A DNA stretch of 64,000 nt. It comes from Pseudomonas sp. G2-4 (GTDB taxonomy: Bacteria > Pseudomonadota > Gammaproteobacteria > Pseudomonadales > Pseudomonadaceae). The notes beneath the pieces were generated by a model that saw only the letters and a list, made by a program, of their open reading frames with translations, ran no database searches and was not told the origin of the DNA. The stretch lies in assembly GCF_030064125.1 (NCBI RefSeq), contig NZ_CP125957.1, positions 3,286,001 through 3,350,000 of the forward strand, given 5' to 3'. Of this stretch, positions 1 to 64,000 are shown one piece after another; position 1 is the first letter of the stretch, and each line of letters begins with the position of its first letter. Both the position numbers and the translations under genes were made by a program.

Positions 1-345
1 AACCGGATTATCCGGTCGGACTTCCAGTCGCAGGTAGGCGCAGTCGTTCGCGCGTGCGCACTCTTCCGCCTGATCCAGTAGCTGTTTCCCCAAGCCCAGG
101 CCACGACTATGGGTGGCGATGGCGATGGAGTACAGACGCGCCAGCGAGGTGCCGCGGTGGAACAAGACCAGGCAGTAGCCCATCAATTGGCTCTCGGCCT
201 GCGCGACGATCAGGCTGGCATGGGCTCGGCCGATCATCCACTGGAAACTGCGCGGCGTGAGCCGGTCATGAGTAAAGCACTGGTTTTCCAGTTCCAGCAG
301 AGACTTCAGGTCATCATGTGTCGCCTTGCGAAATACCAGATTCAT
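1..345 (-). CDS. GNAT family N-acetyltransferase (RimI-like), 3' end outside window
   Basis: Translating the reverse strand from an ATG at 345 gives an open frame to the window edge (115 codons, no stop), so the C terminus is missing. The N terminus begins MNLVFRKATHDD and continues LLELENQCF, typical of the first strand and helix of GNAT acetyltransferases. A later stretch, ARLYSIAIATHSRGLGLGKQL, fits the family's acetyl-CoA pyrophosphate loop (Q/R-x-x-G-x-G/A), here RGLGLG. The gene is divergent from the RimK-like ligase at 438, with a 92-bp spacer holding the promoters of both. The acceptor substrate cannot be told from sequence. Overlapping plus-strand reading frames are shadows of this gene. 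Confidence 0.8.
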   Translation of the reverse strand, partial: MNLVFRKATHDDLKSLLELENQCFTHDRLTPRSFQWMIGRAHASLIVAQAESQLMGYCLVLFHRGTSLARLYSIAIATHSRGLGLGKQLLDQAEECARANDCAYLRLEVRPDNPV

Positions 346-437
346 ATAGCCGCCGTAAAAGTTGCGTAACGAAACGAGACTTTTAAAAAGTATCGTGCTT
401 AATAGATAAGGACTTGTTCTCCAACGGACCTTCTCAT

Positions 438-2024
438 ATGTCAGCGGTACAGGGTGATTTGCGTGAAGTATCAGAGCAAAATCGGCTAACGGCAATATCA
501 AACCTTACTTATTTATCGAGCGCATCCAGACTGCAAAACCAAGTCGTTATTATTGTTGAGCGAAAAGAAGACTGGGCGTCTTATTTCCCATCAGACGATG
601 TGATGAGTGCCCAGGAATATCTTGAACAACCCCTTGAAAGCGAGGCTGGCAAGCGTGTTCAGGTTATCAATCTGTGTCGGAGCTACAAGTACCTAGGACA
701 CGGGTATTACTGTTCATTGCTGGCAGAAGCACGCGATCATAAAGTTATTCCGTCTGTGCGAACCATCAGCGAGTTGACCCGAAAGTCACTGTACAGCCTA
801 GCGTTGGATGACTTGGACAAGGCGCTGGACAAAGCACTGAATAACCACCTTTATAGTAATATCGAAGGATTCACGCTCACTCTTTACTTTGGCAAAACCA
901 ACCTTGAGCCTTTGCAGGAACTGACCCGGCAAATTTTCGAAATTTTCCCATGTCCGATCCTCTTGGTGGAGTTCCGTAAAAGCAATAGTTGGCACATTGA
1001 GGGGATAAAGCCTGGCGTCTTGCAAAAGCTACGCGAAGACCAGGAGGATCAATTTTCCAACTCGCTGGACAGTTTCAGCCGCAAGATCTGGCGAGTAGCG
1101 CGGTCACCCCGCGTGGCCCGTTACGACCTGGCCATATTGCATGACCCACAAGAATCGCTGCCGCCTTCCAATGCCAAGGCACTGGAAAGTTTTATCAGGG
1201 TGGGCAAAGGTCTGGGCATCGATGTCGATCTGATCGAAAAGAAAGACTACTCACGAATAGCCGAGTATGACGCCCTGCTGATTCGCGAAACCACCAGCGT
1301 GGATAACCACACCTATCGCTTCGCCAAGAAGGCGGAAAGCGAAGGCCTGGTGGTGATGGACGATCCCACTTCAATCCTGCGCTGTACCAACAAGGTGTAC
1401 CTGACTGATCTGCTCAAAAGCCATCAATTGGGTATGCCGGCAACCGAGATTCTCTACAAGGAGCGACCGGAAGACTTCGAGCGAGTCGGTGAACGCCTGG
1501 GCTTTCCATTAGTGCTGAAGATTCCCGATGGTTGTTTTTCCCGTGGCGTAATCAAGGTTGAAAGCCAACAGGCGCTGCTGGATGCCACCGCTGAGCTCTT
1601 CGAGCACTCGGTATTGCTACTGGCTCAGGAGTTCTTCTACACCGAGTACGACTGGCGCATCGGCGTACTCAACCGCAAACCGATTTTCGCCTGCCAGTAC
1701 TTCATGTCCAAAGGTCACTGGCAAATCTACAACCACAAAGCCAAGGGCCAGGACATTAATGGGGAATGCCGCACCTTGGCGGTTCACGAAGCACCGCGGG
1801 CGGTGGTGGAGCTGGCGGTGAAGACCGCGAATCTCATTGGCGATGGTTTGTACGGGGTCGATCTGAAACAGTCGGGGGATAAGGTGGTGGTAATCGAGGT
1901 TAACGACAACCCGAACATGGACGCGGGCATCGAAGACGCATACTTGCAAGACGACCTGTATTCCTTGGTTCTGGAAGAGTTCATTCGCCGCCTTGAGCTG
2001 AAACGTCGCGGTCAGGCCTGGTGA
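438..2024 (+). CDS. RimK-like ATP-grasp ligase with RLAN N-terminal domain
   Basis: The protein is about 528 residues. The N-terminal part (VVIIVERKEDW, then a cysteine- and tyrosine-rich stretch NLCRSYKYLGHGYYCS) resembles the RimK-like ATP-grasp N-terminal (RLAN) domain. The C-terminal half is an ATP-grasp fold: FPLVLKIPDGCFSRGVIKV carries the nucleotide-binding lysine and glycine-rich loop, and VVVIEVNDNPNMDAGIED carries the metal-binding glutamate and the ExNxNP motif. It probably ligates an amino acid, by analogy glutamate, to a carboxylate acceptor. I chose ATG 438 because GGA lies about 10 bases upstream; a TTG at 414 would add eight residues but has AAGGA too close to it. The CorA-like gene follows in the same direction after 66 bp. 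Confidence 0.85.
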   Translation: MSAVQGDLREVSEQNRLTAISNLTYLSSASRLQNQVVIIVERKEDWASYFPSDDVMSAQEYLEQPLESEAGKRVQVINLCRSYKYLGHGYYCSLLAEARDHKVIPSVRTISELTRKSLYSLALDDLDKALDKALNNHLYSNIEGFTLTLYFGKTNLEPLQELTRQIFEIFPCPILLVEFRKSNSWHIEGIKPGVLQKLREDQEDQFSNSLDSFSRKIWRVARSPRVARYDLAILHDPQESLPPSNAKALESFIRVGKGLGIDVDLIEKKDYSRIAEYDALLIRETTSVDNHTYRFAKKAESEGLVVMDDPTSILRCTNKVYLTDLLKSHQLGMPATEILYKERPEDFERVGERLGFPLVLKIPDGCFSRGVIKVESQQALLDATAELFEHSVLLLAQEFFYTEYDWRIGVLNRKPIFACQYFMSKGHWQIYNHKAKGQDINGECRTLAVHEAPRAVVELAVKTANLIGDGLYGVDLKQSGDKVVVIEVNDNPNMDAGIEDAYLQDDLYSLVLEEFIRRLELKRRGQAW

Positions 2025-2090
2025 ATACTTGATCCGCTACACGACCTGCAAGACACTGACTTCCTCCGTCAACAACGCCATAGGTCAGAC

Positions 2091-3041
2091 GTGATCAAGA
2101 GTTTCCTACTCGCCAATGGGGCGCTGGTACCGGTTGAACAGCTCAATGCTGATGTGATGTTGTTCAGCAATCCCGATGCGGCAGAACGAGATCTGTTGCG
2201 CAGCGAGTTCAAACTGGACGATCACGCGCTGGCTTCGGCACTGGATCCGGACGAAGTCTCACGCATCGAATTCCATCCGGATAACCTGTTCTTGATCTGG
2301 AAGCGTCCGGAAAGTTACTCGGGCGGAGATAGCCTGGCCTTTGAGGTCTCATCGTTCGGCTTGCTCTTCTCTAAAACACGCTTGCTGATAATCGCGACTG
2401 ACGACTCCCAGTTGAGTGGATTGGGGCAGCGGCACCCCTTGCACACAACGCAAGATGTGCTGCTGGACATACTGTTCAACAACCTCCACCACTACCTGGG
2501 TCACCTCAAGGTGATCAAGATGGTGGCTCGCGAGCTGCAGCAGAAATTCAACGCCTCGATGGAGAATCGACATCTGGTCCAGATGTTTAACCTCAGCGAA
2601 AGCCTGATCTACTACATCAATGCGATTCACAGCAATGGCGCTGTCCTGACTCGGCTGCGCAACCATGCGGAAAAAGAGCACTTCAGTGTCGAGGCGATTG
2701 CGCTTATCGACGATTTGATCATCGAAAACACCCAGTGCAACAAACAGGCGGAAATCTACTCCAGGGTGTTTGCCGGCTTGATCGACGCACGCGGCAATTT
2801 GATGAACAACACCATGAACAACCTGTTACGCAAACTGACGCTGATCAATGTGGTTTTCCTGCCTCTCAACCTGATCGCTAGCATTGGTGGCATGTCCGAG
2901 TTCAGCATGATGACCTCAGCCGTTCCCTGGTGGGTTGCCTATCCGCTTTTTCTCACGGGAATGGTCGTAGCCGGGGGCCTGATGGTTATCGCGCTCAAGC
3001 GTCTGACACGTGCTTCATCCAGCATGAATGGCCCGCATTGA
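2091..3041 (+). CDS. CorA family divalent-cation transporter (ZntB-like)
   Basis: The 316-residue protein has a soluble cytoplasmic N-terminal domain, a long helical region (about residues 120-245) and two C-terminal membrane segments (about 248-267 and 279-303), the standard CorA/ZntB layout. The signature loop after the first membrane helix reads IASIGGMSEF, so the usual Gly-Met-Asn is Gly-Met-Ser (residues 267-269). Known CorA-like proteins form pentamers that pass Mg, Co, Ni or Zn ions; the substituted loop makes the ion uncertain. The start is GTG at 2091 with AGGT a few bases upstream. The gene converges on kup, with only 30 bp between the two stops. Confidence 0.85.
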   Translation: MIKSFLLANGALVPVEQLNADVMLFSNPDAAERDLLRSEFKLDDHALASALDPDEVSRIEFHPDNLFLIWKRPESYSGGDSLAFEVSSFGLLFSKTRLLIIATDDSQLSGLGQRHPLHTTQDVLLDILFNNLHHYLGHLKVIKMVARELQQKFNASMENRHLVQMFNLSESLIYYINAIHSNGAVLTRLRNHAEKEHFSVEAIALIDDLIIENTQCNKQAEIYSRVFAGLIDARGNLMNNTMNNLLRKLTLINVVFLPLNLIASIGGMSEFSMMTSAVPWWVAYPLFLTGMVVAGGLMVIALKRLTRASSSMNGPH

Positions 3042-3071
3042 ACGAGCCCCTCTGGATACTCGATGACTCTT

Positions 3072-4973
3072 TTACATCTCGACCTGTGTGCCCAGCTCTA
3101 TCACCCGGTTCAACGGTAACTTGAAGTACTTCAGGTTGCTATTGGCGTTCTTCAGCAAAAACGCGAACAGGGTTTCTCGCCAACGGGCCATTCCGATGCG
3201 CTTGGTCGGGATCACCGTCTCCCGGCTGAGGAAATAGGTGGTGCGCATCGGACTGAAGTCCAGTTCACCCAAGTGACAGAGACTCAAGGCCAAGGGGACA
3301 TCGGGCTCCTCGATAAAGCCAAAGTGCAGACTGACCCGGAAGAACCCTTCTCCATAGGCTTCAACCTCAAACCGTCGGTCAGCACTCACACGAGGGCTGT
3401 CTTCGGACACCACTGTGAGCAATACGACTTGCTCATGCAAAACCTGGTTATGCAGCAGGTTGTGCAGCAGTGCATGAGGAACAGCATCTGTCCTAGCCGT
3501 AAGAAACACTGCCGTACCTTGCACCCGATGGGGAGGCTGCGTACGGATGCTGCCGATGAATAGCGGTAGAGGAAGTGCGGTTTCATCCAGCCGCTCAACA
3601 ATAATCTTTCTGCCCCGCTTCCAGGTCGTCATCAAGATGAACAGACCGATTCCGGCAATCACTGGGAACGCACCGCCTTGAAAGATCTTCGGTGCGTTCG
3701 CGGCAAAATACAGGCTGTCTACCAGCAAGAAACCTAGCAGCAACGGAATGGCCAGCCAACGTGGCGTTTTCCAAAGCAGGAGCACGACCGCCGATGCCAA
3801 AATCGTGGTGATCAGCATGGTGCCAGTGACTGCAACGCCATAAGCGGCAGCCAGGGCACTGGACGACTCGAAGCCGATGACTAGCAACACGACACCGACC
3901 ATTAATGCCCAGTTGACCGTGCCGATGTAGATTTGCCCCTGTTCGTGGCTGGAGGTGTGCTGGATAAACATGCGCGGGACATACCCTAACTGGATAGCCT
4001 GTCGCGTCAGGGAGAAAGCACCGGAGATCACTGCCTGGGAGGCGATGATGGTCGCCAGCGTGGACAGCGCGACCATGGGCAGCAATGCCCAGCTTGGCGC
4101 CAGCAGATAGAAAGGATTACGAACGGCCTCAGGGTTCTCAAGGATCAGGGCACCCTGACCAAAATAGTTGAGCGCCAACCCTGGCAGTACCAACATGAAC
4201 CACGCACGAGAGATCGGTCTGCGACCGAAGTGGCCCATGTCTGCATAAAGCGCCTCTGCACCGGTCAAGGCCAATACGACGGCGCCCAGGATTGCCACAC
4301 CGACACCGGGGTGGACGATGAAGAACCGTAATGCCCAAACGGGGTTCAGCGCCTCAAGCACCTCAGGTCGCTGCAAGATGCCATGAATCCCGAGTGCCCC
4401 CAACACCACGAACCACAACACCATGACCGGCCCGAACAGGATGCCAATCCGCGCCGTGCCATGTTTCTGTATCAGGAACAGCGCCACCAACACGATGACC
4501 GACAACGGCACCACCCAATTCTCTACGCCATCAAAGGCAAGCTGGAGCCCTTCAACCGCGGATAGCACTGAAATAGCCGGGGTGATCATGCTGTCCCCGT
4601 AGAACAGCGCCGCGCCAAACAGGCCTAGCAGCACTAGTACCTTGCTCATGTTCGGATAAGATGCAGACGCGCGACGGGCCAGAGCCGTCAAAGCCATGAT
4701 GCCGCCTTCCCCCTGGTTGTCGGCCCTCAGAATGAACAGTACGTATTTGATCGAGACAACCCAGACCAACGACCAGAAAATCAGCGACAGGATGCCCAGC
4801 ACCCCATCGTGACTGGCTTGAACCCCGAAGTGCCCGGAAAACACCTCTTTCAGCGTATAGAGAGGACTGGTACCGATATCGCCATAGACCACGCCGACGG
4901 CGGCAATGACCAAGCCGACGCCGGATGTTTTGGACGGTGAGGTTTCGTGTGCAATGGTCGCCGTTTCACTCAA
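3072..4973 (-). CDS. kup: Kup family low-affinity potassium transporter
   Basis: The 633-residue protein begins with a short soluble leader followed by [19 protein letters not shown], the Kup/KUP/HAK signature in the first membrane helix. It continues with about twelve hydrophobic segments (for example [17 protein letters not shown] and FGQGALIL) and a cytoplasmic C-terminal domain ending ELGTQVEM. Length and motif order match the family. It should import K+ with protons across the inner membrane. The 3' end is convergent with the CorA-like gene. A 63-bp sequence nearly identical at protein level to the last 20 codons recurs at 26830-26892 (see that entry). Confidence 0.95.
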
Positions 4974-5369
4974 GGGGGGCTTCTCTCAGACTGCGGGAGT
5001 AAGTACATGGCGTCCCTGGGCGTTATCACTGCAACGCAGATAAAGCACAGAGCGCCAGAAACGCGCTTAGTATCCCGGCGGTGGGGTAAAGGCTCCGTAA
5101 AAAAACTGTAAAAATTCACGCTGGTTGGTCCAGGTCGAAGCCGTCCTCTTGCAGCGCTCCTCCCGATCACCATCCAAGCTTATTTACAATTTCATGACGG
5201 TAGGGTGTATCGATCTGCTCAGGAACTCGCCTGATGTAATCACCAGCTTACGTAAAGCAAGGTAATGGAGATTACCCAGTGATTTTCGCGTCAATTAGGC
5301 GCTCACTTTACCGCCTTGCTGTCGGAAGTAAGCTCCAGCCAAACATGCAGTCAGCAACAGGAGAAACTC
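4974..5369. other. Intergenic region upstream of kup
   Basis: About 400 bp between the kup start (minus strand, 4973) and the end of the diguanylate cyclase gene (5370). Short reading frames here have no recognisable protein character. The stretch should contain the kup promoter, but I could not assign -35/-10 boxes with confidence. The AT-rich tract around 5090-5120 is the likeliest place. Confidence 0.4.
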
Positions 5370-6317
5370 TTAACTGGACGACATGGCAGATGAACATACC
5401 CGCGCCCTACCCGCGTTCTTTGCTTCGTAGAGTTGCTTGTCCGCAGCTTCTATCAAAGCCTCGAATCCTAGCTCGCCAGTGGGCGTCAATGTTGCGACAC
5501 CTAGAGAGATTGTCAGCACACGATCGACATCAGAAGCAGAATGTTCGATGCCCAATGTCCGAACACGTTCTTGCATTCTTTCTGCAATCTCGACCGCACC
5601 AGAAAGAACTGTATTGGGCAGAACGCAGGCGAACTCTTCGCCACCATACCGAGCGACCAGGTCGTAGGGCCGTCTAACCGTTGCAGATAACGTTTGGGCA
5701 ACGGACTTCAAGCAGTCATCTCCAGCCTGATGTCCGTATCGGTCGTTATAGCGTTTGAAAAAGTCGACATCCACCAAAATGAGCGATAGCGGCTTTTGTT
5801 CTCGAAAGCACAGACGCCAATCCGCCAATATTTCCTCATTAAATTTTCGTCGATTGGCCACCCCGGTAAGACCATCTATCAATGCCATGGAACGCAGCAG
5901 ATCGCTTTGTAGTTTCAGGGTTAAATGTGCTCGCACACGTGCTCTGACAATGGTGGTATTGATGGGCTTGCTGATGAAGTCCACCGCGCCAAGCTCCAGT
6001 CCTAGCACCTCATCTGACTCCTGCTGCTGTGCGGTAATGAAGATGATGGGGATGTCTTGGGTCGTAGGGTCAACCTTGAGTCGACGGCATACTTCATGCC
6101 CGTCCATACCCTCCATGACCACGTCCAGCAGAATCAAATCGGGCAGTTGGGCCTGGCATACGCTGATTGCCTGCTCACCGCTGGTGGCCATGAACACATC
6201 GCAGTCCTCACGAAACAGCTCATGAAGTACCCGGATATTAGTCGGTTGGTCGTCAACAATAAGGAGTTTTGGACGGTTAAAGGAATGTGGTAACCAGGTT
6301 TCAATCGATTGTTTCAT
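5370..6317 (-). CDS. Response-regulator diguanylate cyclase (REC-GGDEF)
   Basis: The 315-residue protein has an N-terminal receiver domain (about 16-132; acidic pair D22/D23, phosphoacceptor D65 in LLDVV, T95, K117) joined to a C-terminal GGDEF domain (about 145-305). The active-site motif is GGEEF at 225-229, and RPYD five residues upstream fits the RxxD inhibitory c-di-GMP site. It should make c-di-GMP from two GTP when the receiver is phosphorylated. Its start overlaps the stop of the hybrid kinase by one base (TGATG at 6315-6319), so the two are translationally coupled. The HPt domain of that kinase is the obvious phosphodonor (inference). Confidence 0.93.
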   Translation of the reverse strand: MKQSIETWLPHSFNRPKLLIVDDQPTNIRVLHELFREDCDVFMATSGEQAISVCQAQLPDLILLDVVMEGMDGHEVCRRLKVDPTTQDIPIIFITAQQQESDEVLGLELGAVDFISKPINTTIVRARVRAHLTLKLQSDLLRSMALIDGLTGVANRRKFNEEILADWRLCFREQKPLSLILVDVDFFKRYNDRYGHQAGDDCLKSVAQTLSATVRRPYDLVARYGGEEFACVLPNTVLSGAVEIAERMQERVRTLGIEHSASDVDRVLTISLGVATLTPTGELGFEALIEAADKQLYEAKNAGRARVCSSAMSSS

Positions 6318-9300
6318 CAGGCTGATCTCAACAGGTCACGACCAATCGGCATCGCAGCGGAAAAGTCTAGCGACTGCACCCTGGCGACAAGTTCGTCGAA
6401 CTGTGGGCGTAGGGATGGCGGCGTTTTTGACGCCAATGCGTCTGCGAGCTCTATGGCTTGAAGGTTACCCGCTTCCAACAACAGCAAAATCTCCTCTAGG
6501 GACTCTCTCCATCGAGCCGGCGCCATGGCGTCTTCGTCAGCACTGCTTTTTTCACGCGGACTCTGGCCAAAATCGGCATTCATTTGCTCAAGGCTTTGTT
6601 GCAGTAACCTGCTCAACTCGTCAAACCATGTTGGGTCGGCCAAGAGGCTCGCTACAGTCACGGCGTCTCCGTGTTGGAGTGTGTGCTCCAGGTTGCCGGC
6701 CAGCAGCGACAACGCCTTGGCACCCATAGTGCCGCTGCTACCTTTGATGGTATGGAGCACAAAAGCGGCCCCTGATGCATCTTGCCGCTGGATCTGATCC
6801 CGCAATCGGACAAGCTGTTTTTCCACCTCGGGGCCAAAGTTGCGCAGCACCTCGCGGATCAAATCGAGGTCACCACCAAAGCGGTCAATAGTTGATGTAC
6901 GAGACTCTATAACTCCTTCTCCTGTATTGACCTGCCCCAAGGTTAAAGATGCCAGGCTAACTTCACGGCCCGATTGAAAGAGCAGCGTTACCACGAGGTG
7001 TTCCAGGTCTATAGGTTTGCCGACATGATCATTCATCCCCGCAGCAAGACAAGCTTCACGGTCGGTATTGGAGGCATTTGCGGTCATCGCTACTATCGGC
7101 AACGCTGCAAAGCGCGGATTCGATCGAATGCGACGAGTCGCCTCCAAGCCATCAATATCTGGCATCTGGATATCCATTAATACGACGTCGAAGGGCACAC
7201 GCTCATTCATCACCTTGCTCACACCTTCCAGCCCGCCTTCGGCCAGCGTTACCTGAGCGCCTTCCCTTGTCAGTAACTCATCGGCGACCTGGCGATTGAG
7301 CATGTTGTCTTCCACCACCAATAGTCGCAACCCGGCCAGGCGCTGTGGCCTGTCAACCGTTGACCGAGAAAGGGGGGAATGCAGCAGGTCTTGGCCCTTG
7401 AGTGCTCGCTGAACTGCGTCGGTTAGCTGCTTGGGAGTGACCGGTTTGGTGAGAAAACCTACGAAGGGGGCGTCTCCCGCCAGGTGCGCGTCGGCCAATA
7501 CCTCGCGGCCGTAAGCAGTGATCATAATGATCATCGGAGGTGGCACACCGTTACCCTGCCGATGGATCAATTGCGCAGCGCTCAGCCCATCCATATCGGA
7601 CATCCGCCAGTCCATCAGTACCACGTCGTAGGCTTCACCTAGCGCCTGGGCGTTCTTCACCCATTCCACCGCTTGCGTGCCACCACTTACGAGGTCAGCC
7701 TTCCATCCCAATGCATGCACGGTGCGTAACAGCAATTCACCCGCCATGGCGTTGTCGTCGACGACCAGAATCCGTAAGGACACATCGACTCCAGCAAAGG
7801 CGGACTTTAGCAGTGACGTTGGCACTACATCTAGAGTGATATCGAACCAGAAACGACTCCCGACACCTTGCTGGCTCTCCACCTGAAGTTCACCACCCAT
7901 CAAGGTGACCAACCGTTTGCAGATCACTAGGCCCAGACCTGTGCCACCAAAGCGCCGGGAAGTTGAAGCCTCGGCCTGAGTGAAGCCTTCAAAAATGCGC
8001 TGAAGTTGTTCCGGGCTGATACCGATGCCAGTATCAGAAACGGCGATGCGCAAGCTCACAGCATTTTCCGTGCGCATCAGTTGTTCAACGCTGACCACGA
8101 CCTGGCCTTCCAGGGTGAACTTGAGGGCATTACCCGCCAGGTTGATCAGTACCTGTTGCAGTCGCAGGCTATCGCCGATGAGGTCGTTGGGTAAATTGGA
8201 GTCCAGGTCGAACATGACCTCAACCTTCTTATCGCCCTGGTTACCTGCCAGCACAACGGCGAGGTCACGCATGAGCGGTTCAAGCTCGAACGGGTGCACA
8301 TCGAGTTGCAGCTTGCCCGCCTCAATCTTGGAATAATCGAGAATGTCATTGAGCAAACCAAGTAGTGATTTCGCAGCGATCTGCGCTTTGGTCACATAAT
8401 CGAGTTGGCGACCATTCAGGTCAGTGTTCTGCATCAACTGCAACATACCCAACACGGCGTTCATCGGTGTGCGTATTTCATGACTCATGTTGGCCAGGAA
8501 GGCTGACTTGGCCGCACTCCCTGCATCCGCCTGTTCCTTGGCGTAAAGCAGATGTGACTCTAGCTCGCGTTGAACAGTGATGTCCCGATTGATACCGGTC
8601 ACGCGCAAAGCTGTACCGTCTGGACTGCGTTCTATCTGTGCACCGGCATGTATAAAGCGGATCTGACCGTCCGGGTGAACGACACGAAAAATTGTGTCAT
8701 ACACATCAGTCCCCTCGACGGCGGCATTCAGCTTTGCCGCCGCTGCCACGACATCCTCGGGGTGAACACGCGAGTACCAGTGCATATAGCTCAGACCGTT
8801 ATTGCGCAACGTCAGTGGCTGCCCGTAGAACTCGAACATACGGTCATTCCACTGCAAGTTATTGTCCGCCAACGTCCAAGACCAGACGCCCAATTCGGCT
8901 ACTTCAGCAGCCATCAGCAGTTGATCGTGCACCGCCATCAGTTCGCTACGTTGTTCCAGTGTCGTCTTCAGGCTCGCAGCCAGTTCCTTTTCTGCCGCTT
9001 TACGTTCGGTGATGTCTACCGCAATACCCAGATAACCGCTCAATACCCCATCGGCATCGCGCATGGAGGTGACCACTAGCGTCACAGGAAACCGCGAGCC
9101 ATCCTTGCGTGTGTAAGTCCACTCTCGGGTTTCTGCGCCTTCAAGCTCAGGTTTATGGGTAAGCACACGGAAACCGTCGATAGTCTGAGCGTACTCCTCG
9201 CTCAGCTCAACGCCACGTGCAGCGACTTCCTCTGGGACATGGAAGAGCGCCGGGGTGTCTTTGCCCACTAACTCATCGGCGTCATAACCCAACAAATGCT

Positions 9301-10867
9301 CGGCGCCTTTGTTGAACACACGGATAACGCCATCGAGATCCGTCGCAATGATCGAAACCTCAGTAGCCGAGCGTAGCACCGTGTCCAACAACAGATTGAG
9401 ATGCCGCAACTCGGATGTTCGTTGCGCAACCTGCTCTTCTAGGTTGGAGTTGAGTTCAAGAATTCGGGCCTCTGCCACTTTTTTCGCCGAGATATCCCTT
9501 AACGTCTTGGACGCCCCAATGACGCGACCACCCTCGCCATAAATGGGTGAGATGCTGACGGAGACATCGATCAGTCGCCTGTCCTTGTGATGGCGTTGCG
9601 TATCAAAGCTGCCGATACGCTCCCCCGCCTTGATGCGCGCAAGAATATGAGCTTCCTCAGTGACAAGCTCTAGCGGAACAATCAAATTGGCCAGTGTCTG
9701 GCCCACGGCCTCCTCGGTGGTATAACCAAAAAGGTGCTCGGCGCCTTTGTTCCAGTTGGTGACGACGCCATCGAGGGTTTTTCCAATAATGCCATCGCCC
9801 GAGCTTTCAACGATGGAAGCCAGCCTCGCCTGCTCGACAAATATCTGCCGCCGACGTTGACGGCTGATACTCACGACACTCACCAAGGTCGCCAGAAGAA
9901 GCGTGAGAAAGCCACCGAAAAACAGCACAACTTTTGGTGAAACCTGATGTAGGCGCTGGATAAACAGCGAATTTGCGTCGAGTTCGATTTGCCACCGCCT
10001 TCCGTATACCTCGCGCTCCAGCTGATGGGTCATCAGCGTTTCACGGCGAGCCGAGTCGTCGGTGCTTTCATAAAACAGCTTCTCTTGTCCTGGGACGGTG
10101 ATATCCCTTAATCGCAAATGTACCGTCTCATTTTCGATGCGCAGGCCTTTGAGTACCTCCTCGGTCTGCAACACAACATAGCTCCAGCCAAAAGCAGCTG
10201 CCTCTCGTTCAGCAGCGGTCACCGGAGTGACTCCGCCGCGAAAGATGGGCATCAACACCAGGAAAGACTGCTGCGGTTTTCCTATGGCCTGTATTAGCGT
10301 GATGGGCCCAGTGATCCGTGCCGCACCGTTTTGTATCGAGGATTGTGCCGCCTCTCGCCGCGCTGTCTCTGACGCTATGTCCAAGCCAATGGCAGCCTGG
10401 TTATCTTCAGCCGGTTCGACATACTGAATAACGTAGCGTTCGCCTGAATGCGCTGAGAATTGATGAATGGAGAAATCCGCTGCGCCGTCAGCTTGAGCGC
10501 GCTTGAGAAACTCGTTTTCATCGCGCTCTGCTACACGCCTGATAAAACCAAAGGCACTGGCGCCGGGGAACTCGAAAGCGAGGTCACGGGTTCTGTGATA
10601 TCGGCGAAACACTTTACGGCTAATGTCATATTCGCCTGCAGTCAGCACCGCGCCACGAGTACCTCGCAAACCGTATTGGTAAAGATTGAGACGCATTAAA
10701 ACCAACTCTGTGGCGTTTTCAGTCGCCGCTGCAAGCGCTTCTTGAGCCTGCTGTTCGTTGATGCGCTCAAGGGTCCAGCTCCCCAGAATACTTGCCCCTA
10801 GCCCCACGGTTAGAGTGATAGCTACTCCCCAGTTCCATGCAAAAAACTTATGCTTTATCACCCGCAT
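6317..10867 (-). CDS. CHASE/PAS hybrid sensor histidine kinase with two receivers and HPt
   Basis: The 1516-residue inner-membrane protein has, in order: membrane segment (about 13-30), periplasmic CHASE-type sensor (about 60-300), second membrane segment (about 313-334), three PAS domains (about 345-465, 490-625 and 650-770), HisKA (H796 in MSHEIRTPMN), HATPase_c (DTGIG near 945, GGTGLGL near 974-980), receiver 1 (D1086), receiver 2 (D1232) and a C-terminal HPt (H1372 in LHTIKGSSGTMG). All expected phospho-residues are present. Known CHASE domains sense small extracellular ligands; none can be named here. It is the first gene of a coupled pair with the REC-GGDEF protein, which suggests a phosphorelay controlling c-di-GMP. 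Confidence 0.93.
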   Translation of the reverse strand: MRVIKHKFFAWNWGVAITLTVGLGASILGSWTLERINEQQAQEALAAATENATELVLMRLNLYQYGLRGTRGAVLTAGEYDISRKVFRRYHRTRDLAFEFPGASAFGFIRRVAERDENEFLKRAQADGAADFSIHQFSAHSGERYVIQYVEPAEDNQAAIGLDIASETARREAAQSSIQNGAARITGPITLIQAIGKPQQSFLVLMPIFRGGVTPVTAAEREAAAFGWSYVVLQTEEVLKGLRIENETVHLRLRDITVPGQEKLFYESTDDSARRETLMTHQLEREVYGRRWQIELDANSLFIQRLHQVSPKVVLFFGGFLTLLLATLVSVVSISRQRRRQIFVEQARLASIVESSGDGIIGKTLDGVVTNWNKGAEHLFGYTTEEAVGQTLANLIVPLELVTEEAHILARIKAGERIGSFDTQRHHKDRRLIDVSVSISPIYGEGGRVIGASKTLRDISAKKVAEARILELNSNLEEQVAQRTSELRHLNLLLDTVLRSATEVSIIATDLDGVIRVFNKGAEHLLGYDADELVGKDTPALFHVPEEVAARGVELSEEYAQTIDGFRVLTHKPELEGAETREWTYTRKDGSRFPVTLVVTSMRDADGVLSGYLGIAVDITERKAAEKELAASLKTTLEQRSELMAVHDQLLMAAEVAELGVWSWTLADNNLQWNDRMFEFYGQPLTLRNNGLSYMHWYSRVHPEDVVAAAAKLNAAVEGTDVYDTIFRVVHPDGQIRFIHAGAQIERSPDGTALRVTGINRDITVQRELESHLLYAKEQADAGSAAKSAFLANMSHEIRTPMNAVLGMLQLMQNTDLNGRQLDYVTKAQIAAKSLLGLLNDILDYSKIEAGKLQLDVHPFELEPLMRDLAVVLAGNQGDKKVEVMFDLDSNLPNDLIGDSLRLQQVLINLAGNALKFTLEGQVVVSVEQLMRTENAVSLRIAVSDTGIGISPEQLQRIFEGFTQAEASTSRRFGGTGLGLVICKRLVTLMGGELQVESQQGVGSRFWFDITLDVVPTSLLKSAFAGVDVSLRILVVDDNAMAGELLLRTVHALGWKADLVSGGTQAVEWVKNAQALGEAYDVVLMDWRMSDMDGLSAAQLIHRQGNGVPPPMIIMITAYGREVLADAHLAGDAPFVGFLTKPVTPKQLTDAVQRALKGQDLLHSPLSRSTVDRPQRLAGLRLLVVEDNMLNRQVADELLTREGAQVTLAEGGLEGVSKVMNERVPFDVVLMDIQMPDIDGLEATRRIRSNPRFAALPIVAMTANASNTDREACLAAGMNDHVGKPIDLEHLVVTLLFQSGREVSLASLTLGQVNTGEGVIESRTSTIDRFGGDLDLIREVLRNFGPEVEKQLVRLRDQIQRQDASGAAFVLHTIKGSSGTMGAKALSLLAGNLEHTLQHGDAVTVASLLADPTWFDELSRLLQQSLEQMNADFGQSPREKSSADEDAMAPARWRESLEEILLLLEAGNLQAIELADALASKTPPSLRPQFDELVARVQSLDFSAAMPIGRDLLRSA

Positions 10868-10960
10868 TGTCCCATCGCAGAAGGCCTTTAGCCTTCAAGA
10901 TTAAAGTTCGAACCCTGTTGGGTGGCCGCAAGATGTCCAACCTGCAAGTCACGAATACGC

Positions 10961-12084
10961 TCAGGTCAGGCCGGCTAATCGTTGAAGTCTGTCTATGACT
11001 GCTTCGGGTTCGCCGTTGTCCATGGCACCGGCAAGGCGCATCACCACTTGTTCGCGGCGAACGTGCATGTGGGGCAACGCATTAATTGCGCCTATCAACT
11101 CACGTAGAAGCATAGGCAGCCCCCAGCAAGCTTTCAAGCGAATGACAAAAGGCGCTGAAACATCACGGACAGCGTGGGTAAGCGTTTCTTCGGTCACGCT
11201 ATTGCCCTGGTTCTCCCCTTTCTGAGTTTGGTACAGCACACAGAGTTCGCCCATGCGGTGCAACAGGGCGGCACTTTCCAGCGGAGCGGGATCCAGACCA
11301 CATTGTTGAGCTAGGAGCATAACCCTTTCAGCTAAACGCTCGGCATCATTCAGATGAGCCTGGATGAAAGTCATCAGCATGCCGTCAGGTTGAGTATTGG
11401 TCTGTCGCAGTGCCTGGCTAATCGCCAGATTCACGCTGGTAAGCACTCCTAACCGTGTCAGAGCACCGTTCAAATTCGTGGATGGCTGGCCAAGCCCGAG
11501 ATACGCGGCACCGTTGGCGGCGGCGATCAAGTGGGCGCATAGAGCCGGTGCATACTGCCAATCATTGGCGAGTGCTCGTAAATCCATTGACGCCCCGCCA
11601 TAGCCGAGGTGAAGTTTGTCTTTTACCGAGGCCAGTAAAGGTAAGTCCAACTCACCCGCAGACAAACCACTGAAATAGCTGATCAAGTCTTCAGTGTTGA
11701 GAGTGATCGCTCGGGGGGGCTCATCAAGCGGAAGGAGTACGCCCAGGCATTGTACGACGCACGAAACCTGGAATGGCTTGGTGAAAAAGGCACTGATCCT
11801 CAGCGATTTTACCGCCAGCACACTATCTCGATCAGCGCGCCCAGTGATCATGATCAGCGGCGGGCTTTGATCTTTTTCGCGAGTTTTCTGCAACAGGTTG
11901 ACGCCGGGGCATCCGGTAGACTCCAGTCGGCCATCACCAACTGATAGGTACTTGGCTGCCAAGCGTCTAAAGCGCTAGCGACATCGATAAAGCAATCGAC
12001 CTGAGCAACCGGACGGATGCTCAACACGAGCTGTTTTAAGAGATCTGATATCCAGGGATCATCATCCAGAATCATCACGCGCAT
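10961..12084 (-). pseudogene. HDOD-domain response regulator, single-base frameshift
   Basis: The reverse strand encodes a receiver start (MRVMILDDDPWISDLL, acidic D residues and the phosphoacceptor in VMADWSLPD) from an ATG at 12084 with GAGG 8 bases upstream. The frame then closes; the rest of the receiver (PPLIMITGRADRDS, K in FFTKPF) and a helical HDOD-type output domain (about 200 residues) lie in another frame ending at 10961. The break falls at a run of four G (11906-11909, plus strand). One extra G would give LPDAPGVNLLQ and a continuous protein of about 373 residues. It is either a real one-base deletion or a homopolymer sequencing error. It sits directly upstream of the hybrid kinase, in the same direction. 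Confidence 0.75.
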
Positions 12085-12153
12085 TCGATAATCCTCACTG
12101 GATTGATACTCAACCTCGCAATGTTTTAGTGGCTGACTATGAGCCACCAGCAA

Positions 12154-12633
12154 ACATAGACGTCGTTGAGATCAACGGGTGAGGTTGTTACCGAGCGATT
12201 TGGTGTAAATCACGGCAATTTCCCTTTGACTTGTAGCTTGATAGGATCCTTGAAGGATCGAATCTATGCCTGACCCGCGAACTATACAAGCAAGCAAACA
12301 GCTCACAGGTAGTTAGGCTGGCGGGGGTTAGCGCATGAACGCCGCCAATAGCGGATGTGCTTGAGTGATTCCGCCCTGCTGCTCGCCGCCCTCGGCCCGC
12401 AAAAATGCGCTGCCCCTCTGATTCACTGATCCAAGCAGTCTTGGCTAACGGCCCGAGTGACAGTCGCCCCATAGTGTTTCGGCTGGTTTTACCCCAACAT
12501 TTATGGACTGTCCTGGCATCTTCCAAGGGAACACGCCCCGAATGGCTGCAACGGGTCGATTCTGTTGAAAAAGTAGCTCCCCTGTCTGGCCTGCGGCAAA
12601 ATCTTTGCATTGGCCAGCTGGGAAGCACGCAGC
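12154..12633. other. Intergenic region, no supported gene
   Basis: About 480 bp between the HDOD regulator and the IS1182-type fragment. Reading frames on both strands have no protein-like composition. The right-hand part (TGTTGAAAAAGT near 12564) resembles the end sequence shared by the MITE-like repeats at 36730 and 40237, so it is probably the 5' end of the IS1182-type element. Confidence 0.4.
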
Positions 12634-12968
12634 ATGATGGGGCAGTTATCGAGTGGGCAGGAGCGTCTGTTTTACTCGTTCAACCTTGAAGATCACATCC
12701 CAGCCACTCACCTTCTGCGCAGCATTGATCGGTGTCTTGATCTGAGCGATCTGCGCCATTACCTCGCCGATTTCTATAGCCCGATCGGGCGTCCGTCGAT
12801 TGATCCTGAACTGATGATCCGTATGCTGATCGTCGGCTACTGCTATGGCATCCGCTCCGAACGGCGGTTGTGCGAAGAGGCCCATTTGAATCTGGCGCAT
12901 CGCTGGTTTTGCCGGTTGAGCCTTGAAGATGAAGTCCCCAACCACTCGACCTTTTCCAAAAATCGACC
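12634..12968 (+). pseudogene. IS1182-family transposase, N-terminal fragment
   Basis: From ATG 12634 the frame reads MMGQLSSGQERLFYSFNLED, then LLRSIDRCLDLSDLRHYL, GRPSIDPELMIRMLIVGYC and FGIRSERRLCEE-like sequence up to NHSTFSKNR. This is the conserved N-terminal region (DUF772-type) of IS1182-family transposases. Homology stops after about 112 residues at KNR, where the sequence passes into an antisense tyrosine-recombinase pseudogene (junction near 12968). The catalytic DDE region is absent, so the copy is dead. Confidence 0.8.
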
Positions 12969-13385
12969 GGCCTTTGACGATACGAGCGTTTGACGAGTGG
13001 ATAGATGGTTTGATGTATGCAGCCGGCTAGGAAAAAGGCAGTCCTCGCTGCGTAGCTGGGCCTGATGTATCCAGGCCGCGAGAGCAGACCGTGTTTGCTC
13101 AGTGGTCTCGAACTGCACTGGCCACTGCGTTTTCTGCTGCTTCACCATGGCTCGTGATGATACGCACTCGCCATGGGCGACGTCGCGCACGCGGAGCTTG
13201 GTTAAGTCGCAGGCTCAAAGCTTGCTGTCGATGGCCAGATCGAAGAGAGCTAAATCCCGGGTTCTTTCTGCAATTTAAAACCTTACTCGGATGGCCCAGA
13301 TATCTCACAATCGGAGTGGGGCTTTCTGCCCGACCAATTTTCCTTTGTCCCAGGTTGACGGCTGCAGTATGGACGCAAGCCATGA
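12969..13385 (-). pseudogene. Tyrosine recombinase pseudogene (decayed copy of the gene at 38639)
   Basis: On the minus strand this region aligns codon by codon with the intact recombinase at 38639-39259. WDKGKLVGQKAPLRL, stop, DIWAIRVRF, stop, IAERTRDLALFDLAIDSKL, stop, ACDLTKLRVRDVAHGE correspond to the intact copy's LVGQKAPLRVRDIWAIRVRL onwards. There are thus three in-frame stops, followed by an open stretch to HLSTRQ, then a one-base deletion, and the homology ends at the junction with the IS1182 fragment. The catalytic C-terminal third (HxLRR and Tyr) is missing. A dead relic of a FimB-like stand-alone recombinase. Confidence 0.8.
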
Positions 13386-13591
13386 TATCCACACTTGAGC
13401 CTCGCAACATTATTGAATGTGGCTTCCAGCCTCTCTCTTGCACCTGCTCAGTCAATCCGGATGGACCATTGATGATCAAGGTATTCGAATCGTAAGCGTA
13501 CCAGGAACACACCTTCCGAACTCCTGCATTAAGGGCGATGGTGTCCGCGTATTTTTAAGCGGACGCGGTCGCCCTTAACGTCAGGATTTCC

Positions 13592-13909
13592 ATGCGCCAA
13601 CGAAGCTCTTACCCGAAACCGTTCAAGGCCCAGGTTGTTCAGGAATGCCTGCAACCGGGCGCAACCCTATCCAGCATTGCCATCAGCCACGGCATCAACG
13701 CCAACGTTATCCGCAAGTGACTACCGCTTTACCGAGATCAGCCGCCAGCGGCGTTGCCGGCTTTCGTTCCGTTGAGAGCTACGCCCAAACGGTACGCGGA
13801 AACGTCGGCGATTATTGAGCTGTCGCTTGGCGAGCAATCGATCACAGTGAAATGGCCAACTTCCGATCCTGAAGGCTGCGCCCGCTTTGTCCGTGGACTC
13901 ACTCAATGA
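13592..13909 (+). pseudogene. tnpA: IS66 accessory protein TnpA, nonsense mutation
   Basis: Starts MRQRSSYPKPFKAQVVQECL and continues ISHGINANVIRK, a helix-turn-helix N terminus typical of IS66 TnpA. A TGA at 13718-13720 then interrupts at the position where relatives have tryptophan. Reading through gives LPLYRDQPPAALPAFVPLRA and a normal C terminus ending at 13909. The stop overlaps the tnpB start as ATGA (13906-13909), the usual IS66 coupling. Confidence 0.75.
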
Positions 13910-14239
13910 TTCGCGTCGATGCCATCTGGCTCGCCACCGAGCCCATGGATATGCGCGCTGGCACTGAAACTGCGCTGGCCAGGGTGATTGCGGTGTTCGG
14001 TGCGGCGAAGCCGCACTGCGCTTATCTGTTCGCGAACCGCCGCGCCACTCGTATGAAAGTGCTGGTGCATGAGGATTTGGCATCTGGCTGGCTCTCGCAG
14101 GCTGAATCAAGGTAAGTTTCACTGGCCAGGCATTCGACAAGGCTGCGAGATGGAGCTGGATACCGAGCAACTTCAGGCCTTGGTGCTCGGCCTACCTTGG
14201 CAGCGCGTTGGGGCTGGCGGTGCAATCACACTGCTTTAA
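13906..14239 (+). pseudogene. tnpB: IS66 Orf2 family protein TnpB, frameshifted
   Basis: Begins MIRVDAIWLATEPMDMRAGTE and continues AAKPHCAYLFANRRATRMKV, the IS66 Orf2 signature. After VLVHE the frame is lost. Relative to the intact copy at 29161-29496, one base is missing near 14072 and another near 14092. The remaining C terminus (HWPGIRQGCEMELDTEQLQ, then LPWQRVGAGGAITLL) is readable in the shifted frame to TAA at 14239. Confidence 0.75.
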
Positions 14240-14300
14240 CACCCGCCATTGGCCCATTGATCTATCGCCGCGAACGGCCTGCTCTGGCAATATTCGCGGC

Positions 14301-15830
14301 ATGACTTCATCGCCCAATCTCGACCAAATGTCCCCCGACCAACTGCGTGCCCTCGCAGCGCAGTTGCTGTCCCAGGTTGATTCTCTCGGGTAGCAAGTCG
14401 ACAGGATGGGCAAGAAAAACGACCGCGACCAAACCATCATCGAGCAACTCACCTACGAAATCGCCTGGTTCAAACGTAACAAGTTTGCCAAGCGCAGTGA
14501 GCAATTGAGCCCTGCTCAAGGCAGCCTGCTCGACACCGACATCGCGGCCATTGAAGCCGAACTGAAGGCGTTGAATCCGCCGGCTGCGCCGGCCGAGCCA
14601 CGCAAGCAGCCCAAGCGTGTTCCTTTGCCTGCGCAGTTTCCGCGCACCGTGATTTATCAGGAACCAGATAACACCCAATGCGGCTGCCAGCTCCAGCGGA
14701 TCGGCGAGGACGTCAGCGAGAAGCTGGATTACACGCCGGGCGCGTTCACCGTGGAGCAGCATGTGCGCGGGAAATGGGGCTGCCGCGAGTGTGAGACGCT
14801 GACTCAGGCACCGGTTCCGGCGCAGGTAATCGACAAGGGCATCCCGACCGCAGGGCTGCTGGCTCACGTGATGGTGGCCAAATTCGCCGACCGTTTGCCG
14901 CTGTATCGCCAAGAGAAAATCTTTGGCCGCGCCGGCCTGGCTATCACCCGCTCGACACTGGCGCAATGGGTTGGCCAAACCGGTGTGCAGCTCCAGCCCT
15001 TGGTCGATGCGCTGCGCGAAACAGTGCTTGCTCAAGACGTGATCCACGCTGACGAAACGCCGGTGCAGATGCTCGCACCGGGCGAGAAGAAAACCCACCG
15101 TGCTTACGTCTGGGCCTACTGCACCACGCCTTTTTCGGCACTCAAAGCAGTGGTTTACGACTTCAGCCCAAGCCGTGCGGGCGAACATGCACGCAACTTT
15201 CTTGGCCAGTGGAATGGCAAGCTGGTTTGCGACGATTTCGCCGGCTACAAAGCAAGCTTCCAACAAGGCATCACCGAAATCGGCTGTATGGCGCACCCCC
15301 GCCGCAAGTTTTTCGATCTGCACGCGACGAATAAAAGCCAACTGGCCGAGCAGGCGCTGCACTCAATTGGCGGGTTGTACGAAATTGAACGGCAAGCGCG
15401 GGAGATGACCGATGAAGATCGCTGGCGAATACGTCAGGAAAAAGCGGCGCCGATTATCGACGCACTGCATACCTGGATGATGGCCCAGCGCGACCTTGTG
15501 CCCGAAGGGTCGGCTATCGCCAAAGCTCTGGATTACAGCCTCAAGCACTGGACGGCACTGACTCGATATCTCGAGGATGGTGCTGTGCCCATAGATAATA
15601 ATGCGGTCGAAAATCAGATAAGGCCGTGGGCACTTGGACGCTCGAACTGGTTGTTCGCTGGGTCACTACGCAGCGGTAAGCGGGCAGCTGCGATCATGAG
15701 CTTGATCCAGTCGGCACGCATGAATGGGCATGATCCGTATGCCTATCTTAAAGATGTGCTAACGCGGCTGCCGACGCAGCGTGCGAATGAGGCTGCTGAG
15801 TTACTGCCCCAAAGATGGAGCCCCCTATAG
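14301..15830 (+). pseudogene. tnpC: IS66 transposase TnpC, early nonsense codon
   Basis: The frame opens with MTSSPNLDQMSPDQLRALAA and meets TAG at 14391-14393 (codon 31). It continues in the same frame for 479 more codons as an almost complete IS66 transposase: zinc-binding CGC/CREC cysteines, HADETPV (first catalytic Asp), CDDFAGYK (second Asp) and VENQIRPWALGR (catalytic Glu). Re-initiation at ATG 14406 could give a 474-residue protein lacking only the N-terminal coiled coil, so some activity in trans is conceivable. Small in-frame deletions relative to the intact copy (around DTDIAAIEAEL and QCGCQL) point to older decay. Confidence 0.8.
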
Positions 15831-15856
15831 TCGAGGAGTGTACTTTTTGAGAAATT

Positions 15857-16255
15857 TTACTTTGATTCCGAATCCGTCGAACTAACGTACCACCACCGTG
15901 GCTTTCTGTCCTCGTACGAGTGATACAACGGTAAGAGAGCTTCTAGATCATTGTCGTCAAAACCACCGACTAGCAATGCGATAGTTGGTTCGTCATCTAT
16001 TGCACCGACGGAGCTTCCGCACTTTGGACAAAAAGCTCTACTGGAGTAATCCGAGGATCTAAACGCTGAGGGAGCACCACCGGCACCTATCCACTTAACT
16101 CTGTCTCGCGCAAACTCGACCCACACGGCAGTAAGAGAGCCAGTATGCTGCTGGCAAGTTTTGCATGAGCACGTATGTGGTTTCTCTGCTGGGCCTAGCG
16201 CTTCATATCGAACCCACCCGCAGACGCATCCGCCACTATAGGTTGTTTTTTCCAT
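15857..16255 (-). CDS. GFA family protein (glutathione-dependent formaldehyde-activating fold)
   Basis: This 132-residue protein has the GFA zinc-binding layout. YSGGCVCGWVRYEA supplies the first Cys pair, HTCSCKTCQQHTGS the CxCxxC cluster, and AFCPKCGSSVG the C-terminal CxxC pair. Some family members bind glutathione and speed formaldehyde conjugation; most have no tested function. The gene is isolated, next to the decayed IS66 copy, with ATG at 16255. No partner gene is apparent. Confidence 0.85.
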   Translation of the reverse strand: MEKTTYSGGCVCGWVRYEALGPAEKPHTCSCKTCQQHTGSLTAVWVEFARDRVKWIGAGGAPSAFRSSDYSSRAFCPKCGSSVGAIDDEPTIALLVGGFDDNDLEALLPLYHSYEDRKPRWWYVSSTDSESK

Positions 16256-16432
16256 GTACTACTCCGTTAACCTGTGGTCATAGGGTCAAGCTTAGCGGTA
16301 GGCTATCGAACCTGTCTCGACGAGCAATCAATAGATACATATTTTCTAAACCTCTAAATTTTTCTGCCCTAATTTTCAGGGTTACGATATGTGCCGGACG
16401 CACAGCATAAAAATCGTGATCCATAAGGTGTA

Positions 16433-16660
16433 TTGAGCGGACGCTTACAGCTCGCTGACAAGATATGGGATGAAACATCTTCCTTTTTCGCCTTGCAGGG
16501 AACGGGAACGGCGCAAAGTATCTGCGATGTGCTCTATCTTGAAACGGATTTTCTTGAATCTCGCGATCTGATGCTTGTGATCGATTTAGATAGAAACGAG
16601 AAGGCTTTTCGTGGCCCTAATGAATACCCACATACCTTAGAGGCATGCTTGGGGTTTTAA
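16433..16660 (+). CDS. Hypothetical small protein (75 aa), doubtful
   Basis: A TTG-started frame preceded by AAGG. It reads MSGRLQLADKIWDETSSFFA at the start and ends PNEYPHTLEACLGF. The composition is protein-like (mixed charged and hydrophobic, few rare residues), but I recognise no family. It could be the remnant of a longer accessory gene. It converges on the 55-residue frame at 16670. Confidence 0.3.
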   Translation: MSGRLQLADKIWDETSSFFALQGTGTAQSICDVLYLETDFLESRDLMLVIDLDRNEKAFRGPNEYPHTLEACLGF

Positions 16661-16669
16661 CTTGCGAGA

Positions 16670-16837
16670 TTATGCCTCGAGTTCAAGCACTCTTTCTTCG
16701 TACCGCTTGAGGCTGGCCTCGCATTCGGTCGTCCTCTCGAGGCGAGCTAGGGCTTGTGCATGCATGGTCCTTGCATCTACCAGCTTCGCTTCTTGCGCAA
16801 TGACTAACTCTAAAGCCTGGCGGTATTCGCTCTTCAT
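16670..16837 (-). CDS. Hypothetical 55-aa coiled-coil protein
   Basis: On the minus strand, ATG at 16837 with GGAG 6 bases upstream opens a 55-codon frame to TAA at 16670. The protein starts MKSEYRQALELVIAQEAKLV, continues HAQALARLERT and ends KRYEERVLELEA, an almost uninterrupted amphipathic helix with heptad-like spacing. The good ribosome site and helical composition support a real small gene. Its role is unknown. Confidence 0.5.
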   Translation of the reverse strand: MKSEYRQALELVIAQEAKLVDARTMHAQALARLERTTECEASLKRYEERVLELEA

Positions 16838-17102
16838 GCTCGACTCCAAGCTTGCAGGTTTGAATCAGCTCCAGCAGCACTCCAAGCTCGGAGCAATGGG
16901 TGTGGGGGGAGCCGAAACCAAAAGGCCTCGATCAATGTCGGGGCCCTGAATTAGGTGAGCAGTCTTTCCCCCTGTCTGCCGAAGGCCTTAACGACGCCGA
17001 CGCCCCGATGCATCAGTCTCGCCGATCCAATCTCGCGCCCCCCCCGCAAGCATGTGAGGTCCGGGGGCACGGGCTGCCGGTGTTGTTTACGCACGTCGCT
17101 TA

Positions 17103-17387
17103 TTAGGACTGCCCTTTGATTTTGGCATTTGCTTCATCAATATAATCGTGACCTGCCCAAGTCAGTTGAACAACCAGTTCAAGCATATTCGTCGCCTTGA
17201 CTGCTTTTAGGAAACCCGCGTCAATGGCTAGAGACAGCGTATATCGGGCCTCTTGTTGGGTAACGCCATGTCCACCATCTGTATCGACAAACCTTTGCAC
17301 AAGGCGTTCCTTGGTGATGCCGTCTAGGCTGGCTTCAGCCTGTACTAAATCAAGTAAATGCTTGACGTACTTCTGATCTCTCTTCAT
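17103..17387 (-). CDS. DUF2513 family protein
   Basis: A 94-residue protein. It starts MKRDQKYVKHLLDLVQAE, and the C-terminal part contains VQLTWAGHDYIDEA, which matches the LTWAGHDFLDA hallmark of DUF2513. The fold is predicted to be a small winged-helix-like domain. Family members are common in prophages and islands and have no established function. The gene stands alone, with a minus-strand terminator-like hairpin (17557-17580) upstream of it. Confidence 0.75.
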   Translation of the reverse strand: MKRDQKYVKHLLDLVQAEASLDGITKERLVQRFVDTDGGHGVTQQEARYTLSLAIDAGFLKAVKATNMLELVVQLTWAGHDYIDEANAKIKGQS

Positions 17388-17556
17388 GAGGGCAACCTCA
17401 TCGACGCGCGCGAATTACGCACCAGCAGTGTATCAATCATTCGAGTACATATACCGACAAACCGACATAACGACGCTCAATGTCTTCAGCGATGCTCATC
17501 AGCTAATTCCTCGAAAAAATGGAATACGGCAGATAGCCTCTAGAGCGAAACAAAAA

Positions 17557-17580
17557 AAGCCCGACACAGTGGCCGGGCTT
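17557..17580 (-). terminator. Rho-independent terminator (minus strand)
   Basis: AAGCCCG and CGGGCTT form a 7-bp stem around a 10-base loop. Read on the minus strand it is followed by a run of T (the A run at 17549-17556). It would stop minus-strand transcription coming from the right. No convincing minus-strand gene lies just to its right, so it may be a leftover of a deleted gene. Confidence 0.6.
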
Positions 17581-17616
17581 GATATCCAATCCCGATACAC
17601 GGAGGAATGACAGGAT

Positions 17617-17913
17617 GTGTGGAAAATGGCTCACTGGTTCAATCTAAGTCAAGCGGCTTTTTTCTCAATGAGCCCCTCCGCGTGGCTGGAGTTTCTGCTG
17701 CGTTTACGCACCACTCACATGACCATTGGAAAAATGCAAACATTCGCCAAGCTGCGCAGCGCTGGGGATTCAACGGTTGCCGAACGCCGCCAGATGCTGG
17801 AAAGCCATTTACAGGACGTACAGGTCGAAGTTGTTGATATGCAAAAGGCCATTGCTGCACTGCAAGTCAAAATTGACTACTATCGTGTGCTTGAGGCTAA
17901 GAAGGATGTTTAG
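17617..17913 (+). pseudogene. MerR-family regulator, C-terminal remnant
   Basis: From about residue 20 the frame reads WLEFLLRLRTTHMTIGKMQ, then AKLRSAGDSTVAERRQMLE and a coiled coil ending KIDYYRVLEAKKDV. This matches the effector-side half and dimerisation helix of MerR regulators of the type with LRTTGM and R..LL..H motifs. The DNA-binding winged helix that should precede it is absent; the first 20 residues are unrelated. The most likely reading is a 5'-truncated gene. Confidence 0.6.
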
Positions 17914-18127
17914 CACCTGCTCAAAGGGCTCACCGTAATGCAGCCCGTTCATGCCGAAGGCTGATGGCTTGGATCGCATGCTGGCTGACGGCGGCATGAC
18001 CATGACGATGTCCACAGTTGGCCGACTTCTGCCACTCGATCTCTGCTAACAATCACCCGCCCCACCGGCCTTTGGTTTCCGCCCTTCCCGCTGCTACGCT
18101 TCCAACTCTTCGATTGGAGTTGAAACA

Positions 18128-18340
18128 ATGCCCACCGAATATTCGCTTTCTGATGTTCTTGAGCGGCTGTATCAAAATCAGCTCGCCCTGGAGGCCGCAG
18201 TAATGGAGCTGACCTTGAAGGTAGAAAACCAAGGTGCAACAAATATTGGCGCCAACGTCCGAGGTGCACTTCACACGATCGGAGAGAACGCCGGACACAT
18301 CAAACAGGGCTTGGCTAAGCTGAGAGCCCAGGGTCACTGA
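18128..18340 (+). CDS. Hypothetical 70-aa helical protein (cassette copy A)
   Basis: Starts MPTEYSLSDVLERLYQNQLA and ends KQGLAKLRAQGH. It is predicted all-helical. GGAG lies 8 bases before the ATG. The second copy at 40529 differs at only a few residues, and most DNA changes are silent, so the protein has been under selection. I recognise no family. It is convergent with the minus-strand RES operon, so it could be a separate gene carried along or a convergent regulator of the module. Confidence 0.65.
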   Translation: MPTEYSLSDVLERLYQNQLALEAAVMELTLKVENQGATNIGANVRGALHTIGENAGHIKQGLAKLRAQGH

Positions 18341-18471
18341 TTAGCGGACCCAACGAGCCGGCGAGCTTGGCGGTTATCCTGCACAGCATAAAGGCTGGAC
18401 TCGCCGAAGTGTCAGACTTCCCGCGCGTTGCGCGGCGACATCGTTAAGATACGGGCGCTCTCAACCTTTCG

Positions 18472-18720
18472 TTATGAGAAGCGGCGCACCTTGAGAATCT
18501 TGCCCGAAGCTACCTTGTGCTTGGGCTTGGCCACTCGAATAACCTTGTGCTGACCATCGCCTACTGTCTCAACGAGCATGCCATCACGGACCTCCATCAC
18601 ACTGAGTCCGGCCGCCAGCGTATTGATATAAGCCGCATGAATTGCGCCCTTCGCCATGGCTGGAATTTTATCTTCCAGCCGGCTCACCAGTTCATCATTC
18701 AACGGTTAGTTGGCGATCAT
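18472..18720 (-). pseudogene. Cassette orf4, copy A, nonsense at codon 5
   Basis: Comparison with copy B shows an 82-residue frame starting at ATG 18720 behind GGAG. In copy A codon 5 is TAA (18706-18708). A TTG at 18702 could restart translation and give a 76-residue product, MNDELVSRLEDKIPAMAKG onwards, ending KHKVASGKILKVRRFS. The protein is basic at its C terminus. No family is recognised. It is the last gene downstream of the RES toxin. Confidence 0.6.
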
Positions 18721-18920
18721 AACGAGCTCCGCATCCAAGGCCAGCACGGAGCCAGCCATCGTGTTACTGCTGCGATCTGGGACAAGCACCGTTCGCTCCT
18801 GGGGATGCACACGAGACCTGTTGATCGTCGATGCTTCATCAGGCCCGTACGAAAACTACCGCCAATGCCCTTTAAAAGCCCGCCGACATCAGCGTTGATC
18901 TTGAGACTGGGGAATGGCAA
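18717..18920 (-). pseudogene. Cassette orf3, copy A, frameshifted
   Basis: The N terminus (TTG start, PFPSLKINADVGGLLKGIGG) matches orf3 of copy B (41136-41324). After RTGL, small insertions and deletions shift the frame, so the C-terminal half is unrelated to copy B and runs into orf4. Copy B keeps a continuous 62-residue frame, so copy A is the damaged one. Confidence 0.55.
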
Positions 18921-18969
18921 TTCCTACCTCAAAGAGCGAATTCGAGGGGCACTGTTTGGCCATTTTGAC

Positions 18970-19677
18970 TCAGCTTTTTCCCGCGATGATAACGACCCCA
19001 ATCCGCTCTGCCAGATTGAGCACCGTGTCGAACACAGTCGAGTCGCCGGTCAAGCTGCGTGAAGCCCCCTGCGGATGAAGTGCGCCGTCAGGAATCCGGT
19101 CACCGAAGAGCACCACCGCACGTGCCGAATCATCTTGTCGCGACACCCAAGACAGCCCTTGGGCATCTAGACACTGACGGTGGATTGCCTCTGCCCATTT
19201 GCGCGTCGCTGGATATTGATCTTTCTCAGTGTCGATCAGTTGTTTGCGCGTGATGCCCAGTTTCCGCAGGGGCACGCTGGACAGATCAACCAGGTGCAGC
19301 GGTTGGCTAACCTGGACGGCAGAATGCACCTGTCCAGTCAGCTTGCCTTTGTCGAAGCTCTTGAACCCAGCCGTATGGGGAACGTCGTGGAAAACGGTCT
19401 CCATCAAGGCGCAGTCGACTGTCGTGCCGCCATACAAGGTGGGAATCGCCCGCCCCTGATCATTCTGGATCGGGCTGAAGCGCGCGTTGCCGTGCACACC
19501 GGGATTGAATTGATCTGGCTGATATTTATCCTGATGCACACGATGGAGCACCTCGCCTTTGGCAATCACGGTGAAAGTGACGTGCAACGTAGCCGCAGGC
19601 ACCGGGGTGACGGACGCCGTCAAATCGGTAGCCGGTGTCGCCGTGCCCTTGCTGGACTCGTTACGCTGCTTAGCCAT
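18970..19677 (-). CDS. RES-domain NAD+ phosphorylase toxin (copy A)
   Basis: The 235-residue protein has a disordered N terminus of about 30 residues and then a RES domain: VLHRVHQDKYQP (conserved Arg46), NARFSPI (R66), YGGTTVDCALMETVFHD (conserved Glu93) and a C-terminal serine-bearing SRSLTGDS. RES toxins of RES-Xre modules degrade NAD+ and stop growth until neutralised. ATG 19677 overlaps the antitoxin stop by 8 bases, so the two genes are coupled. The upstream order antitoxin then toxin is the usual one. Key residues are present, so the toxin is probably functional. Confidence 0.88.
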   Translation of the reverse strand: MAKQRNESSKGTATPATDLTASVTPVPAATLHVTFTVIAKGEVLHRVHQDKYQPDQFNPGVHGNARFSPIQNDQGRAIPTLYGGTTVDCALMETVFHDVPHTAGFKSFDKGKLTGQVHSAVQVSQPLHLVDLSSVPLRKLGITRKQLIDTEKDQYPATRKWAEAIHRQCLDAQGLSWVSRQDDSARAVVLFGDRIPDGALHPQGASRSLTGDSTVFDTVLNLAERIGVVIIAGKS

Positions 19678-20341
19678 GGGCAATGCCTTGGATTTCGTCC
19701 AGTGCGGCAGCAATGACTTTATCAGGCGCCGATGCCAACAGATCCTGGGGCCTTTTGCCGCCCAGAAAACTGTTATCTGACCGGAACCAGTAAGCCATCC
19801 CCCAGCCGTCCTTGTGGCCAGCGAAAGCCTCAATAACTTTGGCGAGTGCCTTGAACGGCCGATAGCCCGCGTCCGGGTCCAAGCCATAACCTGGAAAATA
19901 GTCGACCCCACCGTGGCTGATGGCAAAGATCTGCCCCTGCTTTTTCCATTTGTTGGGCTGGGCACTCGGGTTTCGAGTACTCAACTGGGCCACCTGGGCG
20001 ATGTCTGCGGCGGTCAGCCAATCACCGCTTTCCAACACCGCTTTGCGGGCTTGGACCAGCATTGCTGCTTCCTTAAGCAGGCGAGGCGAAGGTGGCTTAC
20101 GCGTCACAAACACCTCGGCCAGTCGCTCTAGCGACTTCGGGTCCTGACGCTCCCGCAGCACCTCATACATTGAGGAGGCCACATTGGCGAAGTTTTCCGC
20201 CAACGCCTCAAATACACTGAGGTTGACCTGATCGAAAGACACGACCAGGACTCGGTCCGCATGCGATCGGCTCAAGCTGGCCCGAGCCTCCTTAGGCGTA
20301 CCAACCAAGGTGGAGACGCCCGATTGCTCTGTAACGCTCAT
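19670..20341 (-). CDS. Antitoxin of RES module, MbcA/ParS/Xre-like C terminus (copy A)
   Basis: The 223-residue protein has an N-terminal helical region (residues 1-110), an HTH-like segment (DWLTAADIAQVAQLS) with GYGLDPDAGYRPF, and a C-terminal stretch, WFRSDNSFLGGKRPQDLLAS, that resembles the MbcA/ParS/Xre C-terminal domain (x-LGG-x-P-x-x-LL). That domain blocks the RES active site in known pairs. The protein is longer than the usual Xre antitoxin of about 150 residues. ATG 20341 has GGAG about 8 bases upstream. Such antitoxins normally repress their own promoter, here in 20342-20400, which is AT-rich. Confidence 0.8.
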   Translation of the reverse strand: MSVTEQSGVSTLVGTPKEARASLSRSHADRVLVVSFDQVNLSVFEALAENFANVASSMYEVLRERQDPKSLERLAEVFVTRKPPSPRLLKEAAMLVQARKAVLESGDWLTAADIAQVAQLSTRNPSAQPNKWKKQGQIFAISHGGVDYFPGYGLDPDAGYRPFKALAKVIEAFAGHKDGWGMAYWFRSDNSFLGGKRPQDLLASAPDKVIAAALDEIQGIAHG

Positions 20342-20556
20342 GGAAAATCTCCTCGCCAGTTATCTAAGTTATCCAATACTAGAATATCCACCATAACCTA
20401 CACACAGGTCTACCTTTTCATTTCATCTGAATGAGAGATCGAGGCGCACGCCCCTGCCGTTAATCTGCGTGACGGCGCAGATGATCGCCCGCAGAATTCA
20501 TAATCCGCACATTTGAATGTGAGAGAATCGACGATTACAGACAGGAGGTCAGACGC

Positions 20557-20826
20557 TTGCAGACACTAGAAGCTATCCGAATCCAGATGCGAGAAGCTGA
20601 AACGGTATTGAAAGCACTCGACAAGGAACTGGAAAATATCACCTTCGATTCCAGCAAGCGGGAGAGTGTTGAGGCCGCCATTGACCACGTCATCCAGACT
20701 ATCGACACGCAGCTTGAAGGATTCAAAAACAACCCTATCCTGGGTCCTATGGTGGAAGAGCTAAAAGCTCAATACGTAGAGGGGATCCAGACCAAGGTTG
20801 CTGATTCAGCACTTAAGCGGGCTTGA
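20557..20826 (+). CDS. Hypothetical 89-aa helical protein
   Basis: TTG start with a strong AGGAGGT 8 bases upstream, which decides the start. The protein begins MQTLEAIRIQMREAETVLKA and ends VADSALKRA. It is highly charged and predicted all-helical. It is divergent from the RES operon. Family not recognised. Confidence 0.6.
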   Translation: MQTLEAIRIQMREAETVLKALDKELENITFDSSKRESVEAAIDHVIQTIDTQLEGFKNNPILGPMVEELKAQYVEGIQTKVADSALKRA

Positions 20827-20942
20827 ACGTCCCGGCCTGCAACGATTTGACTCCCGGTTCTGGACCTGCAGAGCGGGCATACGCATAAGCCGAGTTACGC
20901 TACGAAGGCTCGCCGCAGGACGAATGCTGAGATTATTTGAGC

Positions 20943-21374
20943 TTAACTGGCTTTACCGACCGTTGCTCCGCTTCCTATGTCAGATGCGCAGCATTTTAGC
21001 AATGTCCTGATCGCGCCACGGACATTACGTTTGCTTAACTCTTTTACTGTAAACCAGCGACAGTCATCGATTTCATTGGCCGCACGGGGCTTCTGGTTTA
21101 TGGCCGGTGTTGCTTCGAAGAGAAAATGAACGACCTTGTCATCCTTGTACTGCGAGACATAGGAAAGTTGGTCAAATATCAATCCCGTCTCCTCAGCCAT
21201 TTCTCGCCTCGCTGCTTGCAAAGGCGTCTCGCCCTTTTCTACGCGACCTCCTGGCAGATTCCATTTGGCATTGCGCTTGCGCACAAATAAGATCTCCTCC
21301 TCATGGCGACAGATCACCGTCGCACGTCTTTTCAGACCGTTGCGCGTGAAGCTCGCTGCTTCCATTGCGTCCAT
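20943..21374 (-). CDS. NUDIX hydrolase
   Basis: A protein of 143 residues carrying a full NUDIX box, GGRVEKGETPLQAARREMAE followed by ETGL (G-x5-E-x7-REU-x-EE-x-G-U). Upstream ATVICRHEEEILFVRKR and the downstream strands fit the fold. It should hydrolyse a nucleoside diphosphate linked to another group; the substrate cannot be read. I place the start at ATG 21374 behind GGGGAG (5-base spacing); an upstream ATG would add 24 residues of lower quality. It stands alone. Confidence 0.88.
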   Translation of the reverse strand: MDAMEAASFTRNGLKRRATVICRHEEEILFVRKRNAKWNLPGGRVEKGETPLQAARREMAEETGLIFDQLSYVSQYKDDKVVHFLFEATPAINQKPRAANEIDDCRWFTVKELSKRNVRGAIRTLLKCCASDIGSGATVGKAS

Positions 21375-21497
21375 GAGCGCTCCCCAATCCGTCCATTCGC
21401 CACCAATGTCGCACGGCAATACTTTGGACGATGGTGCACCACACACATGTCGATATGATGACTTGCTACCGTCTACGGACGTTTATCTGCAAGGCCA

Positions 21498-21623
21498 ATG
21501 AAGCTTTCAGTGAGTGATTACCTTAGAGCTGCCGCATTGCCACGCGAATGCAGCGACGTGCACCTAATTCAGCAGCATCTCAGTGGAGCTCAAAAGCTCC
21601 AATACTGGTCAGAGCTTCAGTAA
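21498..21623 (+). CDS. Hypothetical 41-aa protein
   Basis: ATG 21498 with AAGG five bases upstream opens a 41-codon frame that starts MKLSVSDYLRAAALPRECSD and ends KLQYWSELQ. The composition is balanced and helical. It runs 15 bases into the 3' end of the opposite-strand zinc-ribbon gene. Evidence is only the ribosome site and composition. Confidence 0.4.
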   Translation: MKLSVSDYLRAAALPRECSDVHLIQQHLSGAQKLQYWSELQ

Positions 21624-21839
21624 TGCTTCATGAAGCTCAACGGTGGGAATAGCCTCCACCGCCCGCTGCCGCTCGAGCCATAAGCGCATTTTTTCTACGT
21701 CGAAAATCTGGCCCTGCTCCATCAGACACAAAATGAGTGCCCTCGACATTCTGTAGTGCCCACAGCTAACGCATTGACGTTCTTCCCAGTCTTGAGCCTC
21801 AATAGTCTCTGCACGGCCTGCACATATAAGGCAGCTCAT
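21609..21839 (-). CDS. Small zinc-ribbon protein
   Basis: A 76-residue protein starting MSCLICAGRAETIEAQDWEE, followed by CVSCGHYRMSRALI. Two CxxC pairs spaced about 20 residues apart predict a zinc ribbon, followed by a helical tail. GGAGG sits 6 bases before the chosen ATG at 21839; a TTG two codons upstream is less likely. Function unknown. Confidence 0.65.
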   Translation of the reverse strand: MSCLICAGRAETIEAQDWEERQCVSCGHYRMSRALILCLMEQGQIFDVEKMRLWLERQRAVEAIPTVELHEALLKL

Positions 21840-22201
21840 CGGCAACCTCCGTTTTTATAACGTTCCTGTTCATACAGCCTCTCAGAGGCTTTCAACTCAT
21901 GCACTCAAATTGATTCTTTATCCACCTGAACGGCAGATTATCAAAACCCAGCCAGTGCGCGCTGGACCAGCGGCAAGCGACGCGCAATGGGCCCTGCGTC
22001 TGAAACGCTCCCGTGAGCAGGTATTAGCTTTGATGCCGGGCGCTCGTGACCGTTCGTACGAAGTTCCACAGCTGTTTTTGTCGACAACAAACTTAAGCCG
22101 GCATTGATGCGTCTGAGCTTTTGCCTAACCGCGTAGTCGCCTGGGCTATCCCCCGCTTACGATCGAAGTCGCTAAGCGGAGTGGACTGCACCCCCTGAAT
22201 T

Positions 22202-22978
22202 TTACTGCTTTGCGGACACTTTAGGCAGAAGCCTAGAGAGCTCCTGGAGTCGGGTCTCGGCTGCATCAAGGGCCTTGAGTGCTGCCCTTTCCCACTCAGG
22301 CGCAAGGGGCTTCAGATCCGTCTCAACTTCCGCTTTCAGGCACCACTGGTGGTGGTCGTGCCATGACCCTAAAGCCGACTGTACCGACTTGAGGGAACTG
22401 GAAGCTTTCTTGCTGAGTGGCGATATCGTAGGAAACGCTTCGGTCAAATAGCGCGTGCGTTTCACTAATATCCGCAGCTCATGACGATCAAAATCCGGAT
22501 CATTCAATGCAAGGTGTAAACGATCGACCTGCTTGGTGAGGGCTTTCTCGATCCGTTTCTCCAATCCACCTGGCGTGTTTGCCAATGAAGATACACGTAA
22601 TGCGGACGGCCACTCGTCCAATTTGGCAAATAGCTCATTCATTTCGTTCGAGGTCAGGATGTCGTCATACCCCGGACGGAGCCTCCTTCGCCGCCGCCCT
22701 GCCTCAGCGTCCATACCCCTTTCGGTGAGTTCGTGAATCATGACCTCAAGGTCTCGCGCGGGGGTCGTCAGGCGACCGACATCAGCGGCAGCGGCTCGCA
22801 ATGGCGCCATGCTGGCAATATTTCGAACCGGTGCCAGAAGGCTACGGATGCGTCGTACCGAAATCCTCAGGGCATGCAACGCATCTGTGTCAGTGCCTGC
22901 TTCCAAACGAGCTCGGGCATGGTAAAGGGAAACTTGGAGCTTCAGAATTTCACCGACGTACCTGTTAACAAAAGACAT
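22202..22978 (-). CDS. CHAD domain-containing protein
   Basis: The 258-residue protein is all-helical with conserved histidines and basic residues. ALHALRISVRRIRSLLAPVR near the N terminus and the repeat-like FDRHELRILVKRTRYLTEAF in the second half carry the H-x-x-R-x-x-x-(K/R)-(K/R) motif typical of CHAD domains. Known CHAD proteins bind polyphosphate. Start taken at ATG 22978 (AGGA upstream); seven more codons are possible to 22999. No polyphosphate gene is adjacent. Confidence 0.85.
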   Translation of the reverse strand: MSFVNRYVGEILKLQVSLYHARARLEAGTDTDALHALRISVRRIRSLLAPVRNIASMAPLRAAAADVGRLTTPARDLEVMIHELTERGMDAEAGRRRRRLRPGYDDILTSNEMNELFAKLDEWPSALRVSSLANTPGGLEKRIEKALTKQVDRLHLALNDPDFDRHELRILVKRTRYLTEAFPTISPLSKKASSSLKSVQSALGSWHDHHQWCLKAEVETDLKPLAPEWERAALKALDAAETRLQELSRLLPKVSAKQ

Positions 22979-23230
22979 GGGGCATCTTCCTGTCATCAAT
23001 GTTCGCTAAAGACTAGCAACAAACGGCGCTAAGAACGCTTTCGTATCATTTCGGCTTGATACAAGAATTTAGCTGTTGAACAACGCTACCAAAATCCTAA
23101 GCCGTCAGAGCAATCAATGCCTGCGGTCTCAGGAGATAAACGTCAGGCTCATTCATCTCAACGTCACCACTCGATGTAAGGCTGGTCTCACCCCAGATGC
23201 CAGGGCGCTGCGAACGCCCGAGGACTACCA

Positions 23231-24343
23231 ATGAGACTTGCCACGTACAACGTCGAAAACCTCTTTAACCGCGCCGCCGTAATGAACCTTGAGGGGTGGG
23301 CAGAGGGCAAGCCGACGTTGGAGCGCTTCGCAAAACTCAATGCCTTGCTGGGCCAACAAGCCTATTCAGCAGCGGATAAGCGACTCATGGTGCGTTTGCT
23401 GGATGAACTGGGGCTTAGCCGCTCAGACCGGGGGCCGTTCACCCAGCTTCGGCAAAATCGCGGCAGCTTGGTCAAACGATCCCGCAGCGGGGAAATAACA
23501 ATTGTCGCCAATGGGCGATCCGATTGGGTCGGCTCGCTGGAGCTGATTCAGGCGCCTGTTGACGAGGAAGCCATGCGCAACACTGCCAGGGTCATGATTG
23601 ATCTGAAAGCCGATGTACTCGCGGTGGTGGAAGCTGAAAGCAGACCAGCGTTACGCGACTTCAACACCGAGATCATCGGTGGATTAGGTGGTGATACGTT
23701 CAGCCACGTGATGCTGATTGACGGCAATGACGAGCGCGGTATTGATGTCGGCGTGGCCGCGCGCGCGGGCTTTCCAATCGGAACCATGCGCAGCCATGTG
23801 GATGATCGTGTGGACACCGGTCCTCTGATTTTTTCGAGGGATTGCCCAGAGTTTTATCTGACAATGCCATCCGGCCTCCGGTTGGTATTGTTAGTCAATC
23901 ACTTCAAAAGCAAAGGCTACGGTAGCCTCGCTGACTCGGCCAAAAGAAGATTTGCCCAAGCCAGTCGAGTGAAAGAGATCTATGACTCGCTGATTGAGCA
24001 AGGCGAACAATATGTCGCCGTTGTGGGTGACTTGAACGACACGCCGGGCAGCGACGCATTGAAGCCGCTCCTTGGAGATACGAAGCTGAAGGATGCATTC
24101 ACTCACAAGCGTTTCGATGACGGCGGTTATCCTGGAACATACGGCTCGTGCACAGCCGCCAACAAAATTGATTATCTACTGCTGTCGCCGGAGCTCTTTC
24201 TGAAGGTTAAAGCTGGTGGGGTTTACCGCAAAGGCATGTGGCCAGGTTCAAGACCGGTACGCTGGGAGACATACCCTGAAATCATCAAGAAAGAAAATGC
24301 GGGCTCCGACCATGCTGCAGTGTGGGTAGATCTAGATATTTGA
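23231..24343 (+). CDS. Endonuclease/exonuclease/phosphatase family protein
   Basis: The 370-residue protein starts MRLATYNVENLF (EEP Asn-containing first strand) and contains VLAVVEAESRPAL (catalytic Glu), LVNHFKSKGYG, VVGDLNDTPGSDAL (GD-x-N-D) and a C-terminal GSDHAAVWVDLDI (SDH). The order matches the EEP superfamily of metal-dependent phosphodiesterases. An inserted region (about residues 20-90) is not part of the core. No signal peptide is seen, so it is likely cytoplasmic. The substrate is unknown; ATG at 23231. Confidence 0.85.
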   Translation: MRLATYNVENLFNRAAVMNLEGWAEGKPTLERFAKLNALLGQQAYSAADKRLMVRLLDELGLSRSDRGPFTQLRQNRGSLVKRSRSGEITIVANGRSDWVGSLELIQAPVDEEAMRNTARVMIDLKADVLAVVEAESRPALRDFNTEIIGGLGGDTFSHVMLIDGNDERGIDVGVAARAGFPIGTMRSHVDDRVDTGPLIFSRDCPEFYLTMPSGLRLVLLVNHFKSKGYGSLADSAKRRFAQASRVKEIYDSLIEQGEQYVAVVGDLNDTPGSDALKPLLGDTKLKDAFTHKRFDDGGYPGTYGSCTAANKIDYLLLSPELFLKVKAGGVYRKGMWPGSRPVRWETYPEIIKKENAGSDHAAVWVDLDI

Positions 24344-24510
24344 GCACTTTGAAGCTGATCGCTAACTATCGGTTCGCCTTCGCGGCCCCTAGCCGTTGCG
24401 ATCTGGTCTCTACTCCGCTCCAAGCGCTCAGTTATAGGGGAGATCAATCGACGTTAGAGCGCGTGCGTTGCGAGCTTCTGCCCGCCTGAGCGCTGGTTTG
24501 AGTGACACAA

Positions 24511-24600
24511 ACCCAGCTCAACATTGCTTGACGCTGCCAGCGCACCACAACGTCAAATCCTCGGCCGGCCTCCTTTTGGACCTAGGACTTGCATCCCATC
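24511..24600. repeat. Noncoding repeat, copy 1 (matches 42974-43062)
   Basis: AACCCAGCTCAACATTGCTT here and AACCCAGTTCAGTATTGCTT at 42974 begin a stretch of about 85 bp of roughly 75% identity, including CCACAACGTCAAAT versus CCACGACGTCAGAT. No protein frame is kept in both copies. It lies directly beyond the 3' end of the truncated integrase. Confidence 0.5.
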
Positions 24601-24616
24601 GATGCTAAAAGAACGC

Positions 24617-24919
24617 TCAGGAGGTGCTTTTCGGGACCGATAATTTGGCATTGCGCTCGAGGCGTCGCTGATCACGCGGATCGACACCCTTCGCGACCAG
24701 CGCCCTGGCAACATCACGCAGCATGCGAGCATCGCGCAGACTAATTTCAGGATAGGTGCCGAGCGAAATGCGTGGTTGCTTGCCCATCCAAGAAAAGCGG
24801 AAATGCCAGCTCTTGGTGCCTTTCGTATTCACGAAAAGTGCAAGCCCATCAAAGTCAGGAAGGGTGTAGTTTTTTGCGCGAGATTTGGCGTGTCGGACCG
24901 CCGTATGGGTAAGGACCAT
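24617..24919 (-). pseudogene. Truncated tyrosine integrase (N-terminal arm-binding domain only)
   Basis: The 100-residue frame starts MVLTHTAVRHAKSRAKNYTL and contains DGLALFVNTKGTKSWHFRFS, RISLGTYPEISLRDARMLRD and ALVAKGVDPRDQR. This is the DUF4102 arm-type DNA-binding domain of P4/ICEclc-type integrases, which normally have about 400 residues. The core-binding and catalytic domains are gone, and sequence past the stop shows no integrase similarity. Its start lies 225 bp from the att-like sequence at 25145 and it points away from it, as in intact islands of this class. Confidence 0.8.
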
Positions 24920-25076
24920 TGTACTATCTCCATCTCAAATAAATGAGGGAGTGTTGTACTGTTTTCAGAGTGCCAAGCATCTCGAAAAACTGACTTACCA
25001 AGCGTCGAATTTATGTACTGAAAAATGTACTTAAAAATCGTGGCTATTGATGTATCAGAATAGACTTTACTGGAAC

Positions 25077-25104
25077 AAAAAAAGAGGCCGAAGCCTCTTT
25101 TTTT
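25077..25104. terminator. Bidirectional rho-independent terminator
   Basis: AAAAAAAGAGGC, loop CGAA and GCCTCTTTTTTT form a perfect 12-bp stem with A run on one side and T run on the other, so it can work in both directions. It sits between the integrase remnant and the att-like site and would insulate the island end. Confidence 0.8.
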
Positions 25105-25144
25105 GCCTTCTACATACTTCAATGGAAGTTTATAGAAAAATAAT

Positions 25145-25164
25145 TGGAGCGGGAAACGAGACTC
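25145..25164 (-). other. att-like site: 3' end of tRNA-Gly
   Basis: The plus strand reads TGGAGCGGGAAACGAGACTC. Its complement is the 3' 20 bases of a bacterial tRNA-Gly(GCC) gene, ending CTCCA. The first 18 bases equal the attachment core I recall for ICEclc-type islands. No tRNA body follows to the right; the sequence diverges after 25164. It is therefore an attachment-site end left by an integrated element, not a tRNA gene. Confidence 0.7.
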
Positions 25165-25550
25165 TCATCTGGCGACCGACCCATTGAAAAACAAGGGTTT
25201 TCTTTTCTTGCCGAAGCAGGAAAAGACTTAATTCTGGACTCGTTTTTGGGGAGTATCAAGGGCCAAGAAGGGGTGACTCCGGGCTGTGCCATTTCCTTCT
25301 ATCCATAGCCAACCGGACCGGAAGCGTCCGGTCTGGACAGTTAGGCGATGGTTTACGAGATGACGATGACGCGTCGGTCCGTGAAGGACGGCAGGCTTCT
25401 CTCGTCACGAGCGAGCACCCGCCAACCGAGTCGATGATGCCTTTTCAGCACCAGCGTAACACGCCCGCCATGTGGACTGCTTGTGCCCAAAATTCTCTGA
25501 AATTTAACATCCGCTCCGATCGAGTTGACCTAAACTCGCGATAGATTGGG
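25165..25550. other. Spacer between att-like site and the 400-aa gene
   Basis: Apart from the doubtful minus-strand frame at 25353-25490, this stretch shows no gene. The segment 25300-25340 (CGGACCGGAAGCGTCCGGTC) has a small inverted repeat. The promoter for the plus-strand gene at 25551 should lie in its last 60 bp. Confidence 0.35.
25353..25490 (-). CDS. Possible 45-aa protein or C-terminal remnant
   Basis: The minus-strand frame from TTG 25490 contains SSPHGGRVTLVLKRHHRLGW and ends LPSFTDRRVIVIS. The run RVTLVLKRHHRLGWRVLARD is well formed and arginine-rich. No good ribosome site is seen, and the frame is open for a few more codons upstream without ATG, so it may be the tail of a lost gene. 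Confidence 0.25.
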   Translation of the reverse strand: MGTSSPHGGRVTLVLKRHHRLGWRVLARDERSLPSFTDRRVIVIS

Positions 25551-26753
25551 ATGGCAGACTGCATGTACACATTAGTGACCTTCACCATTGCGGAACTGTT
25601 CGAAAAGGTATGGGAAACGCCGATGGTCAAATTGGCTCAGGACATCGGTGTGTCTGACGTTGCTGTCGCCAAGGCTTGCCGCAAAGCCGGCATCCCTCTC
25701 CCTGGCCGTGGCTACTGGACGAAGCAGGAAAAGCAGCGACCACGCAAACCCAAGCTTCCTGCTATTGAGGGCGTGATCCAATTCCAAGTTCTCGACCGTG
25801 CCCCCCTACCCACTGCGAATAATGCGGAGACAAACTCACCTACAGTCCAGCGGATGATTGAAGTCCCGTCTCAATTGACCGAGCCCCACGCTCTGGTGAG
25901 TCAGTGGTTAAAAAGCACAAAGGCAGCAAAGCTCAAAGATGGCTACCTCGATTACGCAGGCAAGCGTGTCTTGAATGCAATGACCTCCTCGTCATTGATC
26001 GAACGCTGCGCAATCCTGTTTGATGCACTGATCAAAGAAGGTGAAGCTGAAGGTTATGCATGGAAGATCAATGCTGAAGGAAAAACCATTGTCACTGTTA
26101 ACGACGAGCCCATAGCCGTGCGACTCGTGGAACGCTTAGACAAACATCCGATACCGCCCCCGCCTCCCCCCAAGCGCCGTCCCGGTGTTCCTTGGGAACC
26201 TGATTTTATGTCTCTGCGAAGGCCACAGTTTGAGTGGACCTCAACGGGTGAGCTGACCTTTCAGATTGAAGCGCGGATGGATTATGGGGAACGGAAAAAT
26301 TGGAAGGACACCAAGACCGCACCGCTCGAGAAAAAACTACCTAGCATTTTGTCCGGCCTCACGTCCGCCTCAATCTCCATCAAGGCGCTTCGAGAGAAAG
26401 AGGAGGCAAGAAATCGTGAATGGGCTGAAAATGAGAAACGTCGCCTTGAACGTGTCCGAGAAGCAGAAACACAGCGTCGTCTCAGGCGGTCACTCGTTAA
26501 GCATACGGAGTGCTGGGAACGCGCCGAGCGCTTACGGGCGTTCATAAAGAGTGTTGAAGACAGCCTTAAATCTGCCTCTCTAGCAGATCCCGAAATGGCC
26601 CAGAGATGGATTGATTGGGCTCACAAGCAGGCTAACCTCTTAGATCCACTCCAGGAGAGTCTCGCACAGATCACCAATTTGGACGTGCAGCTGGAAAGCG
26701 GGTTCAGTGGTTCACACTACGGCCAAGTGGAAAAAGGTTGGTGGTCCGAATAA
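25551..26753 (+). CDS. Hypothetical protein with N-terminal HTH-like segment and C-terminal coiled coil
   Basis: A 400-residue protein. Residues 12-57 (IAELFEKVWETPMVKLAQDI, GVSDVAVAKACRKAGIPLPG, RGYWTK) match an N-terminal helix-turn-helix-like motif common in uncharacterised accessory proteins. A proline tract (IPPPPPPKRRPG, about 206-217) separates this from a C-terminal region rich in Glu and Arg that should form a coiled coil (about 285-335). No catalytic motif is evident. It lies just beyond the att-like site and next to other insertions. DNA binding is inferred from the motif only. ATG 25563 is an alternative start. Confidence 0.6.
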   Translation: MADCMYTLVTFTIAELFEKVWETPMVKLAQDIGVSDVAVAKACRKAGIPLPGRGYWTKQEKQRPRKPKLPAIEGVIQFQVLDRAPLPTANNAETNSPTVQRMIEVPSQLTEPHALVSQWLKSTKAAKLKDGYLDYAGKRVLNAMTSSSLIERCAILFDALIKEGEAEGYAWKINAEGKTIVTVNDEPIAVRLVERLDKHPIPPPPPPKRRPGVPWEPDFMSLRRPQFEWTSTGELTFQIEARMDYGERKNWKDTKTAPLEKKLPSILSGLTSASISIKALREKEEARNREWAENEKRRLERVREAETQRRLRRSLVKHTECWERAERLRAFIKSVEDSLKSASLADPEMAQRWIDWAHKQANLLDPLQESLAQITNLDVQLESGFSGSHYGQVEKGWWSE

Positions 26754-26829
26754 GCGCTGAAAGGAGCATTCCATACCTACCTGCCTGGCTTAAATTCGTC
26801 GATTCGCCCGTCTCCCAGGATATGGTCCC

Positions 26830-26892
26830 TTACATCTCAACCTGCGTACCAAGCTCTATCACCCGGTTCAACGGCAGCTTGAAATACTTCAG
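26830..26892 (-). pseudogene. kup 3'-end remnant
   Basis: On the minus strand the 21 codons ending at TAA 26830 read [20 protein letters not shown], identical to the C terminus of the intact Kup at 3072-4973, although the DNA differs at several third positions. Homology stops abruptly at 26892. It is therefore a piece of a second, diverged kup gene, not a recent copy of the first. Confidence 0.75.
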
Positions 26893-26965
26893 GGTAAGCG
26901 GCTGGCAAACACACCTTGCGATGAAAGCGCATAGCTCGGTTGTTGACTCACTCACTCGTTGTTGA

Positions 26966-27517
26966 TTACTGGTGAGTCAAATCTGAAATCGCAGCGACGA
27001 CATTTATCACCATCTCTTCGACCGCGATTTCTCCGTTCAACCTAAGGGAGGGTTTAGTCAGTTGCTTGAGCCAAAGCTCATGTCTAGGCCTACTACGACC
27101 CGCTCTGGTACCTGAGTCATAGCTTTCAGCCCATGTGAGAAATTTTTGGTGGTTCGCATACATGTCGCCTCCAAGCAGAATTCGGTGGCCATACCGTTGT
27201 GATTCACGTGATCTCAAGCGTTCCATTCGCAGGGCCGTTGGAGTGTCAATGAACACCACCAGATCAGCGCTTTGAATCACCTCAGTTCCCCAGTCATCTA
27301 GTGATCCGGACAGTGCCCAGGGGAAGTCAGCCAGCGCCTGTTTTAACAGAGCAAGTCTTTCTTCAGGCGGACGTGATTTCTCAAAGGGTGGATCCGTCGG
27401 GTACCAATAGTAATCATCGACATCAAAATGAGGCACGCGAAGCCTGTCAGCCAATGCTGCTCCTAACGTGCTAACTCCAGCTCCCGAAGCGCCGCTGATA
27501 TAAATCCGTTTACTCAC
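26966..27517 (-). CDS. P-loop nucleotide kinase-like protein
   Basis: About 183 residues from GTG 27517 (AGGAG upstream): MSKRIYISGASGAGVSTLGA is a Walker-A-like loop (GASGAGVST) with valine in place of the usual lysine. FDVDDYYWYPTDPPF and LVVFIDTPTALRMERLRSRE follow the AAA_18/adenylate-kinase-like pattern. Loss of the P-loop lysine casts doubt on normal ATP use. The start lies only about 28 bp from the IS66 transposase stop, so the native promoter may have been replaced by read-through from the IS. Confidence 0.75.
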   Translation of the reverse strand: MSKRIYISGASGAGVSTLGAALADRLRVPHFDVDDYYWYPTDPPFEKSRPPEERLALLKQALADFPWALSGSLDDWGTEVIQSADLVVFIDTPTALRMERLRSRESQRYGHRILLGGDMYANHQKFLTWAESYDSGTRAGRSRPRHELWLKQLTKPSLRLNGEIAVEEMVINVVAAISDLTHQ

Positions 27518-27544
27518 CGCTTGATCTCCTGTGTTGCGAAACAA

Positions 27545-29077
27545 TCAGCTGGCAGGCATTTGCCAATTATGCGGCAGTAACTGAGCAATACCATTCGCCC
27601 GATGCGTTGGCAAACGTGTGAGCACGTCCTTCAAGTAGGCGTAAGGATCATGCCCGTTGAGCCGCGCCGACTGGATCAAACTCATGATCGCCACCGCGCG
27701 TTTTCCGCTACGTAACGAGCCAGCGAACAGCCAGTTCGAGCGCCCAAGAGCCCACGGCCGGATTTGATTCTCGCACCAGTTGTTATCGATGGGCACAGCA
27801 CCGTCATCGAGATAGCGCGTCAGCGCTATCCAGCGTTTGAGGCTGTAATCCAACGCCTTGGCGATGGCCGATCCCTCAGGTACAAGCTGCCTCTGGGCGA
27901 TCATCCAGATATGAAGTGCGTCGATGATCGGCGCTGCTTTTTCGTGCCGTATTCGCTGCCGGACACCCGGTTCCAGCTCGCGTGCCTCTCGTTCAACTTC
28001 ATACAAGGCCGCGATGTAGTGCAGCGCCTTTTCGGCGATCTGGCTCTTGTTGGTCGCGTGCAAGTCGAAAAACTTGCGGCGTGCATGGGCCATGCAGCCG
28101 ATCTCCGTGACGCCCAGTTCAAAGCCTGCTTTGTAGCCAGCGAAGTCATCGCAGACCAGCTTCCCGTTCCAGTGGCCGAGGAAGTTTCGAGCATGTTCGC
28201 CAGCACGGCTCGGGCTGAAGTCGTAAACGACCGCCGCCAGATCGGAGAACTGGCTGGTGGCATACGCCCAGACGTAAGCGCGATGAGTTTTCTTCGCGCC
28301 AGGCGTCAGCATTGGTACCGGGGTCTCGTCGGCGTGGACGACGCCTTGCGTCAGCACGGCTTCGCGCAGCGCATCAACCAGCGGCTGTAATTGCACGCCG
28401 CAGTTGCCCACCCACTGTGCCAAGGTCGAACGGGCGATGGGCAGCCCGGCGCGGCCAAAGATTTTCTCTTGGCGATACAGCGGCAGATGGTCGGCGAACT
28501 TGGCCACCATGATGTGGGCCAGCAGGCCCGCTGTCGGGATGCCTTTGTCGATGACGTGCGCCGGTACCGGCGCCTGTATCAATGTTTCGCACTGTTCGCA
28601 GGCCCACTTCCCACGGATGTGGCGCTCGACGGTGAACACGCCGGGCGTGTAGTCGAGCTTTTCGCTGGCATCTTCGCCGATGCGCTTGAGGGCGCAGCCG
28701 CACTGGCAGTGGCTGTTGTCCGGTTCGTGATGGATCAGCGTGCGAGGAAACTGCGGTGGCAGCTGCGTGCGCTTGGGTTGCAGGCGCACTTTGGCTTCGA
28801 CAGGTGCCGGTTGCAGCGCCTCAAGTTCGGCTTCGATAGCGGCGATATCCGTATCGATCAAGTCGTCGAGCAGGCTGGCTTGATCCGGGCTCAACTGCTC
28901 GCTGCGCTTGGCAAACTTGAAGCGCTTGAGCAGCGCGATCTCGTGGGCCAGTTTCTCGTTGACCGACTTGTGATGAGTGATTTGCTTGTCCATCGTCTCG
29001 ACGCGCTGGATCAACTGCGCCGCCAAGGCACGCAGTTCTTCAGGGTTTAATTGATCGAGATTCGGATGTGAAGTCAT
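27545..29077 (-). CDS. tnpC: IS66 family transposase TnpC
   Basis: A 510-residue transposase with N-terminal coiled coil, a zinc-binding region (CQCGCALKRIG and CEQCETLIQ), and the DDE core: VHADETPVPM, VCDDFAGYKAGF and IDNNWCENQIRPWALGRSNW. The C terminus has the usual YAYLKDVLTRLPTHRA. All expected catalytic residues are present, so it should be active. ATG at 29077. It lies 83 bp downstream of tnpB. Confidence 0.93.
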   Translation of the reverse strand: MTSHPNLDQLNPEELRALAAQLIQRVETMDKQITHHKSVNEKLAHEIALLKRFKFAKRSEQLSPDQASLLDDLIDTDIAAIEAELEALQPAPVEAKVRLQPKRTQLPPQFPRTLIHHEPDNSHCQCGCALKRIGEDASEKLDYTPGVFTVERHIRGKWACEQCETLIQAPVPAHVIDKGIPTAGLLAHIMVAKFADHLPLYRQEKIFGRAGLPIARSTLAQWVGNCGVQLQPLVDALREAVLTQGVVHADETPVPMLTPGAKKTHRAYVWAYATSQFSDLAAVVYDFSPSRAGEHARNFLGHWNGKLVCDDFAGYKAGFELGVTEIGCMAHARRKFFDLHATNKSQIAEKALHYIAALYEVEREARELEPGVRQRIRHEKAAPIIDALHIWMIAQRQLVPEGSAIAKALDYSLKRWIALTRYLDDGAVPIDNNWCENQIRPWALGRSNWLFAGSLRSGKRAVAIMSLIQSARLNGHDPYAYLKDVLTRLPTHRANGIAQLLPHNWQMPAS

Positions 29078-29160
29078 GCCGCCGATTTTGCCAGAGAGGG
29101 CTAGTGGCGGCGATAGACTGATGGGCTAATTGCGCTGGCAAGCGCGCCATTGCAGAAGAG

Positions 29161-29496
29161 TTAGAGCAACGTGATGGCTCCGCCGGAACCAACGCGTTGC
29201 CAAGGTAAACCGAGCACTAAGGCTTGAAGTTGCTCTGCATCTAACTCGACTTCAGAGCCGTGCCGCACGCCCGGCCAAAAGAACCGCCCTTGATTCAAGC
29301 GCCGAGCGGCCAGCCAAATCCCTACACCGTCATGCACCAAAACTTTCATGCGATTGGCGCGGCGGTTGGCGAACAAATAAGCACAGTGCGGCTTCGCCGC
29401 ACCGAACACGGCCACGACCCGCGCCAGCGCGGTTTCAGTGCCGGCGCGCATGTCCATAGGGTCGGTGGCGAGCCAGATGGCGTCGATGCGAATCAT
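29161..29496 (-). CDS. tnpB: IS66 family accessory protein TnpB
   Basis: A 111-residue protein starting MIRIDAIWLATDPMDMRAGT, with AAKPHCAYLFANRRANRMKV and the C terminus LPWQRVGSGGAITLL, the canonical IS66 Orf2. The ATG at 29496 overlaps the tnpA stop (ATGA), which fixes the start. It is required for transposition in characterised IS66 elements although its biochemical role is unclear. Confidence 0.92.
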   Translation of the reverse strand: MIRIDAIWLATDPMDMRAGTETALARVVAVFGAAKPHCAYLFANRRANRMKVLVHDGVGIWLAARRLNQGRFFWPGVRHGSEVELDAEQLQALVLGLPWQRVGSGGAITLL

Positions 29497-29825
29497 CGCA
29501 GTAGGTCTCGTAAAAAAGCAGAGCATGCCGCTGCATTTTCTGCTGGCCAGCTCACCACGACTACGCCTTTTGAATGAGGCACTTCGATTCGAATCGCCGC
29601 AGGAAGAACCTGATGCGTCGCTATCGACGGCCCTGCCTTGACCGGAATAAAGGCAGTTTGCAGTGCCTGGTTTTTCTGCCCATGCACCCGAATCCATTTA
29701 TGGACGAGGTTGGCGTTGAGGTTGTGGGTCAAAGCGACATTTGCAATCGAGGTGTCAGGCTGCGCACATTCGGCAATGACTTGGGCCTTGAAGGATTTGG
29801 AATAGGAACGACGTTCTTGTGGCAT
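29493..29825 (-). CDS. tnpA: IS66 family accessory protein TnpA
   Basis: A 110-residue protein with an N-terminal helix-turn-helix (MPQERRSYSKSFKAQVIAEC, then VALTHNLNANLVHKWIRVHG), typical of IS66/IS3 OrfA proteins that bind the element ends. The ATG at 29825 lies just inside the GGTGTCC inverted repeat. This copy keeps the tryptophan (HKW) that has become a stop codon in the other copy. Confidence 0.9.
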   Translation of the reverse strand: MPQERRSYSKSFKAQVIAECAQPDTSIANVALTHNLNANLVHKWIRVHGQKNQALQTAFIPVKAGPSIATHQVLPAAIRIEVPHSKGVVVVSWPAENAAACSAFLRDLLR

Positions 29826-29851
29826 GGGCGTCCGCTTAAAAAGGCTAAAAA

Positions 29852-29897
29852 ATGGTGTCCACTTAAATTTAGGTGGACACCATCGCCTTAAGCGATG
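29852..29897. repeat. Inverted repeats at IS66 end
   Basis: ATGGTGTCCACYTAAAT paired with its complement forms a 32-bp near-perfect palindrome (29852-29883). It is followed immediately by CATCGCCTTAAGCGATG (29881-29897). A degenerate form of the first palindrome precedes the broken IS66 copy at about 13533. It may be the tnpA promoter/operator or the transposase binding site. Confidence 0.6.
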
Positions 29898-30132
29898 GCA
29901 TCAGGAAGATGTGTTGCCCGGACGGTTACTGATCATCCTCCACTATCAAGACTTCACCTTCTATGATTCCCATCTCTTGCCAATTCGCGATCATTTCTTA
30001 TCTCGGCCCATAAGCGGCTGGCATCCGGCCAGAAGCTGACTTAGATTTGATGCTTGTCACGCTAATAGGAGGTTGTAAACCTTCCACAAGGCTGGGAGGC
30101 TAGAGTGAGGTTTACCATACGGACATGCTGAA

Positions 30133-30873
30133 ATGAGAACACGAAAAATCTTAATCACAGGTGCTGCGGGCCAGATCGGCGCTGCTTTTTGGGCAGCGCA
30201 AGACGATAAATCAAATTTGCGTTTAGCCGATATAGACGTATCAAAACTTCCAGACTCGGCACAACGTTTCTCTCTCGATATCAAGGATCAAGCCAGTTGC
30301 CTTGAAGCTTGCGAAGACATAGATACAGTGATTCATTTAGCGGCTGACCCTAGCCCAGACGCCGACTTCATGACATCCCTGCTTCCTGTGAATATTGTGG
30401 GCACATACAACATGCTGTTTGCCGCAAAGGCTCAAGGCTGCAAGCGCTTCATATTTGCGAGCAGCGCCCAAGTGATCGAAGGATATCCAACGGATGTCCA
30501 GATCCAGGAATGTATGACACCTAAACCGGGCAATCTTTACGGGGTCAGCAAAGTGTTTGGGGAAGCTTTGGCTTCGATGTATGCCAACGATGGTCACATG
30601 ACAACCATCGCAGTCCGTATCGCAAACGTAGCCAAATTTCACCCAGGAGAAAGCCACAGTCCCAGGGACGTAGCTGCTTTTATCAGTTTTAGGGATGTTG
30701 TCGCACTACTTAGAAATTGTGTTGAAGCCGAGTTAAACGGATTTCACGTAATCCATGGGGTATCAGATAATAGATATAAGCGTCTCTCTATTGATAACAC
30801 GAGAAAAGTTGTTGGGTACGTCCCCATTGATGATGGATTTGAGATTCTGGAAGGACACGCTCAACCTGAGTGA
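30133..30873 (+). CDS. NAD-dependent epimerase/dehydratase family protein (uronate dehydrogenase-like)
   Basis: A 246-residue extended-SDR protein. RKILITGAAGQIGAAFWAA is the NAD-binding TGxxGxxG loop, LRLADIDVSKLPD the acidic residue selecting NAD, VIHLAADPSPDADF and FIFASSAQVIEGYP the substrate-side strands, and YGVSKVFGE the YxxxK catalytic pair with upstream SSA serine. Pattern and length fit sugar-acid dehydrogenases such as uronate dehydrogenase; the substrate is inferred. Single gene; no other sugar genes are adjacent. Confidence 0.85.
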   Translation: MRTRKILITGAAGQIGAAFWAAQDDKSNLRLADIDVSKLPDSAQRFSLDIKDQASCLEACEDIDTVIHLAADPSPDADFMTSLLPVNIVGTYNMLFAAKAQGCKRFIFASSAQVIEGYPTDVQIQECMTPKPGNLYGVSKVFGEALASMYANDGHMTTIAVRIANVAKFHPGESHSPRDVAAFISFRDVVALLRNCVEAELNGFHVIHGVSDNRYKRLSIDNTRKVVGYVPIDDGFEILEGHAQPE

Positions 30874-31129
30874 TCGCACGTACCTATCTGTTCAACTGAC
30901 TACGTTAAGACCGACCGACAGGTCCGGCAGGAGTTGGCCTTTTCCTGTCGGAGCCGCTCTGATGTTTTTCGAGTGACCGGTTCTGGCCGATTTCTGCCTG
31001 TCGCGAAGGGCTGAAAACGGCCAGAAGCGGTCCTTCGAAGGTGTCAACGGAAGAAGGACCGATTCAAAGGGCTTAACTTAATATGCCCGAAGCTTGCGAT
31101 AGTATTAGTTAAGATTGTCTAGTCAGCAT

Positions 31130-32224
31130 TCATGATCGGTTAGCATTATCTGAACTCGACAACGGATCATATGTGCCTATGGTTATACCTGCCTCTCTCA
31201 ATTTATCCAGCCATTCTGGAAATTTTTCAGCCCAAAAATCAATTATGCTCCAAGGGTGCCGTTTAATATACACCTCGCCCATCGAAGCGAGCAACACAGT
31301 ATCAAATCGCGTTATTTGACCTTGGCGATTACCCCAGACCACCCGGCAAGTGGCATCATCATCATATCCCTTGAGGCAGTCATCTAGCTGCTTAATGGTC
31401 GTAAAACCTAAGCGCTTTAAGTAGCCCGCACTTAGCTCGTAACTTGTCTTATTTTGTCTGGCGTCGCCGCCAAGCCTTTTATGTAGATATGCTTTTAGTG
31501 CGTCGGGTGTAATTTCAATGCCATCAAGCTGCCCAGCCTCTACAGAAGTTCTAGCTTCTACCCGAAGGGTTTGATCTTCCTCCTGTAAAGCTTGAAACTC
31601 CCGATCAGCAATCTCTAGCATCCCAGCAAGTGCTATAAATCTTCGTCGGATAGCGGCAGGGATGACAGACGCACTTTTATATTGAATATCATGCTCCATC
31701 TCTGCCCAAGCATGCTGAAGGATTGTTCTAATTTGAATTTCAAACGTCAAATCTGTAAAGCGTTTGTATTCAGGCAAGCCAATCCTGCTGAGTGGGAGCT
31801 TTACTAAAAAATGCACACTCTGGTATCCAAATTTTCCTTCATCAATGAGCTCTTCGGCTTTGTCAGATTTTTCAAGCACAAAAAATTCTGATTCAATGCA
31901 TTCGCAAACTTGTGCGACTACTCCAGGGAGGAAAGTAATTATACGAACAGCCGACAAGTCAGTGATTTGCTTTAATGGGGCGGAGTATTTCGGCTCTTGC
32001 GGATTGATTGGAGATGGTTTGGCAGCTTTATTGCCGAAGCTTTCAATCGTTTTAGCCCTCGCTTCAATGGAATGAATGGAAACTCCAGCAGCGCTCAGGG
32101 TGTCCTTGAGAACTCGTGTAATAGTCTCGGCGAGATCTTCGTAGAGACCTCTCACCTCCCGGTACAGTGACATTGCAGTATCTTTATGCTTATCAAAGTC
32201 GAACGTTTTTTCTTCCATGCTCAT
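31130..32224 (-). CDS. RelA/SpoT-type (p)ppGpp synthetase domain protein
   Basis: A 364-residue protein. The synthetase domain spans about residues 50-195: IEARAKTIESFGNKA (substrate-binding basic patch), ITDLSAVRIITF (equivalent of the D-x-x-G-x-R metal site, with Ala for Gly), FGYQSVHFLVKL (G-Y-x-S-x-H) and FEIQIRTILQHAWAEMEHDI (E-x-Q-x-R-T ... WA-x-x-x-H). No HD hydrolase domain is present, as in small alarmone synthetases and ToxSAS/CapRel toxins. The C-terminal 160 residues are an unassigned helical region that could serve as an in-cis regulator. It has no adjacent antitoxin gene, and its neighbours are accessory. Confidence 0.8.
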   Translation of the reverse strand: MSMEEKTFDFDKHKDTAMSLYREVRGLYEDLAETITRVLKDTLSAAGVSIHSIEARAKTIESFGNKAAKPSPINPQEPKYSAPLKQITDLSAVRIITFLPGVVAQVCECIESEFFVLEKSDKAEELIDEGKFGYQSVHFLVKLPLSRIGLPEYKRFTDLTFEIQIRTILQHAWAEMEHDIQYKSASVIPAAIRRRFIALAGMLEIADREFQALQEEDQTLRVEARTSVEAGQLDGIEITPDALKAYLHKRLGGDARQNKTSYELSAGYLKRLGFTTIKQLDDCLKGYDDDATCRVVWGNRQGQITRFDTVLLASMGEVYIKRHPWSIIDFWAEKFPEWLDKLREAGITIGTYDPLSSSDNANRS

Positions 32225-32826
32225 CCCATTAGATAATCGTTCCAGTTTTCCATGCTCTTGGCTTGGCTGTCACCGGTTGGTTTTATGTAAGTGAAGGACG
32301 TATACCCACTCAAGTCTTGAGGCTAACGTATAGCCATCTCAGCACGCAACGCCTAAGCCCTCTGAATGTCAGCGGGTTGATGAGTGAATCGCTCCATTTT
32401 CTCGATGGAGGACTAAACTTTGTGCCAAACGCGCCTTTGATTCGGTCGTCCGCTTCTGGCCGCTTTAAGACAGACGATATGGTCTCACTCAGACCAAATC
32501 GTCTGTTTCGCTGGCAGGCTTGCAGGCTACTGGTAACCATATCGATACCACACGGAGTAATCACACTCGATGAAACGACTCTGACTCTCAAGGTTCGGCT
32601 ATAAGCAGGGCTCTGGGTTTCCGGCTGAAACGCTGGGCAGATCTGTCGCGCTACCTCTACGGTGGGGCAGTGCTCAATGGAAATAATTGACGTGAGAACC
32701 AGATCAGACCATGGCATTGAGTCGGTAATCCCACCAGCATCTGCTCGCACTCACTCAACAGCTTGTCAGCAATCAGGATCAAGCCGCGATCACCCTGCAT
32801 GACATGCTGCCACCATCACAAAACTG
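32225..32826. other. Intergenic region, no supported gene
   Basis: About 600 bp. Open frames on both strands lack recognisable features. On the minus strand near 32700-32800 a short run reads GDRGLILIADKLLSECEQML, protein-like and reminiscent of a transposase fragment, but it is too short to assign. I see no clear promoter or terminator. Confidence 0.35.
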
Positions 32827-34452
32827 TTATTTGGATTGTGGGTGCAACGGTAGCGTGACGACAAACTTGCTGCCGAGCCCTAAGCCACCGCTGGACACGC
32901 TTACCGAGCCTCGGTGCCCCTCGACCAATTCGCGAACGACTGACAGCCCAACCCCCAGGCCTGTGCCGTTGAACCCAATGGCGTGGGCGTCCTGAACGAA
33001 GGGATCAAAAATAAAAGCCAGAACCTCAGCGCTAATACCTATACCGGTATCGGAAAAGGTCAAGGTGATGTCCTCGGTACCAGCACCGATAACTAGCTCG
33101 ATCGAACCATTATTGGGTGTGTACTTTGAGGCATTGCCAAGCAGGTTGCATAAAATTTGCGTCAATCTGAACTGATCGCCATTGATCATCAGCGGGCGAC
33201 TTGGCTGGCGCACTACAAATTGCTGAAAGCGTAGGTCGATCGCAGGACGACAAACAATGACGGCCTCATCGATGATCGTTGCTATGTCTACAGGCTGGAA
33301 GTTCAGTCTGAGCTTGCCTGTCTGTACCAGGGATACGTCCATCAGGTCGTCGACCAGCCGCACAATATGGCTTGTCTGACGCTCAATAATCCCCTGTATG
33401 CTCGCCAACCGTTCACGGGAGGAGTGCATCAGCATCCCCGCCACCAGGGTTAGCGGTGTCAGTGGGTTGCGCAACTCGTGCGCAACCATTGCCAGAATTT
33501 CTTTCTGCTTATCAAGGGCGTCCTCCGCAGCGACCTGGAGTTGTTGCGCGTTGAGTGCCGTTAATACCAACTGCTCGTTTGCCTCTCGCAATTGAGCACG
33601 CCGTCTTTCGTGTTCTCTAGGGGCTATGTAGTGGTGATCGCCCGGTTTTTTTTGTGCCTGGATAATTGGGAGGCTGGTAGGCAACGGTACTGGAGGCAAG
33701 TCGGTGCTGTGAAAGGCGACCCCTAGACCATGCCGTTTTGCCCGATACATCGCCGCGTCAGCGCAATCGATCAATGTGTGTGGGTCATCGCCATCTTTCG
33801 GGTAATAACTCACCCCGATGCTCGCTGCCAGTTGCAGAACCTGATTCCCGATAGGATGTGGCACTCCAAGCGCCTTGATAATTTTCTCGCAGATACCCAA
33901 TACATCGGCATGGCTGATAGTGCCTCCCAGCAAGATAATGAACTCGTCCCCACCGTATCGTCCAACCGTATCATTCTTGCGTACCGCGCCACTGAGTCGC
34001 AGTGCAGTTTCCTTGAGCACTTCATCGCCGACACTGTGCCCCAAGGTGTCGTTGATCAATTTGAAGTGATTTAAATCCAAAAAGAGTACCGCCAGACCCT
34101 CTCCCTCCAGCTTCGTATCTTCGATCGCCTGGGCTAACCGTCCGAGTAGCAATCTGCGATTGGGAAGCCCCGTCAATACATCGAGCTGCGCGGCGTGAGA
34201 AACCTCCACAAGCGCAGCGGCTGCCTGTTCAACGCCAATTTGGGCTTGGAGAAGCGCTAATACCAGTTGTTCATTGGCCTCGATTAACTGCTCGGACTGG
34301 TGGTTTTCCAGCACTTGGTACTGAGTGTTCAAGACTTTCTGCTCAAGAGCATCAAGCTTTAGGCGAGCCTCCTGAGTTTTCTGCACAACCTTAGTCAGCT
34401 CGATACTCGCAGCAGCGAGCACTTTTTTGTCGTTGTCCGCTTTGCGGTTCAC
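32827..34452 (-). CDS. GGDEF-histidine kinase fusion protein
   Basis: A 541-residue cytoplasmic protein: coiled coil (1-85), GGDEF domain (about 88-250; RYGGDEF with GGDEF at 167-171 and RKND I-site at 158-161), second coiled coil (275-315), HisKA (H325 in VAHELRNPL) and HATPase_c (N440, DTGIG 468-472, GTGLGVGL 497-504). Both catalytic sites look intact. GGDEF placed before a kinase core is unusual. The linker EANEQLVLALLQAQ (59-72) recurs as EANEQLVLTALNAQ (290-303) on the other side of the GGDEF domain. The start overlaps the KaiC stop by four bases, so it is co-translated. There are no membrane segments. Confidence 0.9.
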   Translation of the reverse strand: MNRKADNDKKVLAAASIELTKVVQKTQEARLKLDALEQKVLNTQYQVLENHQSEQLIEANEQLVLALLQAQIGVEQAAAALVEVSHAAQLDVLTGLPNRRLLLGRLAQAIEDTKLEGEGLAVLFLDLNHFKLINDTLGHSVGDEVLKETALRLSGAVRKNDTVGRYGGDEFIILLGGTISHADVLGICEKIIKALGVPHPIGNQVLQLAASIGVSYYPKDGDDPHTLIDCADAAMYRAKRHGLGVAFHSTDLPPVPLPTSLPIIQAQKKPGDHHYIAPREHERRRAQLREANEQLVLTALNAQQLQVAAEDALDKQKEILAMVAHELRNPLTPLTLVAGMLMHSSRERLASIQGIIERQTSHIVRLVDDLMDVSLVQTGKLRLNFQPVDIATIIDEAVIVCRPAIDLRFQQFVVRQPSRPLMINGDQFRLTQILCNLLGNASKYTPNNGSIELVIGAGTEDITLTFSDTGIGISAEVLAFIFDPFVQDAHAIGFNGTGLGVGLSVVRELVEGHRGSVSVSSGGLGLGSKFVVTLPLHPQSK

Positions 34453-35945
34453 GAAAGCGTCCCAAGTTCATCCGCCTCAGGCCGAGGCATCGATGTTTGA
34501 TTGTTCTTCTGGGTCGGGCGGCCCCCTAACAGACCTTCTCGGTCAACAAGCATTTCACCAATCTGCAGGCCGTTGTCGTCGATGTGATACTGGCGTAACT
34601 CATCGGAATGGGCGCTGGCGCGTACCTTTACCACAGCCATGATCCGCAGCAGGCGGCTCTGCACTTCAATGTAGCGCTGGACAATGATCGCGTCGGTGAG
34701 AAAAGCTGTGCCGTAAGGACTAAACCGAAGGTCGGTGTAGCGGTCTTCCAACTCAGAGGTCATCAAGACGCTGACCCCAGCAGCCGTCAGCGCGGTGACC
34801 ATGCGCGAGAGCGACTCGCGAAAGTCAGCGCGAAAGGTTGGCGCCAATGCCAGCTCAAAGCCCGACAGCGAATCAATTACCATGCGGGTGGCTTTTAAAC
34901 GGCCGATCTCGCCGAGCAACAAGTGGACGATTTCGTCGATGGACAGGTCCGGCGCGCGACTGTCCACCAGGCCAACCTGCCCGCTCTTGATCAACTCGGC
35001 CAACTTCGGGTTTTGCGAATAGTTGGGCCGTTGCTCGAACACCGCAATCACACCGGTTTCACCGTTGCGTGCGCCTTCGGCCAGGAAGGTCGCCGCCAAA
35101 ATGCTTTTGCCCGAGCCCGATGGCCCGGCCACCAGCAGCGAATACCCGCGAGGCAGGCCGCCGCCGAGCATCTCATCGAGTACCGGCACGCCCATTTTCA
35201 GGCGCCTGATCGGGAACGTCGACGGCGCTTCAACCGAACGATTGATAGCCGCCGGTGGGAACACCTTGATCCCCGAGGTCGCAATACGGAAGGTGTGCAG
35301 GCCCGGCAAGGTCGGCTGGCCGCGCATCTTCATTATTTCCATCTTGCGAACCATCGAATTGCGCTCGACGCTTTGGCGCAGCCATATCAGGCCGTCTGCC
35401 ACGGTAAAAATCGGATTGGTGTCGGTTTCGGTGAAGTATTCGCCGATCAGAAAGGTCGTCGCCTGCCACGTGGTCATCAACATACCCAGTTGCTGGATGA
35501 ACTGCGGCAGGTTGTTATTCGGGTTGTCTTGGGTCTGGCTGGCCAGAACCACGGAGCGGAACGAATCGACAAATACCAGCGATGGCGAATGCGCCTCGAC
35601 TTCGCTGACGATTCGTCGCAATACCTCGTCCAAGTCACCGGCCAGGGTGTCGTTGGACAGGTTGATATAGCGAATAGACTGGTTGATCGCTTCGTTGTCG
35701 AAAAAATCGAATTGTTGCTGATAGCGCAGCATCTTCAACGGCGGCTCACCGAGGACGGTAAAAAACAACGCCGGACGTTCAGGCGTAGCCAGGGCAAACA
35801 TCATCTGGTGCGCCAGGGTAGTTTTGCCACACCCTGGAGGGCCGGCGATCAAGTTGAACGAAAACTCCGGTAGGCCTCCGCCCAGGACCTCGTCCAGTCC
35901 TGGCACACCCGTGGACAAACGGTTGATAGCCACTTTGGTATTCAT
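34449..35945 (-). CDS. KaiC-like double RecA-domain ATPase
   Basis: A 498-residue protein with two tandem KaiC domains. Domain 1 has STGVPGLDEVLGGGLPEFS and Walker A GPPGCGKTT (35-43), with LVFVDSFRS as Walker B. Domain 2 has MGVPVLDEMLGGGLPRGYS, Walker A GPSGSGKS (274-281) and MVIDSLSG. Of the paired catalytic glutamates in KaiC (EE), one is kept in each domain (GEPP near 67, FEQRP near 304). At the place of the KaiC phosphorylation sites (Ser/Thr before ITD) the sequence is AFLTD, so clock-type autophosphorylation is unlikely. It is coupled by four-base overlaps to genes on both sides. Confidence 0.9.
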   Translation of the reverse strand: MNTKVAINRLSTGVPGLDEVLGGGLPEFSFNLIAGPPGCGKTTLAHQMMFALATPERPALFFTVLGEPPLKMLRYQQQFDFFDNEAINQSIRYINLSNDTLAGDLDEVLRRIVSEVEAHSPSLVFVDSFRSVVLASQTQDNPNNNLPQFIQQLGMLMTTWQATTFLIGEYFTETDTNPIFTVADGLIWLRQSVERNSMVRKMEIMKMRGQPTLPGLHTFRIATSGIKVFPPAAINRSVEAPSTFPIRRLKMGVPVLDEMLGGGLPRGYSLLVAGPSGSGKSILAATFLAEGARNGETGVIAVFEQRPNYSQNPKLAELIKSGQVGLVDSRAPDLSIDEIVHLLLGEIGRLKATRMVIDSLSGFELALAPTFRADFRESLSRMVTALTAAGVSVLMTSELEDRYTDLRFSPYGTAFLTDAIIVQRYIEVQSRLLRIMAVVKVRASAHSDELRQYHIDDNGLQIGEMLVDREGLLGGRPTQKNNQTSMPRPEADELGTLS

Positions 35946-36364
35946 GACGAGGTATCCTGCGCAGGGGTGTCGCTAAAAGAGTTGTCCCAAACGGGCTGCA
36001 ACAGACGTACGGATAGAGAAGATCCTATGAACGAGATCAGTAGCTCATTCAAAGTCTTCAGCAAGTCGTGACCATATGCTGTGGCTGTGTCGCTGGTTTG
36101 CTGCGCGAGCAGGAGTCTCAATCCAGAAAAGTCTGTATCGAGGCTGTCGTTGAGGCTGGAGAGACAAGTGTGACGTGAGGCGCAAATAAAGACGCTTCGC
36201 CTATAAAGCGCAAACACGCCTTCGTGCCCAATAATCGGCGCGAGAGTAGTATAAATATCCCTGAATGTTGCCACTACCGCATTAGCGATTTTTCCGGCGT
36301 TCGGAGTGTCACCGGCGCGTTTAGCCGTCGATGCCGAAATCCTGCGGCTATCATCCCTTTCCAT
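35942..36364 (-). CDS. Hypothetical protein, first gene of the KaiC operon
   Basis: A 140-residue, mostly helical protein starting MERDDSRRISASTAKRAGDT, with AVVATFRDIYTTLAPIIGHE and DLLKTLNELLISFIGSSLSV. Its stop overlaps the KaiC start (ATGA), so it is part of the same operon. I do not recognise the fold. The pattern GHEGVFALYRRS with two cysteines nearby could suit a small sensor or adaptor for the ATPase, but that is speculation. Confidence 0.7.
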   Translation of the reverse strand: MERDDSRRISASTAKRAGDTPNAGKIANAVVATFRDIYTTLAPIIGHEGVFALYRRSVFICASRHTCLSSLNDSLDTDFSGLRLLLAQQTSDTATAYGHDLLKTLNELLISFIGSSLSVRLLQPVWDNSFSDTPAQDTSS

Positions 36365-36902
36365 GGGTAGGTATCACTTCATGATGCTATTTTTCGATAG
36401 TACACCCTGCTCCCCTGACCAACAGGTCTATTTTCAGCAAAGGACTTTTCGTGCGACGACCGGCGTTGTAGAGATCACGTATAAGTAAAAGTTAACGCTT
36501 CTATCCTCCGGTTTTTCACTCTTACATGTCGGTTAGGTGGACACGAGTACCCTTAGTTTAGGTATCCGAGTAGGTGTGTTGTCCATGCGCGTACTTTAAG
36601 GTTCTGTTTTGCGCTCGACGGCAGGTTTTGACAGGTTCTCGACCTGAAAAAGGTTAAGTTTTATTCAGTCGCTCGCGCTGATCAAACGGCAGAAATCTGC
36701 CAATTGCAGCCCATCGTGACAGGCAGCTATTGGCCGATTTTGTTGAAAAAGCCGGCATGGTTCCCACAGCAGAAATGCTCGCGCTTGAGATTGAAGTCTT
36801 TGCCCTGTGTAGAGGGCTCCGAGCCCAAAAAAAGGGGTTGTTCATGAAGCGGCGGCGGTTTGAGTCGGTTGGCTGAAGAGAAGAAGGAGGCAGACTGAAT
36901 TG
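36365..36902. other. Intergenic region with MITE-like half copy
   Basis: About 540 bp that should hold the promoter of the KaiC operon at its left end. From 36730 it contains a partial copy of the MITE-like repeat. AGGTGGACAC at 36534 echoes the IS66 end repeat but is isolated. No convincing gene. Confidence 0.4.
36730..36840. repeat. MITE-like repeat, partial copy
   Basis: TTGGCCGATTTTGTTGAAAA followed by GCTTGAGATTGAAGTCTTTG matches the left half of the element at 40237-40428. The right terminal repeat is missing. Confidence 0.55.
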
Positions 36903-37475
36903 TTAATCACGCAGCGGTTTGGTCGGAACCTGGACTTTTCGCGACGAATTCACGCAAGGCGCTTCCCCAACACTCGATAGAAATTGCCTGGTCTGGCGAT
37001 TGGATCGCAGACAGACGACGCGACATGTTGATGGGGCCGTTGCCACAAGCTGCTTCATCTTGGCGCGCGCCGATTTACCGGTAGTCCACATGAAGTTGAA
37101 AAACTCCGGGAGTTTTCCTAGCTGCTCTGGGCAATCCTCTGGAAGGTCGGGGCGAGGGCGGCCTCGCTGGATCAAAGTTCTGAGAAGCACACGCCAAAAC
37201 CGAAGCCCCGATGAGCGGTCAATCCATATTAAGAGATCGGCTCTGGCAATACGGTTGTCCCAAGTGGCCGAATGACCGCCTTCAAAAATCCATTGATCGC
37301 GAGCCTCGACCTCGCGACAAAGGCGAGTCTTCTCATCTGCATTACGCTCGACCCACCCCGGTTGCCAATGGATCGTGTCGATATGGATGACCGGCAGCCC
37401 CGTATGTTTGCCCATCTCCCGAGCCAGCGTACTTTTCCCTGAGCCTGGCTGGCCGACAATCATGACACGCTGCAT
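36903..37475 (-). CDS. P-loop nucleotide kinase (adenylate kinase-like, topology-modulation type)
   Basis: A 190-residue protein with a canonical Walker A (VMIVGQPGSGKSTLAREMGK), HIDTIHWQPGW, FEGGHSATWDNRIARADLLI (aspartate and strand of the second site) and IDRSSGLRFWRVLLRTL. This is the pattern of DNA-topology-modulation (FlaR-like)/AAA kinase proteins; the substrate is unknown. ATG at 37475, isolated minus-strand gene. Unlike the P-loop protein at 26966, the catalytic lysine is present. Confidence 0.8.
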   Translation of the reverse strand: MQRVMIVGQPGSGKSTLAREMGKHTGLPVIHIDTIHWQPGWVERNADEKTRLCREVEARDQWIFEGGHSATWDNRIARADLLIWIDRSSGLRFWRVLLRTLIQRGRPRPDLPEDCPEQLGKLPEFFNFMWTTGKSARAKMKQLVATAPSTCRVVCLRSNRQTRQFLSSVGEAPCVNSSRKVQVPTKPLRD

Positions 37476-37565
37476 AGGAGCTCCTGCTCTTTTAACGTCC
37501 TGATAATACTGGACCGTGGGATCGTCATCCTGCCTCCTTCATCAAGTAGAAAAGAGGGATAAGTA

Positions 37566-37802
37566 TCAGAAATAAATCCGTCTCCTTGCTCCCGTACTCC
37601 CGGGTGAATTACAGGATTGATTGATCCACTCCACGGGGGATACCGGCTTCCAATCGCTGTCGTCAGTGACGTTCCAATGTTTGCCACTGCGGTAGTCATA
37701 GCAACCGTTCAGGCATGCGACGGCGGTTAGTAATAGAAAAGTGCCGCCCGTGTTGCTTTCATGGTTGACCCGCTTTCCCAATGAGGTTTTGATTGCCTGC
37801 AT
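37566..37802 (-). CDS. Possible small lipoprotein
   Basis: The 78-residue frame contains GGTFLLLTAVACLNGCYDYR, a hydrophobic run ending in a lipobox-like LNGC, then a hydrophilic tail with many Trp and Ser residues. No clear ribosome site precedes any start, and the gene would overlap the upstream part of the opposite-strand frame. Weak candidate only. Confidence 0.25.
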   Translation of the reverse strand: MQAIKTSLGKRVNHESNTGGTFLLLTAVACLNGCYDYRSGKHWNVTDDSDWKPVSPVEWINQSCNSPGSTGARRRIYF

Positions 37803-37890
37803 TCAGTTGCACCGAACATTAACCGGTATCTCGCTCCACTCGAGGCTATTTAAACCAGATGGTTTTCCTCACCGTCATACAGGGACTGGC

Positions 37891-38475
37891 ATGGGCATTT
37901 TAGATCGGCTTTTTGGTAGACGCTTTACCATGCCTCCACCCGAGGAGACCAACCTTAGCGCTTCAGCAATCATGAAGGAACTGCGCACCGAGCGAAGCGA
38001 TCCCGGTCAAAAAAAAGCACTAGAGGCTTTCGCCCAGGCACTGGTAGCGTTCATTCCGGAAAAAGAAGGCGCCAGACTTGTCAGGCGTGTCATGCGTAGA
38101 TACGCAATGGGGGACGACGCACCCAGTGCTCTCTCGGAGGGATTCCTGAATGACTCAAAGGGACAAAAGCTTGAACACCTCGTTCTCCTTAGCCTGGATT
38201 GGAAGGGCTACGACGTATTTGAATATCAAGCGCCCTATCTGGTCAGCGCCAGTGGTTTGAAAGAACCCTACGCGTATGTGCGAGAAGGCGCTTCATCAAT
38301 GCCAGAGGTGCTCCACAACTTTGATCAGTGGCTGGCTCGGTTCGGTAAACGTTATCTTCACCTGGACTTCGGAGGTGAAAATTACGACGGTGTCATTGTT
38401 GATGCTGATCGGCTGGAAGCGATTATTGAGTTGGCTGGACGAGCTGGAATCCACGTCAGTCTTGAGAACTTCTAG
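37891..38475 (+). CDS. Hypothetical protein (194 aa)
   Basis: ATG 37891 with AGGGA 6 bases upstream gives MGILDRLFGRRFTMPPPEET. The middle region (GARLVRRVMRRYAMGDD) is helical, and the C-terminal half (LVLLSLDWKGYDVFEYQAPY, YLHLDFGGENYDGVIVDADR) is strand-rich with acidic residues. This suggests an alpha/beta binding domain of the DUF6630 or immunity-protein kind, but I cannot assign it firmly. Upstream in-frame codons to 37741 are not likely part of it. Confidence 0.65.
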   Translation: MGILDRLFGRRFTMPPPEETNLSASAIMKELRTERSDPGQKKALEAFAQALVAFIPEKEGARLVRRVMRRYAMGDDAPSALSEGFLNDSKGQKLEHLVLLSLDWKGYDVFEYQAPYLVSASGLKEPYAYVREGASSMPEVLHNFDQWLARFGKRYLHLDFGGENYDGVIVDADRLEAIIELAGRAGIHVSLENF

Positions 38476-38638
38476 CAATGGAGATTGGCTGAAGCATTCG
38501 CGGCCTTTGAATCAGTGCAGTCAACGGCCGCTGTTGGTCGTGAGCCACCTTCCTCGAAGGGCCGCTATGGGTCGGTTAGCGACCACCACGCACCGTGACT
38601 GATCCACCCTTGTCCTCCCTCAACGTGGAGGACAAGCC

Positions 38639-39259
38639 ATGAAGATCATTGCTACATATAGCCATCTGCCTTGGAACAAGGGAAAGCTTGTCGGGCAGAA
38701 AGCCCCGCTCCGAGTCAGAGATATCTGGGCCATCCGGGTCAGACTCCAGCTCGCGGAGAAGACACGGGATCTGGCCCTCTTCAACTTAGCCATCGACAGC
38801 AAGCTGCGCGCCTGTGACTTAACCAAGCTGCGAGTACGAGACATAGCCCATGGGGAACATGTGTCGTCACGGGCCATCGTGATGCAGCAGAAAACTCAGC
38901 ATCCGGTCCAGTTTGAAATTACTGAGCAAACCCGAACAGTTCTGGAGGCTTGGATGCATCAGGCCCACCTCGGCAGTGAGGACTTCTTGTTTCCGACCCG
39001 GTTGCACGGCTCAGATCATCTCTCCACCAGGCAGTACGCTCGAATAGTAAAAGCATGGGTAACAGCCATTGGCCTTGACCCAACCATGTACGGTACTCAC
39101 ACGCTACGGCGAACCAAGGCATCGTTGATCTATCGCAGGACAAAGAACTTGAGAGCAGTCCAACTCTTGCTTGGGCATACGAAGCTCGAAAGCACTGTTA
39201 GGTACTTGGGCATCGAGGTCGATGATGCTCTGGAAATGGCAGAGCAGACAGAAGTCTGA
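38639..39259 (+). CDS. Stand-alone tyrosine recombinase (FimB-like)
   Basis: A 206-residue protein comprising only the catalytic domain. RACDLTKLRVRDI holds the first catalytic Arg, VMQQKTQHPVQ the Lys, GTHTLRRTKAS the HxLR pair, LLGHTKLESTVRYLG the second His and the Tyr. All active residues are visible. Its length is close to FimB/FimE. Recombinases of this class invert or move short DNA segments; the target is unknown. A decayed antisense copy lies at 12969-13385. A 10-bp-stem hairpin follows the stop. Confidence 0.85.
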   Translation: MKIIATYSHLPWNKGKLVGQKAPLRVRDIWAIRVRLQLAEKTRDLALFNLAIDSKLRACDLTKLRVRDIAHGEHVSSRAIVMQQKTQHPVQFEITEQTRTVLEAWMHQAHLGSEDFLFPTRLHGSDHLSTRQYARIVKAWVTAIGLDPTMYGTHTLRRTKASLIYRRTKNLRAVQLLLGHTKLESTVRYLGIEVDDALEMAEQTEV

Positions 39260-39264
39260 CCACT

Positions 39265-39289
39265 GCGACGGTCTAGGCCAGACCGTCGC
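39265..39289. terminator. Hairpin after the recombinase gene
   Basis: GCGACGGTCT and AGACCGTCGC form a perfect 10-bp stem around a 5-base loop, six bases past the recombinase stop. No T run follows, so it is either a weak terminator or a recombinase binding site. Confidence 0.5.
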
Positions 39290-39405
39290 TATCCGACCCT
39301 AAGCTGACGGTGAAGCAGAGCCAGCTACTAGTACGTACTTGGACGCAAGCGTATTGTTCGATGCGCTTTCCCTCCCTTGGAAATCTTCAAAAAAGGACGA
39401 CTTAC

Positions 39406-40206
39406 ATGGATGTTGAACTGGCACATCAGATTGAGGCCGCAGAAAGTGAGTATTTGCGTTCGCGTGTTCAGAACTTGGCAGGGATAAGTGGAAATCCTTA
39501 TGGCGCACGTGTTTTTTCCAACGGAGACTTTCCCTGCTTTCAGGTGAACGCATCACCTAGCCCAATGTTCAACCGCATCTACGGCGACAGCGCCCGTGAT
39601 CCCCAGGCACTGTTGAAGTTGCTCAAAGATTCAGCGGAACATTCGGTCGTAACTCCCCTTATCGGGAAACCTTCCGCGTTGGGGCAGTACTCACTTGTGG
39701 GCGAAGCGCAGCTTGAGCGTTTGAGGGGCTGGACTCACTTGCAATTCGCGTGTGCCATCGAGAAGGTGGTCTTGAGTCGCCACTCATTCGAAATCGAGGA
39801 AGTCACGTCAAAAACTCTTGCTCAGTTCGCAGATGTGCATGCGGGTGGTTTTCATACCAAACCAGAGTACCAATTGCTGAATCAAGCATCCTTCGCAGAG
39901 CAGACGTCGAGCGGACGTCTGAAAATCTGCGTCCTGAAGGCTGATGGGAAAGTCGTGGCAGGAGCCTCAATGTATTTGGCCAGTAATGGCATTGCCTACC
40001 TTGGAACGGCTGCCACCCGAAAGGATGCCCGGGGCCTTGGCTACCATGGAGCACTGATATCTCATCGAATTGAGCAAGCGAAGAAGCATGGCTGCCACTT
40101 GATCGCCGCGACCGCGCTGGCCAGCTCCCAAAGTCGCCGAAATCTGCAACGTGCCGGGTTGACGACATCTCACGCCCAAGCACTGTACCGCCTCGCAGAT
40201 AACTAA
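39406..40206 (+). CDS. GNAT family N-acetyltransferase
   Basis: A 266-residue protein from ATG 39406 (AAGGA upstream; an in-frame ATG at 39310 would add 32 poor residues). The N-terminal half (RVQNLAGISGNPYGARVFSN) is less conserved. The C-terminal GNAT domain shows KVVAGASMYLASNGIAYLGT, then TRKDARGLGYHGALISHRIE with the R/Q-x-x-G-x-G/A acetyl-CoA loop (ARGLGYHGA), and TALASSQSRRNLQRAGLTTS (Asn-containing helix). The overall form resembles two-domain GNATs; substrate unknown. Confidence 0.8.
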   Translation: MDVELAHQIEAAESEYLRSRVQNLAGISGNPYGARVFSNGDFPCFQVNASPSPMFNRIYGDSARDPQALLKLLKDSAEHSVVTPLIGKPSALGQYSLVGEAQLERLRGWTHLQFACAIEKVVLSRHSFEIEEVTSKTLAQFADVHAGGFHTKPEYQLLNQASFAEQTSSGRLKICVLKADGKVVAGASMYLASNGIAYLGTAATRKDARGLGYHGALISHRIEQAKKHGCHLIAATALASSQSRRNLQRAGLTTSHAQALYRLADN

Positions 40207-40236
40207 GATAAACGGCTGAACACGACCGTCCGCTCT

Positions 40237-40428
40237 TGGCCGATCTGTTGAAAAGGTCGTTCCTGGTTTCCATGGTAGAAAAGTACGCACTTGAGATTGA
40301 AATCTTTACATTGAGCAGAGGGCGCTCCCGGGCTCAGATTTCGCATAGCAGCGTGCAAAAAGATGTTTTCAGCGGTCATTATGCGGTCAGTCTGGAAAAT
40401 CCGACTTTTTCAACAAAATCGGCCGATT
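40237..40428. repeat. MITE-like element with terminal inverted repeats
   Basis: The left end TGGCCGATCTGTTGAAAAGG and the right end (complement) TCGGCCGATTTTGTTGAAAA form inverted repeats of about 25 bp around 140 bp without a gene. The end sequence TGTTGAAAAAGT also occurs just before the IS1182-type transposase fragment (12564), so this may be a non-autonomous derivative of an IS1182-like element. Confidence 0.6.
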
Positions 40429-40528
40429 GCTGCAACTGAGTCTCAGCAAGTACTCTCTCGGCCTACCGCCCTTTGGTTTCCGTCCCTTCCGCTGCTACGC
40501 TCTTGAGTCCTCGATTGGAGTCGAAACA

Positions 40529-40741
40529 ATGCCCACCGAATATTCACTGTCTGATGTTCTCGAGCGGCTGTACCAAAATCAGCTCGCCTTGGAGGCCGCG
40601 GTGATGGAGCTGACCTTGAAGGTAGAAGACCAAGGTGCAGCGGAGATTGGTGCCAACGTCCGAGGTGCACTTCACACCATCGGAGAAAATGCCGGACACA
40701 TCAAGCAGGGCTTGGCTAAGCTGAGAACCCAGGGGCACTGA
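40529..40741 (+). CDS. Hypothetical 70-aa helical protein (cassette copy B)
   Basis: Nearly the same protein as at 18128, with a few conservative changes (EDQGAAEIGA for ENQGATNIGA, LRTQGH for LRAQGH). GGAG lies 8 bases before ATG 40529. The MITE-like element ends about 100 bp upstream. Preservation in both copies argues that it is a real gene. Confidence 0.65.
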   Translation: MPTEYSLSDVLERLYQNQLALEAAVMELTLKVEDQGAAEIGANVRGALHTIGENAGHIKQGLAKLRTQGH

Positions 40742-40871
40742 TTTAACGGCCCATGCGATGGCGAGCTTGGCGGTTATCCTGCACAGCATAAAGGCTGGAC
40801 TCGCCGAAGTGTCAGAACTCCCGCGCGCTGCGCGGCGACATCGTGAAGATACGGGCGCCCTCAACCTTTCG

Positions 40872-41120
40872 TTATGAAAAGCGGCGCACCTTGATAATCA
40901 TGTCCGAAGCTACCTTATGCTTGGGCTAGGCCGCTCGAATAACCTTGTGCTGACCATCGGCCATTGTTTCAACGAGCATGCCATTCCTGATTTCCATCAC
41001 ACTGAGTCCGGCCGCCAGCGTATTGGTATAGGCCGCCTTAATCGCGCCTTTCGCCATGGCTGGAATTTTCTCTTCCAGCCGGCTCACCAGTTCATCATTT
41101 AACATCTGGTTGACGTCCAT
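40872..41120 (-). pseudogene. Cassette orf4, copy B, late nonsense codon
   Basis: ATG 41120 behind GGAG starts MDVNQMLNDELVSRLEEKIP. At codon 65 an AAG of copy A is TAG (40926-40928), which removes the basic tail (copy A: PKHKVASGKILKVRRFS). Without the stop the frame would run to TAA at 40872 and give 82 residues. The 64-residue truncated product may still be made. Confidence 0.6.
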
Positions 41121-41135
41121 AACGAGCTCCGCATT

Positions 41136-41324
41136 TTAGGCCAGCACGGAGCCAGCCATCATGTTATTGCTGCGTGTTCCGGGACAAGCACCGTCCGCTC
41201 CTAGAACGCACAGAAGACCTATTTGTTGACCGTCGATGCTACACAGGCCTGTACGGAAGAATCCATTAATGCCCCTTAAAAGCCCGCCGACATCAGCGTT
41301 GATCTTGAGACTGGGGAGTGGCAA
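41136..41324 (-). CDS. Cassette orf3, copy B (62 aa)
   Basis: TTG start with AGGTAGGA just upstream. It begins MPLPSLKINADVGGLLRGIN and ends SNNMMAGSVLA. Glycine- and cysteine-containing, family unknown. It lies 49 bp after the RES toxin stop and 15 bp before orf4, so all four genes can form one transcript. Copy A of this gene is frameshifted. Confidence 0.5.
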   Translation of the reverse strand: MPLPSLKINADVGGLLRGINGFFRTGLCSIDGQQIGLLCVLGADGACPGTRSNNMMAGSVLA

Positions 41325-41373
41325 TTCCTACCTCATAGAGCGAATTCGAGGGTCACTGTTTGGCCCTTTCGAC

Positions 41374-42081
41374 TCAGCTTTTCCCCGCGATGATAACGAC
41401 CCCAATCCGCTCTGCCAGATTGAGCACCGTGTCGAACACAGTCGAGTCACCGGTCAAGCTGCGTGACGCCCCCTGCGGATGGAGTGCGCCGCCAGGAATC
41501 CGGTCACCAAAGAGCACCACCGCACGTGCCGAATCATCTTGTCGCGACACCCAAGACAGCCCTTGGGCATCTGGACACTGACGGTGGATTGCCTCGGCCC
41601 ATTTGCGCGTCGCAGGATATTGATCTTTCTCAGTGTCGATCAATTGTTTGCGCGTGATGCCCAGTTTCCGCAGTGGCACGCTGGACAGATCAACCAGGTG
41701 CAGCGGTTGGCTAACCTGGACGGCAGAATGCACCTGTCCAGTCAGCTTGCCTTTGTCGAAGCTCTTAAACCCAGCCGTATGGGGAACGTCGTGGAAGACG
41801 GTCTCCATCAAGGCGCAATCGACTGTCGTGCCTCCATACAAGGTGGGAATCGCCCGCCCCTGATCATCCTGGATCGGGCTGAAGCGTGCGTTGCCGTGCA
41901 CACCAGGATTGAATTGATCAGGCTGATACTTATCCTGGTGCACACGGTGAAGCACATCGCCTTTGGCGATCACGGTGAAAGTGACGTGCAACGTAGCCGT
42001 AGGCATTGGGGTAACGGACGCCGCCAAATCCGTGGGAGGCGTCGCCCTACCCTCACTGAACTCGGTACGCTGCTTAGCCAT
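41374..42081 (-). CDS. RES-domain NAD+ phosphorylase toxin (copy B)
   Basis: 235 residues, closely similar to copy A: VLHRVHQDKYQPDQFNPGVH, RFSPIQDDQGRAIPTLYGGT and ALMETVFHDVPH keep the Arg and Glu of the RES active site, and SRSLTGDS the serine. Most changes lie in the disordered N terminus (FSEGRATPPTDLAASVT). ATG 42081 overlaps the antitoxin stop by 8 bases as in copy A. It appears functional. Confidence 0.88.
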   Translation of the reverse strand: MAKQRTEFSEGRATPPTDLAASVTPMPTATLHVTFTVIAKGDVLHRVHQDKYQPDQFNPGVHGNARFSPIQDDQGRAIPTLYGGTTVDCALMETVFHDVPHTAGFKSFDKGKLTGQVHSAVQVSQPLHLVDLSSVPLRKLGITRKQLIDTEKDQYPATRKWAEAIHRQCPDAQGLSWVSRQDDSARAVVLFGDRIPGGALHPQGASRSLTGDSTVFDTVLNLAERIGVVIIAGKS

Positions 42082-42745
42082 GGACAATGCCTTGGATTTC
42101 ATCCTGTGCCGCAGCAATCACCCGATCAGGCGCCGATGCCAACAGGTCCTGAGGTCTTTTGCCTCCCAGAAAACTATTATCGGACCGAAACCAGTAAGCC
42201 ATCCCCCAGCCGTCCTTGTGGCCAGCGAAAGCCTCAATGATTTTGGCCAGTGCCTTGAACGGCCGATAGCCCGCGTCCGGATCCAAGCCGTAACCAGGGA
42301 AATAGTCGACCCCACCGTGGCTGATGGCAAAGATTTGCCCCTGCTTTTTCCATTTGTTGGGCTGGGCACTCGGGTTGCGGGTACTCAACTGGGCCACCTG
42401 GGCGATGTCCGCGGCGCTCAGCCAGTCACCGCTTTCCAAGACTGCTTTGCGGGCTTGGACCAGCATTGCCGCTTCCTTGAGCAGGCGAGGCGAAGGCGGC
42501 TTACGTGTCACAAACACCTCGGCCAGTCGCTCGAGCGACTTAGGGTCCTGACGCTCCTGCAGCACCTCATACATCGAGGAGGCCACGTTGGCGAAGTTTT
42601 CCGCCAACGCCTCAAATACACTGAGGTTGACCTGATCGAAAGACACGACCAATACTCGGTCCGCATGCGAGCGGCTTAAGCTAGCCCGAGCCTCCTTAGG
42701 CGTACCGACCAAGGTGGAGACACCCGACTGCTCTGTAACGCTCAT
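42074..42745 (-). CDS. Antitoxin of RES module (copy B)
   Basis: 223 residues, almost identical to copy A (changes such as VLQERQD for VLRERQD and DWLSAADIAQ for DWLTAADIAQ). The C-terminal WFRSDNSFLGGKRPQDLLAS that fits the MbcA/ParS/Xre toxin-blocking domain is fully kept. Because both antitoxins and both toxins are so close, cross-neutralisation between modules is expected. GGAG precedes ATG 42745. Confidence 0.8.
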   Translation of the reverse strand: MSVTEQSGVSTLVGTPKEARASLSRSHADRVLVVSFDQVNLSVFEALAENFANVASSMYEVLQERQDPKSLERLAEVFVTRKPPSPRLLKEAAMLVQARKAVLESGDWLSAADIAQVAQLSTRNPSAQPNKWKKQGQIFAISHGGVDYFPGYGLDPDAGYRPFKALAKIIEAFAGHKDGWGMAYWFRSDNSFLGGKRPQDLLASAPDRVIAAAQDEIQGIVHG

Positions 42746-43137
42746 GGAAATCTCCTCACTAGTTATCTACGTTATCTAATCGTAGCATAGTCTTGATAAC
42801 CCTAGCTCCAGCCTAAGCTCCATTCATCTGGATGCATAGGTAGGTTTGAGGGGAGCACGCCATGCCGTCGATCAGCACGGTGACTCTGGGATTAAAAGTC
42901 TAAGGATTACGATCTTGACTTTCAGGTGTGCGGGCGAGCTAAAGACCAGCAATGGTGGACTGAAAGAGTTGGCAACCCAGTTCAGTATTGCTTGAATTCC
43001 CAGCGGCCCACGACGTCAGATTTTCGGGCGATCCCGCCCCTACCCCCTAGGCTGAACATCTCACTTCCGATCCGGCGTTGACGGCAGCGACTCGATAACC
43101 GCATTGAGCCGCTGCAGGATATCAACGAAGCAGTGGT
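42746..43137. other. Intergenic region with repeat copy 2
   Basis: About 390 bp. The left end is the likely antitoxin promoter/operator (AT-rich 42760-42800). From 42974 to 43062 it contains the second copy of the noncoding repeat described at 24511. No gene is supported. Confidence 0.4.
42974..43062. repeat. Noncoding repeat, copy 2 (matches 24511-24600)
   Basis: AACCCAGTTCAGTATTGCTT, then CCCACGACGTCAGATTTTCG. About 75% identical to copy 1 over some 85 bp. On the minus strand neither copy keeps a common open frame (a stop falls within both). Confidence 0.5.
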
Positions 43138-44058
43138 CTAATTCCCTAAAGGAATAATAATATTAGCTTGAAAAAGCTGACCACTTAGCGCATTGCGAGA
43201 AGCAAAGTCACTCAGAATATTTGCATTCACTGCGATCGCACCAAATTGGCGAGTATAACCGATCCCGGCGGCCACCTGCCGCGATCGTCCAAATGTGGTA
43301 CCACCGTATTCTGCCCCATCATTTCTGTCGCCTGTCATTTGCCACCGACCATAACCAACAAGTCCGATGCTGTGTCCACTAAAATCTTTCATGGCTGTCC
43401 AATTCAGGAGCAACTCGTTACCCGAAGTGTAGTCGGTGTCTTTGTTCTTACTTTGAGTTGAAAATGTCAGGTCTGTTGATAGGTTCCAACCGTCTCGCAG
43501 ATAACTGAATGCTTGAGAAAATTGGGTAGCGACAACGTTGGCACCCAAGTTGGGATGATTTCCTCGGGCATCGAAAGAGCCGGTGGGCACACCAAATGCC
43601 AAGGAGCTACTTGTAAAAATTCCTGGAGAAAGCATCCAACTAATAGAGACAGGTGTAAGTGTTATATCGGAAATGCCTGTACTCGTGCTTTTCCCAGCCG
43701 AGGTTCTTTGTGTGACACTGACTAACGGTATGGTTGTGGCCGCACGGTAGCTACCTCCTAGTAACTCGATGCCAGGGACATAATGAAACTGGAAGCCCGT
43801 ACCTACGACATCGACATCGACCGGCAAGTCTTTACCCTTATTGTCGGTCATAGTGCCGAAACTATAGCCGTTACGAACGATCAGAAGAAAGCCCTCCGGG
43901 GGGTTCGCCCCTACTGGATCACCGACTTTACCTCCAACAGGTACCAGCAGCGGGGTACCGACCTCGCGGGCTAAGGTAATATTTGGCGCAAGCCCTAAAC
44001 CTAGAATAACTGTGCCGACTGTAATCAGAGGTAGATGTTTTACAAATTTCTTGAGCAT
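43138..44058 (-). CDS. Outer-membrane beta-barrel protein (SphA/phenol meta-pathway family)
   Basis: 306 residues with a signal peptide (MLKKFVKHLPLITVGTVILG ... NITLA). The mature part is strand-rich with GNxL/alternating hydrophobic patterns (YRAATTIPLVSVTQRT, SDITLTPVSISWMLSPGIFT, SSLAFGVPTGSFD) and a C-terminal IIIPLGN. This fits the Phenol_MetA_deg/SphA family of outer-membrane proteins linked to uptake of aromatic or hydrophobic compounds. GAGGGTGG precedes the ATG. It follows the amidohydrolase gene by 63 bp on the same strand, so the two likely form an operon. Confidence 0.75.
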   Translation of the reverse strand: MLKKFVKHLPLITVGTVILGLGLAPNITLAREVGTPLLVPVGGKVGDPVGANPPEGFLLIVRNGYSFGTMTDNKGKDLPVDVDVVGTGFQFHYVPGIELLGGSYRAATTIPLVSVTQRTSAGKSTSTGISDITLTPVSISWMLSPGIFTSSSLAFGVPTGSFDARGNHPNLGANVVATQFSQAFSYLRDGWNLSTDLTFSTQSKNKDTDYTSGNELLLNWTAMKDFSGHSIGLVGYGRWQMTGDRNDGAEYGGTTFGRSRQVAAGIGYTRQFGAIAVNANILSDFASRNALSGQLFQANIIIPLGN

Positions 44059-44121
44059 GGTCCACCCTCGTTTTTATAGTTATAGTGTGTATTTTCTTGT
44101 CAACGGCTTTAGAGCAAAGCC

Positions 44122-45891
44122 TCACTCAGGCGAAGAAACTCTGTGGGTGACTACTTCTGGAGCGGCATACACGATACGGCCATCGACCATGGTCAAAAGA
44201 GCCTTGACCTTGCCTATTTCTTCCGACGGTACTGTTCTAAAGTCTCGATCAAAAACTGCAAGATCTGCAACCTTGCCCACTTCAACTGTGCCTTTAGTAT
44301 CTTCTTGATGATCTTGATAGGCAGCCACTCTTGTATGAGCCGCTAATGCCTGATCAATACTGATTGCGTATTCTGGGCCGTTGGGTTGTCCGTCAATGGC
44401 CACTCGTGTAACTGCGTACTGCAACCCAGCTTTCCAGTCGGTAGGCACGACAGGGGAGTCCGTGCCCAAAGTCACCAAAGTTCCTGAATTAATAAAGGGT
44501 TTGATAGCCATGTGTTTGGCGCCATAATAGTCGCCCCAGATCTTTCGGACGGTCGGTGCTGCATAAAAGGAAATAATAGGATTTGTCGACAGACCAATCT
44601 GCCACTTCCCCATCTTCACTACATCTTCATCAGAAACGCGATCAGCATGTATCATGTAGTGCCGTAGCGGGTTCAAAGCTGACCCTGGATGCGCAGTGCT
44701 GTTTTCCTGCGCCGCGCTAATTAGTGCTTCGACGGCAATGCGTGCAGCCCGGTCTCCCGTGGAATGAAAGGCAATTTGGTAGCCCTGCTTGTCGAGACCG
44801 ATAATCGTACGCTTAATCTCGACTGCCTTGCCGCCCTCCGTAGCGCCATCAAATGTCAACGTCCCTTTTACGCCCTTGCAACACGCATAATCATCAAGCG
44901 TCGCAGCGGTTTTTGCAGGAGGGACGCCATCCAGCAGGAGTTTTATGCCTCGCAAAGTCAGTAACCCTTCGGTCGTTCCATCCCCCTTCGCAGAAAGACC
45001 TGGAGGGAGGGTCGCGAGCATGTTGCCTGCCGCCTCCAACGAGCTTCCACCCCACAGATGTATCGTGGCGCGTGCATTCAGTTCACCGTCTCGTTGTAGC
45101 GCTTGGTACGCTTTGAACTCATCGGGTGTAAGTCCCGGTTCGGTATAGCTTGTTACGCCTTGCGAATTGATCAGCGAGATCGCCGCTTTTATCGCGGATT
45201 TACGCTCCTCTAACGTTGGCTGCGGCACCTTGCTGTTAATCAGCGTATAGCCCTCTACTACGACGCCACTTAGCTCATGCGAACCTTCCATTCGCAGGAA
45301 AATTACTCCATTTTCATCTTCGCTATTTTCGTGGAGCCCTGCTAATTTCAGGGCTGCAGTATTTAGCAAAACCTGATGATGACTCATCTCTGTCAGCAAC
45401 ACAGGATTATTAGGCGAGAGGTCATCCAGATCTTTTTTTGTAGGCATTCGACCCAAACTTCTCTCTTCCCAACCGATCCCTCTGATAAGTTTTCCGGGGG
45501 GCGATGTTTTGACGGCCGTCGCCAACGCCGCTCGAATTTGTTGGAGCGACATATCTCTTAACACCAGTCCTTGCATGGCCTCGCCGGTAGGCAAGGCATG
45601 TAGATGGGTATCATTAATTCCTGGGAATACAATCGCCCCCTTCAAATCAATAATCTTTGTAGTAGCACTGGAAAACTTCATTACCTCTGCATTATTTCCC
45701 ACAAAAACAATTTTATTCCCGCGAATTGCCACCGCGTCCGCGACACTGAAGCTGTCGTCAACAACCTCAACAACGCCATGATGAAGAATAATGTCCGCGA
45801 CATCACTGTCTTGCGCTAAACCACTTTCAGACAACAGCAACAGCGAGATAATGGTGGACAACAGGTAACAATAGTTTTTCAAGGCATTCAT
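44122..45891 (-). CDS. Secreted amidohydrolase (YtcJ-like)
   Basis: About 589 residues. The N terminus MNALKNYCYLLSTIISLLLL with SGLAQ is a signal peptide, so the enzyme is probably periplasmic. The amidohydrolase metal motif follows: VFPGINDTHLHALP, later MIHADRVSDEDV and TLGTDSPVVPTDW (the catalytic Asp), and KVADLAVFDRDF at the end. YtcJ-type proteins hydrolyse amides or related bonds; the substrate is unknown. I take ATG 45891 (GGAGGA 8 bases upstream) rather than 45909. Its partner is the outer-membrane protein just downstream. Confidence 0.85.
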   Translation of the reverse strand: MNALKNYCYLLSTIISLLLLSESGLAQDSDVADIILHHGVVEVVDDSFSVADAVAIRGNKIVFVGNNAEVMKFSSATTKIIDLKGAIVFPGINDTHLHALPTGEAMQGLVLRDMSLQQIRAALATAVKTSPPGKLIRGIGWEERSLGRMPTKKDLDDLSPNNPVLLTEMSHHQVLLNTAALKLAGLHENSEDENGVIFLRMEGSHELSGVVVEGYTLINSKVPQPTLEERKSAIKAAISLINSQGVTSYTEPGLTPDEFKAYQALQRDGELNARATIHLWGGSSLEAAGNMLATLPPGLSAKGDGTTEGLLTLRGIKLLLDGVPPAKTAATLDDYACCKGVKGTLTFDGATEGGKAVEIKRTIIGLDKQGYQIAFHSTGDRAARIAVEALISAAQENSTAHPGSALNPLRHYMIHADRVSDEDVVKMGKWQIGLSTNPIISFYAAPTVRKIWGDYYGAKHMAIKPFINSGTLVTLGTDSPVVPTDWKAGLQYAVTRVAIDGQPNGPEYAISIDQALAAHTRVAAYQDHQEDTKGTVEVGKVADLAVFDRDFRTVPSEEIGKVKALLTMVDGRIVYAAPEVVTHRVSSPE

Positions 45892-46803
45892 CTCCGAACT
45901 CCTCCGCATATAAATCAGAAAAAATGGCCTGCAAAATTTCAGCGCAGTGTTTTACTGCTGGCTCCTCGAACCGCTTTTTCTGAATAAAAACGGGCATAAT
46001 CATCTCGAGAAAAACAGAACAGTTAATCTCATAGAAGCCAAATTTTTTAATACTTGCGTCAACTTGCTACTGTCTATTACCAGACTTAAAACACTTAGTA
46101 TGGCTAGTGTTCATGCTTCATAAGTCGCCACAAACGGTACAGAACCACCTGAAGAATGTTGAAGGTAGACATCGCCCTCCAGCCAAGCCATTGCGGTGTC
46201 GGGAGGTGAAGGGATAGGCCTCCCAGGAGTGATACTTCAACTCCGTCTGGGCCCTAATGGGAAAAGATATGCTCATGTTCTTGTCCTTATTATATGAGGC
46301 AGTTATTGCTGGATCAAAAACCTCACCGACTTCCAAAGCACATTGGTTCTGGCTGCACGGTGTATTCGATGCTAATGCCCTGCCAACCCCCTTCACTATC
46401 CCAAATTGGCAGCATCCAAATCCGAGGCCCCAAAACAGGTCACCCGATCCCGGATCACAATATCCCGAATACAACAACGCCTAAATACATAACACCTCTC
46501 AAACATCTTTTTGTTCGATAATCGAACGCTTTTTATTTAACGCTAACTGTTTGTTTTTTTAACATATTTGGCATAAATATAGATAAATCATTAATAGCTC
46601 ATTTATCACAACACTTTTAAACGGGTTCATAAATTGATTGACTGGCGCCGCACGGTGTCAGGCAGAACGCCTGTTCGCTCAAAAAAATAACAAGGTATCG
46701 TGATGAGTGACTTCTCAATCGGGTTAAAGCCTAGGCTTGTACCTATCTTCGTGTGCTTTACTCGTGTTACCTGTAAGCAGCCTCTTCTCAAGGGGCGGCC
46801 GCT
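45892..46803. other. Intergenic region, partly AT-rich
   Basis: About 910 bp between the divergent amidohydrolase and MFS genes. The parts 45910-46110 and 46490-46640 are AT-rich and probably hold promoters. On the minus strand around 46110-46250 a short frame contains LPTPQWLGWRAMSTFNILQV and ends RLWRLMKHEH, protein-like and possibly the tail of a lost gene. No full gene is supported. Confidence 0.35.
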
Positions 46804-48138
46804 ATGACTGTCGCGCTCAAGACTGTCGTAGATGAGCGGCCCATGGCGTCGTTTCAGTGGCTGGCCGTGGGTATCTGTATTGTCCTAAACATGATCGATG
46901 GCTTCGACGTGCTGGTAATGGCCTTCACGGCTTCCTCGGTGTCTGCCGAATGGGGCCTGAACGGCGCGCAGATCGGGCTGTTGTTAAGTGCCGGATTGTT
47001 TGGCATGGCGGCAGGCTCTCTGTTTATTGCACCGTGGGCGGATCGCTTTGGCCGTCGACCATTGATTCTGTTTTGCCTGCTGCTCTCAGGGGTCGGCATG
47101 CTGTTGTCGGCCCTGAGCCAGTCGCCATTGCAACTGGCGCTGCTGCGCGGGCTGACCGGCTTGGGAATCGGCGGCATCCTGGCCAGCAGCAACGTGATTG
47201 CCAGTGAATACGCCAACAGACGCTGGCGCGGATTGGCGGTGAGCCTGCAATCCACCGGTTATGCCTTGGGTGCGACCCTCGGGGGCCTGCTGTCAGTGTG
47301 GCTGTTGACGCACTTTGGCTGGCGTTCGGTATTCATTTTCGGCGGTGCCGTGACCCTAGCGGTGATTCCACTGGTGCTGATGTACTTACCCGAATCGCTG
47401 GATTTTCTGATCGCCCGCCGCCCTGGCAACGCCTTGGCTCGCATCAATCGCCTGGCCGTCCGCCTCGGTCAGCCGGCACTGCACGAATTGCCCATCGCCC
47501 ACTCGGCGCCACCTTCCGGCCGCGCGCGCTTGGCACAGTTGCTCTCACCGGCGTCACGGCGCACGACCCTGCTGATCTGGCTGTTGTTCTTCCTGGTGAT
47601 GTTCGGCTTCTACTTCGTGATGAGCTGGACACCGAAGCTGCTGGTATCGGCTGGGCTATCGGCACAGCAAGGGATCAGCGGCGGTGTGTTGCTGAGCGTC
47701 GGCGGTATCTTCGGCGCGGCCCTGATTGGCGCCATGGCCTCGCGCTGGCGACTGACCCGCGTGCTGTCGCTGTTCATGCTGGTTACGGCGGGCTTGCTGG
47801 TCCTGTTCGTTGACTCGGCTTCATCGGTATCGATGGCGCTCGGCCTGGGCCTATTGATCGGGTTGTTTTCCAATGGCTGCGTGGCGGGTTTGTACGCGCT
47901 GTCGCCGATTGTCTATGACGCCTCGGTACGAGCAACAGGCGTTGGTTGGGGCATCGGTATCGGGCGGATCGGCGCGATTCTTTCGCCGACCGTCGCCGGC
48001 CTGTTGCTGGATAGCGGCTGGCAGCCTCTGCACCTGTATGGGGTGTTCGCCGTGGTATTCGTCATTGCTGCCACCGTGCTGTTGCTACTGAGGCCTGAAG
48101 CCAAACAGCAACCTGACGTCCAACTCAGCCAGGCTTGA
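46804..48138 (+). CDS. MFS transporter, aromatic acid:H+ symporter (AAHS) type
   Basis: 444 residues with twelve predicted membrane helices. The first helix carries MIDGFDVLVMAFTASSVSAE, which fits the DGFD motif of AAHS carriers. APWADRFGRRPLIL is the MFS loop 2-3 signature and ALLRGLTGLGIGGILASSNV is helix 4. VGWGIGIGRIGAILSPTVAG lies in helix 11. It should import an aromatic or other organic acid with protons. It is divergent from the amidohydrolase/outer-membrane pair, with which it could share a substrate (inference). Confidence 0.88.
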   Translation: MTVALKTVVDERPMASFQWLAVGICIVLNMIDGFDVLVMAFTASSVSAEWGLNGAQIGLLLSAGLFGMAAGSLFIAPWADRFGRRPLILFCLLLSGVGMLLSALSQSPLQLALLRGLTGLGIGGILASSNVIASEYANRRWRGLAVSLQSTGYALGATLGGLLSVWLLTHFGWRSVFIFGGAVTLAVIPLVLMYLPESLDFLIARRPGNALARINRLAVRLGQPALHELPIAHSAPPSGRARLAQLLSPASRRTTLLIWLLFFLVMFGFYFVMSWTPKLLVSAGLSAQQGISGGVLLSVGGIFGAALIGAMASRWRLTRVLSLFMLVTAGLLVLFVDSASSVSMALGLGLLIGLFSNGCVAGLYALSPIVYDASVRATGVGWGIGIGRIGAILSPTVAGLLLDSGWQPLHLYGVFAVVFVIAATVLLLLRPEAKQQPDVQLSQA

Positions 48139-48584
48139 TCCTATGTCGAGAGTAGCGAGGGGGCGCTCAGCGAAGTGGGTGCCATACATGCTGGGATATC
48201 CGGACACCTTGTGCAAGAACATCGAAAATGACGCCATTCAGGCGGGTACAAGATACTGATGAGTGCCCATCTCGAGGCGAAATTGGGAACTTTCGGCCTA
48301 GAGCAGTCGTATTTGAAACCGCCATCAACGTACAAAATATGAACAGCTATCGGTCGCGCCTCGGTACACACACATTCGAGTCAGTTGATGTAGGTATCAA
48401 TCCAGCCACCGGCCAGAGCCACCCAGTTCATGTGAGAAGTAATATCATCAAAGATACTGGTTACAAAATGGAATGGAATGACCTCACCGATTTGGTCAAC
48501 CGAGGAAACAGCTGGCCTGATTAGCTAGTTCGATACATAGGTAGTCGGTGAGACCTTTCCATTAGGAATGGAGGTCCGCCGCAG
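48139..48584. other. Probable junction between host-side DNA and ICE
   Basis: About 450 bp between the MFS gene and the first ICE-side gene. It holds one doubtful frame (48339) and a small hairpin, GACCTTTCCAT ... AATGGAGGTC (48549-48573), whose right arm contains the GGAGG before ATG 48585. I see no tRNA-derived att sequence here, so the ICE boundary is unproven. Confidence 0.35.
48339..48524 (+). CDS. Possible remnant protein (61 aa)
   Basis: The frame from ATG 48339 reads MNSYRSRLGTHTFESVDVGI and ends DLTDLVNRGNSWPD. It has a protein-like composition and is open upstream to 48228 but with no ribosome site, so it may be a C-terminal fragment. Family not recognised. Confidence 0.25.
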   Translation: MNSYRSRLGTHTFESVDVGINPATGQSHPVHVRSNIIKDTGYKMEWNDLTDLVNRGNSWPD

Positions 48585-49334
48585 ATGAGCGTTTATGTTT
48601 TCAATCCGAATACGAAAACCTTCTATCGCCCTATTGATGCAGCGTTGCGCTGGTGCAATCTCACTCGCTACGAAGCCCAAATAGTCCAGGCGGACTGGGC
48701 TCGCCCCGAGAATCTTGCGGTCCTATTTCCCCAGTGGCCCAATCTTCACATCGCTATCGAAAGGATTTTAGACGCCATACGCAATGGAGAACTGCCTTAT
48801 GGATGCCTCGGGATTTCTGTTCCTTTCGGAAGCTATGTAGAGCCCTTTCAGCTAACCATTCGCCATTCGGACTTACGCCGTTGGATGGAGATTCATTACC
48901 CCGACCATAAGCCCAGCTTTTTATTCGAGTCAGGTGAAGATACTCCTGCAAAAGTCAGCCTCGGAACTTTTCTCTCATTGAAAGCAGATCGAGATGAGTT
49001 ATCGAGAGAGCTGCAAGCGCAACAGCAGCACTTTCAAGAAATACTTGCAGAGCTCCAGTCGATTGGACTTGAAAGAGATGATCTCAAAGCCTTGGCCAAA
49101 ACGAATGGTCAACTCAGCGAGCGTAGTGAACTGACCTATCACACCATCATTGGCGCATTGGTCAGCCTGCTCTTGGACCATTCACCCGCCGGAAAACCCC
49201 TTTCAGTTTTCACGAATCAAGCAGCCATCGTTGATGCCATTGTCGCCCGCCATAAAGATGTGCCCGGCCTGAGCAAGCGTACGCTGGATGAAAAATTTGC
49301 CGTGGCCAATCGCAGTCTCAAAAAAAATAACTGA
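48585..49334 (+). CDS. Hypothetical ICE-border protein with central coiled coil
   Basis: A 249-residue protein. The N-terminal domain starts MSVYVFNPNTKTFYRPIDAA and includes LPYGCLGISVPFGSYVEPFQ. The middle (about 130-180) is a coiled coil (KADRDELSRELQAQQQHFQE), and the C terminus (KDVPGLSKRTLDEKFAVANR) resembles a small helical DNA-binding domain. I do not know its function. GGAGG lies about 10 bases upstream of ATG. Position next to alpA and parA suggests that it belongs to the ICE. Confidence 0.6.
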   Translation: MSVYVFNPNTKTFYRPIDAALRWCNLTRYEAQIVQADWARPENLAVLFPQWPNLHIAIERILDAIRNGELPYGCLGISVPFGSYVEPFQLTIRHSDLRRWMEIHYPDHKPSFLFESGEDTPAKVSLGTFLSLKADRDELSRELQAQQQHFQEILAELQSIGLERDDLKALAKTNGQLSERSELTYHTIIGALVSLLLDHSPAGKPLSVFTNQAAIVDAIVARHKDVPGLSKRTLDEKFAVANRSLKKNN

Positions 49335-49447
49335 TCCAGTCAATTGCATTGCAACAGGCCTGGTTGCAATGCAATGACTCATCCGCCCTGGTGCGATTCA
49401 ATTAATGTCACTTACCACCACGCGCCAATTGGCGCCAGGAGACTAGT

Positions 49448-49672
49448 ATGTCCAGCCAATCTGTTCCCTCAGTTGAAGCCACTCAATTCCAACGCCATAT
49501 CATGCGGCGTGACGAGGTTGAGCGTAAGACCGGTTTCAAGCGCGCGCACATCTACAACTTGATGAAGGAAGGTAAATTCCCTCAGGCCAAACGCATCGGG
49601 CTGCGCGCAGTTGGCTGGGACTCGCTCGAGATCGAGCGGTGGGTCGTCGAGCGCTTAGGCCAACAGGCCTGA
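49448..49672 (+). CDS. alpA: AlpA family transcriptional regulator
   Basis: 74 residues with an excisionase-like winged helix: IMRRDEVERKTGFKRAHIYN and LMKEGKFPQAKRIGLRAVGW, then LEIERWVVERLGQQ, the AlpA/MerR-type signature (RxxEVxxxTGxSRxxIYxLxxxGxFPxxxxxGxRxVGW). In related elements AlpA controls integrase or transfer genes. It is located four bases before parA, so the pair is probably co-transcribed. Confidence 0.88.
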   Translation: MSSQSVPSVEATQFQRHIMRRDEVERKTGFKRAHIYNLMKEGKFPQAKRIGLRAVGWDSLEIERWVVERLGQQA

Positions 49673-49676
49673 CCCC

Positions 49677-50519
49677 ATGCATGTGTTATCGGTGGTTTCC
49701 ACGAAAGGTGGAGTAGGCAAAACCACAGTAGCCGCCAATCTCGGTGGCCTGCTTGCGGATGCTGGTCTACGTGTCCTATTGCTCGATCTGGATAGCCAAC
49801 CCACCCTCTCCAGCTATTACGCCTTGAGCCAGAAAGCCGTTGCCGGGACGTACGAGCTCATTGCACTCAACTTAACAACGCCTGCACAGATTGTTTCCAG
49901 GACCGTGATTGCAGGGCTCGACCTCATCATCTCCAACGACGCTCAAGGCCAGTTGAGTACATTACTGCTGCACGCCCCTGACGGGCGATTACGGCTGCGC
50001 AATTTACTCGACGATTTCCGCCCCCGTTACGACCTGCTTTTGATCGACACCCAAGGTGCACGTAGCGTGCTGCTGGAGATGGCCATCCTCGCCTGCGATA
50101 TCGCCCTCTCTCCCATCACACCGGAAATGCTAGCCGCCCGCGAACTGCGCCGCGGCACTTTGAGGCTGTTCAGTGAACTCGAACCATTTCATCGCGTGGG
50201 TATTACACCGCCACCGTTGCGACTGCTGCTGAACCAGGTAAATAGCATCCGAGTAGACACGCGGATGATCATCCGTGGCCTGCACGAGGCCTTCGCTGGA
50301 GCTCCCGACATATCGATTCTAGGCACCGTAGTTCCAGACCGAGTGGCTTACCTCAATGCCGCCTCCCTTGGGCTACCAGCCCACCGAATCGAGACTCGCC
50401 CGTCACGTGAACGACGCTCGCAATCAGCGCTGGAAACCATGCAAGCGCTGGCCATCGAGTTGTTTCCGGAATGGCGCGAAGCGATTTCGAGGGTAAGCAG
50501 ATACGCAGAGGTTCGATAA
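49677..50519 (+). CDS. parA: ICE ParA family partition ATPase
   Basis: 280 residues. HVLSVVSTKGGVGKTTVAAN gives the deviant Walker A (KGGVGKTT, residues 10-17), LLLDLDSQPTLS the Walker A' region and LLLIDTQGARS Walker B. The closest known homologues are the Soj-type ParA proteins of PFGI-1-class islands, which help maintain the excised element. The ATG follows alpA by 4 bp. The partner ParB is at 50829. Confidence 0.92.
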   Translation: MHVLSVVSTKGGVGKTTVAANLGGLLADAGLRVLLLDLDSQPTLSSYYALSQKAVAGTYELIALNLTTPAQIVSRTVIAGLDLIISNDAQGQLSTLLLHAPDGRLRLRNLLDDFRPRYDLLLIDTQGARSVLLEMAILACDIALSPITPEMLAARELRRGTLRLFSELEPFHRVGITPPPLRLLLNQVNSIRVDTRMIIRGLHEAFAGAPDISILGTVVPDRVAYLNAASLGLPAHRIETRPSRERRSQSALETMQALAIELFPEWREAISRVSRYAEVR

Positions 50520-50604
50520 GGCGAATTCCGGAGACGGTATCTCGCGCCAAATCATTTTGTTTGTTCAACCTTGAGGCCAACAGCGTTTGGCGAGGAGTCT
50601 TTTG

Positions 50605-50814
50605 ATGTTGGATCGGTTTCCCATCGTCGTTCAGCCGTCCATTCGACAAGATCACCTACCTAGCGAGGAATACTGGACCGTGGTCTTTCGCCTGCAGCGT
50701 GGGCGCTCGGCCATGGGTCGGTTTCTCGCGGAACTGTCTCGGTATTTCGAAGGTTCGGGAATAGCCGAGATCGTTAAATTCGAGGTCGGTGACCATTTGC
50801 GTAACCGGCGTTAA
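50605..50814 (+). CDS. Small ICE protein between parA and parB
   Basis: 69 residues from ATG 50605 (GGAG about 8 bases upstream): MLDRFPIVVQPSIRQDHLPS, then YWTVVFRLQRGRSAMGRFLA. Hydrophobic strands and a helix; no known motif. It is located in the par operon of the ICE and starts 85 bp after parA. It may help the partition complex, but I have no direct evidence. Confidence 0.6.
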   Translation: MLDRFPIVVQPSIRQDHLPSEEYWTVVFRLQRGRSAMGRFLAELSRYFEGSGIAEIVKFEVGDHLRNRR

Positions 50815-50828
50815 CTGAGGCTGTTCCG

Positions 50829-52412
50829 ATGAAGAAGCTCAGTCAGGAGGAGATCACCGACAAACTGTACCAGGACCATTTTCCTCGCGGTCCAGAACTG
50901 GAGCGACTATCCGATCCAGTCATCGACACCCCCATGCTGGTCACGCTGGAACAGTTGCGGCCCTACGAACACAACCCGCGCTTCATCCGTAACCCGCTTT
51001 ACGACGATATCAAAGCCTCTATCCGTGAACGTGGACTGGACCAGCCGCCACCTATTACCCGTCGCCCAGGAGAACCCCATTTCATCATCCGTAACGGCGG
51101 CAATACGCGATTGGCGATTCTCGGCGAGCTGTGGCAGGAAACCCGCGACGAGCGTTTCTTCCGCATCCATTGCCTGTTCCGGCCCTGGGGCAATGAAATT
51201 ATCACCCTGCTCGGCCATCTGGCCGAAAGCGATCTGCACGGCCAACTCACCTTCATCGAACGTGCTCTGGCGGTAGCCAAACTCAAGACCATGCTCGAAT
51301 CAGATGGAGCACCACTCTCGCAACGTGAGCTGGCACGACGTCTTGCCGCTGGCGGCTATCCGATTTCGCAGTCGCACATCAGCCGGATGCTCGACACCCT
51401 TGAATATTTACTGCCCGCCATTCCACAAACCCTATATGCAGGGTTGGGAAAACCAAAAATTGAACGCTTGATTGGTCTACGTAGCCAGGCTGAGCGAACC
51501 TGGAATCGTTATCCAACCGACGCCATCGCATTCTGCGAGTTTTGGCTCGACACCTTAGGGCAATTTGATGCCAACCCAGAGTCCTTCGACCTTGAGCAAA
51601 TCCAGGATGAACTGCTCGAACGCATGAGCAGCTTACTCGGACAGTCCTACCGCATGTTGGCCCTGGAGCTGGGCGATACCCAACGGGTCATCCGGACGCC
51701 CGGCATTGTCGTCACGCCCCCAGAGAACAACCCTCTGCCGAGCGTCGATGAACCCGCGGCCGAGCCTCCCCCTTCCGTGCTGCATTCCAAATCAGCTGAA
51801 ACCAAGACGCAGACCGAAACAGAGCGAGAGGAGCAGCTCACGCTGCCCGAAACGACCCTGGTAACAGCAGCCAGCCCTCCGTCACGTGTCCAGCAGATCC
51901 GCGAACGGATTGATCGCGCCACTGCCACCGAACCAGCACAGATCGTCGAAACCTGCCCGATCGACGACATCTGGATCATCGCACCAACATTGGATATCCC
52001 CGAACGACTGCGTTTAGCCATTGCCGGCCTGGCTCGGGAAATGGCGGCCTATGCCGGACATCCCGAGAGCATCATCGACCAGAAACATGGCCTGGGCTTC
52101 GCCCTGAACATCGAGCAACTTAATCTTGCTGCGCCTCGTGCGGCCGGCGTTCACCTATTGCTCTTGGCCCTGCTGCGTGCCCAAGACGAAGTGAACTGGG
52201 AGGATCGCAAGCAACTGCCCTCAGCCCTATTCGGGCAACTGCTATTGGGGGTCTATCAACTCCCGCTGACAGATCGTCCCGCCGTGGACGTAGGACTGGA
52301 GCGACTGCCCGACTATCTGTTAATCAAACTGTATCGCCTCATTCGCTTATCCCGGCGCCTGATCGACTTAACGCTTACCCATGAAGACGATTCACCAAGG
52401 GAGCTGCCATGA
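50829..52412 (+). CDS. parB: ParB family protein of PFGI-1-class ICE
   Basis: 527 residues. The ParB N-terminal nuclease-like fold shows LVTLEQLRPYEHNPRFIRNP, then DIKASIRERGLDQPPPITRR and HFIIRNGGNTRLAILGELWQ (GGNTR in place of the usual GERR box). Then comes an HTH (QRELARRLAAGGYPISQSHI). A low-complexity linker (about 285-350, Pro/Glu-rich) leads to a C-terminal domain. It overlaps the next gene by four bases. This is the ICE-type ParB (TIGR03764 group). Confidence 0.9.
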   Translation: MKKLSQEEITDKLYQDHFPRGPELERLSDPVIDTPMLVTLEQLRPYEHNPRFIRNPLYDDIKASIRERGLDQPPPITRRPGEPHFIIRNGGNTRLAILGELWQETRDERFFRIHCLFRPWGNEIITLLGHLAESDLHGQLTFIERALAVAKLKTMLESDGAPLSQRELARRLAAGGYPISQSHISRMLDTLEYLLPAIPQTLYAGLGKPKIERLIGLRSQAERTWNRYPTDAIAFCEFWLDTLGQFDANPESFDLEQIQDELLERMSSLLGQSYRMLALELGDTQRVIRTPGIVVTPPENNPLPSVDEPAAEPPPSVLHSKSAETKTQTETEREEQLTLPETTLVTAASPPSRVQQIRERIDRATATEPAQIVETCPIDDIWIIAPTLDIPERLRLAIAGLAREMAAYAGHPESIIDQKHGLGFALNIEQLNLAAPRAAGVHLLLLALLRAQDEVNWEDRKQLPSALFGQLLLGVYQLPLTDRPAVDVGLERLPDYLLIKLYRLIRLSRRLIDLTLTHEDDSPRELP

Positions 52413-52957
52413 ACCTGTCCTTCAATCTGCTCAACCAGGCCATGCTGACCCAGGTCCTTCACGAGTTGCGCCTGGGTAATCTGCAACGCTGCAAAGCACT
52501 CGGACTGGGTGAAGAGGACATCTACCTGCTGCAATCCTTACCTCCTACCACATTGTCACGCCTGGCTCATGCCACCGTTCCCTGGGTTGAGGTCAAGATT
52601 GACTCGCCGGTGCTGCATCGGTTGATCGACCAGTCCGAACGCGACGAACAGAACGAGCGCCTGATCAACCGAGCGCTCAAGCTCGGTGCCAGCAGTACCA
52701 TCATGTATCAGTGCTTCGGCTTGGCACATTCGGAAACCGCCTTGCGCCGACGGCTGCTCAAGATAGAAACCCGCAAGGGCCGCCCCCAGAACTTGAGCGA
52801 AGCGCAGGAACATGCGCTCTGGCAGCGTTGGTGCCAGCTACGCGCTCAGGACAGTGCTGAGGATCAGCTCGACGCCATGATGATGTTGGCGGAGGAGCAA
52901 CAGATCAGCTTGACCGTCGTTTGGCAGCAGATCGACCATTACAGCAACGGAACATGA
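52409..52957 (+). CDS. DUF2857 domain-containing protein
   Basis: 182 residues, helical. MNLSFNLLNQAMLTQVLHEL and HATVPWVEVKIDSPVLHRLI are the family pattern known from SPI-7/PFGI-type islands, where it always lies between parB and the STY4528 gene. KLGASSTIMYQCFGLAHSET looks like a helix-turn-helix. Overlaps: ATGA with parB and ATGA with the following gene. Function not established. Confidence 0.85.
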   Translation: MNLSFNLLNQAMLTQVLHELRLGNLQRCKALGLGEEDIYLLQSLPPTTLSRLAHATVPWVEVKIDSPVLHRLIDQSERDEQNERLINRALKLGASSTIMYQCFGLAHSETALRRRLLKIETRKGRPQNLSEAQEHALWQRWCQLRAQDSAEDQLDAMMMLAEEQQISLTVVWQQIDHYSNGT

Positions 52958-54141
52958 ACACTGCCGCTTCCAGTCGTTGGCAGCGTGTTCTGCAGCAATG
53001 CACCCAGCAGTTGACTGAACGCTGGCCCGCCCACCCCACCACGGAACCACCCTCCAACCAGGCCCTGCAGGCTGGCTTTCTGTTCAGTGGCCAATCACAC
53101 GAAATCGTGCCGCGTCGCTTGCTGCTGGATTGTCGGCTGACGCCATTGGAGCGTAATGCATGGCAAGTATTTCGACTCATGCTGCAAGATCAGGGCGTAG
53201 TTACACCGCGCTATGAAGATCTGCAACCTTACCTGTCGAGCGTCCCCTACGGTGCGTCAGCCTCCCGCGAAACCATCGCTCGGGTGTTGACGATGCTCAG
53301 GTTGACGCGCTGGCTTAGCTTGGTGAGCCGTGGCCGCGATCAGCTCAGCGGGCGTCTACAAGGTTCTCTGTACGTCCTGCACGATGAGCCGTTAACCCCC
53401 GCCGAAGCCATGGAGCTGGATCAAGACTATCTGGAACTGGCCGGACATGCCCTCTCTCATGCGACCAAGGCTGTGCGAATTGTCGCCCAGCATGTTTTGG
53501 AAGAAATTCGTCAGGACACCGATATCGATTTGGGTCGACTCCCCACCCGGCTCGACAGTTGGAGCGACCATTGGACACAGCAAGGATTGGATCAGGCGAC
53601 CGATGAAGCGTTACACGATTCCGAACTGGGTGGCGATCACCGCGTTCGGAATCGTGCGGGACCCAGTTCGGAATCCGAACTGGGTCCGAACGTCAATGGT
53701 TCCAGCAGCGTTCGAAATCCGAACGCTGCCTGTACTGTATTAAAAGAAAGTATTAGTACGGTACCGCGCGCAACCCCAGCGGTGGATAACCTGCACTGGC
53801 CCGATCCGCTTCACCTGAGTCCAAGCGAGCGGCAGGCCGTCACCGTGACGCTGAACAAGCTTAAGCCCGCAGATCGGCAGGCGGTGCTCAACGAAGCGGG
53901 CGCACGATGTGCGGCAGGCAGCGTCCGCAAACCCGCGGCGTATCTGTTGGGCCTGATCCAGCGGGCGCTGAAAGGCGACTTCCGCCCTTGGGCAGGCCAG
54001 GCTGAATCGTTACCCTTTGCAGAACCGTCACCCGCTCCCCCGCGCCAACTTAGGAAAAAGGGCGAACCCGCCTCTGCCCTTGCCCAGGCGTGTCTGGATG
54101 AACTGCGCCAGCTGCGTGGCAAACGCCCTGGACGTCAGTAG
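52954..54141 (+). CDS. STY4528 family ICE replication-type protein
   Basis: 395 residues from ATG 52954, which overlaps the DUF2857 stop and so is preferred over 52921. SGQSHEIVPRRLLLDCRLTP and LTPLERNAWQVFRLMLQDQG, then PYGASASRETIARVLTMLRL (winged helix) match the STY4528 pathogenicity-island replication family. The segment around residues 225-260 (SELGGDHRVRNRAG, SSESELGP) is low complexity. The order after DUF2857 agrees with relatives. Confidence 0.85.
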   Translation: MNTAASSRWQRVLQQCTQQLTERWPAHPTTEPPSNQALQAGFLFSGQSHEIVPRRLLLDCRLTPLERNAWQVFRLMLQDQGVVTPRYEDLQPYLSSVPYGASASRETIARVLTMLRLTRWLSLVSRGRDQLSGRLQGSLYVLHDEPLTPAEAMELDQDYLELAGHALSHATKAVRIVAQHVLEEIRQDTDIDLGRLPTRLDSWSDHWTQQGLDQATDEALHDSELGGDHRVRNRAGPSSESELGPNVNGSSSVRNPNAACTVLKESISTVPRATPAVDNLHWPDPLHLSPSERQAVTVTLNKLKPADRQAVLNEAGARCAAGSVRKPAAYLLGLIQRALKGDFRPWAGQAESLPFAEPSPAPPRQLRKKGEPASALAQACLDELRQLRGKRPGRQ

Positions 54142-54285
54142 ATTTGATGCCACTGGCATCATTGTCGAGCGTCTCGAAGATTAACCATTTCGAACCAAAC
54201 CGAACACACCGCATTCAGCTTTTCGGCTGTCCTTGACCTTCATCTGTCGCAACGTCTCCGTCCAAGCCTATGCGAGGACTACACC

Positions 54286-55038
54286 GTGGCCGATCACTAT
54301 CAGCTCAACCTGGGTTCATTGCGCAGCAGCATCACGCTGACACTGCATACCCACCACGCCGCCCGAATCTGGCAAGGTCGGACCGCACGTGAAGGCGCCC
54401 ATTCGATCATGGGTATGGCCGGCTACATCAGCGTCACCAACCTAATCAAACAAGCCGCAGCGCAGGACGACCCTTACGCCGATTGGGCTATCGTGCAGCT
54501 CGAAGAAAAACTGATGCAGGCCAAAGCTGGAATGCTGGAGCTGACCCAGCAATTGGATCGGATCAGACAGGATCTGCCGACGCAGATCGACATGAGCGAT
54601 AACCTCAACATCCACCCCGTCACCTTGCCCTTGTACATCGGCAGCCAACTGGGGTTTCTCGCCGTCTACCTGCTGACTGACTACGACACGCTGGTGCGCC
54701 ACACCCTGTTGGCCCATCACACCGCCTTGATTGGTCGCAGAGACATGGAAGCGTGGATAGACGACGGTGCTCATCTGCTACGCAGCCTGTTCGGCCAGGC
54801 GCAGCGTTATCGACTTGCAGGTGTCACACGCGATGATATGGCCGCAAACAATGCCCGCGCACTGGCGGCCAAGGAAAAGTTTGGATTGCCCCCCATCGAC
54901 ATCCTTGAAGGGCATCGCCGCTCCCAATTCGCGCCACCCATTATTCGTCGTGGTGCTGTGGCAGTCGATGGCGCTGACGCGTTGGCAGAGAAAGCAGTAG
55001 AGCCATCCGCGACAGTCGATGAGCCGGAGGACGTATGA
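54286..55038 (+). CDS. PFL_4669 family integrating conjugative element protein (TIGR03761)
   Basis: 250 residues starting at GTG 54286, with AGGA seven bases upstream. LGSLRSSITLTLHTHHAARI, IWQGRTAREGAHSIMGMAGY and LYIGSQLGFLAVYLLTDYDT are the signatures of this ICE-only family. DHLLRSLFGQAQRY-like sequence follows. Function is unknown; it is always near ssb and topB in such elements. It overlaps the DUF3158 gene by four bases. Confidence 0.9.
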   Translation: MADHYQLNLGSLRSSITLTLHTHHAARIWQGRTAREGAHSIMGMAGYISVTNLIKQAAAQDDPYADWAIVQLEEKLMQAKAGMLELTQQLDRIRQDLPTQIDMSDNLNIHPVTLPLYIGSQLGFLAVYLLTDYDTLVRHTLLAHHTALIGRRDMEAWIDDGAHLLRSLFGQAQRYRLAGVTRDDMAANNARALAAKEKFGLPPIDILEGHRRSQFAPPIIRRGAVAVDGADALAEKAVEPSATVDEPEDV

Positions 55039-55553
55039 AGCCCCTGATCCGAACTCAACCAATGCCCCTCGATACGCTAACACCGGATGCCTATCGACAG
55101 CTCGAACATGCTGCCTCCCTAAAAGGCCTTTTAAAACCTTTAAAGGGTAAGGGGGAGGTGGAATACCTGGCGCAGGGGGCGAGGGAAACCGAGACGCAGT
55201 TATGTCGCCTGATGGAGTCTGTGGCGCAGCAGGCCGGACAACCTCCTTATTCGCTGCTGGATATTCGATTGGTGCTGCAGAACACCAGTGCGGGCAGCAC
55301 CTTTTTGCGATGGCGCACCCGTGACTTCGCTCGTATGGGCGTTGCGGTCTGGGAACGTCAGGTCTCCAACAAGGCCTTGCCGCAAGTCATACGCGAAGGA
55401 TTGCACCGTTTCGAATGCAATCGCATTGCACTGAACTTGCAGATGAGCGTGGTGCATTCGCTCTACCGTCAGGCGTCAACCTGCGCGATCAAAATGGCCA
55501 GCGCCGAACGGCTGCTGCGCCAGCTCACACCAGCAGCGGAGATATCACAATGA
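55035..55553 (+). CDS. DUF3158 family protein
   Basis: 172 residues: LTPDAYRQLEHAASLKGLLK, LKGKGEVEYLAQGARETETQ and LRWRTRDFARMGVAVWERQV match DUF3158, a family restricted to ICEs of this type. It lies between the PFL_4669 gene (four-base overlap) and ssb (ATGA overlap). The arginine-rich surface suggests nucleic acid contact, which is inference. Confidence 0.87.
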   Translation: MKPLIRTQPMPLDTLTPDAYRQLEHAASLKGLLKPLKGKGEVEYLAQGARETETQLCRLMESVAQQAGQPPYSLLDIRLVLQNTSAGSTFLRWRTRDFARMGVAVWERQVSNKALPQVIREGLHRFECNRIALNLQMSVVHSLYRQASTCAIKMASAERLLRQLTPAAEISQ

Positions 55554-56020
55554 GTACCTTTTTCGTCGGCGAAGGCAACATCGGCAGTGCGCCAGAGTTC
55601 CAGGAGTTCCCATCAGGCAATGACGAGCCACGGCGTTTGCTGCGCCTGAATGTGTACTTCGACAACCCCGTGCCACGCGATGGCAGCTATGAGGATCGAG
55701 GCGGCTATTGGGCGCCGGTCGAGCTCTGGCACCGCGAGGCTGAGCACTGGAGCACGCTGTACCAGAAAGGTATGCGTGTACTGGTCGAAGGCCGCACGGT
55801 GCGCGATGAGTGGGAGGACAGCGAAGACAACGCACGGGTCACCTTCAAGATTGAGGCGCGTCGTGTCGGCATCCTGCCTCACCGCGTGCAGAACGTGGTC
55901 ATGCGGGAGCGCTCTAGTGAGTCAGCCTCGTCTGCGGCTCCCGTCGGGCAGGCTACAGACCAGGCCAGCTCGCCTGCGTCGAAGTCCAAAAAGCGCAGAG
56001 GGCAGCCACCATCGGCATGA
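55550..56020 (+). CDS. ssb: Single-stranded DNA-binding protein (ICE type)
   Basis: 156 residues. The OB-fold core reads MSTFFVGEGNIGSAPEFQEF, RLLRLNVYFDNPVPRDG, GGYWAPVELWHREAEHWSTL and KGMRVLVEGRTVRDEWEDSE, followed by a flexible tail with KSKKRRGQ instead of the usual acidic DxDxPF tip. It should coat single-stranded DNA during transfer or excised replication. ATG 55550 overlaps the DUF3158 stop. Confidence 0.9.
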   Translation: MSTFFVGEGNIGSAPEFQEFPSGNDEPRRLLRLNVYFDNPVPRDGSYEDRGGYWAPVELWHREAEHWSTLYQKGMRVLVEGRTVRDEWEDSEDNARVTFKIEARRVGILPHRVQNVVMRERSSESASSAAPVGQATDQASSPASKSKKRRGQPPSA

Positions 56021-56242
56021 CGGGCTTGAGGCATAAAAATTGCGCCTTTGCGCGAAGTGCCTGGCCTGTCATTACTCGCTGCTCGTGAAGCACTGTCGTC
56101 CACGTGACTATAAGGTAGTAGCCTCATCCCCAATCAAGACTGCCCTCACCGACTAATATGAGGAACCTGTCATTCAGGTTTCTCATAGCTCGCCACTGTT
56201 GTTTCCAACAACGCTGCTCCGAACTCAACCCGGAGCAATTCT

Positions 56243-58213
56243 ATGCGTCTCTTTCTCTGCGAGAAACCCTCCCAAGGTCGTGACATCGCCAAGGTTCTCG
56301 GAGCCAGCCGACGTGGCGACGGTTGCTTGATCGGCCCCGATACAACCGTCACCTGGTGTATCGGTCACCTGCTGGAGACGGCCCCACCTGAAGCCTATGG
56401 CGATCAGTACAAAACTTGGTCGTTGGATCATCTACCGATCATTCCCGCGCAGTGGAGGGTTGAGGTCAAACCCAAGATCGCAGCACAGTTCAAGGTCATC
56501 AAACGCCTGCTTAGCGAAGCTAGCACCGTCGTTATCGCCACCGATGCCGATCGTGAAGGTGAGATGATTGCCCGCGAATTACTGGAGCGCTGTAACTACC
56601 GAGGCCCTGTTCAGCGCCTCTGGTTGTCCGCACTCAACGAGGCATCGATTCACAAGGCACTGTCCTCGCTAAAGTCTGATCAAGAAACCTTTCTGCTCTA
56701 CCACTCAGCCCTCGCCCGCAGCCGCGCCGATTGGCTGATTGGTATGAACCTCAGTCGTTTGTTTACCCTCCTGGGACGGCGGGCGGGTTATGACGGCGTA
56801 CTGTCGGTTGGACGCGTCCAAACGCCCACTTTGCGCTTGGTGGTTGATCGAGATCGTGCGATTGCCAGCTTCGTCTCGGTGCCGTACTGGGTGGTGAATG
56901 TGCACCTGTCCTCAATGGAGCAACAACCATTCATCGCATCGTGGATACCACCAAGCTCAGGACGTGACGAAGCCGGTCGCTGCTTGCAGCAGGCGCTCGC
57001 AAGTCAAGCCCTCCAAGCGATTTCTAGCAGCAAGACCGCCACCGTAGTCTCGCTGCAGACTGAGCATTTGCGCGAAGCGCCACCCCTGCCCTTCGACCTG
57101 AGCACACTGCAAGAAGTCTGCTCACGCAAGCTGGGACTCGGCGCTCAGGAAACCCTGAACATCGCCCAAGCCTTGTATGAAACCCACAAAGCCACCAGCT
57201 ATCCGCGCAGCGATTGCCGTTATTTGCCAGAGAGCATGTTCAACGAGGTATCTGCGGTATTCGATGCCCTGCTCAGAATGGATCCCGCGTTACGCCCAGC
57301 GCTCGCAAGCGTCGATCGATCATTGCGTTCACGAGCATGGAACGATGCCAAGATCACCGCGCACCACGCCATCATCCCCACCACCGGGCCGGCGAACCTT
57401 GGGCGGATGTCTGAACAAGAGCGCCAAGTCTACGAACTGATTCGTAGCCACTACCTCGCGCAATTCCTGCCGCATCACGAGTTTGATCGAACCGAGGTCG
57501 AACTGGAGTGCGGCGCCGAGTGTTTGACTGCGGTTGGCAAACAGATCCTCGTCCAAGGCTGGAAAGGCTTGCTCTCCGACAGCGCCGAAGACGATGAACC
57601 CAGTCAAAAATCTCAGGTGCTGCCCGCCCTACAACAGGGTACGCGGTGCGCAGTGGACGACCTCGAACTCAAGTCCATGCGCACCGCTGCGCCCAAATCG
57701 CTCACCGAGGGCGATCTGATCAAGGCGATGAAAAACGTCGCCAAGCTGGTCAACGACCCGCGCCTTAAACAGAAACTTCGGGACACCACCGGTATCGGCA
57801 CCGAAGCCACACGAGCTGGCATCATCAAGGGGTTGATTGATCGCGGTTACTTGCTGAAGAAAAAACGTGCATTAACGGCCTCCGCAGCGGCCCATACCCT
57901 GATCGAAGCGGTACCCGCAGCAGTCGCAGATCCGGGTATGACCGCGATCTGGGAGCAAGCGCTGGATGAAATCGAAGCGGGACGTCTGACCTTGGATGCA
58001 TTCGTTGCCAAGCAGGCACACTGGATTACGCAGCTGATCGCAAACTGCGGAGCGCTTACCTTGTCGGTACCGGTCGAAGCCGGGCCTGTCTGCCCCATTT
58101 GCAACGCCTCAATGCTCAGGCGGAAGGGAAAATCAGGGCCGTTCTGGTCATGCTCCCACTACCCAGACTGCAAAGGCACTGTGCCGATCAGCAAAGGTAC
58201 GCGACACCCATGA
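56243..58213 (+). CDS. topB: DNA topoisomerase III (ICE-encoded)
   Basis: 656 residues: Toprim domain (LFLCEKPSQGRDIAKVLG at the start, DADREGE at 101-107), type IA core with the catalytic Tyr320 in ATSYPRSDCRYLPE, TTGIGTEATRAGIIKGLIDR, and a C-terminal zinc finger (CPICNASML ... CSHYPDC). It would decatenate the circular ICE or transferred DNA. Chromosomal TopB is longer; this is the accessory form. ATG 56243 follows CCCGGAGC. A 222-bp gap separates it from ssb. Confidence 0.95.
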   Translation: MRLFLCEKPSQGRDIAKVLGASRRGDGCLIGPDTTVTWCIGHLLETAPPEAYGDQYKTWSLDHLPIIPAQWRVEVKPKIAAQFKVIKRLLSEASTVVIATDADREGEMIARELLERCNYRGPVQRLWLSALNEASIHKALSSLKSDQETFLLYHSALARSRADWLIGMNLSRLFTLLGRRAGYDGVLSVGRVQTPTLRLVVDRDRAIASFVSVPYWVVNVHLSSMEQQPFIASWIPPSSGRDEAGRCLQQALASQALQAISSSKTATVVSLQTEHLREAPPLPFDLSTLQEVCSRKLGLGAQETLNIAQALYETHKATSYPRSDCRYLPESMFNEVSAVFDALLRMDPALRPALASVDRSLRSRAWNDAKITAHHAIIPTTGPANLGRMSEQERQVYELIRSHYLAQFLPHHEFDRTEVELECGAECLTAVGKQILVQGWKGLLSDSAEDDEPSQKSQVLPALQQGTRCAVDDLELKSMRTAAPKSLTEGDLIKAMKNVAKLVNDPRLKQKLRDTTGIGTEATRAGIIKGLIDRGYLLKKKRALTASAAAHTLIEAVPAAVADPGMTAIWEQALDEIEAGRLTLDAFVAKQAHWITQLIANCGALTLSVPVEAGPVCPICNASMLRRKGKSGPFWSCSHYPDCKGTVPISKGTRHP

Positions 58214-58257
58214 CGCGCCATTGGTGATCACCACAATCTTGGAGTTGATGTACAGGG

Positions 58258-58515
58258 TCAGTGCGTCATCAATGGAGGCTGATCTTTCTCCAAGTCACTT
58301 AGCGGTTGTCCGATTTCACGGGCCAAAGCGATGCCTGTCGCGATCCATATCTGCCCCAGTTCGTTGAACGCTTTCAGGTGAGCAGGATCTTCGTTGAGCC
58401 AATGAACAAGGCTGTCGAGGTGTGCGGGGTTATCAGGGCAATCATGGATCTTGATGAACAGCTCCAGTGTTCGATCCCAGATCAGGTCCATGACGTCCTC
58501 GCGCTGCTCATCCAT
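58258..58515 (-). CDS. Orphan FecR-like N-terminal (DUF4880) protein
   Basis: 85 residues starting MDEQREDVMDLIWDRTLELF and containing LDSLVHWLNEDPAHLKAFNELGQIW-type sequence, which fits the WL-x-x-xPxHxxAF-x-x-x-xxW motif of the cytoplasmic N-terminal domain of FecR anti-sigma proteins. No membrane or periplasmic part and no sigma-factor gene is present. It is antisense to the ICE operon direction. ATG 58515 chosen for AAGG at 6-base spacing. Confidence 0.7.
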   Translation of the reverse strand: MDEQREDVMDLIWDRTLELFIKIHDCPDNPAHLDSLVHWLNEDPAHLKAFNELGQIWIATGIALAREIGQPLSDLEKDQPPLMTH

Positions 58516-58724
58516 GCTCAACCTTGCCTCCGTTTGGCCCTATCAGACCGCTCAGTCTCACTGGTCACTTCGGGCTCTGATCCTTGGAGGAATAGATGTC
58601 ACGTCGCGACAAACAGCAATTTCAGTCAATATAACAACCCTTTAAGTCGATACTCAACCGTTAAGGATGTTCATGTCAATGGGTCTTTGCTCAACCATTC
58701 GGGTTGAATTGGAGAACTCATCAC

Positions 58725-59066
58725 TTGGCATATAAACATCCTACCCAAGCCCAAATCGGACGCATGATCGCGAAGCACCGCACTCAGCGTAATCTGACCC
58801 AGGAAGAAGTGGCTGAACGCTTGGGGATCGGCAGCGAAGCCATTTCGCGCCTTGAGCGGGGTGTGGTGGAGCTTTCCGTGGTCAAGCTGATGCAACTGGC
58901 GGACATCTTCGACTGCCGGATGGATGAACTGCTGACGGAGTCGAGCAATCGTCCCAACGACCAGGGCCAGATGATCGCGGGACTACTGAGCAGCCTTCAA
59001 GAAAGCGACCGTGCCTTTATCCTGTCGACCGTCGAACAGCTGGCCGCTCACCTCAGTAGCAAATAA
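58725..59066 (+). CDS. XRE family transcriptional regulator
   Basis: About 113 residues. AQIGRMIAKHRTQRNLTQEE and VAERLGIGSEAISRLERGVV make a standard HTH_3 domain (about 10-65), followed by a short C-terminal helix pair (LSSLQESDRAFILSTVEQLA). I take TTG 58725, with GGAG upstream; TTG 58704 would add seven residues. It is divergent from the FecR-like gene and could control it or the following ICE block. Confidence 0.85.
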   Translation: MAYKHPTQAQIGRMIAKHRTQRNLTQEEVAERLGIGSEAISRLERGVVELSVVKLMQLADIFDCRMDELLTESSNRPNDQGQMIAGLLSSLQESDRAFILSTVEQLAAHLSSK

Positions 59067-59932
59067 CCTCTGCGCCCACTGGCTTGACGTCGTCACACCC
59101 GCTCTGCTGTAGTGCCTCAGGATCATCGCTTACGGCGACCCAAGACCGATTCGCTCCGGGTAGCTCGGTCGGACTCCTTGAGTTCGGAGCCTTCTCTTCT
59201 GCGGAATTCCGTTCCCGTTTTGTGCTCGACCTGATCGTGGTGGCGGATGACCACTGTTGCCTCTGCCAGGCATCAGCGGTCATCCGCTACGGCGATCGCA
59301 TTCAGTCCCGGAGCCCGCCGGGGAAACACTGGGCACCCTTTGTGCGCGGATGCGTGCCAGCGTGTTCCGACCCAGGCCACGACAAGGGTCGGTTGGCGGA
59401 TCATGGCGCAGTTAAATCAAGTTTTGCGAGGAGCTTGTCGACTGCGTCAGACTGCCTAAGGTGGCTTTTCTCTTCCTCGCCTGGCACCCCGTCAGGCCCA
59501 CTCTTCACTTTCTTCAGTCCAGTAATTTCCACTGTATTCCGGCCATAAAAAACCGGCTTGCGGCGTCTTGACGCTCCCCTATGACAGGCTTATACAAAGG
59601 GTGTGGTTCGCTGTCGTTGACAGCCCAGCCCAGGTAGCTTGAACCTTCAAGGCTACGCCACGCTTGTGGTGGTTTACCCAAGTGCGATCAGCGTTCGGAG
59701 GCTCGCACGATTACCGCTTTAGCGGTGATGAATGCCTACTACCCCAGGTCCGCGGACCACTGCTGCGGATTCTCTTTTGCTACACCGCTATTCCCCCGGT
59801 GCATCGTTCTGTTTGTCATTGGCTCGCCGGTGGCGTGTCGTCATCGCTTGCCTTCACCTTACCCACCCTGACGGGGCTCACTTCCCCGTCTGGGGTTGTG
59901 CGTCGCCGTTTTCCCCTGAAAGGAGAACCACC
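59067..59932. other. Long noncoding ICE segment with inverted repeats
   Basis: About 870 bp without a credible gene inside an otherwise dense ICE operon. It contains a strong hairpin at 59634-59656 (GTAG CTTGAA CC TTCAAG G CTAC), the palindrome ACCGCTTTAGCGGT near 59714 and AGGTCCGCGGACC near 59747. It lies directly before the STY4534 gene. Possible roles are promoter/leader RNA, oriT or vegetative origin. Confidence 0.5.
59634..59656. repeat. Strong inverted repeat in ICE noncoding segment
   Basis: GTAGCTTGAA and TTCAAGGCTAC pair as a 10-bp stem with one bulged G and a two-base centre. There is no T run, so it is not a normal terminator. Candidate protein-binding or nicking-region element. 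Confidence 0.55.
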
Positions 59933-60514
59933 ATGGCCCACGCCAACCAATCCCAAGAAGCGACCACTTACTTCAATCTGCACACCGTCGGCATCGGCTA
60001 CCTCAACCGTGTCCGCGAAGTACAAGTCCGCCGCGGCCAGCCATTCATGGCCTGCGATATCGCCGCCCTGCACGGTGCCACCGATGCGGTCGAGTACACC
60101 CGCTTCGACTGCAAAGTCGCTGGAGGCGAAGCTGAACGCTTGATTCGTCTCTATATGGACGCCGTCAAAGCCGAGAAAAAGGTCTTGCTGTCGTTCCGTA
60201 TCGGCGACCTGTGGATCGAACCATTTCTCTATGAGAAAGGCGCTAAACAAGGCCAGCCGGGCGCCAGCCTGAAAGGTCGTCTGCTGTACATCGACTGGAT
60301 CAAAGTCAATGGCACGTTCGAGTACAAAGCGCCTGCCAGGCAGGAGGCAACAGCACCTGCTGAGCAAGCGCCAAACAGTGAGCCATCCCCAACCTCGGCT
60401 GATGCCGAAGCTGAGGATACCGACAACCCAACAGAGTCCAGGATTGAGCCTGAATCTGCACCCACTCCCCGCACAGCCCGCCGTGTCGCCACCCGTACTG
60501 TTCAGCCCGCCTGA
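59933..60514 (+). CDS. STY4534 family ICE replication protein
   Basis: 193 residues: ATTYFNLHTVGIGYLNRVRE, VQVRRGQPFMACDIAALHGA and VEYTRFDCKVAGGEAERLIR are the family hallmarks. A C-terminal tail (residues 140-193) is disordered with Pro, Glu and Ala. RBS AGGAG lies 8 bases before ATG 59933. It is followed by a rho-independent terminator. The family is found only in SPI-7/PFGI-type islands. Confidence 0.9.
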   Translation: MAHANQSQEATTYFNLHTVGIGYLNRVREVQVRRGQPFMACDIAALHGATDAVEYTRFDCKVAGGEAERLIRLYMDAVKAEKKVLLSFRIGDLWIEPFLYEKGAKQGQPGASLKGRLLYIDWIKVNGTFEYKAPARQEATAPAEQAPNSEPSPTSADAEAEDTDNPTESRIEPESAPTPRTARRVATRTVQPA

Positions 60515-60537
60515 ACAATCCACGATGTTTACATCAA

Positions 60538-60562
60538 GGCGCTCAATCGAGCGCCTTTTTTT
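60538..60562 (+). terminator. Rho-independent terminator
   Basis: GGCGCTC, loop AATC and GAGCGCC followed by seven T (60556-60562). It ends the STY4534 transcript 23 bp after its stop. Confidence 0.85.
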
Positions 60563-60584
60563 CAATCAGCACAGGAGAACCAAT

Positions 60585-60842
60585 ATGGAATCCTTCTGGC
60601 TTTGCGACGATTGCCTGTTCGCTGCGGCTTACGAGGACTACAGCACGTTATCGCTCTATTACACGACGGATGAGGTCGAGGAACGCATCGCCGGTCTCCA
60701 TCGTGGGCTGGTTCGGCTAATGCCCATCAGTGCCGACTTCGATCCCGAAACTGGCCGTGGAATAAGAACCTTTTCCCCATTGCCCTGCAACGGTTGTGAT
60801 TCACACCTGAACGGACAACGCCACCGATTCACTCAGCTGTAA
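60585..60842 (+). CDS. Small ICE protein with CxxC pairs
   Basis: 85 residues: [20 protein letters not shown] at the start and [20 protein letters not shown] at the end. The two CxxC pairs should bind zinc. AGGAG lies upstream of the ATG at 60585. The conserved tail (LPCNGCxSxLxGxRHRF) is common in ICE proteins of this locus. Function unknown. Confidence 0.75.
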
Positions 60843-60940
60843 ACAGCGCGTCATCGGGCAATGCGTCACTCTATATCCACCTCGGGGACAACACTCCCCT
60901 TGGGTGTGTACCCCCGGATTGTTCCCTTCGGAGGCCTCCC

Positions 60941-61435
60941 ATGAGCACCCAACTCACCCTCATCGAAACCTCGAATGTCGTGGCTGATCGTATCGTCCTA
61001 GAAAACCAGCTGATCGACGAAGCGCTGCACATTCTGGATCGACGACTGTTCACCCGCGGCCCCAGCCTGACGTCACCTGACGCCGTGGCCTCATACCTAA
61101 AACTGCATGTTGCACCTCAAGAGCATGAGGTTTTCGGTGTGATGTTTCTCGATACCCGCCATCGCGTTCTGACATTCGAGATCCTCTTTCACGGGAGCAT
61201 CGATGGCGCCAGCGTTTACCCCCGCCAAGTCGTCAAGCGCTCCTTAGCGCATAACGCAGCAGCCGTCATTTTTGTTCACAACCACCCTTCGGGATGTACA
61301 GAACCCAGCCAGGCAGACCGCGTCTTGACCGCACGGTTGAAAGAGGCTTTGGCCTTGATCGAGGTTCACGTACTGGATCACTTCATCGTGGGTGAAGGTC
61401 GCCCACTTTCTCTTGCCGAATACGGTTGGCTTTAA
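60941..61435 (+). CDS. radC: RadC family JAB/JAMM-domain protein
   Basis: 164 residues. The JAMM metalloprotease-like motif is complete: E63 in [17 protein letters not shown] at 113-118 with H113 and H115, and D126 in [29 protein letters not shown] sequence precedes it. Such RadC-like proteins are frequent on ICEs, and no repair role has been confirmed. GGAGG lies 9 bases upstream of ATG. Confidence 0.92.
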
Positions 61436-61442
61436 CCCTTAC

Positions 61443-61460
61443 AGGCGCCTTCGGGCGCCT
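61443..61460 (+). terminator. Hairpin after radC
   Basis: AGGCGCC TTCG GGCGCCT is a perfect 7-bp stem with a stable TTCG tetraloop. It is followed by TGTTCATTTT, a weak T-rich tail. Confidence 0.65.
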
Positions 61461-61487
61461 TGTTCATTTTCATCTTGGAGAATAGTC

Positions 61488-62252
61488 ATGAAATCCACTA
61501 CCCAAGCCCCAGCGATGCTGGGGGCTTCAGGCCCATTCGTTCGCGGCTATGACAATCTATCTATCGAACGGCTGCTGCTGATCACCTACGCGAACGACTA
61601 CCCTCCCTGCCTTCGCTCCGTACACGACTCACAAACCCATCTGCCCGACAATGAGCTGCAACTGTTCGCCTGCCTGTTCAATGACGATTTCGCCTTGATC
61701 AGCGAAGGCCAATCCATTTCGGATGATTTGGATGAACGCTGCCAGTCCACCGGGCTAGTGCGCCAAGTAATCTACGCGGTGATGGGCGAAATGCTCAACG
61801 AGCGGCATCACCTCGGTGATCTGTACTCCCTGGAAGAGGCCCAAGCCGCGGTCCATCGCTTGCGCTTCGAGACTGGACACTACAGCCGAGCCTGGGAGAT
61901 CAGCACCGCACACCTCACTGACAAAGCACTGCGCCACCTGGAAAGCCGGGTTGGCAATGTCGACTCCAGACCAACCGGACTTCTGTTCGAGCCCTTTGCC
62001 CTGACAGACTGCAATGGCATCGGGTGTAAGTTGATCGGCACGCCCTGGACCGACGGGAACCTGATGAAGATCGAGGGCAGTCCTTACTCGTCGCTAAGGC
62101 AAGAGCAGCTCGACGCCGGTACGCCGGAAGCCCTGGTCAACGTACTGTATCTGGCGGCGTTGGCGGATGTGCGATTGTTGATCTTTGACCCCGACGCTAC
62201 CGCTTTGGATGGGCTAGCCATTTATGACGAAATAGCAACGCGTTCAACTTAA
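61488..62252 (+). CDS. Hypothetical ICE protein (254 aa)
   Basis: Starts MKSTTQAPAMLGASGPFVRG at ATG 61488 (GGAG upstream). IERLLLITYANDYPPCLRSV and HLPDNELQLFACLFNDDFAL fall in the N-terminal third. The C-terminal part, LYLAALADVRLLIFDPDATA followed by LDGLAIYDE, resembles DUF5983-like proteins encoded near radC in such elements. That link is tentative. No signal or membrane segment. Confidence 0.7.
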   Translation: MKSTTQAPAMLGASGPFVRGYDNLSIERLLLITYANDYPPCLRSVHDSQTHLPDNELQLFACLFNDDFALISEGQSISDDLDERCQSTGLVRQVIYAVMGEMLNERHHLGDLYSLEEAQAAVHRLRFETGHYSRAWEISTAHLTDKALRHLESRVGNVDSRPTGLLFEPFALTDCNGIGCKLIGTPWTDGNLMKIEGSPYSSLRQEQLDAGTPEALVNVLYLAALADVRLLIFDPDATALDGLAIYDEIATRST

Positions 62253-62296
62253 CACGACCCGTCTTGAATCAACTTACTCACTGAATCGCTCCTTCA

Positions 62297-62338
62297 CCTC
62301 ATGTCAGGTTCTGCACTGAATCTGACATGAGGTTTTTT
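62297..62338 (+). terminator. Terminator-like hairpin directly before pilL
   Basis: CCTCATGTCAG and CTGACATGAGG form a perfect 11-bp stem with a 14-base loop, followed by TTTTTT. The 3' arm includes GAGG (62329-62332), the only ribosome-site candidate for ATG 62341. It can act both as terminator for the upstream gene and as a block on pilL translation. Confidence 0.8.
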
Positions 62339-62340
62339 CC

Positions 62341-62883
62341 ATGGAGCGTCTTTTCACGCCTGTCTGCCTGCTGGGTTTATTGAGCGCATGCACGGCGCAG
62401 ACCCCCACCCCATTGCCGACCAGTCCAGAGACTGCCGGTGGTTCCAATCGGGCCCAGCTTTCAAGGAGTACAGCCGAAGAGAGTCATCCGACAGAGCTCC
62501 GCTATGGCCGCTATACGCTAGTCAGCACCGAGCCCACGACAGAGCAACGTGATCTTCTCGCTCAAATCATTGACGTGAGCATTCCGTCCAACCTGAATCC
62601 CTCGGTACAGGAGGCGATGCACTACGTGCTGCAGCGCTCAGGTTATTCGCTCTGCCCTGCTGCCGAACCAGTAAAGATACTGTTTACCCGGTCTCTGCCC
62701 GCCGCCCATTACCGGCTCGGCCCGATCTCATTACGCAACGCTCTACAAGTACTGGCTGGCCCCGCCTGGCAACTCACGATCGATGAGGTCAGCCGTTCGG
62801 TCTGCTTCGAACGGCAAAAAAATGATGCTGCCGTCATGCGGGTCGCACCCAGCGTGCCCCATCAGCCGGAGGCACGCCCATGA
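62341..62883 (+). CDS. pilL: PFGI-1 class ICE PilL-type lipoprotein
   Basis: 180 residues beginning MERLFTPVCLLGLLSACTAQ, a lipoprotein signal with lipobox LSAC. The mature part has RYGRYTLVSTEPTTEQRDLL, VSIPSNLNPSVQEAMHYVLQ, RSGYSLCPAAEP and LRNALQVLAGPAWQLTIDEV, the TIGR03748 PilL pattern of the ICE type IV pilus-like conjugation system. It lies at the start of the transfer operon and overlaps the next gene by four bases. Confidence 0.9.
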   Translation: MERLFTPVCLLGLLSACTAQTPTPLPTSPETAGGSNRAQLSRSTAEESHPTELRYGRYTLVSTEPTTEQRDLLAQIIDVSIPSNLNPSVQEAMHYVLQRSGYSLCPAAEPVKILFTRSLPAAHYRLGPISLRNALQVLAGPAWQLTIDEVSRSVCFERQKNDAAVMRVAPSVPHQPEARP

Positions 62884-63551
62884 AAGCCTCGACGTTCCAA
62901 ACCCTCATTGTCGGCTCACTTTGCCTGGCGATCTCCGGGCTCAGTGGTGGTTTGTATAACCAGTATCAACGCGTGACCGAGCTGGAAAATGCCAACGCAC
63001 AACGCCTACAGACTCTGGATTCCCTGCAACGTGATTCAAGCACTCTCATGGATGCACAGGAGAAGCTGCAGTACGCGCTGAAAGACTTGAAGCAGATGGT
63101 CGACTCCGGTGAACAACAGGCCAATACACTCGACCCGATGTTGGATCAATGGGCGCAAGAGATTCAGGAGCTACGCGAAGGTCTGGCAGACCGTGCCGCC
63201 GCAGCCGACATGATCGCGTTACGTGCACGACTTGAGCACGTCGAGCAGCAACTCCTGGACCTCAAGACGCAGCCATCACTCCCACCACCGACGTCTTCCT
63301 CGGCCAAGCCGAAAAAAGCCGCTCGCCCCAAGCCTGCCCCGCTCTCGCCGCCATTCTCAGTACTGGGTGTCGAGTCTCGCGGTGGCGAGCGCTTTCTGGC
63401 GGTCGCTCCTCCTGATAGTCGTTCGCTCGAGGATATCCAGTTGCTGCACAACGGCGAGCAGTTCGGCACCTGGCAGCTGAAGGTGCTGGAGCCGAACGCG
63501 GCCATCTTCACGGTGCCCACTCAGCCAGACCAGACCGTGCAACTCCCTTGA
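62880..63551 (+). CDS. ICE membrane-anchored coiled-coil protein of the mating operon
   Basis: 223 residues: an N-terminal signal anchor (LIVGSLCLAISGLSGGLYNQ), a long coiled coil (about 30-130, QRVTELENANAQRLQTLDSL and onwards), a Lys/Pro linker (PKKAARPKPAPLSPP) and a C-terminal beta domain (FSVLGVESRGGERFLAVAPP, FGTWQLKVLEPNAAIFTVP). The last pattern is similar to PilP-like domains. It probably spans the envelope as part of the conjugation apparatus. It overlaps pilL by four bases. Confidence 0.75.
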   Translation: MKASTFQTLIVGSLCLAISGLSGGLYNQYQRVTELENANAQRLQTLDSLQRDSSTLMDAQEKLQYALKDLKQMVDSGEQQANTLDPMLDQWAQEIQELREGLADRAAAADMIALRARLEHVEQQLLDLKTQPSLPPPTSSSAKPKKAARPKPAPLSPPFSVLGVESRGGERFLAVAPPDSRSLEDIQLLHNGEQFGTWQLKVLEPNAAIFTVPTQPDQTVQLP

Positions 63552-63560
63552 GAAACGATC

Positions 63561-64000
63561 ATGAACCGAGCGCTACTGTCCCCCATCGTCTGTCTCGTTT
63601 CACTACTTAGCACGGGCGCTGCGATGGGCAACCCTGTCACGACACCGTCAAGGATTCAGGACACACAATCCACTTTACTGGGGCGCTCGCACTCTGAACA
63701 GGCGGCAAACTGGGGTCTGACGGAGCAAGAGTGGACACGCTTCGAACAGATCCAAGCCGGCCCGCGCGGCTTCTGGAGCCCGAACCTGGACCCGCTGACC
63801 GCGCTCGGCGTCGAGGCAGAGACCGACCAAGAGCGCCGACGCTATGCCGAACTTCAGGTAGCCTTGGAGGCCAAACGCGCCGAGCGCGAGTTGGCGTACC
63901 AAAACGCTTACACCGCGGCCTGGACCAAGCTGTTTCCCGGGCTGCTACCGATCCAAAGCATGGCATCCCCGTCCCCTGCCAGCTCATCGGTCGTGCCGCG
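63561..64000 (+). CDS. TIGR03759 family ICE protein, 3' end outside window
   Basis: Starts MNRALLSPIVCLVSLLSTGA with a signal peptide. The mature part has WGLTEQEWTRFEQIQAGPRG and FWSPNLDPLTALGVEAETDQ, diagnostic of TIGR03759 (PFL_4693-type) proteins. The family is periplasmic and part of the conjugation locus. The frame is still open at position 64000. It begins 9 bp after the coiled-coil gene, in the same operon. Confidence 0.9.
   Translation, partial: MNRALLSPIVCLVSLLSTGAAMGNPVTTPSRIQDTQSTLLGRSHSEQAANWGLTEQEWTRFEQIQAGPRGFWSPNLDPLTALGVEAETDQERRRYAELQVALEAKRAERELAYQNAYTAAWTKLFPGLLPIQSMASPSPASSSVVP

Follow-up and report, generated by a model that had tools for sequence, protein, structure and literature searches.

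Several described systems bear on the operon studied here. In the 'dark-blue' KaiC-histidine kinase (KaiC-Nt_HK) operons reported in 2011 (PMC3164672), KaiC is likewise followed by a histidine kinase and the genome lacks kaiB, according to the available portion of that paper. The same source states that co-transcription was demonstrated for the KaiC-kinase operon of Ramlibacter. The phosphosite profiles given there for 'dark-blue' KaiC are SY, TY or SF, whereas our KaiC has A and F, and the portion available mentions neither a partner resembling U140, the 140-residue protein encoded upstream of our KaiC, nor a GGDEF domain within the kinase. A third, 'black' context in the same excerpt shares with our operon the poorly conserved phosphosites, with profiles that include AF, and the frequent proximity of KaiC to a receiver, kinase or GGDEF/EAL protein. 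Its gene order is heterogeneous, whereas the subclade described here has a fixed U140-KaiC order.

The cyanobacterial KaiABC clock with SasA output also combines a double-domain KaiC with a histidine kinase. In contrast to that clock, the present unit has no KaiB match, no phosphosites, no paired glutamates and no KaiB Pfam domain in the kinase, and it adds a predicted diguanylate cyclase. The GGDEF domain of the latter matches the solved chains of the diguanylate cyclases TpbB and PleD with E values of 1.6e-35 and 2.2e-30, respectively, but unlike these it is part of a HisKA-HATPase kinase that is encoded together with KaiC.

Operon layout, U140 and KaiC

The operon lies within a 64,000-nucleotide stretch of DNA from Pseudomonas sp. 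G2-4 (NZ_CP125957.1, positions 3,286,001 to 3,350,000), referred to below as the window. Its features are:

35942..36364, minus strand: U140, first gene of the operon (140 aa, all-helical, unnamed family)
34449..35945, minus strand: double-domain KaiC-type ATPase (498 aa, ATGA overlap with U140)
34564..35928, minus strand: recombinant KaiC tract (spanned by the outermost donor-type runs; the flanking native-type sites stop at 35940 and begin again at 34554)
34449..34556, minus strand: native-type KaiC C-terminal tail, codons 464-498 and stop, which stayed with the kinase
32827..34452, minus strand: GGDEF-HisKA-HATPase_c protein (541 aa, GTG start, GTGA overlap with KaiC)
34240..34278, minus strand: linker motif copy 1, ANEQLVLALLQAQ, residues 59-71, preceding GGDEF
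33727..34191, minus strand: GGDEF domain, residues 88-242 (Pfam; catalytic residues intact)
33544..33582, minus strand: linker motif copy 2, ANEQLVLTALNAQ, residues 291-303, between GGDEF and HisKA
33322..33507, minus strand: HisKA domain, residues 316-377 (Pfam; acceptor His in AHELRNP)
32842..33180, minus strand: HATPase_c domain, residues 425-537 (Pfam)

All three frames are open in the window. Adjacent genes overlap by 4 nt, U140 and KaiC through ATGA and KaiC and the kinase through GTGA, the start codon of the kinase being GTG. A first-pass annotation of this DNA had located the trio and its gene order with correct coordinates, all on the minus strand; the ATGA overlap that it gave throughout applies to U140/KaiC and not to KaiC/kinase.

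A plasmid origin of the window was rejected after 0 megablast matches among 72,556 plasmid records. A PFGI-1-type integrating element becomes recognisable by its core genes (TIGR03764 parB and others) only at about 49.7 kb, a distance of 13 kb from the operon, and no tRNA genes were found within the 64-kb window. Membership of the operon in such an element is therefore unsupported, and its interpretation as ICE cargo was dropped.

The 140-residue protein had been listed as an unknown, and indeed U140 matched no Pfam family at E ≤ 0.1. No sequence match was found among PDB chains, and structural comparison of the predicted model (seven helices, mean pLDDT 87.8) gave weak matches only. Among 8000 candidates scored, 1515 relatives were found at E ≤ 0.001. 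KaiC was also present in 39 of 40 loci retrieved by a U140 match, twice in a deleted form, and the sole exception was a U140-GGDEF fusion with no KaiC nearby. U140 and its relatives make up a large helical family that has no name, is linked to the KaiC subclade of the window and is new here. U140 evolves fast (dN/dS 0.21-0.70). The frame is just 69 aa in locus L076, and in genome G204 it is split into two next to an intact KaiC.

KaiC matches PF06745 in two stretches, corresponding to two KaiC/RecA domains. It stays below the NCBIfam equivalog cut-offs, with 222.3 of 408 bits for PRK09302.1 and 143.4 of 546.25 for TIGR02655. We aligned 85 sequences, including that of the window and one duplicate, and the Walker A Lys was invariant in both domains (85/85). 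The catalytic site is G66-E67 in domain 1 (85/85) and E304-Q305 in domain 2 (E in 85/85, Q in 82/85); paired catalytic glutamates are absent from both domains, which have GE and EQ instead. The single catalytic glutamate per domain noted in the first-pass annotation was thus confirmed, with E67 and E304 each present in all 85 sequences. The alignment that it had called for also agrees with its failure to see clock phosphosites: the positions aligned to S431/T432 are occupied by A414 (85/85) and F415 (84/85). KaiB had no match in the same genome at E ≤ 0.001, in a search that detects KaiB in Synechococcus elongatus, one of 14 controls. A circadian clock was rejected on the basis of A and F at the phosphosites together with the lack of a KaiB match in the genome.

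Conservation of the trio and its output domains

Of 238 loci the best 80 were kept, a sample that leans to close relatives of this KaiC. U140 lies directly upstream of KaiC in 80/80 kept loci, and KaiC is followed by a kinase and/or GGDEF partner in 75/80. The conserved three-gene order for which the first-pass annotation had proposed a search thus recurs beyond chance. The 80 loci comprise 55 short forms (kinase without GGDEF), 17 long forms (GGDEF-kinase), 3 with GGDEF only, 3 without an intact partner and 2 at contig ends. The contigs of L074 and L097 stop within the partner gene, the open long kinase of L088 was detected by tblastn, and L066 and L067, in which a separate GGDEF gene lies downstream, were not scored as long forms.

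In the Pseudomonas group, 55/62 loci have a kinase without GGDEF. Outside this group, a partner can be recognised in 15 kept loci, and GGDEF is present in all of them; L094, also outside it, has a kinase remnant and no GGDEF. Three of those 15 loci, and L159 as well, have lost the kinase or carry a degenerate one. GGDEF without an intact kinase adjoins U140-KaiC in L102, L103, L106 and L159, GGDEF-EAL occurs as a separate gene in L160 and L161, and in L075, L078, L148 and L149 the U140-KaiC pair is kept with no intact kinase alongside. The outputs found behind the pair were GGDEF-kinase, kinase alone, GGDEF alone, kinase-REC and GGDEF-EAL. Furthermore, the genome of the window holds two additional U140-KaiC-kinase operons, both kinase-only. 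Clustering of neighbouring ORFs of at least 100 aa within about 8 kb gave no other conserved neighbour gene (the largest cluster covered 15/84 loci at scattered positions) and did not bring up a response regulator as a regular neighbour of the operon; no response regulator partner for the kinase was found.

The output protein is a GGDEF-HisKA-HATPase fusion, as predicted earlier, with all three domains detected by Pfam in one polypeptide. HisKA scored 44.2 and HATPase_c 85.7 bits, with cut-offs of 26.9 and 26.4. The phospho-acceptor His is located in AHELRNP at residues 324-330, and HATPase_c contains the N, G1 and G2 box motifs. The kinase has no KaiB Pfam domain, and residues 1-87, the region where the RtaNt (KaiB-like) N-terminal domain of the 'dark-blue' kinases would lie, gave no match to Pfam. 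In the GGDEF domain, the GGDEF motif, the RxxD inhibitory site (I-site) and the metal and substrate residues are all intact. Across 29 GGDEF sequences the motif was intact in 28, and RxxD and the metal and substrate residues in 29 each. In the AKxxGRN motif, Arg is replaced by Leu in the window. The dN/dS of GGDEF points to purifying selection: it was 0.12-0.18 in five of six comparisons and 0.32 in the remaining one, L145b-L146, with four changes. The dN of GGDEF was the lowest among the four parts of the output protein in 5/6 comparisons. The first linker evolves fast (dN/dS 0.26-1.20). Compared with the window, GGDEF, HisKA-HATPase and the KaiC core gave values of 0.05-0.37. Judged from its residues, the GGDEF domain looks catalytically competent as a predicted diguanylate cyclase, and the output protein seems equipped for both cyclic-di-GMP synthesis and sensor-kinase activity.

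The short forms carry two copies of the linker motif 33-34 residues apart; the strict pattern recovers two in 37/55, one in 16 and none in 2. In the long forms it gives two copies in just 1/17, so that the strict pattern undercounts.

The first-pass annotation had named a trio without conservation and a GGDEF inactive by alignment as findings that would speak against it. Since the trio is conserved and the GGDEF residues are intact, neither was found, and the absence of phosphosites also stands. Two of its statements have to be corrected. The ATPase was said to share one polypeptide with c-di-GMP synthesis; KaiC is encoded by a separate gene, and it is GGDEF and kinase that are joined. The pairing of KaiC with c-di-GMP was called unusual, which is contradicted by the 15/15 loci with GGDEF outside the Pseudomonas group.

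Replacement of the KaiC core

The distribution of donor-type and native-type sites indicates that recombination has replaced the KaiC core of the window (approximately codons 3-463) with that of a kinase-only operon and has left U140, the KaiC tail and the kinase native. The recombinant core retains the conserved motifs of the family. The ends of the exchange coincide with the limits of DNA similarity, so they are at most suggestive of a special role for the tail. The KaiC tree was a quick one with SH-aLRT supports only, in which L167 sits on a branch of 8.0 and its placement is unsure. It omits the duplicates L060, L148, L151 and L153, as well as L089, L104 and L168, two distant KaiC types from the same genome and the deleted KaiC of L145b and L146. 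In genomes G062 and G274 the same long GGDEF-kinase operon occurs with an internal deletion that leaves a KaiC of 189 aa. Due to this persistence in two genomes, KaiC in cis may be dispensable.

Proposed mechanism and significance

On balance we lean towards a signalling unit that consists of three parts and is complete in itself. A KaiC ATPase switch that has no phosphosites, and a core that can be exchanged, would control a c-di-GMP/kinase output. Gene order and co-inheritance suggest that KaiC feeds the kinase. In the mechanism that we infer, the state of the KaiC ring would depend on ATP/ADP, and U140 would help to set or to read it. Through the KaiC tail, which is native, and the N-terminal linker, this state would reach the output protein and alter its c-di-GMP synthesis; in parallel, phosphotransfer from the output protein to an unlinked response regulator could occur. 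Physiologically, a role in stress resistance or biofilm formation is likelier than one in timekeeping. The available part of one survey considers it very unlikely that KaiC stimulates SasA homologues outside cyanobacteria, because these have no KaiB-like domain (PMC5520375). Counted against the preferred reading are the operons with deleted KaiC in two genomes, the broken U140 in G204, the loci without an intact kinase, the fast evolution of U140 and the first linker, the lack of GGDEF in 55/62 Pseudomonas-group loci, and the Arg to Leu change.

The kinase without GGDEF in those 55/62 loci would fit a scheme in which the true output is the histidine kinase, KaiC mainly controls phosphotransfer, and GGDEF either has a regulatory function, sensing GTP or c-di-GMP, or is carried along as a passenger. 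The motif flanking the window GGDEF sits twice 33-34 residues apart in the short forms, as if GGDEF had been excised and the unit retained. We nevertheless find this scheme doubtful, since GGDEF is retained in 15/15 kept loci with a recognisable partner outside the Pseudomonas group (L094 having a kinase remnant without GGDEF), and the kinase is what was lost or degenerated in three of these and in L159. The intact catalytic residues of GGDEF and its dN, the lowest of the four parts in 5/6 comparisons, also speak against this scheme.

The two further operons in the genome, the deleted KaiC of G062 and G274 and the derivation of the KaiC core from another operon raise the question whether the operon in the window is merely a paralogue, decaying or redundant, with a KaiC replaced by chance, the kinase-only copies being the functional units. 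This seems unlikely in view of the three open frames, the dN/dS of 0.05-0.37 for GGDEF, HisKA-HATPase and KaiC core against the window, and the family motifs kept in the recombinant core. Least credible, and in our view highly improbable, is that the unit acts as a timer or hourglass based on KaiC, an idea put forward for another KaiC-kinase operon in Ramlibacter. Possible hourglass timing was put forward for KaiC-kinase operons without KaiB (PMC3164672, available portion), but the proposal needs two phosphorylatable residues where this family has A (85/85) and F (84/85), and KaiB has no match in the genome. A Myxococcus paper, in its accessible part, adds that a Pseudomonas KaiC study gave no circadian evidence (PMC11832031).

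Within the preferred three-part unit, we tentatively regard it as possible that U140 is a dedicated third component with a KaiA/KaiB-like role for this KaiC subclade. U140-KaiC might then be a plug-in, phosphosite-independent ATPase switch with an output slot for a diguanylate cyclase, a kinase or both, its KaiC core being exchangeable between operons by recombination and the tail and partners holding specificity. The U140 family, the varying output domains and the recombinant KaiC core are new here. In the open-access literature examined we found no description of U140 or of a KaiC operon with a GGDEF-kinase fusion; an earlier account is possible, for example in Terrettaz et al. 2023 (doi 10.1111/1462-2920.16330), which reportedly treats KaiC-like proteins of environmental Pseudomonas.

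How KaiC homologues act outside cyanobacteria without KaiB or phosphosites is an open question, for which this unit is a compact testable system. It offers an unnamed partner beside KaiC in 80/80 kept loci and an output enzyme for which two activities are predicted, both of them measurable. Variants without one or the other of these activities occur naturally, and the natural swap of the KaiC core separates core from tail.

Organization of the operon and its partner genes

The first-pass annotation had proposed a three-gene KaiC operon with a GGDEF-kinase, and three minus-strand open reading frames were found exactly at the place given:

32827-34452, minus strand, kinase (GGDEF-HisKA-HATPase_c), 541 aa, GTG start
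34449-35945, minus strand, double-domain ATPase KaiC, 498 aa
35942-36364, minus strand, U140, helical protein of an unnamed family, 140 aa

The overlap proposed at both junctions is indeed ATGA for U140/KaiC, but it is GTGA for KaiC/kinase because the kinase begins with GTG. Pfam matched GGDEF (163.7 bits), HisKA (44.2 bits) and HATPase_c (85.7 bits) in the kinase and the KaiC family in two stretches of KaiC (218.3 bits), while no Pfam family matched U140. The genome is a single contig of 6.65 Mb, and the sequences nearest to the window by similarity are from Pseudomonas.

Genome contigs were scanned with KaiC, which yielded 238 relatives, and the best 80 were retained as loci. U140 lay immediately upstream of KaiC in 80/80 of these best 80 of 238 (blastp, E ≤ 0.001), in L076 only as a 69-aa frame, and the 4-nt ATGA overlap between the two was present in 75/80 in the register used by the script. 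A partner with kinase and/or GGDEF was found in 75 of the same 80, so the operon is real and the proposed three-gene order is conserved. A search with U140 itself detected it in 70 of the 398 genomes from the genus; a U140 profile picked up 5 of the 274 genomes sampled from the class and 4 of the 398 sampled from the phylum, the own genome counted in both. KaiC adjoined U140 in 39 of 40 loci from the U140 searches, two with a deleted KaiC and some being the same place returned twice. No further conserved gene was found near the trio, the commonest neighbor cluster occurring in 15/84 loci at scattered positions.

The partner downstream of KaiC was a kinase without GGDEF (short type) in 55 of the best 80 of 238 loci, a GGDEF-kinase (long type) in 17 and a GGDEF protein without intact kinase in 3; 3 lacked an intact partner and 2 were unseen at a contig end, and the tally includes L074 and L097, whose partner genes run into a contig end. 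Within the Pseudomonas group (62 loci, Stutzerimonas and an unclassified gammaproteobacterial assembly, L076, among them) there were 55 short, 5 long and 2 without an intact partner. The other 18 comprised 12 long, 3 GGDEF-only and 2 contig ends, the one remaining locus, L094, having no intact partner but a kinase remnant without GGDEF; GGDEF is therefore the rule outside Pseudomonas among the kept loci. In four loci (L075, L078, L148, L149) no intact kinase adjoined U140-KaiC. KaiC proteins of the same clade stood beside separate HK-REC and GGDEF-EAL genes (L160), GGDEF-EAL (L161) or HK-REC (L167), and in L066 and L067 a GGDEF gene of its own came after the short kinase. Inspection by eye showed that a second KaiC type and a lone receiver also lie downstream of KaiC in L066 and L067, placing two KaiC systems in one cluster. 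In L162 (1546-2640) a U140-like domain is fused to GGDEF, with two Crp-like genes upstream by eye and no KaiC within the stretch fetched.

Residues and selection in the GGDEF-kinase and KaiC

Among 29 GGDEF domains beside KaiC (near-duplicates counted; separate genes in L066, L067, L160 and L161) the GGDEF motif was kept in 28, L159 having SGDEF, and RxxD, the metal Asp, the substrate N/D and the Lys in all 29, so alignment gave no sign of an inactive GGDEF, which the annotation had named as a ground for doubt. The Arg of the AKxxGRN motif was mostly substituted and is Leu in the window. Solved relatives of the window GGDEF include TpbB and PleD.

Two copies of a linker motif (residues 59-71 and 291-303) flank the window GGDEF. 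Short forms retain the stretches matching kinase residues 1-76 and 280-536, and in 37/55 the motif copies are 33-34 residues apart (strict pattern). The KaiC tree (SH-aLRT support) contains a mainly short clade (70 rows, support 94) and a Pseudomonas long clade (8 rows, support 87). Since GGDEF-bearing lineages also fall outside both, the tree is read most simply as showing that the short clade lost GGDEF at its base. GGDEF is under strong selection (dN/dS 0.12-0.18 in 5/6 comparisons) and HisKA-HATPase under moderate selection (0.22-0.37); U140 (0.21-0.70) and the first linker (0.26-1.20) are weakly constrained.

In the alignment of 85 KaiC sequences (the window among them, one duplicate) the Walker A Lys was invariant in both domains. 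The single catalytic Glu per domain noted previously was confirmed as GE in domain 1 (85/85) and EQ in domain 2 (E in 85/85, Q in 82/85). The positions matching S431/T432 of solved KaiC chains, placed by phmmer alignment, are occupied by A414 (85/85) and F415 (84/85), in line with the reported absence of clock phosphosites. The window KaiC scored far under the NCBIfam cut-offs for clock KaiC, and a KaiB search, which does detect Synechococcus elongatus as a control, gave 0/1 in the window genome. Judged by its sequence, the KaiC unit is not a clock. Two distant KaiC types in the same genome (28-29% identical) have no adjoining U140.

Genomes G062 and G274 have a long-type operon with KaiC deleted to 189 aa and Walker A changed. 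Because each also carries intact kinase-only copies, KaiC from another operon could possibly serve the long-type operon. The shortened genes (L145 17807-18376 and L146 3579-4148) have lost an internal part, with an open frame and the C-terminal tail kept. In L145 (G062) kinase-only (6751-9694) and GGDEF-kinase (16185-18795) operons share one 12-kb stretch in opposite orientation; the two U140 genes are ~45 kb apart in G274 and ~79 kb in the window genome.

Replacement of the KaiC core

With the long-type loci L079, L144, L145b and L146 the window shares 88-93% identity in U140 and 90-93% in the kinase, but its KaiC reaches just 82-83% against the full-length proteins of L079 and L144. It is 94% identical to KaiC of the kinase-only operon L027 and groups in the tree with L027, L028 and L029 (support 91; six-row set 96). 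Sites where L079 = L144 (long type) differ from L027 = L028 (short type) were taken as diagnostic.

Agreement of the window with long and short type at diagnostic sites
Upstream of KaiC: 173 sites, long 170, short 0
KaiC nt 1-1420: 258 sites, long 33, short 208
Remainder of KaiC: 25 sites, long 23, short 2
Kinase start: 168 sites, long 160, short 3

Short-type runs span window 35928 to 34564. Between the window and L144, dS was 0.05 in U140, 0.07-0.16 in kinase parts and 0.20 in KaiC codons 464-498; across codons 3-463, however, it had reached saturation. Since L144 and L079 differ there by only 0.19 (0.08-0.19 elsewhere), the window and not L144/L079 is the recombinant, its KaiC core having been replaced. 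Neither of the present own copies B and C (kinase-only operons) can simply be taken as the donor, because core dS is 0.82 and 0.97 to them and 0.54 to L027. The tract stops where DNA similarity stops, and its ends thus alone do not prove a role for the KaiC tail.

Surroundings and proposed signaling

A 364-aa RelA/SpoT-domain protein, possibly an alarmone enzyme, is encoded in the same direction as the operon, ~0.6 kb downstream (31130-32224). A REC-GGDEF protein overlapping by 1 base a 1516-aa CHASE-PAS hybrid kinase carrying Hpt (5370-10867) is likely a second c-di-GMP system. Two near-identical RES-domain protein copies (41374-42745, 18970-20341), each with a 223-aa partner upstream, appear by eye to be a duplicated toxin-antitoxin-type module (93% and 97% protein identity). 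IS66-family transposase genes occur at 14406-15830 and 27545-29077, one of them within a few kb of the operon. A PFGI-1-type integrating conjugative element is represented at 49677-60514 by its core genes (TIGR03764 parB, STY4528 and STY4534 families, TIGR03761, topoisomerase III, ssb), and a ParA-like ATPase there scored under its cut-off.

Operons joining KaiC to a kinase, and KaiC genes in the vicinity of GGDEF/EAL proteins, were already described in 2011 (PMC3164672); the section on them mentions no gene like U140 and no fusion of GGDEF to a kinase. The window operon belongs to this known kind as a variant with the unnamed U140 family and a natural KaiC core swap. Against KaiC-to-kinase signaling, a survey holds that it is very unlikely outside cyanobacteria, as SasA homologues lack a KaiB-like domain (PMC5520375). 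Effects of c-di-GMP levels on the cyanobacterial clock have been described (PMC13001216).

For the KaiC unit, the order of the genes and its conservation, the intact residues, the varying output and the replaced core are observed. We propose that the output protein would receive the nucleotide state of KaiC and that this state may be set or read with the help of U140. A c-di-GMP output would fit the link between KaiC and biofilm from a 2023 study, in which the KaiC type may differ.
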